DNA from: Capillidium heterosporum
Taxonomy: Eukaryota > Entomophthoromycota > Entomophthoromycetes > Entomophthorales > Capillidiaceae
Reading direction: 5' to 3'
DNA: 64,000 nt
Assembly: GCA_016630905.1 (NCBI GenBank)
Contig: WBMQ01000003.1
Span: 1,178,001 to 1,242,000 of the forward strand
In this document: positions 1-64,000 of the stretch, in pieces
Numbering within the stretch: position 1 is the first letter of the stretch
Layout of the letters: each line of letters opens with the position of its first letter
Program-made: the position numbers and the translations under genes
The notes under the pieces: generated by a model
The model's input: only the letters and a program-made list of their open reading frames with translations
What the model was told of the DNA's origin: nothing
Databases searched by the model: none

Positions 1-554
1 CTTTGAGGCAGAGGCAAAAGTTTAGGTTCTAATGGGAATCAAAGACGCTTATTCTCAAACTTGTACCAGGCAGTTTTCATATTTGAAGATATTTCCTATC
101 AGCATACAAATTCATAGTTAGCCTAACTATCTACAACACAAATCCAACCCAAAAGTAGATATACCCTTTGACTTGCAACTTCTAGTGTCAAAGTTTATAT
201 TATTTTATACAAAGGATACATGTGGCTGCTACCTCTTTTCAACAGCAGAGAACGTATGATTTTACTATGTAGGTTTAAGATGATATCCAAGTACAATGCT
301 AGTGTAAAGTTGGAATCATGGTGTTGGAAATATATATGCATATTTACATTTGATAGTCGTGCCGAAATATTAACTGATTGAATATAGTAATTATGCAACT
401 AATTTTTTGGACTAAGACCCAAATTTTTGACAATTCAGTTCAAAGATAAAAATCAAAGCAACATCAGCAAACTTTATTTCTTATAATAGAGACAAGCAAG
501 TACTGTTATAGATTTAACTTATAACCAACACAAAATATAGACAGTAAAGGTGAT
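1..554. other. Left-edge gene-free stretch
   Basis: AT-rich DNA before the EngB-type gene. No coding region with family resemblance or splice structure was seen on either strand. The last hundred bases presumably hold the promoter of the gene starting at 555. Confidence 0.5.
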
Positions 555-1722
555 ATGAGTTTACTGACCAACAGCAGATTATTTACAAGTAGAATAGCCA
601 ACCAACTCAAATTTACAGCATGTGTTTTAAAGTTCAGTACAGCAGCCAAAGATGTAGAAGCTCAACAACTCTCCAACCGCAAAAAGTTTATGGCAACACC
701 AGTGCAAAAATCTACTTTAACTTTATTAGACAGCTTAGATTTAGGGAACGTCAAGCGGTTTAAACCTGTCAAAAGTGTAGCCAAGTCGGAAACTCTGGTC
801 AACTTACCCTCGATACAGTACTACGCCGCCGCAAAAACCATAAATTCTATACCTAAACCCGACTTGCTGGAGGTTGCCGTCTTCGGTCGTAGTAATGTAG
901 GTAAAAGTAAGCTGCTGAATCAACTTTTTGGTCAAGGTACTGGCTTAGGTTCGGTGGTGAGGTACGAAGATCGACCAGGGGTTACCCAACAACTAGTATT
1001 CTTCAATTGTAAAGATAGGTTTAACTTGGTTGATATGCCTGGCTATGGATTCGCCTACGTGAAAGAAGAAGTCAAGACTATGTGGCAGGAATTGATATTT
1101 AACTACTTGAATACGCGATCTACTTTGAAATGTTTGCTTTTACTATTAGATGCGCGACATGGTAAATTTTATTTGCCATTTTTTTCTAAAATAACTTTTT
1201 ATAGGTATAAAGAACAGCGATAGAGAAATCTTAGAGAAGCTTAAAAAGTAACGGTATATTTTAAAGCACCTAAAATTAATTTTAATTAGTATGGATGTAG
1301 GTATTCAAATTGTCCTGACCAAATGTGACCTAGTCGTACGACAAGTTTTAGCACGACGTTATGACCTGGTGCAAAAGGTAAGTTTAATTCTATTCCATAT
1401 ACTCAGCTATTTAAAACACCAGGAACTCAAAGAAGTCTACGGATTCAAAGACTTCAACATCTTCCCCATCTCGTCCAAGAACAACAAGGGGTTGAATCCA
1501 CTTCGTAAACACATCCTCATCGTCACCAAGAACCATACATTAATTGAGACTGAAAGTAAAAGTAAAAATAAGCGGAGGGATACCAACAAACCTATGAAGC
1601 TTAGCGATAAAAGTGTCAAAAGCAAGACAAAGACGAAACAGGTGGAGAAGGTGAGTAAGCCAGTCCAGCAACAAAAGTTTTTGAAGTTGGAGGATCTTAA
1701 GAAGAATATGTACGATGAGTGA
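555..1722 (+). CDS. EngB/YihA-type GTPase, probably mitochondrial
   Basis: Four exons with introns at 1162-1204, 1248-1289 and 1378-1422 give a protein of 345 residues. The G domain shows G1 GRSNVGKSKLLN, G3 DMPGYG, G4 TKCD and a G5-like SSK segment, in the order and spacing of the TRAFAC EngB/YihA family. The first ~110 residues form an extension rich in Ser, Arg, Lys and Asn without early acidic residues, as expected for a mitochondrial presequence. Bacterial EngB proteins (about 200 residues) assist large-subunit ribosome assembly, and yeast Mrx8 is the mitochondrial relative, so a role in mitochondrial ribosome biogenesis or translation is inferred. The C-terminal ~60 residues are Lys-rich and family-atypical. 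Introns 1 and 2 restore the frame between the LLLLLDARHG segment and MDVGIQIVLTKCD. The third intron is 45 nt and could be read through. Confidence 0.88.
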
Positions 1723-2916
1723 GTATCAAATAAAAGTAGATTTTATATTTTTGTTATATTAGTTTTGTTTTAAGAAGATTTTTGTCGTGTTTCAACTTAG
1801 AGTTTATTTAGTTGACCTATGCTTTTATATTCATTCTTTCTATGTAAGATTAGAGTGCCCAAGAAGTGATAAAGTGAAATTCACATATACCAACGATAAT
1901 AGTAAATACTTAGACATGCTAACAGTTACTGTTCTTTTAATGATATCAAATATACATTTAAAAATTTGAATTAAATAGCCTAATAGAAACTAAAAGTATA
2001 CTAACTATTTAATCGAATAACTATCTAATTCTGTGAAGCAACCAATATACGCCTAGAGTTAGATGAGTTCAAGGAGCTGCCGTAGATATTATTCGGTGGC
2101 TCATCTAATATCTTCTTCAACTTATGGAACTGCGTCCCGATCTACTTTTCTCGCTATCCCATTCCTTGAGTACAAAGCCAAGTTGATGGGGAAGAAACCA
2201 AGGTATTTCTTCAGCAATTTGTCAGCTACATAGATCTCATGGGCATTAAGCTATATCACCTCCTTGATGTTGAAGTGGGTCCGAAAGAAGAGGTAGTACT
2301 TACAGATGTAGGTAATGTTGGTTGAAACAAATCTTTAAATACTACCTATTCCTGAATGAACTGAAAGCGAAATGGTATAGGATAGGACAATTCTAAATTG
2401 AATGGTTGCTTAATTGAAGCTTTAAAGTAAACTTGTAAACTCATCGGTTGGATAAGTTATCTATTCCAATTGAGAATTAATTGATGCTTTGAAAATTTTT
2501 GAATCAAATCAATAGTGAAGCTTATACTCGCATAAAAACTTGAAATATTGGATATCTAAAATGCTATAGTGAACTTTAACGTACTTGCTATACATATATT
2601 TAAAGTCTGCCTTTGCATCGGCTATAGAAATGCTAGACAGTGTAGTCGTAGAGTTAAAGTTTAAAAGTTGGCTTAATCTTGATAATGACCTTGAAACTTA
2701 GGGCAACGTCATTAGTCCAAGTGATCTAATCATAAACTGTTACTGTCCCTTAAGAAAATTACACCACCTTGAGCTTATCCAATGATCTCATTTTTTGAAC
2801 AACCATCATCACCAACCTCAAGGATATAAGGGTTTCTTCATCTATCTATTTTATAAACGCTCAATCTTATACCGCCGAACAACATATAAAGAGTAGTTTA
2901 AGAGAAGAGAAAAGCT
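1723..2916. other. Intergenic, 1.2 kb, with a pseudogene fragment
   Basis: No intact gene. Minus-strand positions 2041-2303 carry a protein-like remnant, listed separately. The remainder is AT-rich; the 5' region of the M28 peptidase gene lies at its right end. Confidence 0.5.
2041..2303 (-). pseudogene. Fragment of an unrecognised protein-coding gene
   Basis: On the minus strand about 55 codons read as protein-like sequence (YYLFFRTHFNIKEV, then LNAHEIYVADKLLKKYLGFF, then PINLALYSRNGIARK), broken by one in-frame TAG where CAG would be plausible. The reading then moves to another frame (FHKLKKILDEPPNNIYGSS). The composition is clearly richer in GC and in charged residues than the surrounding AT-rich DNA. 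I do not recognise the family. A stop plus a frameshift points to a decayed gene rather than an exon, although one exon of a gene with unusual splicing cannot be excluded. Confidence 0.35.
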
Positions 2917-5295
2917 ATGAGTTGGCAACAGAATCAAACTCAAAACCAAAGTAGAGCAGCGTATGCTCCCTTAAACCAATCCAACAATCAGCACTATGGA
3001 ACGAACCAGCCCGACCTGGATGAAGGAGTCGCTGAACAGAATCCATTAAATGTAGATAGCGAAGATAGTTTATTATCTTTCAACAGGCTCTATGAATCGC
3101 TGTTTTTATCGCGCTCCTCCAAGTACATAGTTTCATCATGCATTGTCGCCCTAGTCGTCTTTGGTGCTTTAACGGTAATCTTATTCCTCACTATCTCGCG
3201 CATCCTCAACCCTGGAAGCCCCTTCCCTGGAAATCGTAAGTATGTAGACCCATTGGCTGGTTTTGACCGATTCCCGGACGAAGGATCTTTGCGTGCGCAT
3301 CTCAAGTATATCACCAAAGAGGAGCATCTAGCCGGAAAAGGTAAACCATTGGCTGATTGGATGGAAACAAGATTTAAGTACTACGGCCTACAAACTGAGA
3401 CTAAAACTTACTACCCCTATTTAAACTATCCGGTCAAACGTCGTGTCGCTATCGATGAGCCTAAAGGTTTAAGGTTTGAAGCCAAGTTGCTTGAAGAAGT
3501 CGTACCTGGAGATGAAACTAGCAAGCACCAGAACGTGGTTCCTACTTTCCATGGTCTTTCAAAGTCTGGTAATGTTACAGGTAAATTAATATACGTCAAC
3601 TACGGAACCTATGAAGATTTTAAGCTCCTTGAGTCCAAAGGAATCCAGATCAAAGGAAACATCGCCTTGGTCAGGTATGGTAAGTGCTTTAGAGGGCTAA
3701 AGGTGCGTGCAGCGGAAATGTTCGGTGCAATTGGTGTACTAATTTACTCAGATCCAGCAGATGATGGCTTCGTCAAAGGAAAAGTCTATCCCAAAGGACC
3801 ATTCAGGCCTAAATCGGGTGTCCAACGTGGATCAGTAACGTACCTCAGTATAGGGCCCGGAGATCCATTGACACCTGGAACACCTGCAACTGAACACGCA
3901 ACTCGCATACCAATTGAAGAGTCAAAGGTACTCCCAAAGATACCCTCCTTACCCATCAGCTACGAAGACGCAGAACCTTTGTTCCGTGCCTTATCTGGTG
4001 AGGGAAAACGAGCTTCCAAGCTAGGTCCCGATTGGGAAGGTGGCCTAGACTTCAGCTACTACACAGGTCCATCCGAAGCCAAAGTTAACTTGGTTAACGA
4101 GGTAGAAGGCGGGTTAAACCCCATATACAACGTCATTGCCACCATTCCTGGTGAAGTTGAACCCGAGAGAGAAGTTATTATTGGTAACCATCGAGACGCG
4201 TGGGTTTTTGGCGCCGTCGACCCCGGCTCGGGTACTGCAGCCGTTCTCGAAGTTGCCCGGACTCTTGGGTACCTTCTCAAGCGAGGTTGGAAACCCAGAC
4301 GTACTATAAAGATATGCAGCTGGGACGCAGAGGAGTATGGACTAATTGGTTCAACTGAATGGGTTGAGGACTATGCCAGCGACCTCTACAAGAACGCCAT
4401 CGCCTATATCAACTTGGATGGATTCGAAGGCTCAAATTTCGACGCTCAAGGTACTCCTAGTATGCTTCATTTGGTCAAGGATATCGCCTCTATGGTAAAG
4501 GATCCTAGTCACGGTAACCGTACCATCCTGGATAACTGGAAAGCCAACTCGAACAGCAAAGAGGTTAAGATGCAAGGTCTAGGCTCCGGTAGCGACTACA
4601 CTCCTTTTTATCAGCACCTAGGTATCGCCTCCATCAACTTAGGCTTTAGTCAGGGTTCAGGTGTCTACCATTCCAACTACGACAGCTTCCACTACGTTGA
4701 GAAGTTTTCAGATCCTGAATTCAAGCAGCATAAAGCCATGACCCAGATTTTAGGTAAGCTAACCGTACAGTTGGCTGATTTACCCATATTGCCTTTCAAC
4801 GCTACCCAGTACGGTGTCGATTTGGAAGCCTATATCGATGACCTTAAGACTCAAGTAAGTGCTAAAGGCAAAGGCCGTAAGCGCCTTGACTTAGAGCCGG
4901 TACTTAAAGCTGCCACCCGAATCTCAAACCAGGGTGCTATCATCCAAGAAGAGGCACTGAAGCTACAGGCCAAGTTGAATGAGTACAAGCCACTCAAGGG
5001 TCAAGCTTACCCCGACTGCCCCAAGAAGGACTTGGAATGCATTCGCCGCCTCAAGGATCTCAACGACCGCTTAGCTTTCCTAGAACGCAAGTTCCTAGAC
5101 CACCAAGGTATCCCCGACCGAGAATGGTACAAGCATATCGTCTTTGCCCCCGGTTTGTGGGCCGGCTACGCCACCCAGGTGTTCCCAGCCTTGACGGAGG
5201 CTTTGGACAACAAGGACTCTAAGTTGGCTGAGAAGTTAGTCAAGACTTACACCGACATCCTGGATGAGGCTGCTGACTCGCTTAAAGAGGCTTAA
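2917..5295 (+). CDS. M28 peptidase, glutamate carboxypeptidase II / transferrin-receptor-like
   Basis: A single exon encodes 792 residues. A ~65-residue Asn/Gln-rich cytoplasmic tail is followed by one transmembrane segment (about residues 69-95), making a type II membrane protein. A PA (protease-associated) domain lies at roughly 200-340. The M28 zinc peptidase domain follows, with the full co-catalytic metal set visible: H425 (GNHRDAW), D435 (AVDPGSGT), E472/E473 (WDAEEYG), D501 (INLDGF) and H585 (YHSNYDS). The C-terminal ~150 residues match the helical transferrin-receptor-like dimerisation domain, including WAGYATQVFPAL. The order and length fit glutamate carboxypeptidase II, yeast Vps70 and Tre1/Tre2. 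Because every metal ligand is kept, an active exopeptidase at the vacuole/endosome or cell surface is likelier than a non-catalytic receptor. The substrate cannot be told from sequence. Confidence 0.92.
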   Translation: MSWQQNQTQNQSRAAYAPLNQSNNQHYGTNQPDLDEGVAEQNPLNVDSEDSLLSFNRLYESLFLSRSSKYIVSSCIVALVVFGALTVILFLTISRILNPGSPFPGNRKYVDPLAGFDRFPDEGSLRAHLKYITKEEHLAGKGKPLADWMETRFKYYGLQTETKTYYPYLNYPVKRRVAIDEPKGLRFEAKLLEEVVPGDETSKHQNVVPTFHGLSKSGNVTGKLIYVNYGTYEDFKLLESKGIQIKGNIALVRYGKCFRGLKVRAAEMFGAIGVLIYSDPADDGFVKGKVYPKGPFRPKSGVQRGSVTYLSIGPGDPLTPGTPATEHATRIPIEESKVLPKIPSLPISYEDAEPLFRALSGEGKRASKLGPDWEGGLDFSYYTGPSEAKVNLVNEVEGGLNPIYNVIATIPGEVEPEREVIIGNHRDAWVFGAVDPGSGTAAVLEVARTLGYLLKRGWKPRRTIKICSWDAEEYGLIGSTEWVEDYASDLYKNAIAYINLDGFEGSNFDAQGTPSMLHLVKDIASMVKDPSHGNRTILDNWKANSNSKEVKMQGLGSGSDYTPFYQHLGIASINLGFSQGSGVYHSNYDSFHYVEKFSDPEFKQHKAMTQILGKLTVQLADLPILPFNATQYGVDLEAYIDDLKTQVSAKGKGRKRLDLEPVLKAATRISNQGAIIQEEALKLQAKLNEYKPLKGQAYPDCPKKDLECIRRLKDLNDRLAFLERKFLDHQGIPDREWYKHIVFAPGLWAGYATQVFPALTEALDNKDSKLAEKLVKTYTDILDEAADSLKEA

Positions 5296-6535
5296 GTCCA
5301 ATTGTACGTCCACCGTACTACATTTTTCTATTAAAGCTTTGTGAAATTTTATATGTTTTTGCTTAAACTTTCAAGATAATTTTAATGTACATATACAATA
5401 TAAAAATATATAGCAGGGGTATTTAAAGCAACCTATATAGACAGTTTCTACCTGTTATTTTTGACACAAATATTGTGAATAGCAATAGGAATCTTTGATT
5501 TCATATGGGTAATCTACTTACTTGAAAAATACCCAATATCGATCAAATGATGGCTTACCTATTTATAGATTGCGATATTTTAAACCAACTAAAGTGGTGT
5601 AGCCCTAGATTAGCCTACCCTATCTCACTCCATCGCCCCCATAATTTAATCTCGTATAATTTGACTGATTTCTGAAGAATTAAATTGGCGATCTAGGATA
5701 GTGAGACTTCGTTTGCACCTGCGTCTAACATTATAATATTTCATTTACATTCAGTGGCTAGTGGTGAGGAATGTAGCGTTTAGCTTTCATCAATTAGTAA
5801 TTCGCCGTCCATGTCTTTGAAGTTAATTTGCAAGTTTATACATCTCCGATAGTGGTAGACATGGTGATGCTTAGACTTACTCCTTTGTCCAGAAAATTAG
5901 GATACATTTCTACAATCGAGTTTGTAAAAATTTACCCGTAGCTTCTGAACAGATGAGTTGCGTTCTTTTGCAGGACCGTGCCTTAAACTCTTATACTCAT
6001 AGGTAAATGCTTATTCTCTAGCGAAAACATCATTTGGCAATTGGAATTTAACACACATACACCACAGCATTAAAATGTTTGATATTTATGGTGGATATAT
6101 TAAATTAACAATCACACCAAACCATAAACCATCGCTTTTAGACCATATAAGTTTAGATTATACTAAAAATAGCAATTTCTAGCAGCTATGTAGACTCAGA
6201 CATAGCTACATAACGGCATATGTGACACAAAAAAGCGATTACAAATACCTATTCAGGTCTTATAGTGCGGCTGCATATCTATACTATCCCCACTGCGATT
6301 TCATCTGCAACTTAGGGTACCTTCCATCCAAGGTAAAGTGCAAATTAAACCTGGACGGAAGTGTATCATTTCTAGGTTTTAAGCTGTGGGGTTAAAGCCA
6401 TACTTATAAGACATCCTTAGACCGCTCCATGGTTTACTTAAAGTTGTGTCTTGTCCATGTGAACTAAAACAATTTAGAAAAGATGGTGGCTTTGTAAGCT
6501 GTGGTAAAGTAGCCCAAGAATAACAAATATTTTAG
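5296..6535. other. Intergenic, 1.2 kb
   Basis: It holds the 3' flank of the M28 peptidase gene and the 5' flank of the Zn2Cys6 factor. I see no further gene, RNA gene or repeat. Confidence 0.5.
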
Positions 6536-8503
6536 ATGGTTACTGCCTATTTAAACTCAAATGATTGCCATTTTGAATTAGCATTAACCCTAAAATCTAA
6601 ATTGAGCTCATCCGTTGTTTCTTTTTCTACTAAAAATAAAGTTATGGAAGAAAGGTTGGACGGGAGCTTTTCAAAGAATGCGTGCGACGTATGTAGGCGA
6701 CGGAGGATATACTGCGGCAAAGAGCTTCCCAACTGTCAACAATGTATCATGCATGGCGCTACTTGCGCCTACGAGTTTATCCCCAAGAAAAGAGGCCCAG
6801 CCAAAGGGTCGAAGCAGCGACACAGCAGCGAGCAAGATGGTGAATTGTGTATCAAGACGTTGACAACTACCAGCTTCACCAAAGGTAGCAAGACCTTTGT
6901 TTCCCACCCACCTGTAAAAATCAAGTGCGACCCGACCAAAAATATCGATATCAGCCTGGACGACCACAAACTAAAGATCTACGACCCCAAGAAGTTCAAG
7001 CAAGTTGGCAAGCAGGTTCGACCGAAGCTATCTTTGGATTACTTCAACTCCAAGTTTGGTATGATCCACATGCTCTTCAACAACTCCATTATGGATAACA
7101 ACCAAAAAGTGTTCGTATCGACTACTGGAAGTATGGATTACTATGGTGAAAGCCCTATGGGACTTTTGCTGACAATGTACATAGTGCACCATACCAAACC
7201 AAGTACTTTGAACTCCCTTCATGCCTCTAAGAAGTTGCCACCCCCAGCTATCCAACATCCAATAACGAGGCGAATCGACATAAATACGATACAGGATGGC
7301 ATGTCTTTGATAAAAATAACCGATATGTGCGTCAAGGCCTACTTCAAGTATTGCCACCCCCAGCTGCCACTTGTAAACAAAAGGTCGATCCTCGAAAACT
7401 TCTCCAAGCATTCCCCAGTCCTTACCAATATTATCTGCTCCTTAGGATCCGGCTACCTGCCCGAAGTTTCCGACAGTATCCGGGATTGGTTTAGCGACCA
7501 TGCAATCCGACAATTAAAAAGCAGTTATATGGAATGTAGTCTAGATAACGTGAGCGCCCTCCTCCTCATGGCCAACTTCCAGCACAATCCTAAAGATTGT
7601 AGCAAGGGCTTCTTCAGCCTAGGCTATGCCATTCGGATGAGCTACGCTTTAGGTTTGGATCAAGATCCACCACCTAACACCGACTCAGAGACGGTCGAGT
7701 TGCGAAACCGTTTGTTCTACTGGTGTCACATTTTGGACAAACTTTACGGCTTCGGCATGAATCGGCCTTACGCTCATGACTTTAGGTTCTCATCGCGACC
7801 CTATCCCAAGTTCAGTACAATCGACTTTATCAAAGGTGAGGATGACAAGGACAAGTTCGTTATGGTCTGCTCTTGCCTGTACACAAAACTGATAAGCGAG
7901 ATCTGTCAGTTGTTCTACCTTATGGTCCGCAAGTTCAAGTTCAGTGAGAAAGTCAGCGCCGCCAAGTTGGAAGAGACAGACCGCTTGGCCAAAGCCACGG
8001 CCCAGCACTTAAATTTAATGAACCAAAAGGTCATCAATCAGTTTTTGTATTTAACCTACGACAAGCCGAAATGGGCACAGGATGTAGCATCCAGCTTTAG
8101 CTTGAACCTGCAGCTCATTTTCCACGCCGCTCTCGTGCAGTTGTATCGTACTTTTTCCAAGAGTGAGAACCAAGCTATCGTATCTGATTTTAGAAACTTG
8201 GCTACCGAATCGGCAGACAAAGCTATCGACGCCGCTGTGGCTTTAGGGAATGACTTTTACATGTATGGGACAACCTATAGGTTCTATGCTTTGGGCAACG
8301 CCGTTTTCTATCAAATTTACAATGCCACCTCCAAGGATAAGGCGATAGCTGCCAAAGCGATCGCCAAACTCAAGCTAGCCCTTAAAATCTATCATAATAG
8401 TAAGGTCTACTACGCTCTAGGAACTGAGAGCTTGCACATGTCCCTACTGCTCGTTAAAGCTGAGAACATCGACTTGGGGGATGAGTTCTACTCGATCATA
8501 TAA
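6536..8503 (+). CDS. Zn2Cys6 fungal transcription factor
   Basis: A single exon of up to 655 residues. A complete Zn2Cys6 binuclear cluster is present: C50, C53, C60, C67, C70 and C77 (CDVCRRRRIYC...NCQQC...C), followed by a basic KKRGPAKGSK linker. About residues 265-480 match the fungal-specific transcription factor (middle homology) domain, with YFKYCHPQLPLVNKRSIL, GYAIRMSYALGLDQDPP and RNRLFYWCHILDKLYGFGMNRP. The class is fungal-specific and acts in the nucleus as a sequence-specific regulator. A second in-frame ATG at 6644 (residue 37) lies 13 residues before the cluster and may be the real start, because the first 36 residues look unremarkable. No coiled-coil dimerisation segment is obvious. 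The target genes are unknown. Confidence 0.92.
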   Translation: MVTAYLNSNDCHFELALTLKSKLSSSVVSFSTKNKVMEERLDGSFSKNACDVCRRRRIYCGKELPNCQQCIMHGATCAYEFIPKKRGPAKGSKQRHSSEQDGELCIKTLTTTSFTKGSKTFVSHPPVKIKCDPTKNIDISLDDHKLKIYDPKKFKQVGKQVRPKLSLDYFNSKFGMIHMLFNNSIMDNNQKVFVSTTGSMDYYGESPMGLLLTMYIVHHTKPSTLNSLHASKKLPPPAIQHPITRRIDINTIQDGMSLIKITDMCVKAYFKYCHPQLPLVNKRSILENFSKHSPVLTNIICSLGSGYLPEVSDSIRDWFSDHAIRQLKSSYMECSLDNVSALLLMANFQHNPKDCSKGFFSLGYAIRMSYALGLDQDPPPNTDSETVELRNRLFYWCHILDKLYGFGMNRPYAHDFRFSSRPYPKFSTIDFIKGEDDKDKFVMVCSCLYTKLISEICQLFYLMVRKFKFSEKVSAAKLEETDRLAKATAQHLNLMNQKVINQFLYLTYDKPKWAQDVASSFSLNLQLIFHAALVQLYRTFSKSENQAIVSDFRNLATESADKAIDAAVALGNDFYMYGTTYRFYALGNAVFYQIYNATSKDKAIAAKAIAKLKLALKIYHNSKVYYALGTESLHMSLLLVKAENIDLGDEFYSII

Positions 8504-10331
8504 CCCCTAGTAAAGTATACTACGGTTATAATAGCAGCTGCTCTAAATCTTGAAGCCTGCCGTATATTTATTATCTAACTTAAAGTATTATCAACCACTT
8601 GTTATCTATAAAATTTATAATTTTAATTATCTTTATTGATAATTTTAGTTATAATATTGAGCTAAAGTAATCTAACATTTATTGTCTATAGTAATATAGT
8701 TTATATAGTCTTGAATAGTTATATCTTACCAATAGCTTATAATATATGTAGAATTACAATAAATCATTAAGGTATGTAACTATCTCTTGATTTTCTTTTG
8801 TAAAATTCAAATTATAAAATGAATGCGTGATACAAATCTCCAACTATTATCCACTATTGTAGTAGCCAATATAAACTACATACATATTGTTGGCTGGTCG
8901 CCCTCGCTGAGTGTTTGATTACTGCCTTGGATTTCCAGTCGAGTGGGTTCGGTCGAACTTGGTGAGTCCTTCGGCATGGGACGTGACATGTGTATCGTGT
9001 TGTGGGCTGACTAATATAGATGCGGCAACTGCCCTATAATTAAATCTAATATAAAAGCTTTATTCTTGCGACACTTCTGGCTAGGAACCCTTAAAACGTT
9101 ATAATCAACCTAACCCAAACTTAATCTACGATTAGGGCGAACTCAAAAGAAAGGTCTCAAACAATTCTGATAAACCGACTCAGAAGCTCTCTTTTCCTCT
9201 ATTGATGAAAGCGATCCAGAAACTCTTTTTCCTTCCCTCTTGTTCTTTTACTGTCCTTTTTGTTCTCCTGTTCGTTTCTTCTTGTTTGATGGTCTGTTCC
9301 CCGTTTTTATCCTCTTCTTTTCTCCTCTCTCTGTTCTCTGTTCTTTCCTTTCTTATATGGTAGATCCGAAACAAGGCATAATTTGGAGGCTTGTCAGTGA
9401 ACTCTTTTCTTAATGAACCGGAGAGTCACTATCCTAATTACTGCTGTCCGCCTCCGCATTTTGGACTCACTTTCTCTGCAGGTCAACCATCGGAGAATCC
9501 GACATTAAGTCCGAAACCCTAACTTTACCTCCTTAATAGAAAATCGGTCTTAGGTAATTTGAGTAACTTCACTATTAGTTAGAATGTATACTAATGAATA
9601 GTAGGTATTTCAAAGCGCAGGGACGAATAAGTAACTGTATAACCCCAAAATACTCTGTCCAGTGGTAGCAAAATCGTAGACTTCTTACGAAAAATGAATG
9701 TTCCAATGTTCAATACCCAACTTAGCCTGAGAGTTAAGTTGACATATATTACTATTTCAAGACCAATATATACTTTTACTTCAATTAATATTTTCAATTG
9801 CATCTAGCGATGTATAGAAATCCTTAGGATAATGAACCAGCTTTACTTTTAGCTAGAAGCATTTGTATCTTGATAAAAGGTTTAGAGAACTTGTCCATCC
9901 CACCTCGTAGTTTTAATTGATAAGTAGCTATGTAACTGACAATATGATATATAAGACTGAAATCCTATATAAAAATGTAGGTTATGCATAATTAAAATGG
10001 ATACTTCTTATACGAGTATAGGAAGGTTTAAAAGTTTAGGAACAGTTAGAAAACTAGCATATATAACCAATACTACCTCATAAAAAGCTTTTATTACTAT
10101 TACAACCAACTTCAAAACTAGTTCGGATTTCCTATAAATTAAACTACAGCCCATTAGAACCTATTTTGATCTGCCACTGCTATCACCACCAACTGAAAAG
10201 GATATTGTAAAGCTAAATCTCTCAAATAGTGAAGTACGGGGTTGTAGGCACACTTGACAAGGGGAAAAGTAGGTATATGAAGCCAACTAGACCCAAACAG
10301 TAGTTACAGTAGATCGCTTTTAAAATAAATA
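8504..10331. other. Intergenic, 1.8 kb
   Basis: No gene recognised. Positions about 8890-9540 differ from the flanks: they are richer in G+C and contain a strongly pyrimidine-rich stretch (about 9190-9355) whose opposite strand reads only as Lys/Glu/Arg low-complexity protein. See the separate entry. Confidence 0.45.
8890..9540. mobile_element. Possible degraded mobile-element remnant
   Basis: Base composition changes abruptly at about 8890 (first bases TGTTGGCTGG) and returns to AT-rich DNA near 9540. A TATAAAA-like box with a following TTTATT polyadenylation-like signal (about 9050-9065) and a long pyrimidine tract inside recall a long terminal repeat. I found neither a matching CA end with target duplication nor an internal coding region. 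The call rests on composition only and could be wrong. Confidence 0.2.
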
Positions 10332-11271
10332 TTAGTATACACTTCTAAAAATAAAAGTACCTATGCGTTTCCAATATGTTAAATCTGAATCAGGCAAGGA
10401 AGGTAAACCCATAAAGTTACAGAAGCAATGGCTTATGGCTATAGCGTAGTAGGAACCTACATATAAAAGTTACAATTAAAACCATATATATAAATACCCG
10501 TCCTCAAAAAGATAAAAGTGGCAAAAGTACCGAAAAGGTAGGTGTACGAAAAGATCACCAACAAGTTCAATACAACATTCTTTAAAGGCACTCCATTACG
10601 AACCCATTCTATACCGTGGTGTAGGTGGGCTTATTTAAAAAAATTTAGTATTGCTATAATTTTTACAAATTACCAGCTGCGAAGAAGAGTGGGGTAATGA
10701 AAGTGATGGCTTTGAACGATAGGCCTTGAAAGTACAAGATGGGTATTAAGTAGCTTCGAAAAACTAGTTCCTCTACTATTGGGGCCTATAATTTAAAAAT
10801 ATAAATGTAAAGACAAAATGTTAAGCATTACCGCAATGTAGTTACGAAACTCCAAAAGCCTATTGTTGGAACTGAAAGGTAGCTCCAATTCTTCAAACAA
10901 TTTCTGAGTTATGGGTCCCAAGAACAAGGTTCCTGTCAATAACAAGGTTGATAAAGTGCCTTCTAACTTGGTCAAGCCTACCCAGCCACTTATCTCGATA
11001 AAACTAAACTTTTACAAAAAATTAAAATCAATATAAATTTTAATATAAAACTTACTCTATATTTTAACCCCAACAAGAGGTAGAGTAAAGTTAACAACAC
11101 CGATGCAACCAAACTACTAACTGCAATACGAAACTTGATGACTTGATGACTATCTCTAGGTAACCTTTTAATTTGGGAGTTGATGTAGAAACTTCCGACG
11201 AAGAGTAATGTGCTCAAACTGGTGAAAAGTAAACTAGTTGGTAGGTGGATAGGGTCGTAGCTTGATTGCAT
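10332..11271 (-). CDS. RCE1: CAAX prenyl protease 2
   Basis: Five exons (11271-11056, 11008-10832, 10785-10674, 10629-10498, 10456-10332) join in frame to 253 residues. The defining Rce1/ABI motifs appear across the exon joints: RNYIAAPIVEELVFRSYLIP with the catalytic Glu pair, ITPLFFAAAHLHHGIEW with the His pair, and ISHCFCNFMGLP near the end. Several hydrophobic membrane helices surround them. Rce1 is an ER-membrane intramembrane protease that removes the last three residues of prenylated CaaX proteins such as Ras, Rho and a-factor-type pheromones. The chain is shorter than yeast Rce1 (315 residues), mainly at the N-terminus, but all motifs are present. It is transcribed in the same direction as the downstream-numbered NAMPT gene, 561 bp away. 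Confidence 0.92.
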
Positions 11272-11832
11272 AGATGTAAACTCTCTTCACTTTCTCTCTG
11301 GCTTGATAAATATTGGAGTTGAACAAAGTCTAAACAAGAGCTTGGAATTTTGGGTTTGAAAAGTTGATTGTTTGAAAACTTTCCGGGGAATTGCCAAGAA
11401 GGTTGAAGTTGGAATTTACTGATCCAAGAAAAGTTTATAGGTCTGTTGTAATGCTACTTTATATCATTTCTATACGGGACAGTATATAAGTAAAAGTAAC
11501 TCGAACTTAACTGTTCAATAGCTAAAAATTCGATCAATAGTTCTAATTTAGTTTCCAACTGCCTATCTTAAAGGCACTATAGAAAGAATAGTTATGTTAC
11601 CATCCTAATATCCAAGCATTTAACTATTAAACACCAGCTTGTTTCCCATTAAGATATTCTGTAGATTGAACTGTAGTCATCTTTGATTAACAACGTTATG
11701 ACAATAAAACAAATGAGTATGAAAAGGATCACATAGTAATACATTATAATAAAAATCAGATAAAGCATCTAGTAGGTGACTTTAATGCCTTTAACCTTAC
11801 CACTACAGCCAAATATATTTAACTGATGGAGA
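11272..11832. other. Intergenic, 0.56 kb
   Basis: Promoter side of RCE1 and 3' flank of the NAMPT gene, both on the minus strand. Nothing else recognised. Confidence 0.5.
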
Positions 11833-13686
11833 CTAACCTCGCAACTTGGCAATACAACTCTCTTGCTTTTCCTTCAAGCTAGTAGAGATGGGATCGTATA
11901 CTTTAGGAGCTTGGCTCCAACTTTTCTGCACTCTATTTCTGACTTCATCGAAGCTTTCGAATTTGTAGGTAAAGTTGGGGTCGTAGCCATCATAGACTAC
12001 TTCCATGAGATCCTCCCCTTCTACTTTGGCATCGATGGGATAGACAGTAGGTAGCTAATTGAAATATGAATTTCAAAAGGTTGAATTTATATAAAAAGAA
12101 TACCTCACTGGAACTATCCTTAACAACCTTAAGTTGACCAGGCAGCGAAACTTTACTGCTATCTGTCTTGGGTGCCTTCATTAGATCCCTCCAACTTCCT
12201 TCCTTCTCTATAGCACTAACTTTGGTGGCGAAGGACATGGTATCGCGGTTCAGTTTCTAATCATTTACCACATCAATACTCAATATATACAAAATAAACC
12301 TAAAATGTACCTGTAGTAATCCACCACCCATACCGAAGGCTACGTTGGAAGCCGCGAATTTATTAGCTTTAACCGCTTCCAAAATCCGCGCCAAGGTAGT
12401 GGCGTCGATGCCATCCCCTTGAATGACGCTACATTTGGTCAATACTTTGTACCCTTTGCTGTTGGTAACTGTACCAAAGATTTTTTCCCCAGTCCTTGAA
12501 AAGAAAAAAGTTAGATAATAAAAAGACAGAGATAAGTTACTGCAAAGCGCGAATAACAGTCTCAACTGGATCTCCCGAATCAGGTCTCAAAACCAAGAAT
12601 CCAGTTTGTCCTAGCTGAACCTTCTCCAAGACGTTAGGTAAAACAACATCCAAAGCTCTCTCATAGTCGTAGGAATCCATAACACAGGCACATATACTGG
12701 AGCCGTACGCTTCTAGTAACGTCTTGATTGCCTCCTATCAAAATTTAATAAAGATGTTTGAAGCAATAAAGATGAATGTTACCGATTCGTTTGGATGGGC
12801 CATCATGACAGAATGTTCGGTAGCTGGTATGGAGGTAGCTACCGGTTTCCCAGAATTCCAGTTGAACTGGCAGTAATAGGCAGGCTGGTAAGGTGTCAGT
12901 ACCTTCAAAGTTTAGCTTTTAAGAAACTATGTCAATATAAAATTGATTAATGTAATTTACTAGATGAGCCGAACCTCCGATTATAGCCTGCTCTACCGAA
13001 GTACAAGCTCTAAACCCAAAGTCATGCAACCTAGATTCTAACAAAAAGTGTTGGATCCTTATCTACCGTTTCCTCAAAGTAAAGTTCAACAATCGACTTA
13101 ATCCTACGGGACAGAGTCGCTACAGTACTTGGATACTGCAATTTAAAAACACTCTGTTAGCTAAAATCAACTATATACTAAATTTACCCAAACCAACGTC
13201 AACAACGTCTCAAAATAAGTCACCAATCCGGCAAACTCTTTTTCAGCTTCCAAAATAAATACTGGGGTATTGGGATATACAACCGAACCCTCCTTCAAAC
13301 TTTTGATACGGATAGGAAACCTGTTTCCAAATTTTTCCAAGGCGGATGAGAATAGTGAAGTTGGAAATGGGAATTTGGTAAAAGCAACATTGTGCGTTAA
13401 ACTAAATTGAGTACTGTTGGTTAAACTGGCAAGGGTGAAAGATTGGTTCAAATAAGTTTCTAAGAGGTAACGTATACCGTAATAAACTATACGTTGGTCA
13501 AGTTGGTCGTTCTTATAGGGCTGACGGAAGGTTGCAAAGGCTACTAACTAGTAGTTTTTGAAAAATAAGTTCAAGTGGGCGATGGCAATAGAAAATTACC
13601 TTGTCACATTGAGGGTATAGTTGACTATGCGATAGTTTATAGCTGTCGGATAACAGATATAGAGGTATGTCGCTGGGTCCTACCAT
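11833..13686 (-). CDS. Nicotinamide phosphoribosyltransferase family gene, with two apparent 1-nt indels
   Basis: The minus strand encodes a NAMPT-type protein in about nine exons (for example 13686-13600, 13547-13188, 13135 onward). Recognisable motifs in order are LSDSYKLSHSQLYPQ, YPSTVATLSRR, LHDFGFRACTSVEQ, NFEGTDTLPA, SIPATEHSV, VMDSYDYERA, LRPDSGDP, NSKGYKVL, VIQGDGIDA and FGMGGGLLQKLNRDT. They match the enzyme that condenses nicotinamide with PRPP to NMN in NAD salvage. The reading frame is disturbed twice: a run of five T (13043-13047) where four would join VDKDPTL to ESRLHDFG, and one extra base at about 12879-12880 after the GTDTLPA segment. An in-frame splice to 12902 avoids the second but loses the conserved GTDT segment. 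The copy is either damaged or carries assembly errors. Nicotinate phosphoribosyltransferase is a more distant alternative. Confidence 0.82.
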
Positions 13687-14495
13687 GGCTAAAAGGTTAT
13701 GGATTTATTTGTTTGCTCGTCAAAAGTAGCGCTTTCGCTTTTTATGATTGAGTTTTAGGATGAACTTCGACGTCAGGGATTTTAGGATTATTTGAAAGTT
13801 GAACCTCAAAGTTAGGAGGTAGAAGATAACTGATTCGCTAAATTCAATTGGATGGGTAAATAGATGTCGCAAAGAGGTATTTACCCGGTTTCTTTGTTTC
13901 ACTTCAAGATGGTATATATCTACTGAAACTACAGTAAAAATGGAATGGTATAAGAAGTGGGTAGTGAATATAGTGAGATATAATAAATTTTAAGCTATTC
14001 CTTTAAATTGCCAATTGTATACATGGATTCATGGAAGTCGATATTACAGCTCACTAACTTTTAGGTGGGTATTCAGATAGGATTGAATTTGTATATCATA
14101 GTCAAAGCCTTCGACTTTTAGCTACCAGTTTCTATAGCATACTTAAAAATGGATACCTCCCCTTGCTTTACCCATTTTCTATTGCATGTTTTGCTCGACA
14201 GTACCTCTCATAATAAGCTTCTTTTCTAAATAATGGTTTGAGGATAAGCTATGTGCTTTGCTTCCAATGCAGTAGAAAATTTTATAGTAAATATTAGAAT
14301 ACTATAGCTTAAAATTTACTAAAAATAGTAGTTGTAAATATAGCGATAGATTATGCAAATGGATATAGTAGTTCAATGTAATGCCGCATATACGAGTTTG
14401 TAGTCTTAGTAGAAAAGTACATTCAAGATAAGATCTTTTAAATGGCTTGTTGAAAACTTAGAAACTATATTTACATATAAACTTGCTTTCAATAC
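13687..14495. other. Intergenic, 0.8 kb
   Basis: 5' flank of the NAMPT gene and 3' flank of the F-box-like gene. No other gene seen. Confidence 0.5.
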
Positions 14496-15749
14496 TCATT
14501 CCAACTCTATATTGAAATATACTCTCAAGGAGAATAGGTTGGGCCATAAACTTTCGAATAAGTACGATTTCGAACTATCAACTTTAGTAGATACCTCCAA
14601 CTTCTGTAACTTCGTCATGTTACTTACCCATCGTTTAAAGTACTTACCTGGTTTCTGAACCAAATAGATGGATAAGTGGATCAGGTTGTAATGGTTGTTC
14701 AACAGGTGAAAATGGTAGTCGTAAAGCTTATATTTACTGATACAAAGTATACTTAATCTCTTCAAAGCTCCGAGTACTACCTTTAAGTCTAGGGGGCTGA
14801 TACTGTACCTTTTAAAGTGAATGTTTAGGTTTAAGACAGCTATATTCAAAAGGTCGAGATCTTCCAATTTGAAACATATGAAATTGGTTGATAGGCATGT
14901 TAACTTTGGCCAACTTTTATCTTCATCGATAAAAAGGGAGGAAATCGTCGAGAAGCTGGCATTTAACTCTAGGCGTAATAGGTTTGGGAAGTTGCTACTC
15001 TTGATTTTAAAAGCTATACCAGGCTTTGGCACTATACTCAACTCTAAACTCGATAGACTCATTGACCTTAACTTGTGGAATGTGGTTGTATCGATATCCC
15101 CTCCTATCCAACCTAACTTTAACGTCTTCAGTTGATCGAATATCGGTTGGAATAAACTGAATATCGAAAGAAAGTCCAAGTCGTTGGATTTTAACTTTAA
15201 GCTCGTTAATTTCGAATCCTTTGATATAGGCTGCTGCGTATCCGATATAAATACCATGTTTTGGAAACCATTGACTTCCAAATACTTTAGTTTGTTGAAC
15301 TTTGGTACTTTTACTATACTAAAATTGGTGGTGCCAATGAGTGTCAGATGTGATAAATTTAACTTTGCTAGGAACCTATCCACTAGTGGATGTACTAAAT
15401 CTACCTTACTTACCTTCAGCTGCTTTAAGTTGGAAAAATTATTGAAATTGAGGTGCATCTGATTATTCAAGTTGTAAATGTCGCATCCCGTAATTATAGC
15501 ATATTTAATAAAAGGAGCAATGAAACTGATCCTTGATATATTTAGAGGCTGGTACAGTTTGAGTGGGTAGGATGCGATCAACTGGATTAGCAGGTTGTTG
15601 AAGTGGCGATTCAATCTTCGTAACGTTACACAGTACTTCCTACCTAAGATAATAAAAATCCGCTCTTGTATAATATTGGGCAATTCTGGTAACATGATCA
15701 TACTTTGTTTAAAACCTACCGTCAGCTGAATCGATATCTTTATAAACAT
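14496..15749 (-). CDS. F-box/leucine-rich-repeat-like protein
   Basis: A single exon encodes 417 residues; the methionine at residue 19, just before LPELPNIIQERIF, is a likelier start than the first. That segment, with the following LRRLNRHFNNLL, fits a short N-terminal F-box. The rest (about residues 95-400) is a series of irregular leucine-rich units of the LKQLKVSKVDL, LSHLTLIG and LKYLEVNGF kind, expected to form an RNI-like solenoid. Such proteins normally link a substrate to Skp1-Cullin-F-box ubiquitin ligases. Substrate and exact family cannot be told, and the F-box is weak, so a plain LRR protein is the alternative. It lies 175 bp from the next minus-strand gene. Confidence 0.65.
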   Translation of the reverse strand: MFIKISIQLTVGFKQSMIMLPELPNIIQERIFIILGRKYCVTLRRLNRHFNNLLIQLIASYPLKLYQPLNISRISFIAPFIKYAIITGCDIYNLNNQMHLNFNNFSNLKQLKVSKVDLVHPLVDRFLAKLNLSHLTLIGTTNFSIVKVPKFNKLKYLEVNGFQNMVFISDTQQPISKDSKLTSLKLKSNDLDFLSIFSLFQPIFDQLKTLKLGWIGGDIDTTTFHKLRSMSLSSLELSIVPKPGIAFKIKSSNFPNLLRLELNASFSTISSLFIDEDKSWPKLTCLSTNFICFKLEDLDLLNIAVLNLNIHFKRYSISPLDLKVVLGALKRLSILCISKYKLYDYHFHLLNNHYNLIHLSIYLVQKPGKYFKRWVSNMTKLQKLEVSTKVDSSKSYLFESLWPNLFSLRVYFNIELE

Positions 15750-15923
15750 TCCATTTTACGCACATTTGAAGATATTACTTATTTATCTGCAAAGATTACT
15801 AAGCTACTAAATAGGATTTACAACATAAAAGTTAGTAATGGATGGACATTTATTGATAAATATATGGGAAAGGTAAAGGTAGAGTTACAAATACGGCTTT
15901 AAATAAGTGGTTGGAAAAAGTAA

Positions 15924-16292
15924 TTAAACGTGGTAAACTTGGGAAACCGAACGCTTCAATTTGGATTTTAAACTCAAGTTTCCTCGAACTACTCTAAATT
16001 CAAACAAATGAAAATTTGGGTAGCTGGTTGATAAGTTGTATAGGTACTTGAGTTGATTAGCTTTTGTTATGTAAAACTGCTTGTCGTGTCGGTTGTCGAA
16101 CAGTACTCCAAAACTTTCAAAATCTTCTACCTCGATAATCTCTTTCACCTATTGGAAAATAATATAAAAATAAGCACGCTAAAGTCTATGAAATAGTCTT
16201 ACCCTATCTAAAAACTCTATCAACGAAGGACTAGCATCAAAGTACAGATTGAAAGTTTGGTCTTCAAATATTAGGTTGAAAGGCTGATTCAT
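15924..16292 (-). CDS. Small protein of unknown function
   Basis: Two exons (16292-16203 and 16148-15924) with a 54-nt GT-AG intron join in frame to 104 residues. The joint gives EFLDRVKEIIEVEDFESF, a continuous amphipathic segment, which supports the splice. The protein is acidic and hydrophobic with no signal peptide or cysteines. Segments such as FNLIFEDQTFNLYFD and FGVLFDNRHDKQFYITK suggest a compact alpha/beta fold, possibly ubiquitin-like or PB1-like, but I do not recognise a family. It sits upstream of the F-box-like gene on the same strand. Confidence 0.5.
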
Positions 16293-17161
16293 GGTTATAT
16301 AAGTTGAGTTGACAAGTTACAAGTAAAAATGGATCATGCAAATATACTCCTATATGCTTTATATAAATCTATAAGAGACTTCAAGTCAAAAGTATGGTGT
16401 TGGGTGTGACCTGTCATTGTGAGACATTGCTCAAAAAGTTTTGCAAATTATTAAGCGTCATACGAAAAACTGACTAAAAATCGATGGCTGATGGATCCAG
16501 GATCTAAGATAATTTGGGATCTTTGCCAATACTAAACTTTGATTGGTAGTGTCTTATTAAGCCTGTATGAAGCCAAGACATTCCCAGGCTTTCTAGGCAG
16601 TACAAATTTGATTTTCAAGTCAGGTAGAGTTTGAGTACTAATTCGGAATGGGGCAATTGTGAAGAAAGGGTCAATTTACTTAAGTATCTATAAACTCAGA
16701 TATATCTAATTTATCGACAACTGAGTTTAAAGAACTTCGTACAACGATCTCTAAAAATACATATGTATTACATACGTTACTTCTCTAGAGATAGCCTAGC
16801 CATCAATTTGGTATAAAAACCGTTCAATCTTAGTATTCAATTTTGATAAACAACACCGATACCTACCAAACTAAAGCTCACTCAAGTTAAGCTACAACTC
16901 CCTCCATCCCACCTCACTTTACCGATACCTAAAGACAAGTTTAAATCAACACTCTATATCGTACTAAATTGATAATTTAAGGGTAGCTACATCAAACTTA
17001 AAACTAATTGAGTATGAGTACAAGTGCTTCTCAGGGTATATGCTCTGACCCTAACCTTGAAATAAGTTCAAAATTATGAACCACTAATGTATATATTTAC
17101 CAATATTGTGTATGTAAAATAAAAGTTTATTTACAAATATGTAACTTCTCAAAACACCCAA
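16293..17161. other. Intergenic, 0.87 kb
   Basis: AT-rich, with no gene or repeat recognised between the small unknown gene and the first cytidine deaminase. Confidence 0.45.
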
Positions 17162-17828
17162 CTATTGCAAATTTTTAGGGCCAAAGGCGTTAGGTAATAG
17201 CACTGCCATGTCGGTCAGCTGGTACGTTCGATCCGGTTTCACCAGGTAGACCAGCAAATTAGGGTTAAATTCGGTCATAAACTGGCTATTCTCCCAAAAA
17301 ATGTTAGTGTCGTATAAACCTCAAATTATAGTTACCGACAGATGCCACAAGGAGAAGCGAAGATGTTGGTATCCCTTTAAAAAGTTAGAATAACAAGCTT
17401 TACAATGGATTACGTAGATACAGCAATTGCCAAAAAGTCCTGTTCTCCTTCACTCTATTTAGTAAATCGCCAAATTAGCTTGAACTGATAGTTTAAACTA
17501 AACACTTACGACTGCCTTGACGAAGCAAGTTCTTTCTGCACATATAGCACCACCGTACGAAGCGTTCTCAACGTTACATCCTAATTTGTCTTAATTAGTA
17601 GAGGAATGGAGCATCTAGCATACCAGAATAAAACTTTTTGTCAGTGGTTAAGAGGCAGGCTCCAACTCGAAACTTGGAGTAGGGTGAATAGGAGTTACTT
17701 TTAGCTAAAGCAGATGGTCAGTTCAAAGAAAATATAGGTGATATTTTTAAGTTTCCAGTACCTTTGATGCACAAGCTTATAAGCTTCTCAATGTCAAGTT
17801 GAGTCAATTCGATGTCGCTCGTCAACAT
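17162..17828 (-). CDS. Cytidine deaminase, copy 1
   Basis: Six exons (17828-17762, 17704-17624, 17580-17510, 17454-17414, 17374-17336, 17285-17162) join to 140 residues, the normal length of a tetrameric cytidine deaminase. Seen in order are SYSPYSKFRVGACLL, GCNVENASYGGAICAERT (the zinc-ligand Cys/catalytic Glu motif), FLAIAVST, FASPCGICRQFMTEF (the PCxxC zinc motif) and the C-terminal LLPNAFGPKNLQ. The enzyme deaminates cytidine and deoxycytidine to uridine and deoxyuridine in pyrimidine salvage. All catalytic residues are present, so it should be active. A second copy in the same orientation starts 3.7 kb upstream. Start and stop agree between copies, which supports the ATG at 17828. Confidence 0.93.
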
Positions 17829-20800
17829 TTTAATAAGTTATAGATACAAAGGAATGCAGCCGTTGCTAAAATGTAAGTTGGCAATACTCCTCCGACACGC
17901 TATTTATCATCTTCACTTCAGACTAGAAGCTGGTGTTCCTGGTGAGTAAGTTTCAAATCCATTTGGAATCCGATTCAAAAAACTGATTCAAGTACCAAGT
18001 AAATCACGAAACATCCTTTTGATCGCGGCTTTCTGGATCGAAAACTATCCCACCTCGGAGATGAGTTAGACTAATTTATAGCACCCATAAGGTTTATAAC
18101 ATGGCAGGTAGATCAAGCGGCTTTTGCCTTGGAGCCTTTTAGGTAGGTGGCGCCTAGCTTGATTTTGTATGATCTACGATCCTCTATAAAAGACCAAGTT
18201 CTAGATTCTTACTATTTTTTGCTGTACAAGGTATACGTTTCAAACTTACCAAACCAGTTTGATTTTTAGTCCTAGTATGGGAGGTATCAAGAAGATCCAG
18301 TCGAAATTCCAGATGATCTGTTTTATAGAATCCATCTCAAAATGAGTGTTAAAATTCCAAACTAACTGTACGTTAAAATAATAAAAATTATTAGCTATAG
18401 TACAATTAAATCGAAATATATATATTATCACTTTGAAACAGGCTCTAGAACATCGTTTATTTGATGCTTGTTGATTACATTCTTTTGAGATATATTTTGA
18501 TAACAATACTACTGTGACGTATACGTTTTAAACAATAGGAACCTTATTATATGCAATAGTTTACTCATCGATATATACTGTTGAGAGAATACTTAATCCT
18601 TTATACATACCAGTATCTCTCTAAATTTCAAGTATAAAAGATATACTTACATATGTTATTAAAAGAATACCATAGACTTTTAACTAAAGTTAAACTATAT
18701 GTGATAGAGCAACCGATTTTGACGCTAACTCTAACTTTATAAAAAGCGATATTTCTCTATTTAAATGGCACAGCTTTACTTTTCATTTCAAATAAGGTTC
18801 AAGTGTAAAATTAGAAGTCTATAATGAAAAATATCTATTTGCTACTTGATCTCCATAGGCTGTTGGGTTTCATTTTTGTAATTAAGATATCGTAATGGCT
18901 GATTCTGAAAGATAGCTATAATAAAAGTCAAGATATCGGTGTTAAAAATTCATAGCCTTGTAGCGGCATCAGTGGCTATATCTTTAATAAAATGTTATAA
19001 AAGATATATATGTGACAATCAAATCAAATAATTTAAAAGCTAGATAGTTTTATTAAAGACAATTAATATCACCACTATATCCTTGTGTTTAAGTGAAAGA
19101 ATCGTCAATCTTAGCAGTTTTATAAATTTATGGACTACAAGACACTATACTTCATCTCTCCTATCTATTGTCTTTAATGGCTTACTTCTCATTGATTCGG
19201 ATGTATCATTCGTTTTGTATATATAGTTTACAACTAAGTGATTTAGGATTTACCGTTCACACTGATCATATACATGTTAAGTCTTGATATTAGTCTTTAA
19301 AGCAAATTGTCATCTATCAGAATACCTCCTAGCCCTAATTTTAGGATACTGTCCAGATATTTGAAGCTACAAAGACACTAGCGAAAAATCTGAACATTGA
19401 AATGTTCAGGATATAACACACAATACTATTGTTGACCTATTTAGATCTTAAAAGGATTTATATTAATATAATATGTAGTTCAATTCTAAATTTCAAGATA
19501 AAAAAGTATTCTTTATTCCAAACCTAGGAAGTTTGCAACGAGATTTAGAGCTTCTCAACAATGGTTTACTTTAGATTTCTTGAACCTACTGTTTACCTTT
19601 TCTATTCTTAACTGCCTCAATTTCGGCAAGTGTTTTGTTCATCTTATTTGAAGTCTTTTAACCTTTATATTGGTCTTAAAGTTATCCAAACCATCGATAT
19701 ATATAGAATTGTAGCAAGCTGTTTGGAAAATAGCCGCCTCAACATTTGGGATTATTACATTGATTTACCGATAGAGCTGACTGCTCCTTGTAGTTTTTGT
19801 AGTTCTCGTTCTTACTTTTACACCTAGGATTGGCACTGGGTTTGATGGGGGTCTGAATCCCTCAGTTTTGGACTATGTAACCCTTGCTACCTCCATCAGT
19901 CATCCTAACTTTAGATAGTCTGAGGTGCTTGTCATCTTTGCTTGCGGTTATAAACTTAATAACCCGAGAAGTTGTAAGTTGCTGGCTCATGCTGCTACTA
20001 TTTGGACAATTGATAACAGGAACGAATGTAAGCTTCAATAGATTGGGTCCAAGACTAAGTAGGTGAAGACTGCAGGTAAAAGCAAAATACAAGTTAAATA
20101 CCTGGTTTTCATTATGATTTTTAAAGCTCAAGACAACTTCCCGATAGGTTATATGCATCTCTTGCCATGGCTTTCACTTATTTTCCTCAAACTATTGAAG
20201 CGATATGCTGGTAGTGGATTAGAACTACATTTGGTAAGGCTTACTTGTATGAGCTTCAAAACTTTGATTTGAAAAGGTACACATACTACTTTTCACGATA
20301 GTAGACTAAATTAGCCTGCTTTTATCAAAGCTATTAACACAACAAAAATGTTGGGCCCATTTGGAAACTTCTCCTATCAAAGTTTTGGATTTGTCCATTT
20401 AACAGTAAAGTCCGATTAAATTAGGACAACTTGTCCTAGTTCATCAAAGTTAGTTTTGGCATTTGGCCTCAACAATTGGAACATAGGTCAAGGCAAAGAA
20501 AGTTGAGTATAGGTTCTAATTAAGTAGACGAAATTAAAATGAGCTGCATCTATATCTCTTGAAGGGTAGCGTAATTACTAATTTGTTATTGAAAGTTGTC
20601 TTGTTTAGGATACATTTCCGTTAGATAATGCCTCCATTTCAACCTATATCTAAAAATAGTTTAAAAGCCATAACCACACCAGAGTATAAACACACCACAG
20701 CTAAATTGAAACTTGGGGTTAGTATAGATCTTATCTAATTAAAAACTGTTTGAGCACGTATACATACAAATTTTGTGTATATAAGCTGAAATTTATTAGG

Positions 20801-20830
20801 GTTAAAATGTAGTATAACCAAAGCTCTAAA
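17829..20830. other. 3.0 kb spacer between cytidine deaminase copies
   Basis: No intact gene. On the minus strand about 19860-20160 reads open for ~98 codons with leucine-rich segments (SLHLLSLGPNLLKLTFVPVI), reminiscent of the F-box/LRR protein at 14.5 kb. The surrounding reading is full of stops, so at best this is a decayed LRR gene. The remainder is AT-rich. Confidence 0.4.
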
Positions 20831-21522
20831 CTATTGCAAGTTCTTGGGGCCGAAGGCGTTCGGTAACAACTCCGACATGTTAGTCAATTGGTAGGTGCGA
20901 TCAGGTTTCACCAAGTAGACTGGTAAGTTGGGGTTGAATTCGGTCATGAATTGGCTGTTTGTAAAATATACACATTAGAATCGTATAAAAGCTATCCTAT
21001 AGTTACCGACAGATACCACAGGGGGAGGCAAAGACGTCGGTATCACTATTAAATAATAGAGTTAATATTTTAAATGAATTTAATAGTTTACGTCGATACA
21101 GCAATAGCTAAAAAGTCTTGGTCTCCTTCACTCTATTAGTTAAATAATCAATTAATCATGAATTCTTGTTAAAGTTAAAAAGTACTTACAACAGCTTTGA
21201 CGAAACAAGTACGTTCGGCACATATAGCACCACCGTATGAAGCATTCTCAACGTTACATCCTATTTAAAGCTTTATAAGTAAAAAGACAAACTTTGTAAA
21301 GTATACCAGTATAGAACTTTTTGTCGTTGGTTAGTAAGCAAGCACCAACTCGGAATTTGGAATAGGGCGAGTAAGAGTTATCTTTAGCTATAAGGAAGCA
21401 AATGTTAGCCCAAAGGTAACGATATGAGAGACTAATCTTAACAATTTAAAAGTACCTTTGATACACAGATCTATAAGCTTCTCAACATCTAATTTCGTCA
21501 ATTCGATATCGCTACTCAACAT
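20831..21522 (-). CDS. Cytidine deaminase, copy 2
   Basis: Same exon structure and nearly the same protein as copy 1. The first exon gives MLSSDIELTKLDVEKLIDLC. The middle exon has the Cys-Ala-Glu motif (GGAICAERTCFVKAV), the next exons SEGDQDFLAIAVST and FASPCGIC, and the last ends LLPNAFGPKNLQ. Zinc ligands and the catalytic Glu are intact. Introns sit at the same positions as in copy 1 but their sequences have drifted, so the duplication is not recent. An upstream in-frame methionine at 21588 would add 22 residues; copy 1 has no equivalent, so 21522 is preferred. Confidence 0.92.
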
Positions 21523-22349
21523 TTCAAAAATATAAAAGTTTGTAAGAGATGAAGTTTTGACAACTGTAGGAAAAATATACTTTGCCAAAGCTTCTCAGTT
21601 GCATTATTTATTTCAAACATAGTTTAGAACTTGGAATCTATTTTTGTCAATTAAGTTTCTGTTCAGATAAATTGGATAAATTTCTACAAGTTCAGTTATA
21701 GCTAATTGGTTTATAAATGAGCACAGAATAGTCGTTGCAATTTAATTATCTTTGGAGGCGTCGAAATTGGCAATTTAGTCTTGAAATGAAAGGTGATCTC
21801 ATCGATTGACATCAATGTGGGGGGTGCAGTTAAATAAAATTGGCTTTTGGGTGGTTACTGGCTTTTTGTAGAGGATTCCTATACCGAATGTTTGTATAGC
21901 TCCCCATCTTTCTGCATGGCGACAGTTGAAACTCTACACTACCATAATCAAATCTATAGCTTCAAATCGCCAAAGTCTTTTTGGTGGTTTGAAGCGATAG
22001 TTTAGATTAGAATAGCACCCTGCTTATATCTATATAGAATCAATGATTTTATACATATAAAAACTGTATATTTCAAAGCATAGCAAAGGCTAACTCATAT
22101 ATGGCAAAGTTTATTCAATATGTACTGGTAATTTTTGATAAAATATAATATGGAAAGTTAAAGTAACCTTTGTATCTGATGCACTTAGTATTTCAATATA
22201 ATGTACACCAAAAACCTTCAAATAGATATTTAAAAATACACTTACAAAGCTATATCAGCTTTAATTAAATTTACGAATCATCACATATCCGCAACATTCC
22301 AACGCTATGAGTTGAATGTATAGTTGAAAGTGTAATGGACACCACCAAT
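21523..22349. other. Intergenic, 0.83 kb
   Basis: 5' flank of the second cytidine deaminase and 3' flank of SMC3, both on the minus strand. Nothing else recognised. Confidence 0.5.
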
Positions 22350-26846
<4,497 letters not shown>

Positions 26847-27658
26847 CTTGTTGAATAGGATACAAAGGGTTTATCTGTAGCCTTTTGGGTCGATTAATTA
26901 GGTGTATAATAGAAAGAATCGGCTTTCATATAATAAACTTTCTCATGTGGTTAGGATCATTCAATTTGAAAGTACCCAATAAAACTAATTCTACATCACT
27001 ATACTTTAGTGATAATATTTTGGTTGTAAACCAGTTTATTATTGGGCAATTTTCTCGATTAAATTTCCAACAAATGAAATGCCTAAACACTGGAATTTCA
27101 GAGGAAAATGATAGGATATAAATCCCGTATATATTGCTTTTTCAGCCATATACTAAGATGTAATGCTATAACTCCTTATTATCTAATATAACTATATTTA
27201 CTCTAATGGAGTTGTATGCTATATAACACAATAATAGACGACTGTAATATTTGGTAGTTCTCAATATATATATATGATCTTAGAAGAGGACATATCCTCA
27301 TTATGAAGTAGATATATAAAAGAGTTATAGTTTTACTATCATAAAGATTAAATACTTTTAATAGCATTTAATCAACATTCTTGCTACTACAAAACAACTA
27401 GGTAACACTGTATAAGTTCGAATTCTTTGCTATATATCATAAACTTCAAGACTAAAAATTTATAGAATAAAATATAAAGCAAATGGTGCAAAATAGAATA
27501 CTTTTATGGTGTTAGTTTTAATAAAGCAATCCGACATTGTAGACTGACTCCCAAACAATAAAAAATTAATTATTATCCTTGGTAGCCGTGAGAGAAGTTT
27601 TGGGGACTTTTCAAAGACGTCAACTTACAACATCAAAAAACTTTTAATAAAGTATACC
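26847..27658. other. Intergenic, 0.8 kb
   Basis: AT-rich promoter side of SMC3 and 3' flank of the uL1 gene. A plus-strand open stretch at 26885-27121 lacks an ATG start and any family resemblance. Confidence 0.45.
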
Positions 27659-28355
27659 TTAGTACAGACGCTGAGGCTTACCCATGGTGGTCTTGATGTA
27701 CAATGACTTGACGTTCTGCCAGTTCTTCTTCAACAAGGAGACCAAGAAGTTGACGGAAAGCATGACGTTGGTAACAATGTCATCCTGCTCCATCTCGACG
27801 TGGCCAATAGCAACGGCCAAGCAAAGAACCTTCTTCAACTGGAACTTGATGGTGGAACGGAGCTCATCAGCTTTGTCGCTCAAGTTGTCGGAGTGGGAGA
27901 CGGGGGTGGGGAACTTACCAGCTTTGTGGAGACCGGGACCCAAGAGACGGGGGATCAACTTGATGAGGGCTTCGGAAGCCAAGAAGGCATCGTACTTCTT
28001 GGCCAACTTCTTGATGAGCTTCTTGTTCTTGTTGAGCTTCTTGAGGTCATCAACCGACATAGCTTCGAGACCGACTTCCTTGGCCTGGTCGCAGTGCAAA
28101 GCATCACCTAAAACGCAAACGCTCATCTTGGGGCGGGGAATGTTGGGGAGCTTGACGGTACCCGAGAAACGCTTGTCACGCTGGGGATCGTAGTTCTTGA
28201 GACCAATTTGCAATTCAATGGTCTCGGTGAAGTTACGCTTCTTCTCTTCGGAACCTTTAATGAGCTCCTTGACGGACTCTCTCACGGCAGCAACTGAAAC
28301 TTTACTATCATATAATGGTTAATTGAGTTGATTTCTATAGCGTTAGTTACCTCAT
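27659..28355 (-). CDS. RPL10A: Ribosomal protein uL1 (L10a/L1), cytosolic
   Basis: Two exons: a five-base first exon (ATG plus AG, 28355-28351), a 46-nt intron (28350-28305), and the main exon from 28304. This acceptor is chosen because it yields [19 protein letters not shown], matching the eukaryotic uL1 N-terminus, while the other AGs give the wrong frame. Diagnostic segments are [70 protein letters not shown] and the invariant end [11 protein letters not shown]. The protein belongs to the mobile L1 stalk at the ribosomal E site. Codon usage is visibly GC-richer than in neighbouring genes, as expected for a highly expressed gene. An intron immediately after the start codon is common in ribosomal protein genes. 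Confidence 0.96.
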
Positions 28356-29210
28356 TGTGTTGGATGTTAAAGTTAAGAGGAACTCGTAGAATATCCATTG
28401 CCATTATGTTAAAGTTTCAGGCCTGAAATCGGCTAAAAAGTTGAAGTCTTGCAAATTCCAGATATGAACTGGTTTTGATTCTTTGATCAAAGCTTGATAA
28501 ATTGTTTGGAATTAAATGTCTAAAATCTCATGCCAAAAATTCAAATTATTAGCCAAGTACTCAAGAACGGAACATCATAGTTTTGAAGGAATCAAAGGTA
28601 TGAAGACACAGATATTAAGGTCAAATATCAAAAAACCTGTTTACATTTTGTAAGAACAAGGAGTCAAGCAACAGCCTTGTAAAATTTAGTGCTATAAAAT
28701 ATACTGTAACAAAAAAGATAATTAAATTTACCACCATATACTTGTCTATACACATATTTAATAACCCATTACTAAAGTCGTAAATAGATAGTGTATCCTA
28801 TGCAATATAAACTATTCAAGGCTAACTAAAAACCTATATTAATAATAGTTCCTATCTATGCTTCAACAATGAGTCAGCTATACACTACAGATTACCGACT
28901 AGCTTTCAACGTCAAAAGTTTAAAATTGGAAAGCAACTAAAAAGTAACGTAGTTCCAAAGTATCCACAGCAAATGCTTTATAATAGTTTACATTAAAAAA
29001 TATGCAAAACTTTGAAGTTACTGAAATTGTACAGCAAACGTTGGCATTTAGCGAACCAACAATTACTATTGTGGACTGTGGAAAAATCGAAGCTATCTAA
29101 TGTACAGTTGGAATTTAGGAACATTTGGCTCAAAGCATAAGGGTATTGACAAGTAGACTTGCCAACGTATAATACTAGAGTCCGTTGAAGCAGCAGAATG
29201 TACTTTAAAA
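28356..29210. other. Intergenic, 0.85 kb
   Basis: Promoter side of the ribosomal protein gene and 3' flank of TFIIE-alpha. No further gene recognised. Confidence 0.5.
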
Positions 29211-30606
29211 CTATGCCTCATCGACCTTAAATCTTTTCTTAGGAGATGCGATAGGCTGGACTGCACTGACATCTTCGCCGTTGTTGAAGGCGGCGATACG
29301 GTTAATATCATAGTAGTACTTCCTATAGTCTATATAGAATGCAAATCAACTTTTATGTAATCACAAATGTTAAAATAGCTTACACTGAGCACGTTTTTCC
29401 TCCTCCAATTTTTGTTTTTCAATGCGCTGCTTCTCATTGTCAAAGGCTTGGTTGATATCCAACTGAACTATTGGCTTGGCAGTAGCTCGTTTATGGCTCG
29501 TGCTCTGATTCATAGGTTGGATAGTGGACTTGGTGAACCATGGGGGTAGTACATTCTGTTGGCTGAAATGGTGAAAGTTAGAAAAAACAGGTATGATAAG
29601 TTTACCGGCGACGTTCCTAATTCAGCCTCCTTCTCTTCTTTTGATGCGCGGTCATCTTCCAAGAAGGTAACGGTTATCGTGGTCAAATTTCCTCCCGTAT
29701 CACGGCTGAAAGCAAGTTCACCGTTAGCTTCATCTAAATTCACCGTTATTAAGAGGAGTATATAATATAATTACTCTTTTTAGTTTGTTCTTTATTCATC
29801 ATGGCCTTTGAGATGGATTCCTTGGAGCTGCAGCATAAATTTAGCAACATATTGGTAGCATTAAATTTCTAAAAAACTTACACTTTGTACTCGACCTCTT
29901 CAGTCAGCTTGAGGAGCTCCAGAATAGGTTTAGCCTGGTCCCTATACTTGGCCAACTTTTCTTTTCCTTTGGTAGCATAGTCGTCTTGCTCCTCAGCTTC
30001 TAACGTGACTTGACAGTGGCGACATTTAAAGAGACCGTCAGTACCCATCAAATTCAACGCATCTTCAACAGTCACTTTAATCCTGCATTGTGGACATATA
30101 AAGTACTGTTGCTGGTGAGCCTACAAATAAAGTTACTAGGGCTGTTGTTGGTAATTTTACATTGCTCATTCTCTTTTCCATGTACAGTCTTATTGAATGC
30201 ATACGGTACTTTGAAACGTTGACAAATTTGGGATAGTCGATGGCGTAAAAGTTTTTGGGTATGGCACGGCCTTCAGGTTTCTTGGACTCATTACGAACAA
30301 TACTAAATAAAATGAAAAATTATAATTAATGATGCCTTGGGCTATAATAAAAGTTACATGTGGATAAAACCTTCCTCTTTAAGTTTGTTACAAATCTTTG
30401 AAATTTCTTTAGCTGGTATAAGCAGCTTGTCAGCAATTTCCTCTTCTCTCAACCTATTATCAAAGTAAATCAACCAAGTTTTTTAATAAATTACCATTCC
30501 ACTTTGTTGAGAACATCCATAACCAATATACATTTCGTGTCATAGAACGTACGCATTATCCTAGATACCAACTCTTTTAGTACCGGGGGTACTTTGTTGT
30601 TAGACA
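29211..30606 (-). CDS. TFA1: General transcription factor TFIIE, alpha subunit
   Basis: Several exons, roughly 370 residues. The N-terminus (MSNNKVPPVLKELVSRIMR) enters a winged-helix domain with VLNKVEWLREEEIADKL and ICNKLKEEGFIHIVRNES. A zinc ribbon follows (FICPQC...FKCRHC, four cysteines), then an acidic/charged middle and the conserved LPPWFTKSTI segment ahead of a Lys/Glu helix (about 29.4 kb). The C-terminus ends in SPKKRFKVDEA. TFIIE-alpha recruits and stimulates TFIIH at RNA polymerase II promoters. Domain order fits fungal Tfa1, with a shorter acidic tail than in yeast (482 residues). Frame is kept through all introns I could place; the exact limits of the small middle exons (29.75-29.88 kb) are less certain. 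Confidence 0.9.
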
Positions 30607-31886
30607 TTGATGGTAAATATTGGATTTGAAATGAAAAGTTGATGGGTAGCTGTAAGTGTTTACAGTTCTACTTCAGTTAGAAAGGACTCGATTTAAAAAG
30701 TAAAATGAAGTTTAATTTAACTTTAGCTATTAAATATCTCAAACCAATTCATTGAGTTTATTCTATAAATCCAATTGTACAACTGTATTTATTGTTCTGA
30801 GATGTGCTCTTTAATGACTATATTGAAACGATTGATGAAGTATCATTAAGTAACTTATATATTTGTCAAAGCTATATAAACTGTCGTTTACAACACCTAA
30901 ATCAGAGTGGTAGGAAAACTTCATCCAAAGAGTTCAAATTTTTGAAAGCAAAGCTCAGTTTGAACTAAGTATTCAGAAGAGACTGCTCAGTTACAAGTAA
31001 TCAGCACTCACAACCGAATCGGAAAGTAGGTGGATGTCAGATATATTCACAGGATATTAACTTCGGAGGACCCGATGAAAAAATGAAAGATACTGGTTTA
31101 TGGTCCTCAGCTTCACAGGTATAAATCATCTTTAGGGTCACCAGCTTTGTATTTTACCTTACTAGCCTTCTAAATTCATCTGAAGCATTAGTACAGCAAA
31201 TCCATCCCAGCTTATTATTGCAGTCTCTGTAAATATTTATATATTCTATATAACTAGTGACTTTAAGCAATACAGAGCTTATTACTACGATAAGGTGGAT
31301 AAAGCTGGATTCATCGTGATACCGATGGCAACAAAATATGTACTATGCGGCAAACCAATACTATGTATAGTGCCATCTACTAAAATTGAATTAGTAGGCT
31401 ATATAAAAAGCAGTAATGTCATCGGATCAACTCAGTCACATTGGCTTTAGTCTGCTAACGTTTCAAGGTACCTTCTGACAATACCTGTTTTGTTGCTGAA
31501 TCGTAAATTTACAATCTAGACTAAATTTATACGACCTGAAAGGATGAAAAGAATTGTATAGTGTCAAAAGACGCATTCAAATTTGAATATTCATAGATGT
31601 GTATCAAAGAGTTTAGACGAACATACATACATGTGAGCAAAAGGTGTTGTCATCCTTAAGCCTCGTCTTCGTTGCAAATACTAAATTGGATATATACACG
31701 TTATATATGAATATAAAACCGACATTTGTTAAAAGGTCACGCTAGTCGAACAACACATACATGTTTGTCATCACAGAAAATCCGATACAAAAGTGGGTGG
31801 TGATACTTTCGACTACGAATATAGATAAATGTTAGTGAGCCGTATGACAGGATATGTAGCTGCGATGAACGCAACAAACTATCTGT
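30607..31886. other. Intergenic, 1.3 kb
   Basis: AT-rich, no gene recognised. It ends where the left arm of the inverted duplication begins. Confidence 0.45.
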
Positions 31887-31975
31887 TTTTAGAAGAAAAT
31901 ACCTATATAGAGACGATACAGATTAATCTCTATATACACATATATGGACATCGACCCATTCAAACTGACAATCTC

Positions 31976-31985
31976 ATATAAAGGC
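31976..31985 (+). promoter_or_regulatory. TATA-like box of subtilisin copy A
   Basis: CATATAAAGG lies about 40 bp before the ATG and is conserved in the inverted copy at about 43498-43507, together with ~130 bp of upstream sequence. Confidence 0.5.
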
Positions 31986-32019
31986 TTTGAGGTTTGTGTA
32001 ACAGCCTCACAAGCAAAGG

Positions 32020-33209
32020 ATGAAGTTCTCAAGTTTAGCACTCCTGGTCAGCACCTGTACTCAGTACCACCGTCAACAACCTAGTCAGTCCCAAGTCTAC
32101 CAAAGGTCGTTTCGTCGAAGACAGCTACCTCATCAAGCTCAAATCGGAAACCCGTTCCACCATCGATGCCCACTTGGACCAGGTCAAATCCTTATTTGTC
32201 GAACGTTCCGACGCCAACACCATCAAGCACATCTACCGTAACTTAGGAAACAACCTCTACGCTGCCAAATTCAGTCCTAAAGTCTTGGATCAAGTCAAAA
32301 AGCTACCTGAAGTCGAGTATGTCGAAAAAGAGGGTATAATTGGCGTTGAAGCCTTACAACGCGACGCACCTTGGGGTATCAGCCGTGTATCTAGACGTGC
32401 CCCCCATACCAACTTCAACGACTGGAGCTTGAAGTTCAATTACACCTACGAGACTACTGGTGAAGGCATTGCTATCTACGTCATCGATACCGGTATTCGA
32501 TTTAACAACACTCAGTTCGAGGGACGTGCCGTACATGGCGCCAATTTTGTCGTCAACAACACGAGTATTGACGACGAATACGGACATGGTACTCATGTAG
32601 CTGGTATCATCGGTTCCAAGCAGTTCGGTATCCTCAAGAAAGCCACACTAGTTTCCGTCAAAGTTATCGGGCCCAAAGGTGAAGGTGGCTACTCTGAGTT
32701 CATTGCTGGTTTAGATTGGGTCCTCAAAGATAAGCGGGGTCCCGTCGGCAATGTCATCAATATTTCGTTAGGAGGTGACAAGAGTCAAGTTTTGAACGAC
32801 GCTATCGAGGTCGCTTACTTGAAGGGTGCCATCATGGTAGTTGCAGCTGGTAACGATAATACGGATGCCTGCAACAAATCACCGGCTGGTTCCCCCAGCG
32901 CTATAACGGTAGGTGCTACCGATATCGTCGACTGGAAGGCTAGCTTCTCTTGCTTCGGTCCTTGTGTCGATGTCTTTGCCCCTGGACAGGATATTATATC
33001 GACTTTCAAGGATAAGGACTGGTACCAAGTCGGGGACTTCGATGGCGGCGCCCCATGTCGCTGGACTTGCTGGATACTTCTTGGCTTTGGAGCCTAGTCT
33101 TACTGCTGCTCAGATTGTTAAGAAGATTCAGGATACTGCTACTAAGAATGTGGTTATTGAGCCAGGGAAGGGTTCCCCCAATCTGCTAGCTTACAACTTC
33201 AATATCTAA
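32020..33209 (+). pseudogene. Proteinase-K-type subtilisin, copy A, interrupted
   Basis: Nearly the same gene as the intact copy B at 42279-43469, but the frame is broken twice. One extra C lies at about 32054-32055 within the signal-peptide region, and a one-base loss at about 33016-33020 precedes the catalytic Ser motif. Between them the reading (about 32174-33018) keeps the inhibitor-I9 propeptide part, the catalytic Asp motif (VIDTGIRF) and the catalytic His motif (GHGTHVAGIIGS). The Ser motif GTSMAAPHVAG follows in another frame up to the stop at 33209. No intron fits the two breaks. This is either a recently inactivated secreted S8A peptidase or the result of two assembly indels inside a near-identical repeat. 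Described only, not restored. Confidence 0.8.
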
Positions 33210-33649
33210 GTTGAACGAGCTCTGGACTTTTGAAAATAATAAGTATATTCATATATAGTTTATCTCTTATAAATTAGCTTTTAAGGTTTATATTAGGCTT
33301 GTGGTATTACCATGAATGAAAATTCAAATTCATCAAATTTAAACTAATACAATATCACTTTGTAATAATATATAATGGGTTTAGTACTAAAATGGATATG
33401 TATAATTTAACTGTATTGATTCTAAAGATAAAACAATTATCTAGATCTCAGCAATATAAAATAGTATTCGAAACTTTAAATTACTATAGCTATAGTTTTC
33501 ATCGAGCAGTTGGGGTTAATACTGATGTATAAAATAATGTAGTTTTATACCAGAAATGGCCGAGCTTCAAAAGTGCTGGAGGTACGTCTACAAAGTGGAG
33601 CATAGAATTCTAAAGGAACATGCCAACGGCAAAAACTTTGGTATTCGAA
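33210..33649. other. Diverged spacer within the left arm
   Basis: AT-rich, without a gene. Traces of similarity to 41963-42060 (a TAGAATTCTA block) show that the original duplication continued through here. Confidence 0.4.
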
Positions 33650-33836
33650 TAATATACTTGCAGAAACATCAAGTATATATGAAAATCACTGTGGGAATTG
33701 AAATTGAGACTTGGGGATTAAGTGTGGCTTTACTATCAAACTAGCAGAGCATGGAATTCGAGAAGAAAAGTATAGATGTATACTCCAATGGATATATTGA
33801 GATTATTTCATAGCTGCATTCTGAGACTATGGGAGG

Positions 33837-33846
33837 TATATAAAAG
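33837..33846 (+). promoter_or_regulatory. TATA-like box of small secreted protein gene 1
   Basis: TATATAAAAG stands 83 bp before the ATG at 33929. It is kept at matching positions in the other family members (for example 35129-35138, 37334-37341, 39873-39880, 41766-41775). Confidence 0.55.
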
Positions 33847-33928
33847 ACGGAAACTAAGTTGGAAATAGTATCAAAACAACCACCTAATCTAATACACCAA
33901 CAAGTAAAGCCATAATACCCTAATAACA

Positions 33929-34375
33929 ATGAAGTTCATCGCCTACATTACTTTATTCATCGCTACTGTCTTTGCTGCTGGTGAAGATAATGTAGCTCCC
34001 AACTCAGCCCCAGCCCCAGCTCCTGAAGCCCAACCCAACCCAGCCGCACAGCCAGCGCAACCTATTCAAGCTGTTCAGCCAGCTCAACCCATCCAAGAAA
34101 CTAAGGAGACCAAAGAGAACAAAGAAGGATGGTTTAATCCTCAATGGGGCAACCAGTGGAATCCTCAGTGGAGCAGCGGTGTACAAACCGGTGCTTTGAA
34201 TGGCACTCCATGCTGGCAGAACCCTAACCAGTGCGATGCCAATCCCATCAACTACTACGAGTGCGTCAATTCTAAATTGCTGTCCAGACCCTGCGCCCCT
34301 GGAACCTACTGTACTAGGCTAAATGGTCAAGCCAGATGTGACGGCCGTATCCCTACCCAAATTCGCAACTGGTAA
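33929..34375 (+). CDS. Small secreted six-Cys protein 1, CBM19-like
   Basis: 148 residues, single exon. A signal peptide (MKFIAYITLFIATVFAAG) is followed by a Pro/Ala/Gln-rich linker of repeated QPAQPIQ units (about residues 24-58), a Lys/Glu stretch and a Trp-rich patch (GWFNPQWGNQWN). The C-terminal module has six cysteines (C95, C102, C112, C122, C128, C137) in the pattern C-x6-C-x9-C-V-N-x-K-x5-PCAPGT-x-C-x8-CD. The ECVNSKLLSRPCAPGTYC part resembles the family 19 carbohydrate-binding module that binds chitin; this is my judgement and is unverified. The module could hold three disulphides. It follows the broken subtilisin by 720 bp on the same strand and mirrors gene 6 at 41222-41683. Confidence 0.85.
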   Translation: MKFIAYITLFIATVFAAGEDNVAPNSAPAPAPEAQPNPAAQPAQPIQAVQPAQPIQETKETKENKEGWFNPQWGNQWNPQWSSGVQTGALNGTPCWQNPNQCDANPINYYECVNSKLLSRPCAPGTYCTRLNGQARCDGRIPTQIRNW

Positions 34376-35213
34376 CTCAAGCAATAAATAATACCTAATT
34401 TATAGTTAACTATGATATCTTTAAAGCACTAATTTGCTACTATATCAAAGAATTTATTTTTGCTAAAAATTTCAAAAAAATATTTATTTAAATGGATCAG
34501 TTCGTTAAAATTTTGGATGTAGAGCATACCTTCCTTTTATAATACAATGTAGGGTAGTATCTATGTAGCATATATAAATTTTACATAGATGCTGCTATTA
34601 AAGGTAGTTCAAAAGTTTAGCTTTACTGTTTACAGCTACAAGCACTATACTTGTATAAGCTTGAGTAATAGATTTACTACAATAGGCCATGTACAATATA
34701 GCCACATCAAATGATTTTATCGGATAATTTAGTATTATAAATTAAAGTAGATATTCGATATCTATATTCCCTTGACATCAACCCTTAGCCCATAAGATCT
34801 AGGTATTGGAGCATTAAAGGTGTAGGTTTGGAACACCTTTTAGGACGCTGATCAATTTCGAGTATGGTATATAAGTAAATGTCTTAAAGCTATATATATA
34901 GTCATACTAAAACGGTATGTAGGTTTAATTGAGTCCTAACTTTAAACACCCTTTGTTCCCATATTTTTAGAAAAATTGGAGGCAATTTACGAAATTTAAA
35001 ATGGGGAGAAAATTAGTAAATATAACTCAACGGTAAACTGCCATATTTTGAAGGTGGGTATATGAAAGGCTACTCCAATAAATATATTCGATTGTGGCAC
35101 ATAATTTCACTTTTTAAATAAAGAAAGGCATATAAAACGCAATAGTTAAACTACAAATTGCTATCAAAGCAAAAAATTAACCTAATAAATAAAGCCATAA
35201 TACCCTAATAGCA
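34376..35213. other. Intergenic, 0.84 kb
   Basis: AT-rich spacer between small secreted protein genes 1 and 2. It contains the TATA-like CATATAAAAC (35129-35138) of gene 2 and no other gene. Confidence 0.5.
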
Positions 35214-35600
35214 ATGAAATTCATCACTTGCATCATATTGTTCATTACCACCATCTTGGCCGCCGGTGAAGACAACACAATCCCCAAATCAGCTGAAATT
35301 CAAGCTAGCCCAGCTTCAAAGGTCCAGTCCATGCAAGCTGCTGAACCAATTCAACCTGTCCAAGAGAGCGAAGAAGGTTTTTGGGACGATCACTGGAATC
35401 CATTTTGGAACCAGCCTAGAGGTGTATGGAGCACTGCGCCCTGCATACCAAGCCAAAACTACTGTGACCCCAACCTCACTGGTCGCTACGTGTGCATCGA
35501 TTCCAAGCTGGCGCTATTACCCTGTTCCGCTGGAACCCACTGTACCACGAATAGTGGCCAATCCAACTGTGATGGCAAGGGACCCTACTCCTATACATAG
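35214..35600 (+). CDS. Small secreted six-Cys protein 2, CBM19-like
   Basis: 128 residues, single exon. Signal peptide MKFITCIILFITTILAAG, then a short Ala/Ser/Gln linker, an acidic/Trp patch (EEGFWDDHWNPFWNQ) and a six-Cys module containing YVCIDSKLALLPCSAGTHC and a final NCDG. The linker is shorter than in protein 1 and lacks the QPAQPIQ repeats. The C-terminus ends GPYSYT instead of the family's usual IPxxIxxW, so it is the most diverged member. It is the last gene on the plus strand before the centre of symmetry; the next four members are on the minus strand. Confidence 0.83.
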   Translation: MKFITCIILFITTILAAGEDNTIPKSAEIQASPASKVQSMQAAEPIQPVQESEEGFWDDHWNPFWNQPRGVWSTAPCIPSQNYCDPNLTGRYVCIDSKLALLPCSAGTHCTTNSGQSNCDGKGPYSYT

Positions 35601-36833
35601 CCAGTAACCCAACACAATAAATCTTTGCTGTAACTAAACCTATGTAAAATGTAGCTTGTTTTAGGTTTTACAACCTTATTTTTGAAATTTACCAGCTTCT
35701 TCTTATATCATTTTGCCTAATATAAGTGGCAGGTCTTCCAATGTGATAATCATAACTGATTTGAACTTATTTTATAGTTTTTAAGGGTAATTGGCGCTAA
35801 ATTTTGAACATATTGTAAATACTTTATGAAGTCAATTCAAAACTTCAGATATAAGTTTGGATTTGATACATATAGAACTCAACTGCATCTACAATTGAAT
35901 TCAAACTTATAGAAAGGATATGTGTTAAAGATATCTATGTGTATATCAGCTTTTTATGGGAGGATAGTTTAAACTTAGCAGATGGAGTTTGGCGCTCATG
36001 AAATGAACTTCAACTTCATTGGAAAGTTCGTATGCTTTTCGAGAGTATTGGCTCCTACACTAGTATTCTAAAGAATTAATTGCAATACAGCTATACTAAA
36101 TTTACAAAATTGAACCTTGGTAAAAGCTTGGTAGCCATCAAATTTTCAGGGACATAGAACTGAAAGGTATTTGAAGTCAAAGCTTGATTCAACTAGCATG
36201 TCATTCTAAAATGAATGATAAATGGCTTTCTACGATATATGTTGTCAAAATGCTCCAAGTTGATGAGAATCATAGGTTGAAATAGTTGTAAGGACTTGTT
36301 TAAAAGTGATTTGTGTACTAGCTGTCTAGTCTAAAGTATTGGATCATACAGGTCTCATAATAAGCTATACATTCCAATTAAAGGTATACGTGCGGCGGTA
36401 CTTGTAGGTGTGCAATTCCAAACCAAAGCTTTGAAATGTGTTTAGTCACAACATATATATGAGATGTATACATGTTATATATTTTCATATATTTTATATT
36501 TAAAAAATTTCCTAATAGATATATCTAAACGAAATACGATGAAAAATCGGTACAGGAATGATTCGATAAAGAAATATCTTTCTATAAAAAGGGTTTTATA
36601 TAGAAAGGAAATTCTAGTTTAAATTCAATGGATCCTTTTCTTTGAAATCTTTGGCCTTTTTTTATTGAGACCTTAGGAACAAAGTTTTTGTAAAAACGAC
36701 ATGAAATACTTTATAATGTATTGGCTGTATTTGAACAAGGGGGTAAGTCAGCATGTCAGTTATCGATCCAGTATATAGAAGCAACGTAATAAAAAAAATG
36801 TATACAAAAATTAGGTATATTTATTGCATGAAG
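35601..36833. other. Intergenic, 1.2 kb, strand switch point
   Basis: Convergent spacer between gene 2 (plus) and gene 3 (minus). AT-rich; no gene, hairpin or mobile element recognised. Confidence 0.45.
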
Positions 36834-37256
36834 CTACCAGTTAGGAATAGGGACAGGGAAACGATTATCACAGATGAAGCGGCTGCCCTGCATCATACAG
36901 GTAGTTCCAGCCGGACAAGGTCTGGATAAGAGTACACCGTTGACGCATTCGAGGTAACCTGGGCCGTTGCAGAAGAATTGACCGGGCCAACACTGTGGAT
37001 TGGATGGGACACCAGCCGGTAGACCGTTGAACCAAGGTGTGTTCCACAGAGGGTTGTTGTGCTGGCTCCACCAATCTTCCTTGTTCTCTTTGCTTTCCTT
37101 GACCTCCTTAACCTCCTGCACTTCTTGTTTAGCTTGGATGGGTTGGACGGCTGGAGCTGAGTTAGCTTGAACTTCAGCTGGTTTAGAGGCTACATTATCT
37201 TCACCGATAGCCAAAGTAGCAGCGATGAATAAGGTGATACAGGTGATGAACTTCAT
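36834..37256 (-). CDS. Small secreted six-Cys protein 3, CBM19-like
   Basis: 140 residues, single exon. Signal peptide MKFITCITLFIAATLAIG, an Ala/Pro/Gln linker, a charged stretch (VQEVKEVKESKENKEDWW), a Trp/Asn patch (HNNPLWNTPW) and the six-Cys module (CWPGQFFC...YLECVNGVLLSRPC..GTTC...FICD). The family ending (RFPVPIPNW) is present. A TATA-like box reads TATATAAG on the minus strand (37334-37341). Its upstream ~150 bp (37389-37542) is shared with genes 4 and 5, showing that promoter and coding region were duplicated together. Confidence 0.85.
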   Translation of the reverse strand: MKFITCITLFIAATLAIGEDNVASKPAEVQANSAPAVQPIQAKQEVQEVKEVKESKENKEDWWSQHNNPLWNTPWFNGLPAGVPSNPQCWPGQFFCNGPGYLECVNGVLLSRPCPAGTTCMMQGSRFICDNRFPVPIPNW

Positions 37257-38104
37257 TTTTATTAGGTTAATAAATATTTACTTAGGCTATTAGGTTAGTT
37301 TGATTGATAATGTTTTAAGCTTAACCATCGCTACTTATATATCGTTCTATATTTCAAAAAGCATCTTAATGTGCTATAATCTAATATTATGTTGGAGTAA
37401 CTTACCATATATCCACCTTCGAAATGTGGGAAGCTTGCAACTAAGCTTAGTTTATCAGTTCAAGCCCCAGCTAATTTTTGATTTCCATTCACCTTTCCAA
37501 GAACGTGAAGGCAAAGGATGCTTGAAACTGGGACTCAATTAACCTTGCATACCTTTCTAAAACTTGATAAATAGAATTCTATGGCATTTATATACTTCTT
37601 TATTGAAAGTTGATCAGCATATTGGAAGGTGAATTTCCACGCTTACGTCTTTAGCACTATATTAGTTGTGTTTAATGGATTGAAGATTGATGTTAAGAAA
37701 ATGTATATTAAGAAGCCCATTTCAACTCAATAATTTTTCCTGATACTATAATAAATGGCGTTTTTAATGCAATTTATATAACTTGAATATAAAAGAGTAT
37801 GTGATATAGATCTTTGAATTTTGCTATAGTGTATAGAGTTTATTGTAGCAATTCTTCCATTCAAGTTTATATAGATACAGTACCTGTAGTGGTACGATTT
37901 GAAAGCTAATACTTTGAGTTATTTTATTCGTGGTGATGTAATTTATATATGATGTATAGATGGTACCTATAGTATATTGTTCAAGGAAACTATATTATAT
38001 ATCAAAAATTTCCAATATTGAGCTAATATAATAATCGTGCATAATAAACTAATTGCAAGAAAAAAAATTTTAAACTAAGCGTAATACATGTTTATTGTAC
38101 GAAG
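37257..38104. other. Intergenic, 0.85 kb, centre of the palindrome
   Basis: Holds the promoter of gene 3 with its shared upstream block (37389-37542). The geometric centre of the inverted cluster falls at about 37.5-37.8 kb. No gene or obvious long hairpin. Confidence 0.5.
37389..37542 (-). repeat. Upstream block shared by small-protein genes 3, 4 and 5 (copy a)
   Basis: About 150 bp starting near ATGTTGGAGTAAC and ending GGGACTCAATTAA on the plus strand. It lies 130-290 bp upstream of gene 3 and has counterparts at 38641-38798 and 39936-40080 in the same relation to genes 4 and 5. The AGCCCCAG core and the GAACGTGA block are best conserved. Confidence 0.6.
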
Positions 38105-38498
38105 TTACCAGTTACGAACTTGAACGGGGATTCTACCGTCACAGAAGGCCCGACCACTCTGCGTAGTACAGTAAGTTCCAGCAGAACAGGGTCTTGATAA
38201 TAGCTTAGAGTTGACACACTCGTAGTAGTAGTTGGCATTAAGATCGCATGGGCTTTGATTCCAAGTGCAAGGAACGTTGTTCCAAAGACCATTAGGCTGA
38301 CCGTTGTTCCAAGGTTGGTTCCATAATGGGTTCCAGTGATCCTCCCTAGAATCCTTCTGTACTTTCCTCGCTTTCTTGAATCGGTTGAGCAGCTGGAGCT
38401 GGATTGGCTTGAACTTCAGCTGGTTTAGGGGCTAAGTGAACTTCTCCAACGGCCAGGGCACTGGCAATGAATAGACTGATACAGGTGATAAATTTCAT
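38105..38498 (-). pseudogene. Small secreted six-Cys protein 4, interrupted
   Basis: It starts like its sisters (MKFITCISLFIASALAVGE, linker with NPAPAAQPIQESEE) but meets an in-frame TAG at 38348-38346, where the family has a Trp codon. After a one-base shift the reading resumes in the conserved style: HWNPLWNQPW, a module with YYECVNSKLLSRPCSAGTYC, and the ending IPVQVRNW at the stop 38107-38105. No plausible intron removes the break (the only GT..AG pair is 17 nt apart). So this is a one-base insertion, either real inactivation or an assembly error. Confidence 0.78.
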
Positions 38499-39412
38499 TA
38501 TTATTAAGTTGTTAAAATTTTGTTTGTTAGGATATTAGATTAGGTAATTGTTTTGATAGTATCTCATAGTTCAAATATCGCACATTATATATCTTTCACC
38601 ATCTCAAAAAGTGTTCAAATGTACTTTAATTTAGCATAACTGTTGGGGTAACCTCTCATGTTCTCATTCGAAATATAGCAACTAAAACTGCTATACTAAA
38701 TTTTGCTAGCTTGAGCCCCAGTTTACATTTCTAAATTGCTGCCCATCTTTTCCTAGAACATGAGAACAAAGAGCGCTAGAACCTGGGATACAATTAAATT
38801 TAAATACCGTTATAGAGTGATGCTTTATTTACTTAAATCTTACACAAAGTTTATTGAAATAGTAGGCAAAAGGGTCTAAAACGCGTTAGATGAAGGCCGC
38901 TAAAAGGATTAGTTACTAAAAGGTGGATTACCAAAACCTATCTTTAGTACTATAACAGCTACTTTTGATGGGTTGAGAATTAGCACCAAGAAATATAAAA
39001 TCTGGTATCCAATTTATGCTGAATTGTCAATTTCTACTGCTATTTACAACATGTAGCATGTCGTATACATTTTATATAACATAAGTATGCACCAACTATC
39101 TGATAAAAATTATCAAATGTGATTATATCGTACAAGATTTCAAGATTATGCATACATTTGTACTCGCACAGATTTTAAAATGCTTTTTCTAAAGACATAT
39201 ATGTGATTATCTATTATGTAAATCATGTTTACAGCATTTTTTCTGAAGGAAGCTACATTTTGTATTTGAAACTATTACTGCGTATAAGCAATCTATTTTA
39301 TTCTAAAAATGCATTTATATATCTGCTTATAAACTTGTACCAACATATAGTATAAAATCATTGTAGAAAGGATATTTTTTAAAATAAAGTTGGGTGCTTT
39401 TATTGTACAAAA
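38499..39412. other. Intergenic, 0.9 kb
   Basis: Promoter of gene 4 with its shared upstream block (38641-38798), then the 3' flank of gene 5. No other gene. Confidence 0.5.
38641..38798 (-). repeat. Upstream block shared by small-protein genes 3, 4 and 5 (copy b)
   Basis: Counterpart of 37389-37542, with TGTTGGGGTAAC at one end, GAGCCCCAGTTT inside and a CAATTAA end. Diverged by many substitutions, so the duplication is old relative to the 33.9/41.7 kb pair. Confidence 0.55.
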
Positions 39413-39790
39413 CTACCAAGGATGAATAACAGTGGGAATTCTATTGTCACAGTAGGCTTGGCCACCTCGATCAATACAGGAAGTTCCAGGAGCACAGGGT
39501 CGCAGCATCAATCTAGAGTTGACACATTCATAGTAGCTACCACTAACATCGCAAAAGGTAGGGTTCTGGATACAGGGGGCGTCTTTCAAGCCACCGGGTA
39601 CATTCCATAATGGGTTCCAATGTATGTCCCACCACCATTCCTTGCTCAGCTTGCTCTCCTGCACAGCTTGGATTGGTTGAGCCGCTGGAGCTGGACTAGC
39701 TTGGATTTCAATCGGTTTGGGAGCTACGTTCTCTTCTCCGGCGGCCAAGGTAGTGGCGATGAACAGGGCGATGCAGGTGATAAATTTCAT
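39413..39790 (-). CDS. Small secreted six-Cys protein 5, CBM19-like
   Basis: 125 residues, single exon, the shortest intact member. Signal peptide MKFITCIALFIATTLAAG, a short linker (QASPAPAAQPIQAVQESK), a Trp patch (EWWWDIHWNPLWNVPG) and the six-Cys module (CIQNPTFC...YYECVNSRLMLRPCAPGTSC...AYCDN) with the family ending IPTVIHPW. A TATA-like box lies at 39873-39880 (minus strand TATATAAG). Its position mirrors gene 2 across the cluster centre. Confidence 0.86.
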   Translation of the reverse strand: MKFITCIALFIATTLAAGEENVAPKPIEIQASPAPAAQPIQAVQESKLSKEWWWDIHWNPLWNVPGGLKDAPCIQNPTFCDVSGSYYECVNSRLMLRPCAPGTSCIDRGGQAYCDNRIPTVIHPW

Positions 39791-41221
39791 AATGATTAGG
39801 TTGCTACGATTATTTATTAGTGTATTATATTATTTAGTTGCTTTGATAATGTTTATAGTATAGATACCGTTCCTTATATACCTTTATTTATTTCAAGTGC
39901 CAAAATGTGTTGTAGTTGAACACCATGATTAAGGCAATCTTTCACATGCTCACCTTCAAAATTTAACAAGTTTGCCACTAAGTTCATTTTACTAGCTTGA
40001 ACCCCAGTTTGTATTTTTAAATTGCTGCCTATCTTTCCTAGAACGTGAGAACGAAGGATGCTTGAATATGGGATGCAATTAAATTCACGTATCGTTAGAG
40101 TGGCGGTAAATGAAGTATTGCAAATTTAAATTACATGCCGTATACGAAGTTGATCGACATTGTAAGCTAAAAAGTTTATGGTGCACTAGGAAATGATAAT
40201 TAAAGTACTAATGATCAAGACAGATTTCCGAATTTAGGTTATTAGCACTACAACTGTTGTAGAGTCCAAATCAAAAAGTAGTGTTTCGAATTATGGAGAA
40301 AGCTCAATGGATTGTTATGGTATAATTCCTTATAGAATGATTTGTTGAGAACGTAATAAAAGAATATGCTCGAATCTACTTGATTTTAACCAGGTAGGCT
40401 TTGTACTGTTTTATCACCCCATGCCTGTATACGACATGGATGTGAATGCTTATAAAAATTCTCCCATCCTATATCAACTAGGATATCAATCTTTCCACAA
40501 AGTGAAAATTTGAAAAAATCCTAAGGATGTAGTTATGATGGCTGGCATAATATTGATGCCAGTCTTGTAGCCAGTTTATTAAAGGGAACATAGTCAAACT
40601 AGACCTGGAATAGAACGGTTTTAACTTTTAATAAAAGTTTTGAAATAGTCTCTTTTTGAGTTAAGCTGAAAATATAGCTCCAAACTGCTGCCTTGGATTA
40701 CTTATATATATAGACATATTTATGGCCTATACAGCATATTTTTAAGATTCAAATAAATCTCTCTGATTACTATCAGAAAAGGGCCTTGGATTTTGTATTA
40801 AAGAGAAAGATAGGATGTGGAGGATCATAATTTTTTATTTGAATTTTATATAATGAGCTGAGAATTGATATTAAGGAGGTACATATATGGCATCTAATTT
40901 ATTTTATCAATTTCTATTTTATTTATAATCAGTAGCGTTTCAAATAAATTGTATGTAGCTTGAATATACAGCAGTTATTTGAAACTTATCGCTGGATGTG
41001 ATTATACTGTACAAGACTTATCATAATATGACTTGTACTTGAACTTTACAGGAATTAGTACTTATACAAGTATAAATTAAACTGCTTGAAAGAATATATA
41101 AGTAAGCCAATCTACTCGAAATATAAGGATCGATTTCTAAACTAGCATTGGAAAACATATTATAAACTCATAATAGGAATATGTATTTCAAAATATATTA
41201 GGTACTATTTACTATACCAAG
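39791..41221. other. Intergenic, 1.4 kb
   Basis: Promoter of gene 5 and the shared block 39936-40080, then AT-rich DNA up to the stop of gene 6. No gene recognised. Confidence 0.45.
39936..40080 (-). repeat. Upstream block shared by small-protein genes 3, 4 and 5 (copy c)
   Basis: Counterpart of 37389-37542 and 38641-38798. TGAACCCCAGTTT and CTAGAACGTGAGAACGAAGG are the best conserved parts. Confidence 0.55.
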
Positions 41222-41683
41222 TTACCAGTTATGAATCTGGGTGGGGAAACGGTTATCACAGGTGGCACGACCGTTCTGCGGAAAACAGAAGGTTCCGGCG
41301 GCACAGGGTCGTAGCATGAACATATTGTTAACACACTCGTAGTAGCCACCAGTAAATGAGTCACAACGACTCTCATTGGGTGTGCAAGGTTGGTTGCTCA
41401 AGGCGCCAATAAGCTGGCCGTTATTCCACTGGTTGCCCCATTGAGGGTTAAACCATCCTTCTTTGTTCTCTTTGGTCTCCTTAGTTTCTTGGATGGGTTG
41501 AGCTGGCTGAACAGCTTGAATAGGCTGCGCTGACTGTGCAGCTTGGATAGGTTGTGCTGGCTGTGCGGCTGGGTTGGGTTGGGCTTCAGGAGCTGGGGCT
41601 GGGGCTGAGTTGGGAGCTACATTATCTTCACCAGCAGCAAAGACAGTAGCGATGAATAAAGTAATGTAGGCGATGAACTTCAT
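41222..41683 (-). CDS. Small secreted six-Cys protein 6, CBM19-like
   Basis: 153 residues, single exon, mirror copy of gene 1. Signal peptide, linker and Trp patch (up to GWFNPQWGNQWN) are essentially identical to protein 1, apart from one extra QAAQSAQPI unit. The cysteine module differs at most positions (CTPNESRC...YYECVNNMFMLRPCAAGTFC...ATCDN) while keeping all six cysteines. The 5' flank of nearly 280 bp is also almost identical to gene 1. This mosaic suggests either strong divergence of the binding module or gene conversion confined to the 5' part. Confidence 0.87.
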   Translation of the reverse strand: MKFIAYITLFIATVFAAGEDNVAPNSAPAPAPEAQPNPAAQPAQPIQAAQSAQPIQAVQPAQPIQETKETKENKEGWFNPQWGNQWNNGQLIGALSNQPCTPNESRCDSFTGGYYECVNNMFMLRPCAAGTFCFPQNGRATCDNRFPTQIHNW

Positions 41684-41765
41684 TGTTATTAGGGTATTAT
41701 GGCTTTACTTGTTGGTGTATTAGATTAGGTGGTTGTTTTGATACTATTTCCAACTTGGTTTCCGT

Positions 41766-41775
41766 CTCTTATATA
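41766..41775 (-). promoter_or_regulatory. TATA-like box of small secreted protein gene 6
   Basis: The minus strand reads TATATAAGAG about 83 bp before the ATG, at the same place as in the mirrored gene 1. Confidence 0.5.
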
Positions 41776-42278
41776 CCTCCCATAGTCTCAGAATGCAGCT
41801 ATGAAATAATCTCAATATATCCATTGGAGTATACATCTATACTTTTCTTCTCGAATTCCATGCTCTGCTAGTTTGATAGTAAAGCCACACTTAATCCCCA
41901 AGTCTCAATTTCAATTCCCACAGTGATTTTCATATATACTTGATGTTTCTGCAAGTATATTACTTCTTGGTTAAAATATTTATTATAGTTACCTTCCAGT
42001 AGAATTCTATACTCCACTACCGTAGCTTATGTCTTTTTGATTGGAGTTCAACATCCTTTAGTATGGTACAGCGATAAATTGCCATTTAGATTGTTCAAAA
42101 TTTCATAACTAGAAGACTTTACTAAAATATCTATACTACACTAATGTATGTCTGTAAGATTTTACTGCTAGTATATGAAATTAACTTGATAAAATCACAA
42201 CTGCATCAATTTCTAGTACAATTGTTGATATAAATAGGTAAAACTAAAACCGAAATGGACATTCAAAATTTAATCAAA

Positions 42279-43469
42279 TTATTTCTCACTGTTGTTGTAG
42301 GCTAACAAAGTAGGCGAACCCTTACCAGGATCCTGTACGGCCTTCTTGTTAGCAGTATCGCGAATCTTGTCGGCTACCTGCTTGTTTGTCAAGGTAGGTT
42401 CTAAAGCTAGATAGTAACCGGCTAATCCGGCTACATGGGGAGCCGCCATGGAGGTGCCAGACAGTTCGGTATTCTTATCCTTGAAAGTGGAGATGATATT
42501 GGTACCAGGAGCGAATACATCGACACAAGGGCCGAAGCAGGAGAAATCAGAACGGTAGTCGTCGATTCCAGTAGCACCTACCGTTATGGCGTTGGGAGAG
42601 CTAGCTGGTGATCGGTTGCAGGAATCAGTTTTGTCGTTACCAGCTGATACAACTACGATGGCTCCTTTTTTGTAAGCGCCTTCGACGGCGTCATTTAGGG
42701 CTTGGTACTTCTCACCACCCAGCGAGATGTTGATAACATTACCGACGGAGCCACGTTTGTCAGCAACTGCCCAATCTAAACCGGCGATGAACTCAGAGTA
42801 GCCACCTTCACCTTTGGGCCCGATAACTTTGACGGAAACTAGTGTGGCCTTCTTGAGGATACCGAACTGCTTGGAACCGATGATACCAGCTACGTGGGTA
42901 CCGTGCCCAAACTCGTCGTCGGTACTTGTGTTATTAATAGCAAAGTTAGCGCCGTGGATGGCACGACCTTCGAATTGGGTGTTGTTGAGCCGAATACCGG
43001 TATCGATAATATAGACAGCGATATCTTCACCGGTAGTCTCGTAGGTGTAGTTGAACTTCAAACTCCATTCGTTGAAGTTGGTATGGGGTTTCTTGCGTGC
43101 TACACGGCTGATACCCCAAGGAGCATCCTTTTGTAAAATATCGACACCGATTATACCCTCTTTTTCGATGTACTCAACTTCAGGTAGCTTTTTGACTTGA
43201 TCCAAGACTTTAGGACTGAATTTGGCAGCGTAGAGGCTGTTTCCTAAGTTACGGTAGATGTGCTTGATGGTGTTGGCGTCGGAACGTTCGACAAATAAGG
43301 ATTTGACCTGGTCCAAGTGGGCATCGATGGTGGAACGGGTTTCCGATTTGAGCTTGATGAGGTAGCTGTCTTCGACGAAACGACCTTTGGTAGACTTGGG
43401 ACTGACTAGGTTGTTGACGGTGGTACTGAGTACAGTGCTGACCAGGAGTGCTAAACTTGAGAACTTCAT
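42279..43469 (-). CDS. Secreted subtilisin-like serine protease (S8A, proteinase K type), copy B
   Basis: 396 residues, single exon, intact. A signal peptide (MKFSSLALLVSTVLS) precedes an inhibitor-I9 propeptide (about residues 30-105, with DSYLIKLK and VEYIEKEGIIG). The mature domain starts near DAPWGISRV. The catalytic triad is visible: D156 (IIDTGIR), H189 (GHGTHVAG) and S340 (GTSMAAPHVAG), with the oxyanion Asn in SAGND. Cysteines around 284-315 fit the proteinase K disulphides. Such enzymes are secreted proteases used for nutrition and, in insect-associated fungi, for degrading cuticle protein; this use is inference. It flanks the small secreted protein cluster, pointing inward, and mirrors the broken copy A. 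Confidence 0.94.
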   Translation of the reverse strand: MKFSSLALLVSTVLSTTVNNLVSPKSTKGRFVEDSYLIKLKSETRSTIDAHLDQVKSLFVERSDANTIKHIYRNLGNSLYAAKFSPKVLDQVKKLPEVEYIEKEGIIGVDILQKDAPWGISRVARKKPHTNFNEWSLKFNYTYETTGEDIAVYIIDTGIRLNNTQFEGRAIHGANFAINNTSTDDEFGHGTHVAGIIGSKQFGILKKATLVSVKVIGPKGEGGYSEFIAGLDWAVADKRGSVGNVINISLGGEKYQALNDAVEGAYKKGAIVVVSAGNDKTDSCNRSPASSPNAITVGATGIDDYRSDFSCFGPCVDVFAPGTNIISTFKDKNTELSGTSMAAPHVAGLAGYYLALEPTLTNKQVADKIRDTANKKAVQDPGKGSPTLLAYNNSEK

Positions 43470-43601
43470 CCTTTGCTTGTGAGGCTGTTATACAAACCTC
43501 AAAGCCTTTATATGAGATTGCAGTTTGAATGGGTCGATGTCCATATATGTGTATATAGAGATTAATCTGTATCGTCTCTATATAGGTATTTGCTTCTAAA
43601 A

Positions 43602-44941
43602 TAGGTATTTTCGTGGCATTTACCGCAGTTCATAACTTGTCATTGAGTCTTTTAATCTAGCTATAAATGCAGTTGAAAATGTCACTTGCTAAACAGCTAT
43701 CAGATACTATGACCATAATCGTACTATATATACACAATTGAATAAGTGCGGCCTTTTTGATACTATTTATAGCCATTACTTTTTATTACATATCAGTAGG
43801 TCTTTACTTAACGGCAACATAGGATCATGCAGCAGCTAAAGTCGATTTAAATTAATTTAAGCTATATACCTTTGGCTTACACCATATCTATTAGCTACAT
43901 ATTATCTACCGTTTCACTTTCATATAAATTTCGAATATCATGACCTTGGATAACTAAGGACTAGATTTTATTTTTACTAACAAATCTTATATTTATCGAA
44001 CAAAAGCAGGTGATGTCGAAATATAGTAGTAGATTAAGAGGAACGTGATCAAAATCAAGGGTTGTCAATTTTAGAACCGAAAAGCAATAGGGAGGTTTAA
44101 ATAAGTCACTGAAGGTGCATACGTAGGCGGACAAAGGTTGGGCGTGACTAAAGCAAGGATTACCAAGCGTTGTCATTGATGGCTAGCAGTAACGCTTAAT
44201 TGCATCATGCTAAAAACACATGCCCAACTCCAAAAGTATTCTTATATGATTTTCCATAAAACTAGGTTGAACAGTCTGATGGATGGTATACCAAAGATAG
44301 CTATAGTTTGCAGTTTTACAACGCACTGCATTTTGAAAGGTCTAAAGAATTAAATCTCGACTGTTGGATGTTGGTTAGTTTATTCAAAGTTGGAGGTTGC
44401 AATCTTTTATGCCTTGCAAAGTTTATCTTGGTAAGCCTATTCAAATATTCACAAATACTTGGGAGGGCTGAAATAAAGTGGCTAGATATTTATAAAGTAA
44501 ATGAGGTAGAATTAAATCAATTACGGTGTGGCTTGATATATGGTTAAAAATATTAAAGAAAAGTGGTAATAATAGACCAAATCAAAAAAGTACGAGTTAT
44601 TTGTCAACTTTATATATAGATGGTCACTAAATATATATATTGATGCTCTTCACTACTATCTACCTATTGAAAATTTCAATTAAACAAATATGTAACTATC
44701 TTCAACATAGACGTACAAAAGTTGCAATGAAATTAAAATATACATATCTAAAAATCAACCCTTATTAAGCATATAGTGAATGCTTTACTACCATCCAAAA
44801 AAGTAGAAACTATCTATCAACAATAGCCATATGCAAAGTACACCTACCTGTAGGTAGATAAAAAAATAACTTATTATTATTGAAACTTGCCTAACATCCA
44901 TAAAAACAAATGAAGCCAACTTGAAAATTTATCTAAAACGA
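43602..44941. other. Intergenic, 1.3 kb
   Basis: Between the end of the inverted duplication and the GlyRS stop. A minus-strand open stretch at 43961-44176 has no recognisable features. Otherwise AT-rich. Confidence 0.45.
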
Positions 44942-46603
44942 TCAATTAAATTGGGTATCCCGAACTCTACGCTTAACCCAATCCACAATCTCATCCAAGC
45001 TAATTCGCTCCTGCGCTTTGGAGTCTCTATCTCTTACCGTTACCGAACCCAAACCCTCAGTTTCAAAATCAACCGTGATACAGTAAGGAGTACCTACTTC
45101 ATCCATCCTATAGTATTTTTTACCCACCTTCAGCTTGGAATCCAAAACCACACATTCAACCTTACTTTGACGGAACGCTTCATAAAGTTGATGGGCGATG
45201 GGGTTCAATTTGGCGTCGTCGATAAGGGGGATGATAGCAACTTTAATGGGGGCTAAATGAGGTTTCAATTTCAATATAATACGGTTGGTCTCCTTTTCGA
45301 CATGTAAAGCATCCAGTAAGATGGCTAGGAAGGCACGATTGAGGCCAGCTGAGGATTCTATGGTAAAAGGTATAGCATCCTCGCCGTCACAGTTGACTTT
45401 GAAGGATTTGTTGGTAGCTTCCGAATGTACTTTGAGATCAAAATCCCCTCTGTTGGCGACACCTTCCAACTCGCCCCACCCCCAAGGGAATTTAAACTCG
45501 ATGTCGGTACAATTCTTGGAGTAATGGGCCAATTCATCCTTCGTCTGTTGTCTTTTTTGTAAGTTAGATTGACCGTCGTTCATATTGTTTAACCACCAGT
45601 CGAATCTCTTCTCAACCAGCTGTTCAAAGTAGTGGTTGGAACTTTTGGGATCAACAAACAATTCCAACTCCATCTGCTCGAACTCTAAAGTCCTAAAGAC
45701 AATATGCTCGCAGCTGATCTCGTTCCTAAATGACTTACCTACTTGCATGGCGGCGAACGGTAGTTTCAAGCTGGAAAAGTTGAACAAATTTTGGAAGTTG
45801 ACGAAAATACCTTGCGCAGTCTCGGGGCGTAAGAATGCGGTGGATTGTTGTAGTTGTTCTATGATCTTAGATTTGAGGTCAGGGTCGTTAGCTTGAGAAA
45901 GTTGTAAGGTTTGATTGATGGTTGTATCTATAGGATCGATTGGTTCAATAAACGTCTTGAGCATTAAGTTGAAAGGTCGACTTTTAGTCATAAAGGGTGA
46001 GTTGGTTGGTGAGGCGTACCCTAAATACGTATAAGATAACTTGAGGCTAGGGTTTTCTACTTCAACATCTTGTAACAGCTCTTTAGGTGGCTGGATAAAT
46101 GTAATATTGGATTCTTCAGTTGGTTCGAACTTGTCCTCCAAAAACAAAGTAAAGTGCCCATCTCTATCCAAAAACTGTAACCCAGGTAACAAAGTTTCCA
46201 ATTCATCCTTCACTCTCAACTTGACTTCCTTATCTTCTTCAACCTTTATTTTGATAACATCCATCCCTTTAAACTTACTTAGCTTGACGGGACTCAGCTT
46301 ATCTTTGCGAAATCTACCTTTAGTTAACAGACAATCCGTTAAATCGTCGGTAAAGTTACTCAAGTGACCCGAGCTTTTTAAGACGGAAGGTTTCGTTAGT
46401 ATAGAGGTGTCGACCTGTAGAACTTTGAAAGGCAACTTGAACTGCTGGTAGTCGGTCCAAGATTGTTGGATATTTTTCTTTAAAGTTATACCTAGAGGTC
46501 CATAATCGTAAGCTCCTTTCATACCATTGTATATCTGGAAGCTTGGATAGAGGAATCCAGTTCGCTTACTCAGTTCTAACAATCGTGCTAGCTTATCTTT
46601 CAT
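44942..46603 (-). CDS. Glycyl-tRNA synthetase, bacterial-type alpha2 form
   Basis: 553 residues in one uninterrupted exon. The class II core is clear: FQIYNGMKGAYDYGPLG near the N-terminus, FLRPETAQGIFVNF (about 257-270), motif 2 FRNEIS followed by FRTLEFEQMELELF (about 292-316), GWGELEGVANRGDFDLKVH, and motif 3 SSAGLNRAFLAILLDAL. A C-terminal anticodon-binding domain (LAPIKVAIIPLI onward) follows. It attaches glycine to tRNA-Gly. The FEQMELE and LEGVANR signatures match bacterial enzymes rather than the eukaryotic cytosolic form (which has a VREFTMAEIEHF-like segment). There is no WHEP domain and no clear mitochondrial presequence. The absence of introns among intron-rich genes and the bacterial signatures suggest transfer from bacteria. 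A mitochondrial role cannot be excluded. Confidence 0.92.
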   Translation of the reverse strand: MKDKLARLLELSKRTGFLYPSFQIYNGMKGAYDYGPLGITLKKNIQQSWTDYQQFKLPFKVLQVDTSILTKPSVLKSSGHLSNFTDDLTDCLLTKGRFRKDKLSPVKLSKFKGMDVIKIKVEEDKEVKLRVKDELETLLPGLQFLDRDGHFTLFLEDKFEPTEESNITFIQPPKELLQDVEVENPSLKLSYTYLGYASPTNSPFMTKSRPFNLMLKTFIEPIDPIDTTINQTLQLSQANDPDLKSKIIEQLQQSTAFLRPETAQGIFVNFQNLFNFSSLKLPFAAMQVGKSFRNEISCEHIVFRTLEFEQMELELFVDPKSSNHYFEQLVEKRFDWWLNNMNDGQSNLQKRQQTKDELAHYSKNCTDIEFKFPWGWGELEGVANRGDFDLKVHSEATNKSFKVNCDGEDAIPFTIESSAGLNRAFLAILLDALHVEKETNRIILKLKPHLAPIKVAIIPLIDDAKLNPIAHQLYEAFRQSKVECVVLDSKLKVGKKYYRMDEVGTPYCITVDFETEGLGSVTVRDRDSKAQERISLDEIVDWVKRRVRDTQFN

Positions 46604-49600
46604 AGTGTTGTTGTCTTGGGCTTTTCTAATTTGGCTACTGATCTAAAGGGTTTTGAAATTGTAGCAATTCCATCAGCAAAATTTTTGAAGCTTTACGACA
46701 TCAGGTCAAATGAATCTAATCCAATCAAAGTTCAAGCAGTTAACAATTACTTTTGAACCCACAAACTAAAAAATTATTTGAATTAAAGTGTAATTAGCAT
46801 GAATTTTGGGTTTGGAATCTTTATCCTTGTGCACGGGCACATCCAGACCTATGAAGTACCTACTGAGGTTGGATTATTGCTGGTTGAAAACTACTTAACC
46901 AATTGCCCCACGTCTGAACTTACTTTTACAAGCTAAGCTCTTTCGTAATTTTTGGACGCCTTACGGCTTATTTTTTCAACTACTATAAAAAATACATCTA
47001 CAAATTGAAGACATCTACCTGTAGAAGAGAGATTTGTAGTTCACTCTACAATATAACAAAGCGTTGTGGGTTTTAAACATATGAGGTTGATTCGGCACTT
47101 TTACTATGCTATCTTTATGATACTCAATCTACTTTGGTATCATTTGAATAAACCTACATTTTATGATTGGATGCTTCAATACTTGGAGCACTTTCCAAGA
47201 TAGAATCTACTCTGTTATATAAAAGTTGGAATGATAAACTTATGGCTAGACTATATATGGATGGATTAGTCAATAAATGTTCAAAGTCTTCATAGATCTA
47301 TTCATTAAATTGAAGTTTTATACATATGTACAGTTCAATGTTTATCTTTATAAAGAATGGCTACTAAAGACCAATTCTCAACTTTACAAGGAAAGATATA
47401 TCCAAGGCTAGATTTTTCAGTTGATATAGTATTGGAAGTTAGATAATAGCTTTCTACTTTAGGTACAAGGTGTCAAACCTATTACGTCACTTCGAATTGA
47501 CAATAGAGTAAATCAATTGTATCAATCTATTACGTTGCTCAAAGTTCAACTTGAGATAAACCTTCTAAACCAGCTTTAGTCGTAAACTCTCATCAAACAT
47601 CAACATCTTATTTATGAGTGCTTATGGAATCTTTCTATTTATAGCTCTATTTTTTCAGCAATTTTTCAGTACCTTGACAGCCCCAGTAATTTTTTATAAT
47701 ATCTCTACATCTATCATCCCTTGTCAAATATCAATTTTATTAATACCAGTCAACAAAAAACACTTACCAAGTAAAATTTGCAGGTACATATATGTTTTAA
47801 TCATATTTAGGATCATAAAGCATTGTTCAGAGCTTCAATTCTAACTAATGGACTAGCTGGTCAGTTGGAATTAACACTACATTCCCACAATTTTTTCAAT
47901 ATAGGAGATTGTTGCTCCACTTTAATCTTCCTTAACCTCAAGCTTTCTAAAAGAATATCGCTGAAACATACATAAATAGATTCGTCCTTATGCAACGTGG
48001 AAACTGCTCCTTTGTAGTTAAAGCGTGGGCTATGTAAGCAGTAGGTTTCAAAGAGATGGCTGTAGGTAACAGCAACAATTCAGATTTAATTATTATATAT
48101 GCCAATGGTAATACCATGAAAGTAATTATTTCAATTGTAGTTGTCGCTCAGAAAGATATGCATATCTTGGCTCTACTTTGCTATCAAAAATTGGTTAGAG
48201 ACCTTCACTTGTTGACTCGTTTGGAAGGGTAAGCTTGTAGTTTTAGTCTATTCAGTATCTATTTATAACTATGTCCCCTTATATCGCAAGGTATTGGTAT
48301 ATATTAAAAAGTCCATATTCAAAACATTGGGATTATAATACCATGTTTTATTATCTTTGCCACTATTCTTATTTTTGGATTGTATACTTTTAAGGATACT
48401 GTTAGGACAAGTACAATGTAAGATGCTATTATACATCTCAGATAGCACATATTAGCCGATATATATCTTTTAGTACTGCTTTATCTACTACTTTTCATTC
48501 CTTTCCTTTGAAAGCTGAAGATCAAGTATTCTATTTGATATATTGTAGCTAGAGGATCACTAACAATAGCAAAGGTGCACCTTGAACTTTAATAAGTATA
48601 GTTCACCATTACATTTTTTCAGCTTATAAACTCGCCGAAACTCTTCCATAGGGTCCTAGCATCGGGGAGAGTAGCAGTTCAAGTCAAAACAAAAAACTTA
48701 TGTATGGGTAAATATCAATTATCTTACAACTCTATAGCTTCAGTTTAGTAATTTAGTAGGGCATCATTTGAAGCTTTCCAAGCCATAAGGATATATATTC
48801 TTTATTATCTCTTTCCATAAAGTTTATAACTATGTTACTAGAATGAGATGTTCTTTATATATAAAAGCTATATTTCAATGGATAAAGTTTGATCTCAAAT
48901 ACATATAGTGTATGATGTTTGTCTTGAATATGTATTTAGTTAGCTTTTGTGTCAGTCCTTCTCCAAAGCATTACCTTCTTTTCCTAGAACTAAAGCGGAA
49001 TAACTCAAGAAAAAAGCGGGACTATCTATATAGGAAATGTATTTGAAAAGATAGCGGTATAGCGGGAACGTAACCTATACCGTCATTATGTACATTAGTT
49101 TATGAACTAGGAATACAACCTTTGATACGACAAATAGCAATTCGTGTGAGGATGAGGTACTTGCCAAATTTCAAGATCTGGTTTTCGCTACAGAGTCCAA
49201 CATTTTGTATTCCACTTAATTAGAGTTTAACTTGAGCCATGTATTAATTTAGACAAATCGATTAAGCCACTAATATTGTTGGCTCTATCCATAAAACATG
49301 GTTAAAATTACTCCTAGAACAGTACTTTGGTTCAAATGGCCATCATAGGTCTAGATAGCTTTAATGACTTTAGTTATATATTAGACCGCTGTAACCCTTG
49401 ACGGACTATCTTATGTTGTTCTAATTAGCTGCAATAGTTGAAAAAGTATCGAAACATATATGGTCTTTTGGTCAGTATCAGTGTTCTAATAAGCTGGATT
49501 GCAATCCAAAGCCACTATAAATTTAGCAAATCCAAGCTCGATTTAATATATCAGGAATCTGAATTTTCCGAAATCGAACATCTTTGGTATCCAATAGAAA

Positions 49601-49983
49601 CCTTGCAAAATTCAAAAGGATTCGTCCAGGTACCCTCAAACATAAAGTTACTTTAAAAAGGTAAAATTCTTCCAAGATTTCCACCCATTCAAAACTGATC
49701 AAGCAAAAAGCCAAATCCTACCTTTTCTTGAGATTGATTCTTACCTTTCCAGCCTTCAGCCGTCTTTCAAGAAAGAAAAGTGTCGTTCAAAGGTTTAGTA
49801 AAGCTTATACCAATCGAACCCATTCTTCTGTTCAATAGCATATTTGTATCCAGTAACTTTTAATAATTAATTTCAACTCAAGAACCGAGGTCCTTTCAAT
49901 AACAGTAAGCAAAGATTTTGATTTTGACCACTAATAGATGTTCTAGCCCACCACTCAACACAAGTTAGAATCTACTTGCCAAA
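46604..49983. other. Gene-free stretch, 3.4 kb
   Basis: No supported gene. A 76-codon plus-strand stretch at 47614-47844 begins with a hydrophobic, signal-like segment (MSAYGIFLFIALFF), but its remainder has no features. Another at 49438 has no ATG start. The last 250 bp should hold the promoter of the kinase gene. No tRNA or repeat recognised. Confidence 0.4.
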
Positions 49984-52716
49984 ATGATGGAAGAAGAGAT
50001 TCTTTACGAAAATATCAAGAAGAGTATCCTACTTGGTAAAGGTTCGTTTGGCAAAGTCTACAAGTGTAATCACAATGGTTTCACTTGTGCAATGAAGACT
50101 TTGATAGCCACCGATCGACTCCGCGAAGCACAACGTAAGAAGTATGCAGATTCGTTACGATTAGAAGCCAAGGCCATGGCTAAGCTGGGCCGCTGTGAGA
50201 ATATTGTCCAGTACATTGGTTGTTGTATCGATCCCAAGCAGCGTTTATGTGTACTCATGGAATTTGTCGCCGGTAAGAATTTGGCCAAGTTTATCGAGGA
50301 AGATTTCCCTTTACATCCCTGGTCCCTGAGGGATACCATCACTTTAGATACTGCCAAAGGTATTGCTTACATCCACTCCAAGGACATTATCCACCGTGAT
50401 CTGAAGTCCGAAAACATCCTTATCGACTTTGAGGACAACTTCAAAGCCAAGATTGCCGATTTCGGTGTGGCTAAAGTATCAGAGGAAGTTAGAGGTACCA
50501 TCGAAACTTTCTCTGGGGCCGGTTCTCCCCCGTGGATGGCACCTGAACTGTTTTTGAACTCCAGAGGTTTGCCGTCGAAAAAAACAGATATGTACTCATT
50601 CGGTATGATCATGTGGGAAATCGCCAGCGAGAAGCGCCCCTACGAAGACAAGACCAAGAATGAGATTCGCCACATGAAGGAGAAAGGCATCATTGAGCCA
50701 GTTCCTCCTACCGTACCTCCAAGCTACGAACGCCTGCTTCGTCGTTGTTTAGATTCCGAGCCTAGCAACCGCCCATACGCCCACCAGATTGCCGACATTC
50801 TGAAGCGTGACAAAAGCGTTAAAGCCAATTACGAGACCAACATTTGTTTCCAGGATCAAAATGATTTGGCCACTTTACTCGGTAACGACATTGACCGTGC
50901 CAACGCCCAACCAAACGTCAATGCTGAACGCAAGGCCAATATCGACGATTCTTTTGATAGCGACACGGATAGTGATGACGAGTACCACGGTTCCAAGCTA
51001 AATGACCTTATTGATTCTTTAAATCGAGGTGACGAAAACGTCAAGGATCAGCTTATGGAACAATACGATATCAACACCGATGACGCATCAACTTTAGAGC
51101 TGTCGCTCGGCAATTGTCATTACAACGGTGTTCGTGTCCCAGTTAACTACGATACTGCCGCCAAGCATTATGAAAAGGCTGTAGAGCTTGGTAATAAGGA
51201 GGCGATTGTTAAACTAGGAAACTGTTACAAGCTGGGCCACGGAAAGCTTATCGATCATGACAAAGCCTTCAAGCTATTTAAGCAGGCCAACGAAGCCAAC
51301 GTAGCGGGCAGTAGTGGACTTTTAGGAGAATGCTACTACATTGGGCAGGGGGTTGAGGCCAGCGTCGAGGAAGCTATCAAGTACTTTAAGCAGGGAGCCG
51401 CCGACAATGACGTTACCTCCCATTTCTACCTCGGCCGTTGCTACTACTCTGGATTAGGAGTCGACAAGGATTTCCAAAAAGCCGTCAAGCATTTCGCCAC
51501 TGCAGCACGTCAAGGTCATGCCGAAGCCCAACTTAACATCGGCATTGTTCACAAGATGGGTGTTACAAAGCCCCCAGATGATGTCGAAGCTTTCCGATGG
51601 TTCCTCAAAGCTGCTGAGCAAGGTCACCCTGTGGCCCAAAACAACGTAGGATCCTGCTACTATTTCGGTATCGGTATCGGTCAGAATTTCAATCTTGCCT
51701 TCAAATGGTTCAAGTCATCAGCCGTTAAAGGGAATGCCGGTGGTATGCACAATGTCGCCGACTGTTACTTGACTGGCAAAGGTGTTCAAGTCGACAAGGA
51801 ATCTGCTATCGAGTGGTTCACCAAGGCTTCTAACCTGAACCATGGGTTGGCTCAGAACTCCTTAGCTATGGCTTATCACAATGGGGATGGTGTGCCTAGA
51901 GATTTGGACAAAGCATTCTACTGGTATCAAAAATCCGCCGAATCCAACTGCGTACCCGGTCAAGTAAGTTTAGGTACCTGCTACCGTGATGGGGTTGGCA
52001 CGATCAGAAATCCCAACTTAGCTATGCATTGGTTCGAGATGGCCGCCGACCAGGGCTCACCAGTCGCTCAGCTCAAGCTGGGTCTTATGCACTTGGACAA
52101 AAGTAACCTCAGCGACAAACGAGATGAGGTGCAAGGATTCAGATGGTTCCATACAGCAGCCGAGGCTGGATTCACCGACGCTCAGTTCCATCTAGGAAGG
52201 TGCTACGTCATGGGATTAGGTGTCGAAAAGGACGCTAGACGCGGTTGTCAGTGTTTCATAAAAGCTGCTTCAGCCGGTCACGTCGAAGCACAGAATACAT
52301 TAGGTTCCCTATACTACGCCGGTACTGGTATCCCCGTTGACTACAATGAAGCTGTCAGTTGGTTTATGAAGGCTGCCGAGTCAGGTAACCCTGCCGCTGA
52401 ATTCAACTTGGCCGAGTGCTACAGCAAGGGTAGAGGCGTCCAGCAGTCTACAGCCCTCGCCCACGACTGGTACATGAAGTCGGCCTCCCATAACTACCCC
52501 AACGCCCAGTACATGTTAGGTACAATGTACGAGCGAGGCCAAGGTGTCGCTGTTGATTTGGAGTCAGCTCTCAGGTACTACCGCATGGCTGCCCACAAGT
52601 TACCCCAGGCCCAGCAGCGTATTACTACTATCAACAACCGTATGGCTCGACCCTTACCCACCCCTGCCCCACCACCGCCACCACCCCCGCAAAGCGACTG
52701 CTGCACCATCCTATGA
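49984..52716 (+). CDS. Protein kinase with Sel1 repeats and a C-terminal CaaX box
   Basis: 910 residues, single exon. Residues 10-275 form a complete kinase domain of TKL/receptor-interacting-like type: glycine loop GKGSFGKV (18-25), K38 (AMKTL), catalytic HRDLKSEN (137-144, D139), DFG at 159-161, and APE at 186-188 within PPWMAPELF. A linker with an acidic run (DSDTDSDDEY) leads to about thirteen Sel1-like repeats (about 355-870), each with the A-x2-LG-x-CY...G.GV..D...A..WF pattern. The C-terminus is a polyproline stretch and SDCCTIL, a CaaX box ending in Leu that predicts geranylgeranylation of C907 and membrane attachment. Sel1 repeats are scaffolds for protein complexes. Kinase plus Sel1 is known in early-diverging fungi; partner and pathway are unknown. 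Confidence 0.93.
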   Translation: MMEEEILYENIKKSILLGKGSFGKVYKCNHNGFTCAMKTLIATDRLREAQRKKYADSLRLEAKAMAKLGRCENIVQYIGCCIDPKQRLCVLMEFVAGKNLAKFIEEDFPLHPWSLRDTITLDTAKGIAYIHSKDIIHRDLKSENILIDFEDNFKAKIADFGVAKVSEEVRGTIETFSGAGSPPWMAPELFLNSRGLPSKKTDMYSFGMIMWEIASEKRPYEDKTKNEIRHMKEKGIIEPVPPTVPPSYERLLRRCLDSEPSNRPYAHQIADILKRDKSVKANYETNICFQDQNDLATLLGNDIDRANAQPNVNAERKANIDDSFDSDTDSDDEYHGSKLNDLIDSLNRGDENVKDQLMEQYDINTDDASTLELSLGNCHYNGVRVPVNYDTAAKHYEKAVELGNKEAIVKLGNCYKLGHGKLIDHDKAFKLFKQANEANVAGSSGLLGECYYIGQGVEASVEEAIKYFKQGAADNDVTSHFYLGRCYYSGLGVDKDFQKAVKHFATAARQGHAEAQLNIGIVHKMGVTKPPDDVEAFRWFLKAAEQGHPVAQNNVGSCYYFGIGIGQNFNLAFKWFKSSAVKGNAGGMHNVADCYLTGKGVQVDKESAIEWFTKASNLNHGLAQNSLAMAYHNGDGVPRDLDKAFYWYQKSAESNCVPGQVSLGTCYRDGVGTIRNPNLAMHWFEMAADQGSPVAQLKLGLMHLDKSNLSDKRDEVQGFRWFHTAAEAGFTDAQFHLGRCYVMGLGVEKDARRGCQCFIKAASAGHVEAQNTLGSLYYAGTGIPVDYNEAVSWFMKAAESGNPAAEFNLAECYSKGRGVQQSTALAHDWYMKSASHNYPNAQYMLGTMYERGQGVAVDLESALRYYRMAAHKLPQAQQRITTINNRMARPLPTPAPPPPPPPQSDCCTIL

Positions 52717-53714
52717 GCACCCAAGTTTTCGCTTGCGCTCTACCTTTTCCAACTAATCCGAACTTTGTCAACCTATGTCGACGACTCCTCCAAGCAATTT
52801 TCTTTTCTAAGTTGTTGAAGAATCCCTAAACTCCAAAAATTAATAGCCCTTTCATCACTTTAATGTCGTATTAACTAAACTACTTTTTGCCTTGGCTCTG
52901 CTTTGAAGACACCCGGTACTATTTGGATTTAAGGTTGTTGTTTTAGTCAGATATATTTGATTTAAATGCATGTGTTCAATCTTGACTTTTGTTTTTACAA
53001 TGCTTTAGTTGGATTTAAACTTTTGATATACTGGTTTGATGAATACTTTTATGCGCAATATCTTTAATGTATAGATTGGTTTTGTCATCACGTCTGTATT
53101 TAAAAATATATGAAAGTACCTTCCATCATAGAATATATTATTCTAATCAAATCCCTTAAAGTACATGATGTCGCTGATACAAGCATACATCTCTGTTCCT
53201 TTTATACAGCCGGCTTTTTAATTATTTATTTAGAGAAATTGAACCGTATAAATGGATCAGAGGTGGCAAGTAAGCTTTGAAAGGTTTTAAACACACCACT
53301 ATATCAGACCAATTTCATACTCCTTCACCTTCATGATAAACTTTAGAAATATGGGGGATGATGGATTGAAGTGTTTTCTAGGCATATCATAAACGCCTAT
53401 TTGTCCATACTCCGACATCCCCTATTTGTAAACTTTAGGTATTTCCATATTCATTTCCGTGCCGGAATAGGACAGTCTGAAAAGAGGACATGTCTTAGTT
53501 GGTAGCCTGGAGTGAAATTTGCAATATAAATATATTTTTTAGACTTTATCAGCCTGTCCTTTTGCCTTCTGTAGAAGTTTGCTTAGTTTAGCCGCCCTTT
53601 TATCACAGTTCAAATCCTTTCTAATTGGCCAACCACCTTTTTAATGGTATTGTGCAAAAAGTTGGGGTTAGCTCTTTATCTGCTACTCTACGCCAAACCA
53701 TAAATTAGTGAAAT
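52717..53714. other. Intergenic, 1.0 kb
   Basis: 3' flank of the kinase gene and 5' flank of MED14. No gene or RNA recognised. Confidence 0.5.
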
Positions 53715-56700
53715 ATGTCGGAGCATAATTATGAAAATGGGGAGAGGAATAGTAATCGAGTTCACAACACTCATAGCGAAGATGGCGAGCAGACCAACGG
53801 GAGGATTCCCCCTATCTTCCTGAAGCGACCAATGCGTCCCCAGCCTTCCACTTCAGTTGAAGGCTCGGCTATGGGTTCGCCATCAAGCTTAGACAAGAAA
53901 ACTAAGAACCGTATCGAGAGGTTGGAACGACGTTTAGGGTTGAGGAGCTACAATGACCAGAACGTTCCTTTTGGAATGCTGCTTCAGCGAGTGACTGCTA
54001 ACTCTAGAGCTAGTCTAAAACAACTGCTGCTCGAGTAAACTAGTTATTTCGTTTGTTTTTTTAAATGTGTTGTTAGAATTTCGGGCTCTGCCTCAGGCAA
54101 CTAAAAAGAGGGAGGACACTTTGAACTTTATCATAAGAAACCGACGTCGCATCGGCAAGCTAGCCGCCATCACTAGATGGGCCAAAGATGTCAACGACGT
54201 GCAGACGGCTCATGTAAATATTTTACGTATGAATCTTACTAAAGGTTAATAGGATATAAATACCAGTTTAATACATCAGAATCAAAATTATGACGAAGTG
54301 GTACGATACTTGAGTGAAATACACAAGGGATTGAATAAAGCCAGGTAAATTTTGGTGGTTAGCTGTTCTAATTTGGTCCAAGAGTGCGGAGATTTGCATT
54401 AACTACAGCCTTGGATGTCATAACCTCTAGAGAAATCCAGACTATGCCTAGTCTCCTAGAAGTAGTTAATTTAGCTTTCTTTTAATAACCTTTGGGATAG
54501 GATTTTTTCTGTAATGAGCCGCTCAACCAAATTCAAATTGACAAAAGTTTGGACTTAACAACGGACTACATCTTTATGAGATTTATGAAAACGGAGACTA
54601 TTCCTGAAGCTATTCGAAGGAATGTCAAGATTGGTAAGTTTGGTATGTCATTTAGTATTGAGCAGTTTTTCTTCATTAGAGAATGGAAAATTGATATTGA
54701 AAATGGAAGGAGAGTACCAGGTAAATCTATTTTAGTGTCTCTGCTAAATATAGTTTCTAGGTTACACTTACCTTGCTTGGACCTGACATGGTTTTACCAT
54801 GGCACGTCGTATCTATTAATCTTTTCATTGCTGAAGAGGGCCTGGATACTGAAGATGGTATTTTCTCAAATAGTGCACTGCTAACATAGCTTCAGGCAAA
54901 CTCTACTACCTCAACGATATGCAATATCTTCGTCTAATGGAGATGACCCAACAGTCGCTTCTCCCAGTTCACCTTCGATTGGACCAGCCCTCAGGCACTG
55001 TCGCCCCGCCTGAACCGCCGATGTCTTATCACTATGACGGACCACCTACCAAATCCCAATCCCTTGTGGACATGCATGAATTTTTACACTCATTTTGCCT
55101 GCAAGGTCAATTAGAGATGCTATACAACCAAGCATACCGGTTGGCGATATTTGGCTGGAATGGAAATCTGAGGACGGTGATGGACTACAAAACCTCTTCG
55201 CTAAAGCTGTACTATTGGGCTCGTCGCATTCCCATGGTATTTCAATTAGGTACTTCTGGCCCGATCACTGAGTCAGCTCAACATTTCAGCATTACAAAGA
55301 CGTCGGGAGGAGATGCCCGACTTACGATCGATTGGAGTGGCTATGCTGTCACTTCACTTATTGGGCTTTGTAGCCAAGATGACTTAGATTCAATTGAACC
55401 TAGCGAGCGCGATTTCAAGATCAATCCGACTTCCCTAAATGTAGAGAAGCTGCTACGACAGGCAGTTAGGCTACACTCAAAGATGATACTGTTTAAGCTG
55501 CGGGATTTGACGTTGAACCCGGTGTCAAAGAAGATCTCTAAGCACTTCTGTCTACCAGGTTACAGCCCAAGATATCCACCTGGATAACAATGACATTCCC
55601 AGTCTGACGGTTCAACTGTCCAAGAACTTAAAGCTGCGTATGGTGGTGCAATATCGTAGTGGCTTCATAAAGCCATATTTCTCTAGCAGGGACAACTTCG
55701 AAACCATTGACTCTGAGTTCGAACGACACCTCAATGATGAGCCTGTACACGTTGGTTACTTTATCCAACACTGGAAGTTCAAGGTATAATGTCAATTGCT
55801 GTACTTACTAACATGATTATTTAGCGTATCTTAGAAGACTTTAGGCAAGTAGCTTTGGCGGCTGGGCTCGATTTCCAGTTCAAGTTAGAGCTCGACAAAT
55901 CTGGTAATTTAAGTTGCTAAAGTATAAGCTAATGTTTTAGATAAAATTAAATTTGGAGAGGTCTTGCACCAGATGCTCTTTATTGAGGTACCCAACGCCA
56001 AAAACAACTTCCTAGTAGTAGGTCTAGTCGATCACATCCTGCGATTCTGGTTTATTACTGTTTCCTCCGGCAAGTCCATGAAATATACCCTTACCAATTT
56101 GGTCGAGTTGGACAACGTCGTAGCCAAATTGATTCACCGTTCCTACCTGGGTGGAGCACAGTTCTCCATGACCAGAGTTATTGGTATATTGAACGACGTA
56201 CCGGGCACCGATCTTATAGAACGATTGATGAACTTATGTCAAGGTTATAGCATCATTAATGGTATCGAGACTCAATTGACAAAGTCACCAAAACGACAAT
56301 TCTCCAAGTTCAGTTTGTTTGAGGAGCAATCCGCTATTTCTTGCTTTGTGCCGTCCTACCTCAAATCTTTTGATCCACCCGGTTTACCAGGTCCTGATGG
56401 CGCTCTTGTTCATCGATCCGTGACTAGAATATTTTCGTTCGAACACAAGCCCAAAGAATGCCTGGGACCACTTCTGCAAAGTCCTGTCACCGTCTACGCA
56501 CACCCCACCACCACAACCTGGGTAGCCTTTACGTGTCCAGTTGATCCTAGTTTCCCATACCTGGATGCTATTAAATCGTCGCCCAGTACTTGGCTCCTTA
56601 GCTCTGAGCCGATCATCGAGATTGAAGGATCCACTGAAAGGCCGTTTTTGACCTTCATCTACCATGCATTCACGAATTGTTTTGAGCAGTTTTCTGAGGA

Positions 56701-58548
56701 CTACCAGATAGTACAAAGAATAGCCAAACTGTATGCAATTGCTTCAAAGCTTAATCTCAAAGGATACAGCATGGTATTAACAGACTACGATTTACAATCC
56801 TTTACTGTTAGGTACCATCGTGACTACTCTCTCAAGATTGGATTTACGCCAACTCCGCTTTACTTGAAGCCGGGTAGTTACGGTCAGTATAGATTAGGCC
56901 TGCAACTGCACTCCAATGAATCTAATGGACGACGCAACCCACATATATTGATACAGCAGTTCCTCCAGGACATCTTGGATCGACGATCATTATCCGACCT
57001 GTTCCTCACTTTGAGATTAACATTTAGTTTAGTTGATGCACTGGAAGCTTACCAAGCGTCTACAGCTTTGGGGGTTGTATTAGTTGCCCACTCAGCTACG
57101 CGATTCCGGATTATCTATTCAACTAACTACGCGTTGGATATATCTCTTATAGCCGACGATCAAGTTATTATTCAAGATGCGTTTATTCACATCGATCCCA
57201 CTCAACCTGTAGTTGAACCTTTTCTACCCGACCCCGACACCAAGACTGGTCCCGAACCATTCGAACTGGCTGATGAGGAGGAAGAGCATGAAGATTTGGA
57301 ACGGATACTAGCAGATAGTGCTAAACTGGCAGCTCAACTGGAGATCGAGGAAAATAAACCCAAAAAGCGTCGTCCCGTCACCGCTGATCAGCTTAAGGAT
57401 GTAGTAGTTGTCCTCCCTGAGGGCTACGACCCAGAGCAGGATCCAGATAACGTTTCCGAAGTGGAAGTGCAGGAAAAATTGGAAACTAAGCCGGTTATCA
57501 ATCCATTCCACCTGCAGTTCAAGCCAGTTCACTTCTTTCGTATATTTGCCCCACATATATCTAAACTTGCCCTGAGGGTAGCCCGTGAAGGTGAGCTCAG
57601 CTCTGGTCCACTTATGATAAGTCCAGAAAGGATACTGTTTAGTGCAGGCTGGGTACTAGTAGCTCTTCGCGCCTTTGAGTGGGTTATAAACGTCTTCACG
57701 ATCTTCCCTCGGATCCACAAGTACAAATGTCAGCTACTAGATCCACCCAACAGCCAATCCGATAAGAAGTTTGAGGTTGTAGGCGACTTTGTCATTCCAT
57801 TTCAGTTCAAAAGCTGCACCTTGACACTACGAGTTACTGACGACTTCTGTCACCTGAAACTCGAACCGTCCCAGATCATGGATGGTGCCCCTATCGACCT
57901 TGAATCTGCGCAAGCGTTGTGCCAGTTTTTTACCAAAAAGGTTGATACCTATGGTAATCAGGCTGCCGAGTCTATTCGTTCTATCTGCAACCTTATGCTA
58001 GCGCCACCTAGCGTACTCAGTGACTTCTTGGAGGTATTCAAGTTGGTTGAAAAGCGGCGCCAAGATTCGGATCGCACACTTGAATGGTTCTTGACCATGC
58101 CACCCGCCAACCAGCAACTTTTCCCCGGATTCCCTAGGACCTTGGCGCCCGTATTTACACTTGAAGGTTCTGCAGTCAAGGCACTGGTAAGGACTAATTT
58201 AAAATATATGTAACTATACTAACTTACCGTCCTTTGATACCATTTAGTTTGCCATCAAAAATCACGGCCGTAACATCATCCTGCCACTGACCTACGACCT
58301 CGTTAACCGGGTGCCTGGAATCTGGCAAGGCGCCAACGCGGAAACCAATGAGATGATGTCCCCAGTACAGGTAAACACTTGATATATTAAATTTTGATGT
58401 TGAAATTTCCAAAAATCAGTTCAAGCCCCTACAGGACTGGCTGGTGACGGTGCAGCACCAGCTTGGGGACCAGCCCATATCGGCCATCCTCAAGCTACTC
58501 ATCGATATGGAATCCAACAAGCTCAACAGCATGACTACTAACCCGTAG
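53715..58548 (+). CDS. MED14: Mediator complex subunit 14 (Rgr1)
   Basis: About a dozen short introns, roughly 1,400-1,450 residues. After a low-complexity N-terminus comes the defining Med14 start (VPFGMLLQRVTANSRASLKQLLLEF, split by an intron) and RIGKLAAITRWAKDV. The middle exons join only if introns of 32-47 nt are removed, for example KIENGKLILKMEGEYQ then VTLTLLGPDMVLPW. They lead to MHEFLHSFCLQGQLEMLYNQ and a large exon (55942-58190) with the conserved HSFC and repeated RM-type segments. The last exons encode DLVNRVPGIWQGAN and the C-terminal helix. MED14 is the central scaffold linking the Mediator head, middle and tail. One junction at 55522-55558 needs a 37-nt intron with a GTGTCA donor; the alternative there is a 1-nt insertion. 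Confidence 0.9.
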
Positions 58549-59366
58549 TCAGATAACATTTAGGAGAGTAAAATTGTGCTGGTATAGTTGTATAGTTTCT
58601 GTCATCTATTATCAAAGTTTTACAAGTATAAGAGTTTCCACGTTTGTTGATTCTGAGTAAGCCTTGCTTATTATATTTACAGTCTATTATATATACCTTT
58701 ACCTTTTATTTTTTAACATAACCCCGTAAGCTTAGTATATTGGAAGTAATAAAATAACCTATTTATATAATGAAAGCTGGATTTAAGTTTTGAAAAAGGG
58801 ATACAAAATAATCATATGGCGTATGTAGGTTAAATATAGTTTCCTTTCTTTGCTTATAGATATAGCTGTCGCCTTTAGACCTATAACATAAATACCAAAG
58901 TGAAATTTAATCAGACAGAAGGAAAATCCTTTTAGCAGTTGTTTATATATCTCATTTATAATAAAAATAGCCTAAGAAGTTGAATCTCGTACTTAATCAA
59001 AAGATGATATCCTTTGATTTGGTGATAGTTCGATTCAATTTATTTTAATTGAAACGGACACTGATAGTATATGAAAAATATATACCTATTAATTATAAAT
59101 AAGAATCTTATAGTGCCAACATTTATTAAAAATAAATTTTTCAGAGTTATATTATTGAGTTACTTTTATAAATCCGTATACAGCATATAGCATAATTAAT
59201 TAGATAAGGACTACACTAGTAATAAAATATATACATTTACAACATATGCTACCATCTGCTTATTGAAAATAATGAGGATTTCATACCCTACCTACAAAGA
59301 TAAAATTACAACCTTATACTAATTTTAATCACATCCCAACTACTAAAAATCTTTTGCTACTACCTC
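58549..59366. other. Intergenic, 0.8 kb
   Basis: Convergent 3' flanks of MED14 and the S41 pseudogene. AT-rich and otherwise empty. Confidence 0.5.
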
Positions 59367-61168
59367 TCAAACCTTGTAAGGATCCATAAGATTCTCCTGG
59401 TTATAAGCTAGATGTTTGGTAGCTGGTACAAAGGTGAGCTCAAGTGAGATGGCACTGCCTTTCTTATAAGCTTCTCTTACCGCAACACTGAAGGCGATCT
59501 TGTAGGGTGGCCACTTGGGTGCATTCTCCCTATCCATCAATCTCAGCCTTTTCAAATCTATCATTATGTAGTACAGGTGGTATACCGTACCGCCTACCGA
59601 CGATGCCGTTATAGCCAATCTCCACGGATTGTTATTGCCGCCGATGACGTAGCTCTTCCTTACTCTATGATTTAACTGCAAACCATAAGTTACCAGGGCG
59701 CAGGTCGAATAACAGATCCCGTTACTTAGAACAGCAATGCTCTCTGATTTAAACTACGATTCGCCGTTTTTCTTGGATAAGATCCATGTAAGGGTTGTTA
59801 GTGCATTTTTCATAATGAAGTTGGGTGCATGGGCTGTTTTCGACATCACCTCGCGTAAAGTTTCACTCCTTCAAGAAGTCTTGAATGTTGAAGGCATTAC
59901 CGTCCTCCTTGAGGTAAGTAGCCGGGTCAAAGAACCAGTTTCTATTGAAACTCTTTTCGGCCAGCACTTTGAGGATGGAATTCATCTTCATATCAATAAA
60001 GAAGTAAATGTTTTTACTTTTGGGGAACAGTAGTTCGTTGAAGAAGTAGCCAAGGCAAATGTAACCTCCCCCATTGTTGCTGAAATCAAAGATCAAATTA
60101 GTGACGTGCTGTTTGAAGGCGCAAAAACTTGCTCTGATTTCTTGAATGAAGTAGTCGATGAAGAGTGAGGCGAAGCTAGGGATGGTTAGAGCTCTGATGT
60201 TGTTACCGATCGGGTAGGCTTGGGCAAAAACTCTTTGACCAATGGGGTACTTAAGCCTCGATTTAACTTATCTTCTGAACGTAGGGGATCTCGTGAAGTT
60301 TGATCGCCTTGGCGACCTTGCGCATCATTAGTGAAATGGAATTTTTGCTACAAAACTGGTTGTAGAAACTTGCCGAATCTTCAAAACCGCCAGACCTGAT
60401 CATTAAGTAAGGTACTGTTACTTTTTCCCCAGCACCGTAGATTTTGAAGGTGTAGGTCACTTCCTCCTTGGTCGGTGGCATGTAGGTGGATATGTGGGTA
60501 CCATAAGTTGTCCTCCATTTATCAAAATCAAACAGTGGTTGAGCAAATAGAAGGGATAGACCTGAAATTGAGGTTTCTGGATGCATCTATTTCGGTGTCA
60601 GTACAGCTTTGTAGATAATTCAAAGGTAGTTTCTTATTAATGAGAGCTATATCTTTCTCACTGCACTTGTAGACGTCGATATTGTGGTTCTTGGCCTAAT
60701 ACTCAACATGGAAGGGGTCTATTGTGAAGATATCCAGAACCTTTACAATCAAATTACTGCTTGAGCCTCGCAAAGCTATCAGAGGAAAGGGTTGATTGCA
60801 GTAAAAATTGATGTTACGGGCCGATGTGTATGCAAGGTGCCCATCCTATAATTTGGTGAAGAATCGGGTCAGCTTGTTGTGAAGTTCAAATTCGTTTTTG
60901 AGGTTCAACTTTTCAATTTTATTCAACTTGATGATGTTAGTGGTAGAGGGAATTTGGCTGCTGGGGCTTCGCTTAATGATGTTGGTGAAGGAATAGAGCT
61001 GGACTTGATTGCAGAGGGATTGGAAGCGGACTTTTACCTCGTCATCTTTGAGTGGAAAATTCGAGTTGCAATTGATAGCCTCTTGGTACAAGGATCTGTT
61101 ACGTTCTGGGCATTTTGACATGAAACGAATGTAAAGAGTAGGCTGATATATTTGATAAAGCTGAGCAT
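59367..61168 (-). pseudogene. Secreted S41-family peptidase, decayed
   Basis: It opens with a signal peptide (MLSFIKYISLLFTFVSCQNA) and shifts frame after DPC. It continues with an N-terminal region (EAINCNSNF, FQSLCNQVQLYSF) and a stop before DGHLAYTSARN, where the family has Gln-Asp/Arg-Asp-Ala-His. A second TAG follows HVEY, then another shift near 60.53 kb. Further on come IRALTIPSFASLFID, the FDFSNNGGGYICLGY core of S41 peptidases, a TGA after DFLKE, a further TAG and shift, and the conserved IAVLSNGICYSTCALVTYG active-site region. The end matches family C-termini and stops at 59367. At least four nonsense codons and several shifts, without introns that cure them, make it non-functional. 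The family cleaves secreted substrates with a Ser/Lys or Ser/Glu mechanism. Confidence 0.85.
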
Positions 61169-62150
61169 TTTACTTTGAGATGGTCAATATTCAGTGCTAT
61201 TTATATGTTAAAGGTTCAACTTTATATTATAAGAATATATAGCTATTTCTAATATCGATGCGACCGTATCCATGTTACTTTATGAGGTCTTTTGTTGCTT
61301 TGTAAGTACTTGAGTTACATGCTTTTGGTTATCATATAATTAACGTACTCTCATGTGGGATAGTTGTCATGCTAACATAAATCCACAGTACAGAATACTC
61401 TCATAAATACCTACAAAGCGTCGCTATAGCCATCCATTTAGCTACATGTGAGAGGAAGCTCCCAATTCAAATGATATAAACCTTGAAATAGATGACATAT
61501 ATTTCTGAGCAGTAAGAAATATACTACACTCATGCCTTGATCCTTTACGCTATATATAACAAACAAGGACTTGGGTAGCATTTCAATAGAAATCGCAGTA
61601 TATAATGTAAATTTAGAAAATATCGTTATAAGCATATCTTAAATATAGGTATAGAGTCCAATAATCTAAGTCCCTTGAAGCAATAGCTATGTATGGATAT
61701 ATAGAGGCAAAGTCTATTGTCTCTTGATCAGATGTTTTCAAGCAGTGGATTCGTGGTTTAGGGGATGTTAGAGTATCAACCTGCTGTTTACTGCTATAGG
61801 TGATCATAAGTTCAAGCTCTGATAGGAGAGCTTGAAGAAACTCGATAGAAGGGAAAAACAGTAATATTTTTACCTACATAAAACCTATCAAAGTAAACCC
61901 CTCCTATATTACAAGTATATATAGACATTCTCTACAACTATGAAAACACGGCCTGGATTTCTTATCATAAAATTGGCTATATTGTTAATATATTCTATAT
62001 TAATTGCTACTTTTACTAAATTAAATTTATGCCGTTGATGTATAAAGGCTAATATTTTAGACACCTTATTTGGTACAGATTAGCCTTTTATTACATACAC
62101 ACCTTAGTTCGATTAACAAAACTTCTGATCAATGCCCTCTCAATAACGTA
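61169..62150. other. Intergenic, 1.0 kb
   Basis: Divergent region between the S41 pseudogene and the RAD52-like gene, holding both 5' flanks. No gene recognised. Confidence 0.5.
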
Positions 62151-64000
62151 AATGAATCAAGCACAACAATCCAATTCAGTGAACCAAAGCCAAACTGAAG
62201 ATAACAGACTCTATTCCACTTCAACCTTTGACTACCAAAGTATCGAGGCGAGACTTAATCAGGGACTTGAGAAAGAAGACATTGTTTATCATTCTTATTT
62301 TGGATTCAGTAATTTTTATTAAAGTTAAAATTGCTAAGTTGTATAGAAAATCTTCCCTATCTAGACTACGACAGAGCACTTCAGATCGCCGATGAGGTAT
62401 TTGGAGAAGGTTGTTGGTTCAAAGAAGTTGGTGAGTTCAACGTCGACTACGTAAGACATCTATTTTTACCTCGCTTAGTTTAAGTAGATTGATAGATTAG
62501 CTGATGGGAGATACGACGTGGGAGTTAGTATAATTACCAACTTTGGTTTATTAAATGGTTGCCACCACCAGGTAAATTTTTAAGTAGATATTTTTACTCA
62601 GAATTTAGGACGTCGGTTTCGGCCATGTGGAAGGTGGTGCATCTCTCAATGAAGCCTTGAATGAAGTAAAACAGTTTCATGAATATTTTTCTAAATATTT
62701 AACAGGCAATCAAGATGGCTGAAACTCGCTCTACACTTCGCTGCTTACGTTATTTTGGTTACCGGTTGGGTAACTGCTTATATGACAATACTTTTTTCTA
62801 TGGGAAGGAGCTACAAATTGAAAATGTAGAAATTTAAAGGTAAATTTACTAACATCTTGCAGGATTTATATTATTCTCGAATGTTAAATGAATCTTCATT
62901 GGTATCAGATACACACGTTCAAAACAGGCAAGTTTTGAATAATCAAAATATGGAAGGTATCCAAACCACAGAAGAAACTCAACACCATAGTCAGCCTTTT
63001 CATTTTGACACAAGCTTCTAGTAGCAACCATCAAAAAGTCAGTGGAAACAGAGATGAACCGACAAATAGCACTTTCAATTTACCTGTTGACCATCATTTA
63101 CTTCAATCAAGTACAAACGAACAGCAGCAACCTCCATATATTGAAGCTCCAGGTAATTTTATGTACAAGGCTTGAACTTAATGTTTAGCTCAATCTACAT
63201 CTTTCAAAAGTACTCTAGATTTCACTTCAATGAAAGATTGCCAGTCTACTTCTTTAAACCAAGGTAGATCTACATCCTATGATGCTGAGTTTGAAGGCAA
63301 ATGTGTCAGTGAGCTAGGTCACCATATGGTAGACTTAAATATGGTTGCCAGCCCTCTCCAAGGCTGCAATTCCGATGATTCTGAGCTTATAGATATTGAA
63401 AACTTAACCGATGATGAGGAATATCAATTTCAATAACCGACCTATCTCAGTCGATACATTTCGAGGCGCAAATAGTGACCAATCTGCTTTGATGGGTTCA
63501 ACATCTGCCTGGAATAAGCAGTTTCAATACCAACAAAATTACAATCTACCATTAGATAACAGCAGTTCACTTGATCGACCGACATTTGTTAATTCAGAGG
63601 TTCACTTGGATGCTAAACGTAACTTTAACCATAAAGTAATAGCTAATTTGTTTTAGATCTCCAAGACTATATTAGAAACGATGCTTATAGGTTAGTATCT
63701 AGCAACTTAACAGGTAACACTTGGATATTGAGTTTTTAATCGAGTATTTTATCTATAGTTGATACTGAGGAGATATCATCGCTAGGTTTTAGGAATATTT
63801 TTGACAAAGTTGAAGAGAAAGCAATAATAGATCAAAGCTTAGTATACAGCTCGACAAATAATCGACTACCTGCTTCAGAAGATATATTAATTAAGGTTGA
63901 ATCGACGGAGGCTGCTCCTTCCAATTCTATCAACACCTACAACCCGGTAAACCTTTTGATAGGAAAAGCCTTTAGTGATGAACCTGACCTACATGGGTTC
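62151..64000 (+). CDS. RAD52/RAD22 family DNA repair protein, partial at the right edge
   Basis: It begins at ATG 62151 with SIEARLNQGLEKEDIVYH and continues across several short introns as LPYLDYDRALQIADEVFGEG, FNVDYIDRLADGRYDVGVSI, HHQDVGFGHVEGGASLNEAL and ETRSTLRCLRYFGYRLGNCLYD. These correspond to the Rad52 N-terminal single-strand annealing domain (INLANEMFG, FVGVSA, DVGYG, LRNFGNALGN-like positions). The rest is Ser/Gln/Asn-rich, like the disordered Rad52 C-terminus that binds RPA and Rad51. It reads to the window end without a confirmed stop. Rad52 mediates Rad51 loading and strand annealing in double-strand break repair. Exon limits after 62.85 kb are uncertain because the region is low-complexity. 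Confidence 0.83.

Follow-up and report, generated by a model that had tools for sequence, protein, structure and literature searches.

Within a 64,000-nucleotide window (the whole stretch of DNA that was analysed) of the 29.5-Mb genome of an entomophthoralean fungus, the open reading frames showed the layout that the original prediction had described: an inward-facing S8 protease gene at both ends of a block, and six related small genes, two on the plus and four on the minus strand, between them. Judged by sequence comparison, the six-Cys modules encoded by the small genes are homologous to the CBM19 domains that this fungus carries on its GH18 chitinases, and we file them as CBM19-derived, not as CBM19. 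We give about an even chance to the reading that the locus is an old inverted pair of units, each made of an S8A subtilisin and a small secreted protein, with extra paralogues, in which the small proteins would be free chitin binders derived from CBM19 and the promoter and leader ends would undergo gene conversion.

Organization of the Block

The left subtilisin gene (S8-left, 32020..33209, plus strand) and the right one (S8-right, 42279..43469, minus strand) enclose S1 (33929..34375) and S2 (35214..35600) on the plus strand, followed by S3 (36834..37256), S4 (38105..38498), S5 (39413..39790) and S6 (41222..41683) on the minus strand. Two pairs of inverted arms were detected, namely 31844-33197 with 42294-43643, which carries the proteases (83.3% identity, 1358 columns), and 33594-34162 with 41423-42018 (91.3% identity, 599 columns). 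The arm midpoints, at ~37.74 and 37.8 kb, confirmed the symmetry axis predicted at ~37.7 kb, and the longest near-identical runs in both arm pairs were above those of 5000/5000 shuffles. Strong mirroring was limited to the two outer pairs, S8-left/S8-right and S1/S6. In the inverted orientation, S2 showed 65.5% identity to S4 and 67.9% to S5, while S3, S4 and S5 are mutual repeats in direct orientation (68-72%). No repeats of at least 150 bases reaching into the flanks (28-31.8 and 43.7-48 kb) were found. The block contains three frame breaks, two in S8-left and one in S4, which may be true mutations or assembly errors; because five other long open reading frames in the window (566-915 aa) are uninterrupted, interrupted frames are not typical of the window sequence. 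Elsewhere in the genome, another inverted pair is 99.4% identical, and inverted duplications of other genes are also present.

The Flanking Subtilisins

The two subtilisins are unremarkable S8A enzymes of the proteinase-K type, sharing 47-49% identity with their nearest relatives from Massospora, Entomophthora and Neoconidiobolus. The Pfam domains and these relatives agree with the proteinase-K-type call made earlier, and the relatives place the fungus in an insect-associated group, in keeping with the host-associated lifestyle that had been proposed. S8-right (396 aa) is intact, with the DTG, GHGTH and GTSMA catalytic motifs within a single open frame and with an S8 domain (146.6 bits) and an I9 prodomain (30.4 bits) both over the Pfam cut-off. 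The pieces of S8-left likewise exceeded the cut-offs for S8 and I9. Its two frame breaks lie near the gene start and near 33.02 kb, and its Ser motif is in a different frame; S8-left may be a pseudogene or an assembly error. The prediction of two protease genes thus held for the right copy, but the left one is not a single open frame and is possibly dead.

The Small Proteins Carry a CBM19-Related Module

The six small genes have in common a hydrophobic leader, recognised by eye, a linker made up of Pro/Ala/Gln/Glu/Lys, a patch rich in Trp and the six-Cys module, and their products are predicted to be secreted. This shared architecture had been foreseen; S4 departs from it, as its one break leaves leader and module in different frames. 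Plain membership in CBM19 or CBM14 was rejected, as all six proteins fell below the curated Pfam cut-offs of 20.1 bits for CBM19 (PF03427; best S5, 14.0 bits) and 22.1 bits for CBM14 (PF01607; S3, 13.8 bits), and the genome search likewise gave no CBM_14 match over the cut-off.

The module of S3, which scored best against the profile of GH18-borne CBM19, matched the C-terminal domain of GH18 open reading frames of the same genome (E 5.7e-7), at places that are themselves Pfam CBM_19 matches above the cut-off. Profile-profile comparison of the small-protein and GH18-borne CBM19 families gave a probability of 97.5 and an E of 8.6e-12 over 44 columns, with a score of 56, against at most 20 in 198/200 column-shuffled controls. 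Five of the six modules scored above all 1200 Cys-preserving shuffles, and for S2, whose module is the most divergent, the homology was obtained via the family profile only. The Cys spacing is common to the small-protein modules (6/6), those of a second family and the GH18-borne ones, with the aligned L030 row starting past the first Cys. The Cys-Asp at the last Cys is kept in all six modules, and a C-terminal Trp ends every module except that of S2. A Trp five residues past Cys3 is present in 8/8 GH18-borne modules but in 0/6 small-protein modules, and all six have other residues in place of both Trp that characterise the GH18-borne domains. The profile comparison proposed earlier, which allowed for the outcome that no profile or structural similarity to a carbohydrate-binding module would appear, thus uncovered homology to the GH18-borne CBM19 domains of this genome, so that the predicted CBM19 link survived as kinship; as a Pfam match over the CBM19 or CBM14 cut-off, and with the two Trp absent, it did not.

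The structure prediction called for at the outset placed tachycitin-type domains on top of the VIA lists of the predicted S3 model (CHIT1 and Der p 23 first) and S6 model (Der p 23, CHIT1 and EHEP first), and for the S6 model bubble protein and PAFC (antifungal) ranked close to the CBM14 group. Foldseek with the predicted models gave no match at E ≤0.001, and PDB sequence searches yielded nothing significant. The predicted module fold may weakly resemble that of the CBM14/tachycitin group.

Mosaic Identity of the Outer Genes

Identity is uneven along both arms and forms a mosaic, in which the promoter-to-leader stretches of both outer pairs are 97-100% identical. The near-identical tract of the S8 pair spans the promoter, leader and most of the prodomain (31897..32313, plus strand; 43177..43590, minus strand, ends approximate). 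That of S1/S6 spans the promoter, leader and linker and stops at the Trp patch (33650..34155, plus strand; 41430..41962, minus strand, ends approximate), the two copies having one in-frame length difference, in the linker. The tract DNA occurs in only two places in the genome. Within the S8 tract, 74 codons showed no synonymous changes in 49 sites, while the remaining 240 codons compared gave a dS of 0.91; the S1/S6 modules gave a dN/dS of 0.16, with dS saturated. These data show that purifying selection acts on the mature parts of the outer genes and that these parts are of old date (dS 0.9 or saturated); such a pattern would be expected if inverted paralogues of old age had recently undergone gene conversion. 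A recent palindromic duplication was rejected by the dS outside the tracts, and positive selection on the modules by the S1/S6 dN/dS (dS saturated).

Genome-Wide Distribution of the Small Genes

The genome contains 25 small genes of the CBM19-like kind without a catalytic domain (S4 included) and 28 GH18 matches. Neither a Pfam scan of the six proteins nor a genome search at E 0.001 turned up a LysM domain. With intact small genes only, 2/10 other clusters have an S8 match no more than 10 kb away (P 0.027), or 1/9 (P 0.21) when C7 and C11, which are near-copies, are counted as one. C38 also carries two broken small genes. The distance to an S8 match is 6.4 kb for one of the two, and inclusion of both raised the count to 3/10 (P 0.0019), or 2/9 with C7 and C11 as one (P 0.022). 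Adding five more weak matches gave 3/14 (P 0.0053; 0.044 with C7 and C11 as one), and other cluster widths and distances gave P values from 0.004 to 0.47. None of the six GH18-CBM19 clusters has an S8 match 10 kb away or closer. Small-gene clusters may thus have a weak tendency to sit near S8 genes, the outcome varying with the rows that are counted. A strict pairing rule was rejected, as most small-gene clusters lie away from S8, and the co-amplified module that had been proposed is seen at this locus but is repeated in only the few clusters counted above.

Searches of the six proteins against 5.8 billion proteins gave no match at E up to 1, the fourth row, with the out-of-frame S4 N-terminus, possibly costing sensitivity. 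By title or abstract, the open-licence PMC literature yielded no paper that deals with CBM19-like proteins of Entomophthorales in free-standing form. The suggestion that this family may be undescribed accords with the lack of close relatives in the searches made.

Proposed Role and Alternative Readings

We propose that an old inverted pair of subtilisin and small-protein units flanks further small paralogues. The small proteins, stand-alone kin of the CBM19 domain found on the GH18 chitinases, are most likely secreted and most likely bind chitin, either in the fungus's own wall or in cuticle bared by the subtilisins, with which they may act jointly. As a non-catalytic shield of the wall or tether to the cuticle, they would probably work in the manner of Avr4 or LysM effectors. 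Because the Pfam cut-offs were missed and two Trp are absent, we only infer chitin binding for these six proteins; the 25 catalytic-free genes and the lack of a LysM match would fit CBM19-type modules as the free chitin binders of this fungus. Gene conversion would exchange promoter and leader between the mirrored outer genes, whose mature domains keep their differences.

It is possible, but in our view doubtful, that the CBM19-derived scaffold no longer binds chitin and that the small proteins have taken on another task, for example coating the wall by means of linker and Trp patch, or acting against microbes or on the host as peptides. The replacement of both GH18-typical Trp in all six modules and the ranking of bubble protein and PAFC for S6 would suit such a loss, and purifying selection is compatible with any conserved role. 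However, the chitin-binding CBM14 of human CHIT1 has Leu where the first Trp would align, the profile alignment being weak (E 0.087), the last Cys-Asp is retained throughout, and five modules end in Trp, while a CHIT1 construct without Trp465 and Asn466 lost chitin binding (PMC4844120). Rather unlikely, to our judgement, is an action confined to the cuticle side, in which the chitin of insect cuticle is bound or loosened by the small proteins to the aid of subtilisins and chitinases, instead of the fungus being shielded. The subtilisin neighbours, the 28 GH18 matches, the insect-pathogenic relatives and the weak S8-proximity tendency speak for it; on the other hand, the majority of small-gene clusters are not near S8, and GH18-fused CBM19 already serves enzyme targeting.

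The neighbourhood itself could be accidental, two unrelated secreted families having been carried along by one inverted duplication, and we regard this as a serious possibility that falls somewhat short of an even chance. The counts based on intact genes only, in particular with C7 and C11 merged, the absence of S8 near the GH18-CBM19 clusters and the inverted duplication of other genes agree with it, whereas the counts that include broken genes, and an arrangement at this locus that outlasted a dS of ~0.9, do not. A mirror produced by a fold-back read or a mis-join, the outcome that the original prediction had named as a danger, is very improbable. Although the three frame breaks and the 99.4% identical inverted pair elsewhere are what an assembly artefact might show, the protease arms differ by 17%, dS is high outside the S8 tract and saturated for the S1/S6 modules, and the flanks contain no repeat of at least 150 bases extending from the block; a contig mis-join was rejected on these grounds.

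To our knowledge, little is known of the means by which insect fungi of early-diverging lineages conceal the chitin of their walls or hold on to cuticle. We tentatively suggest, as an idea well short of an even chance of being right, that entomophthoralean fungi like the present one, in whose genome no LysM was found, built an arsenal of free-standing chitin-binding effectors from the CBM19 of their own chitinases (25 genes of several families in this genome), in which inverted pairs convert promoters and leaders while ligand-facing domains diverge. If so, a catalytic-free family derived from CBM19 would show that an unexpected domain can supply a counterpart of Avr4 and of LysM effectors. The mosaic identity offers an example of a homogenised promoter and leader with the mature domain left unhomogenised.

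Comparison with Known Systems

The subtilisins share the I9 prodomain, the DTG, GHGTH and GTSMA motifs and the above level of identity with group A (proteinase-K-like) S8A enzymes of Entomophthoromycotina (PMC6169396); the left copy differs in being frame-broken, and the group was assigned by likeness alone. Compared with the CBM19 of fungal GH18 chitinases (PF03427), several of which occur in this genome, the small proteins have a homologous module with equal Cys spacing and C-terminal placement, but lack a catalytic domain, score below the cut-off, have two Trp replaced and carry a Pro/Ala/Gln linker and Trp patch preceding the module. A second small secreted family, marked by CTEGTMFCD and present in the same genome and in Neoconidiobolus thromboides, likewise combines a leader, a low-complexity linker and a CBM19-like six-Cys module; many of its linkers are of the Gly/Tyr/Asn type, Tyr replaces the first Trp in aligned members, and no S8 match is closer than 25 kb to an intact member. 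The LysM effectors Blys2 and Blys5 of the insect-associated Beauveria bassiana (PMC5600412) would share the proposed role of a catalytic-free secreted chitin binder, although their domain is unrelated and no LysM match is present here. With the CBM14/tachycitin group, including Cladosporium fulvum Avr4 and human CHIT1, the small proteins share six Cys, a small beta-rich module and perhaps, weakly, the fold, but they gave no Pfam match over the cut-off. Avr4 and the small proteins are alike in being small, secreted (predicted here) and without a catalytic domain; the Avr4 ligand contacts Trp100 and Tyr103, which adjoin Cys101-Asp102 (PMC6128652), have no evident counterpart in the small proteins, whereas the Avr4 Cys-Asp has one.

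Organization of the block

The block occupies 32.0–43.5 kb of the window, which spans positions 1,178,001–1,242,000 on contig C23 of a 29.5-Mb assembly of 44 contigs. As the original prediction held, one S8 subtilisin gene was found at each end, both directed inward (S8-left, plus strand, 32020..33209; S8-right, minus strand, 42279..43469), and between them six related small genes (S1–S6), two on the plus and four on the minus strand. S8-right is a single open frame of 396 aa in which the I9 prodomain (30.4 bits) and the Peptidase_S8 domain (146.6 bits) each exceed the Pfam cut-off. Both domains are also present in S8-left but split across frames, with breaks near the gene start and near 33.02 kb. 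In S4, likewise, the leader lies in one frame and the module in another. Five long ORFs outside the block in the same window (566, 655, 761, 797, and 915 aa) are unbroken, indicating that the frame breaks are local; they are either true mutations or polishing errors. The locus is real and tidy, and partly as first described.

An ATATAA motif, common across the window (142 matches), is located 84–92 nt upstream of the start codon in all six small genes and 44 nt upstream in both proteases. The promoters are nearly identical within the S1/S6 pair and within the protease pair, making joint expression within each pair likely. A conserved block of ~50–70 nt, a candidate regulatory element, was observed upstream of S2, S3, S4, and S5 (34.91–34.97, 37.47–37.56, 38.70–38.80, and 39.99–40.08 kb), and none was seen at S1/S6. 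Elsewhere in the window, a Zn2Cys6 transcription factor with a fungal-specific domain (6536–8503) lies ~23.5 kb off the block, and a protein kinase is fused to twelve Sel1 repeat matches (49969–52716, 915 aa).

The five best matches to S8-right in a search of 5.8 billion proteins came from Massospora cicadina and Entomophthora planchoniana (49% each), E. muscae (47–48%), and Neoconidiobolus thromboides (48%), which points to an entomophthoralean fungus. The assembly contains 58 S8 matches, nine with internal stop codons (introns are possible there), and 28 GH18 matches, some being pieces of a single gene. Reported numbers of subtilisin-like proteases are 52 in Conidiobolus obscurus, 36 in C. 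coronatus, 18 in C. thromboides, and 22 in E. muscae (PMC9026835); C. obscurus is reported to have 36 GH18 and 11 CBM19 genes (PMC12387763), and the proteinase-K-like group A to account for 130 of 152 Entomophthoromycotina S8A proteases (PMC6169396).

Mirror symmetry and probable gene conversion

The mirror symmetry first described was borne out by inverted arms with identities of 83.3% over 1358 columns for the proteases and 91.3% over 599 columns for S1/S6. S8-left and S8-right are mutual nearest paralogues (86% over residues 12–334 and 72% over 335–392; next paralogue, 54%). Along both arm pairs, identity is a mosaic. The S1/S6 arm is 97–100% identical at ~33.70–34.15 kb, from the promoter through the leader to the linker, where the copies differ by one in-frame change in length, and 48–71% identical beyond, across the Cys module and 3′ flank. 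The protease arm is 98–100% identical at ~31.93–32.29 kb, covering the promoter, leader, and most of the prodomain, and 57–88% identical beyond, except for a 95–97% patch at 32.59–32.71 kb; past the stop codon, identity is at or below background. In each arm pair, the longest near-identical run exceeded those of all 5000 shuffles. The protease tract has no synonymous differences at 49 sites (74 codons), while the other 240 codons compared, with S8-left entered solely between its two breaks, gave a dS of 0.91 and a dN/dS of 0.13. The S1/S6 modules (57 codons) have reached dS saturation (2.5), with a dN/dS of 0.16.

The mosaic is the pattern expected when old inverted paralogues have recently undergone gene conversion. 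A contig mis-join would not produce near-identical tracts beside parts as diverged as these, and a young palindrome would not contain such old parts at all; both were rejected, and the tract DNA occurs at only two places in the genome. The symmetry of the block is old and, on this reading, refreshed by gene conversion. Other inverted pairs were found in the genome, with arms of 2.9 kb (99.4%, small CBM19-like gene), 1.8 kb (93.6%, GH18-CBM19 gene), and 2.7 kb (87.7%, S8 gene). The 2.9-kb repeat lies on contig C32 (1941943–1944835 and 1956134–1959014, ~11 kb apart), each of its arms carrying one small CBM19-like gene; a 0.5-kb inverted arm (99.6%) was also seen.

Relation of the small proteins to CBM19

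Features common to S1–S6 are a short leader, a linker of Pro/Ala/Gln/Glu/Lys, a patch rich in Trp, and six Cys. No Pfam family exceeded its cut-off for any of them, the nearest chitin-related scores being CBM_19 for S5 (14.0 against 20.1 bits) and CBM_14 for S3 (13.8 against 22.1 bits). Searched against its own genome, the S3 module alone matched longer ORFs in their C-terminal part, at two places on C23 (E 5.7e-7) and two on C32 (E 1.7e-4 to 1.9e-4), all four being CBM_19 matches above the Pfam cut-off, which 11 of the 17 CBM_19 matches in the genome exceed. Pfam identifies the two C23 ORFs as GH18 chitinases; the two on C32 are assigned so by translation likeness to a GH18 match at C32:1244358. 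When the S1–S6 modules were aligned by hhalign to eight borne by GH18 ORFs, the probability was 97.5 (E 8.6e-12, 44 columns) and the score 56, against 20 or less in 198 of 200 column-shuffled controls; the other two reached 132 and 134 in alignments of 8 and 12 columns at the end of the profile, regarded as an artefact caused by gap-rich ends. Against a profile built from the GH18-borne modules, five S modules scored 27.9–47.0 bits, compared with a best of 18.6 among 1200 Cys-preserving shuffles, and S2, at 17.6 bits, showed no excess. Scanned one by one, 12 of 17 modules had a CBM_19 match and eight a CBM_14 match (E up to 10). The family is thus derived from the CBM19 domain, or has a common ancestor with it, without being a member at Pfam grade. 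The small proteins are a divergent CBM19-derived kind lacking a catalytic domain; close relatives were found neither in the protein database nor elsewhere in the genome.

A search with a 15-sequence small-protein alignment retrieved two hypothetical proteins of N. thromboides (E 5.8e-17 and 7.4e-15), both belonging to a second type, CTEGTMFCD-like, as well as two unnamed proteins (E ~7e-3). This larger second family, putatively secreted, comprises 15 intact and two broken genes with a six-Cys module, many with Gly/Tyr/Asn-rich linkers, at C38:1.731–1.768 Mb, C32:1.941–1.962 Mb, C2:0.655–0.659 Mb, and on C43, C44, C12, and C41; the two N. thromboides proteins are the only named relatives found. 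A 358-aa Ser/Tyr-repeat protein at C44:1552082–1553155, which resembles a wall protein or adhesin, ends in a CBM19-like module. No CBM14 match in the genome exceeded the cut-off. LysM matches are absent at E 0.001, and CBM18-type domains were matched at only two places (three over cut-off within one ORF on C12, one below cut-off on C42), in a genome rich in CBM19-type modules.

Protease pairing across the genome

The genome holds 25 small CBM19-like genes (counting S4, and excluding two broken C38 genes and weaker matches) in 11 clusters, three of which (the block, C7, and C11) have an S8 match within 10 kb (P 0.0025; binomial, 2.6% of the genome being near an S8). Without the block, the count was 2 of 10 (P 0.027), and with the C7 and C11 clusters, near-copies with identical ORFs, merged, 1 of 9 (P 0.21). 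A broken small gene at C38:1767700 is 6.4 kb from an S8 match; counting both broken C38 genes gave 3 of 10 (P 0.0019), or 2 of 9 with C7/C11 merged (P 0.022). No S8 lies near any of the six GH18-CBM19 clusters. Most small-gene clusters lie away from subtilisins, although a weak tendency to neighbour them, resting on few events, may exist. The predicted co-amplified module stands at the block, and the link between protease and small proteins is mainly local. In the near-copies (C7:15–25 kb and C11:76–85 kb), two S8 genes belonging to another type, of 500 aa, accompany an ORF of 207 residues that has two CBM19-like modules; seven S8 matches lie on C11 (111 kb).

Possible function and comparison with known chitin binders

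The subtilisin would digest protein, as established for its class in insect-pathogenic fungi (PMC6169396). Lacking a catalytic domain, the small proteins could act only by binding, and CBM19 descent makes chitin the likeliest ligand. Certain residues would count against simple chitin binding. The GH18-borne modules have Trp at the fifth residue after Cys3 (G-K-W; 8/8) and Asp-Trp directly after the last Cys (7/8), whereas in the six S modules Leu (five) or Phe (one) replaces the first Trp, and Asn or Gly the second; they do have Cys-Asp at the last Cys (6/6) and a C-terminal Trp at the end (5/6). The missing first Trp does not settle the matter, because the CBM14 of human chitotriosidase has Leu there (weak profile alignment, E 0.087). 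In that enzyme, Trp465 is reported as key, and a construct without Trp465 and Asn466 did not bind chitin (PMC4844120); the reported contacts of Avr4 to (GlcNAc)6 include Lys99-Trp100-Cys101-Asp102-Tyr103 (PMC6128652).

S1–S6 might anchor the fungus, or enzymes of the fungus, on the cuticle, or might shield the fungal wall against host chitinase. We lean toward wall binding, since CBM19 fused to GH18 already serves enzyme targeting. Avr4 is described as protecting the fungal wall from host chitinase (PMC6128652), and Blys5 of Beauveria as potentially doing so (PMC5600412).
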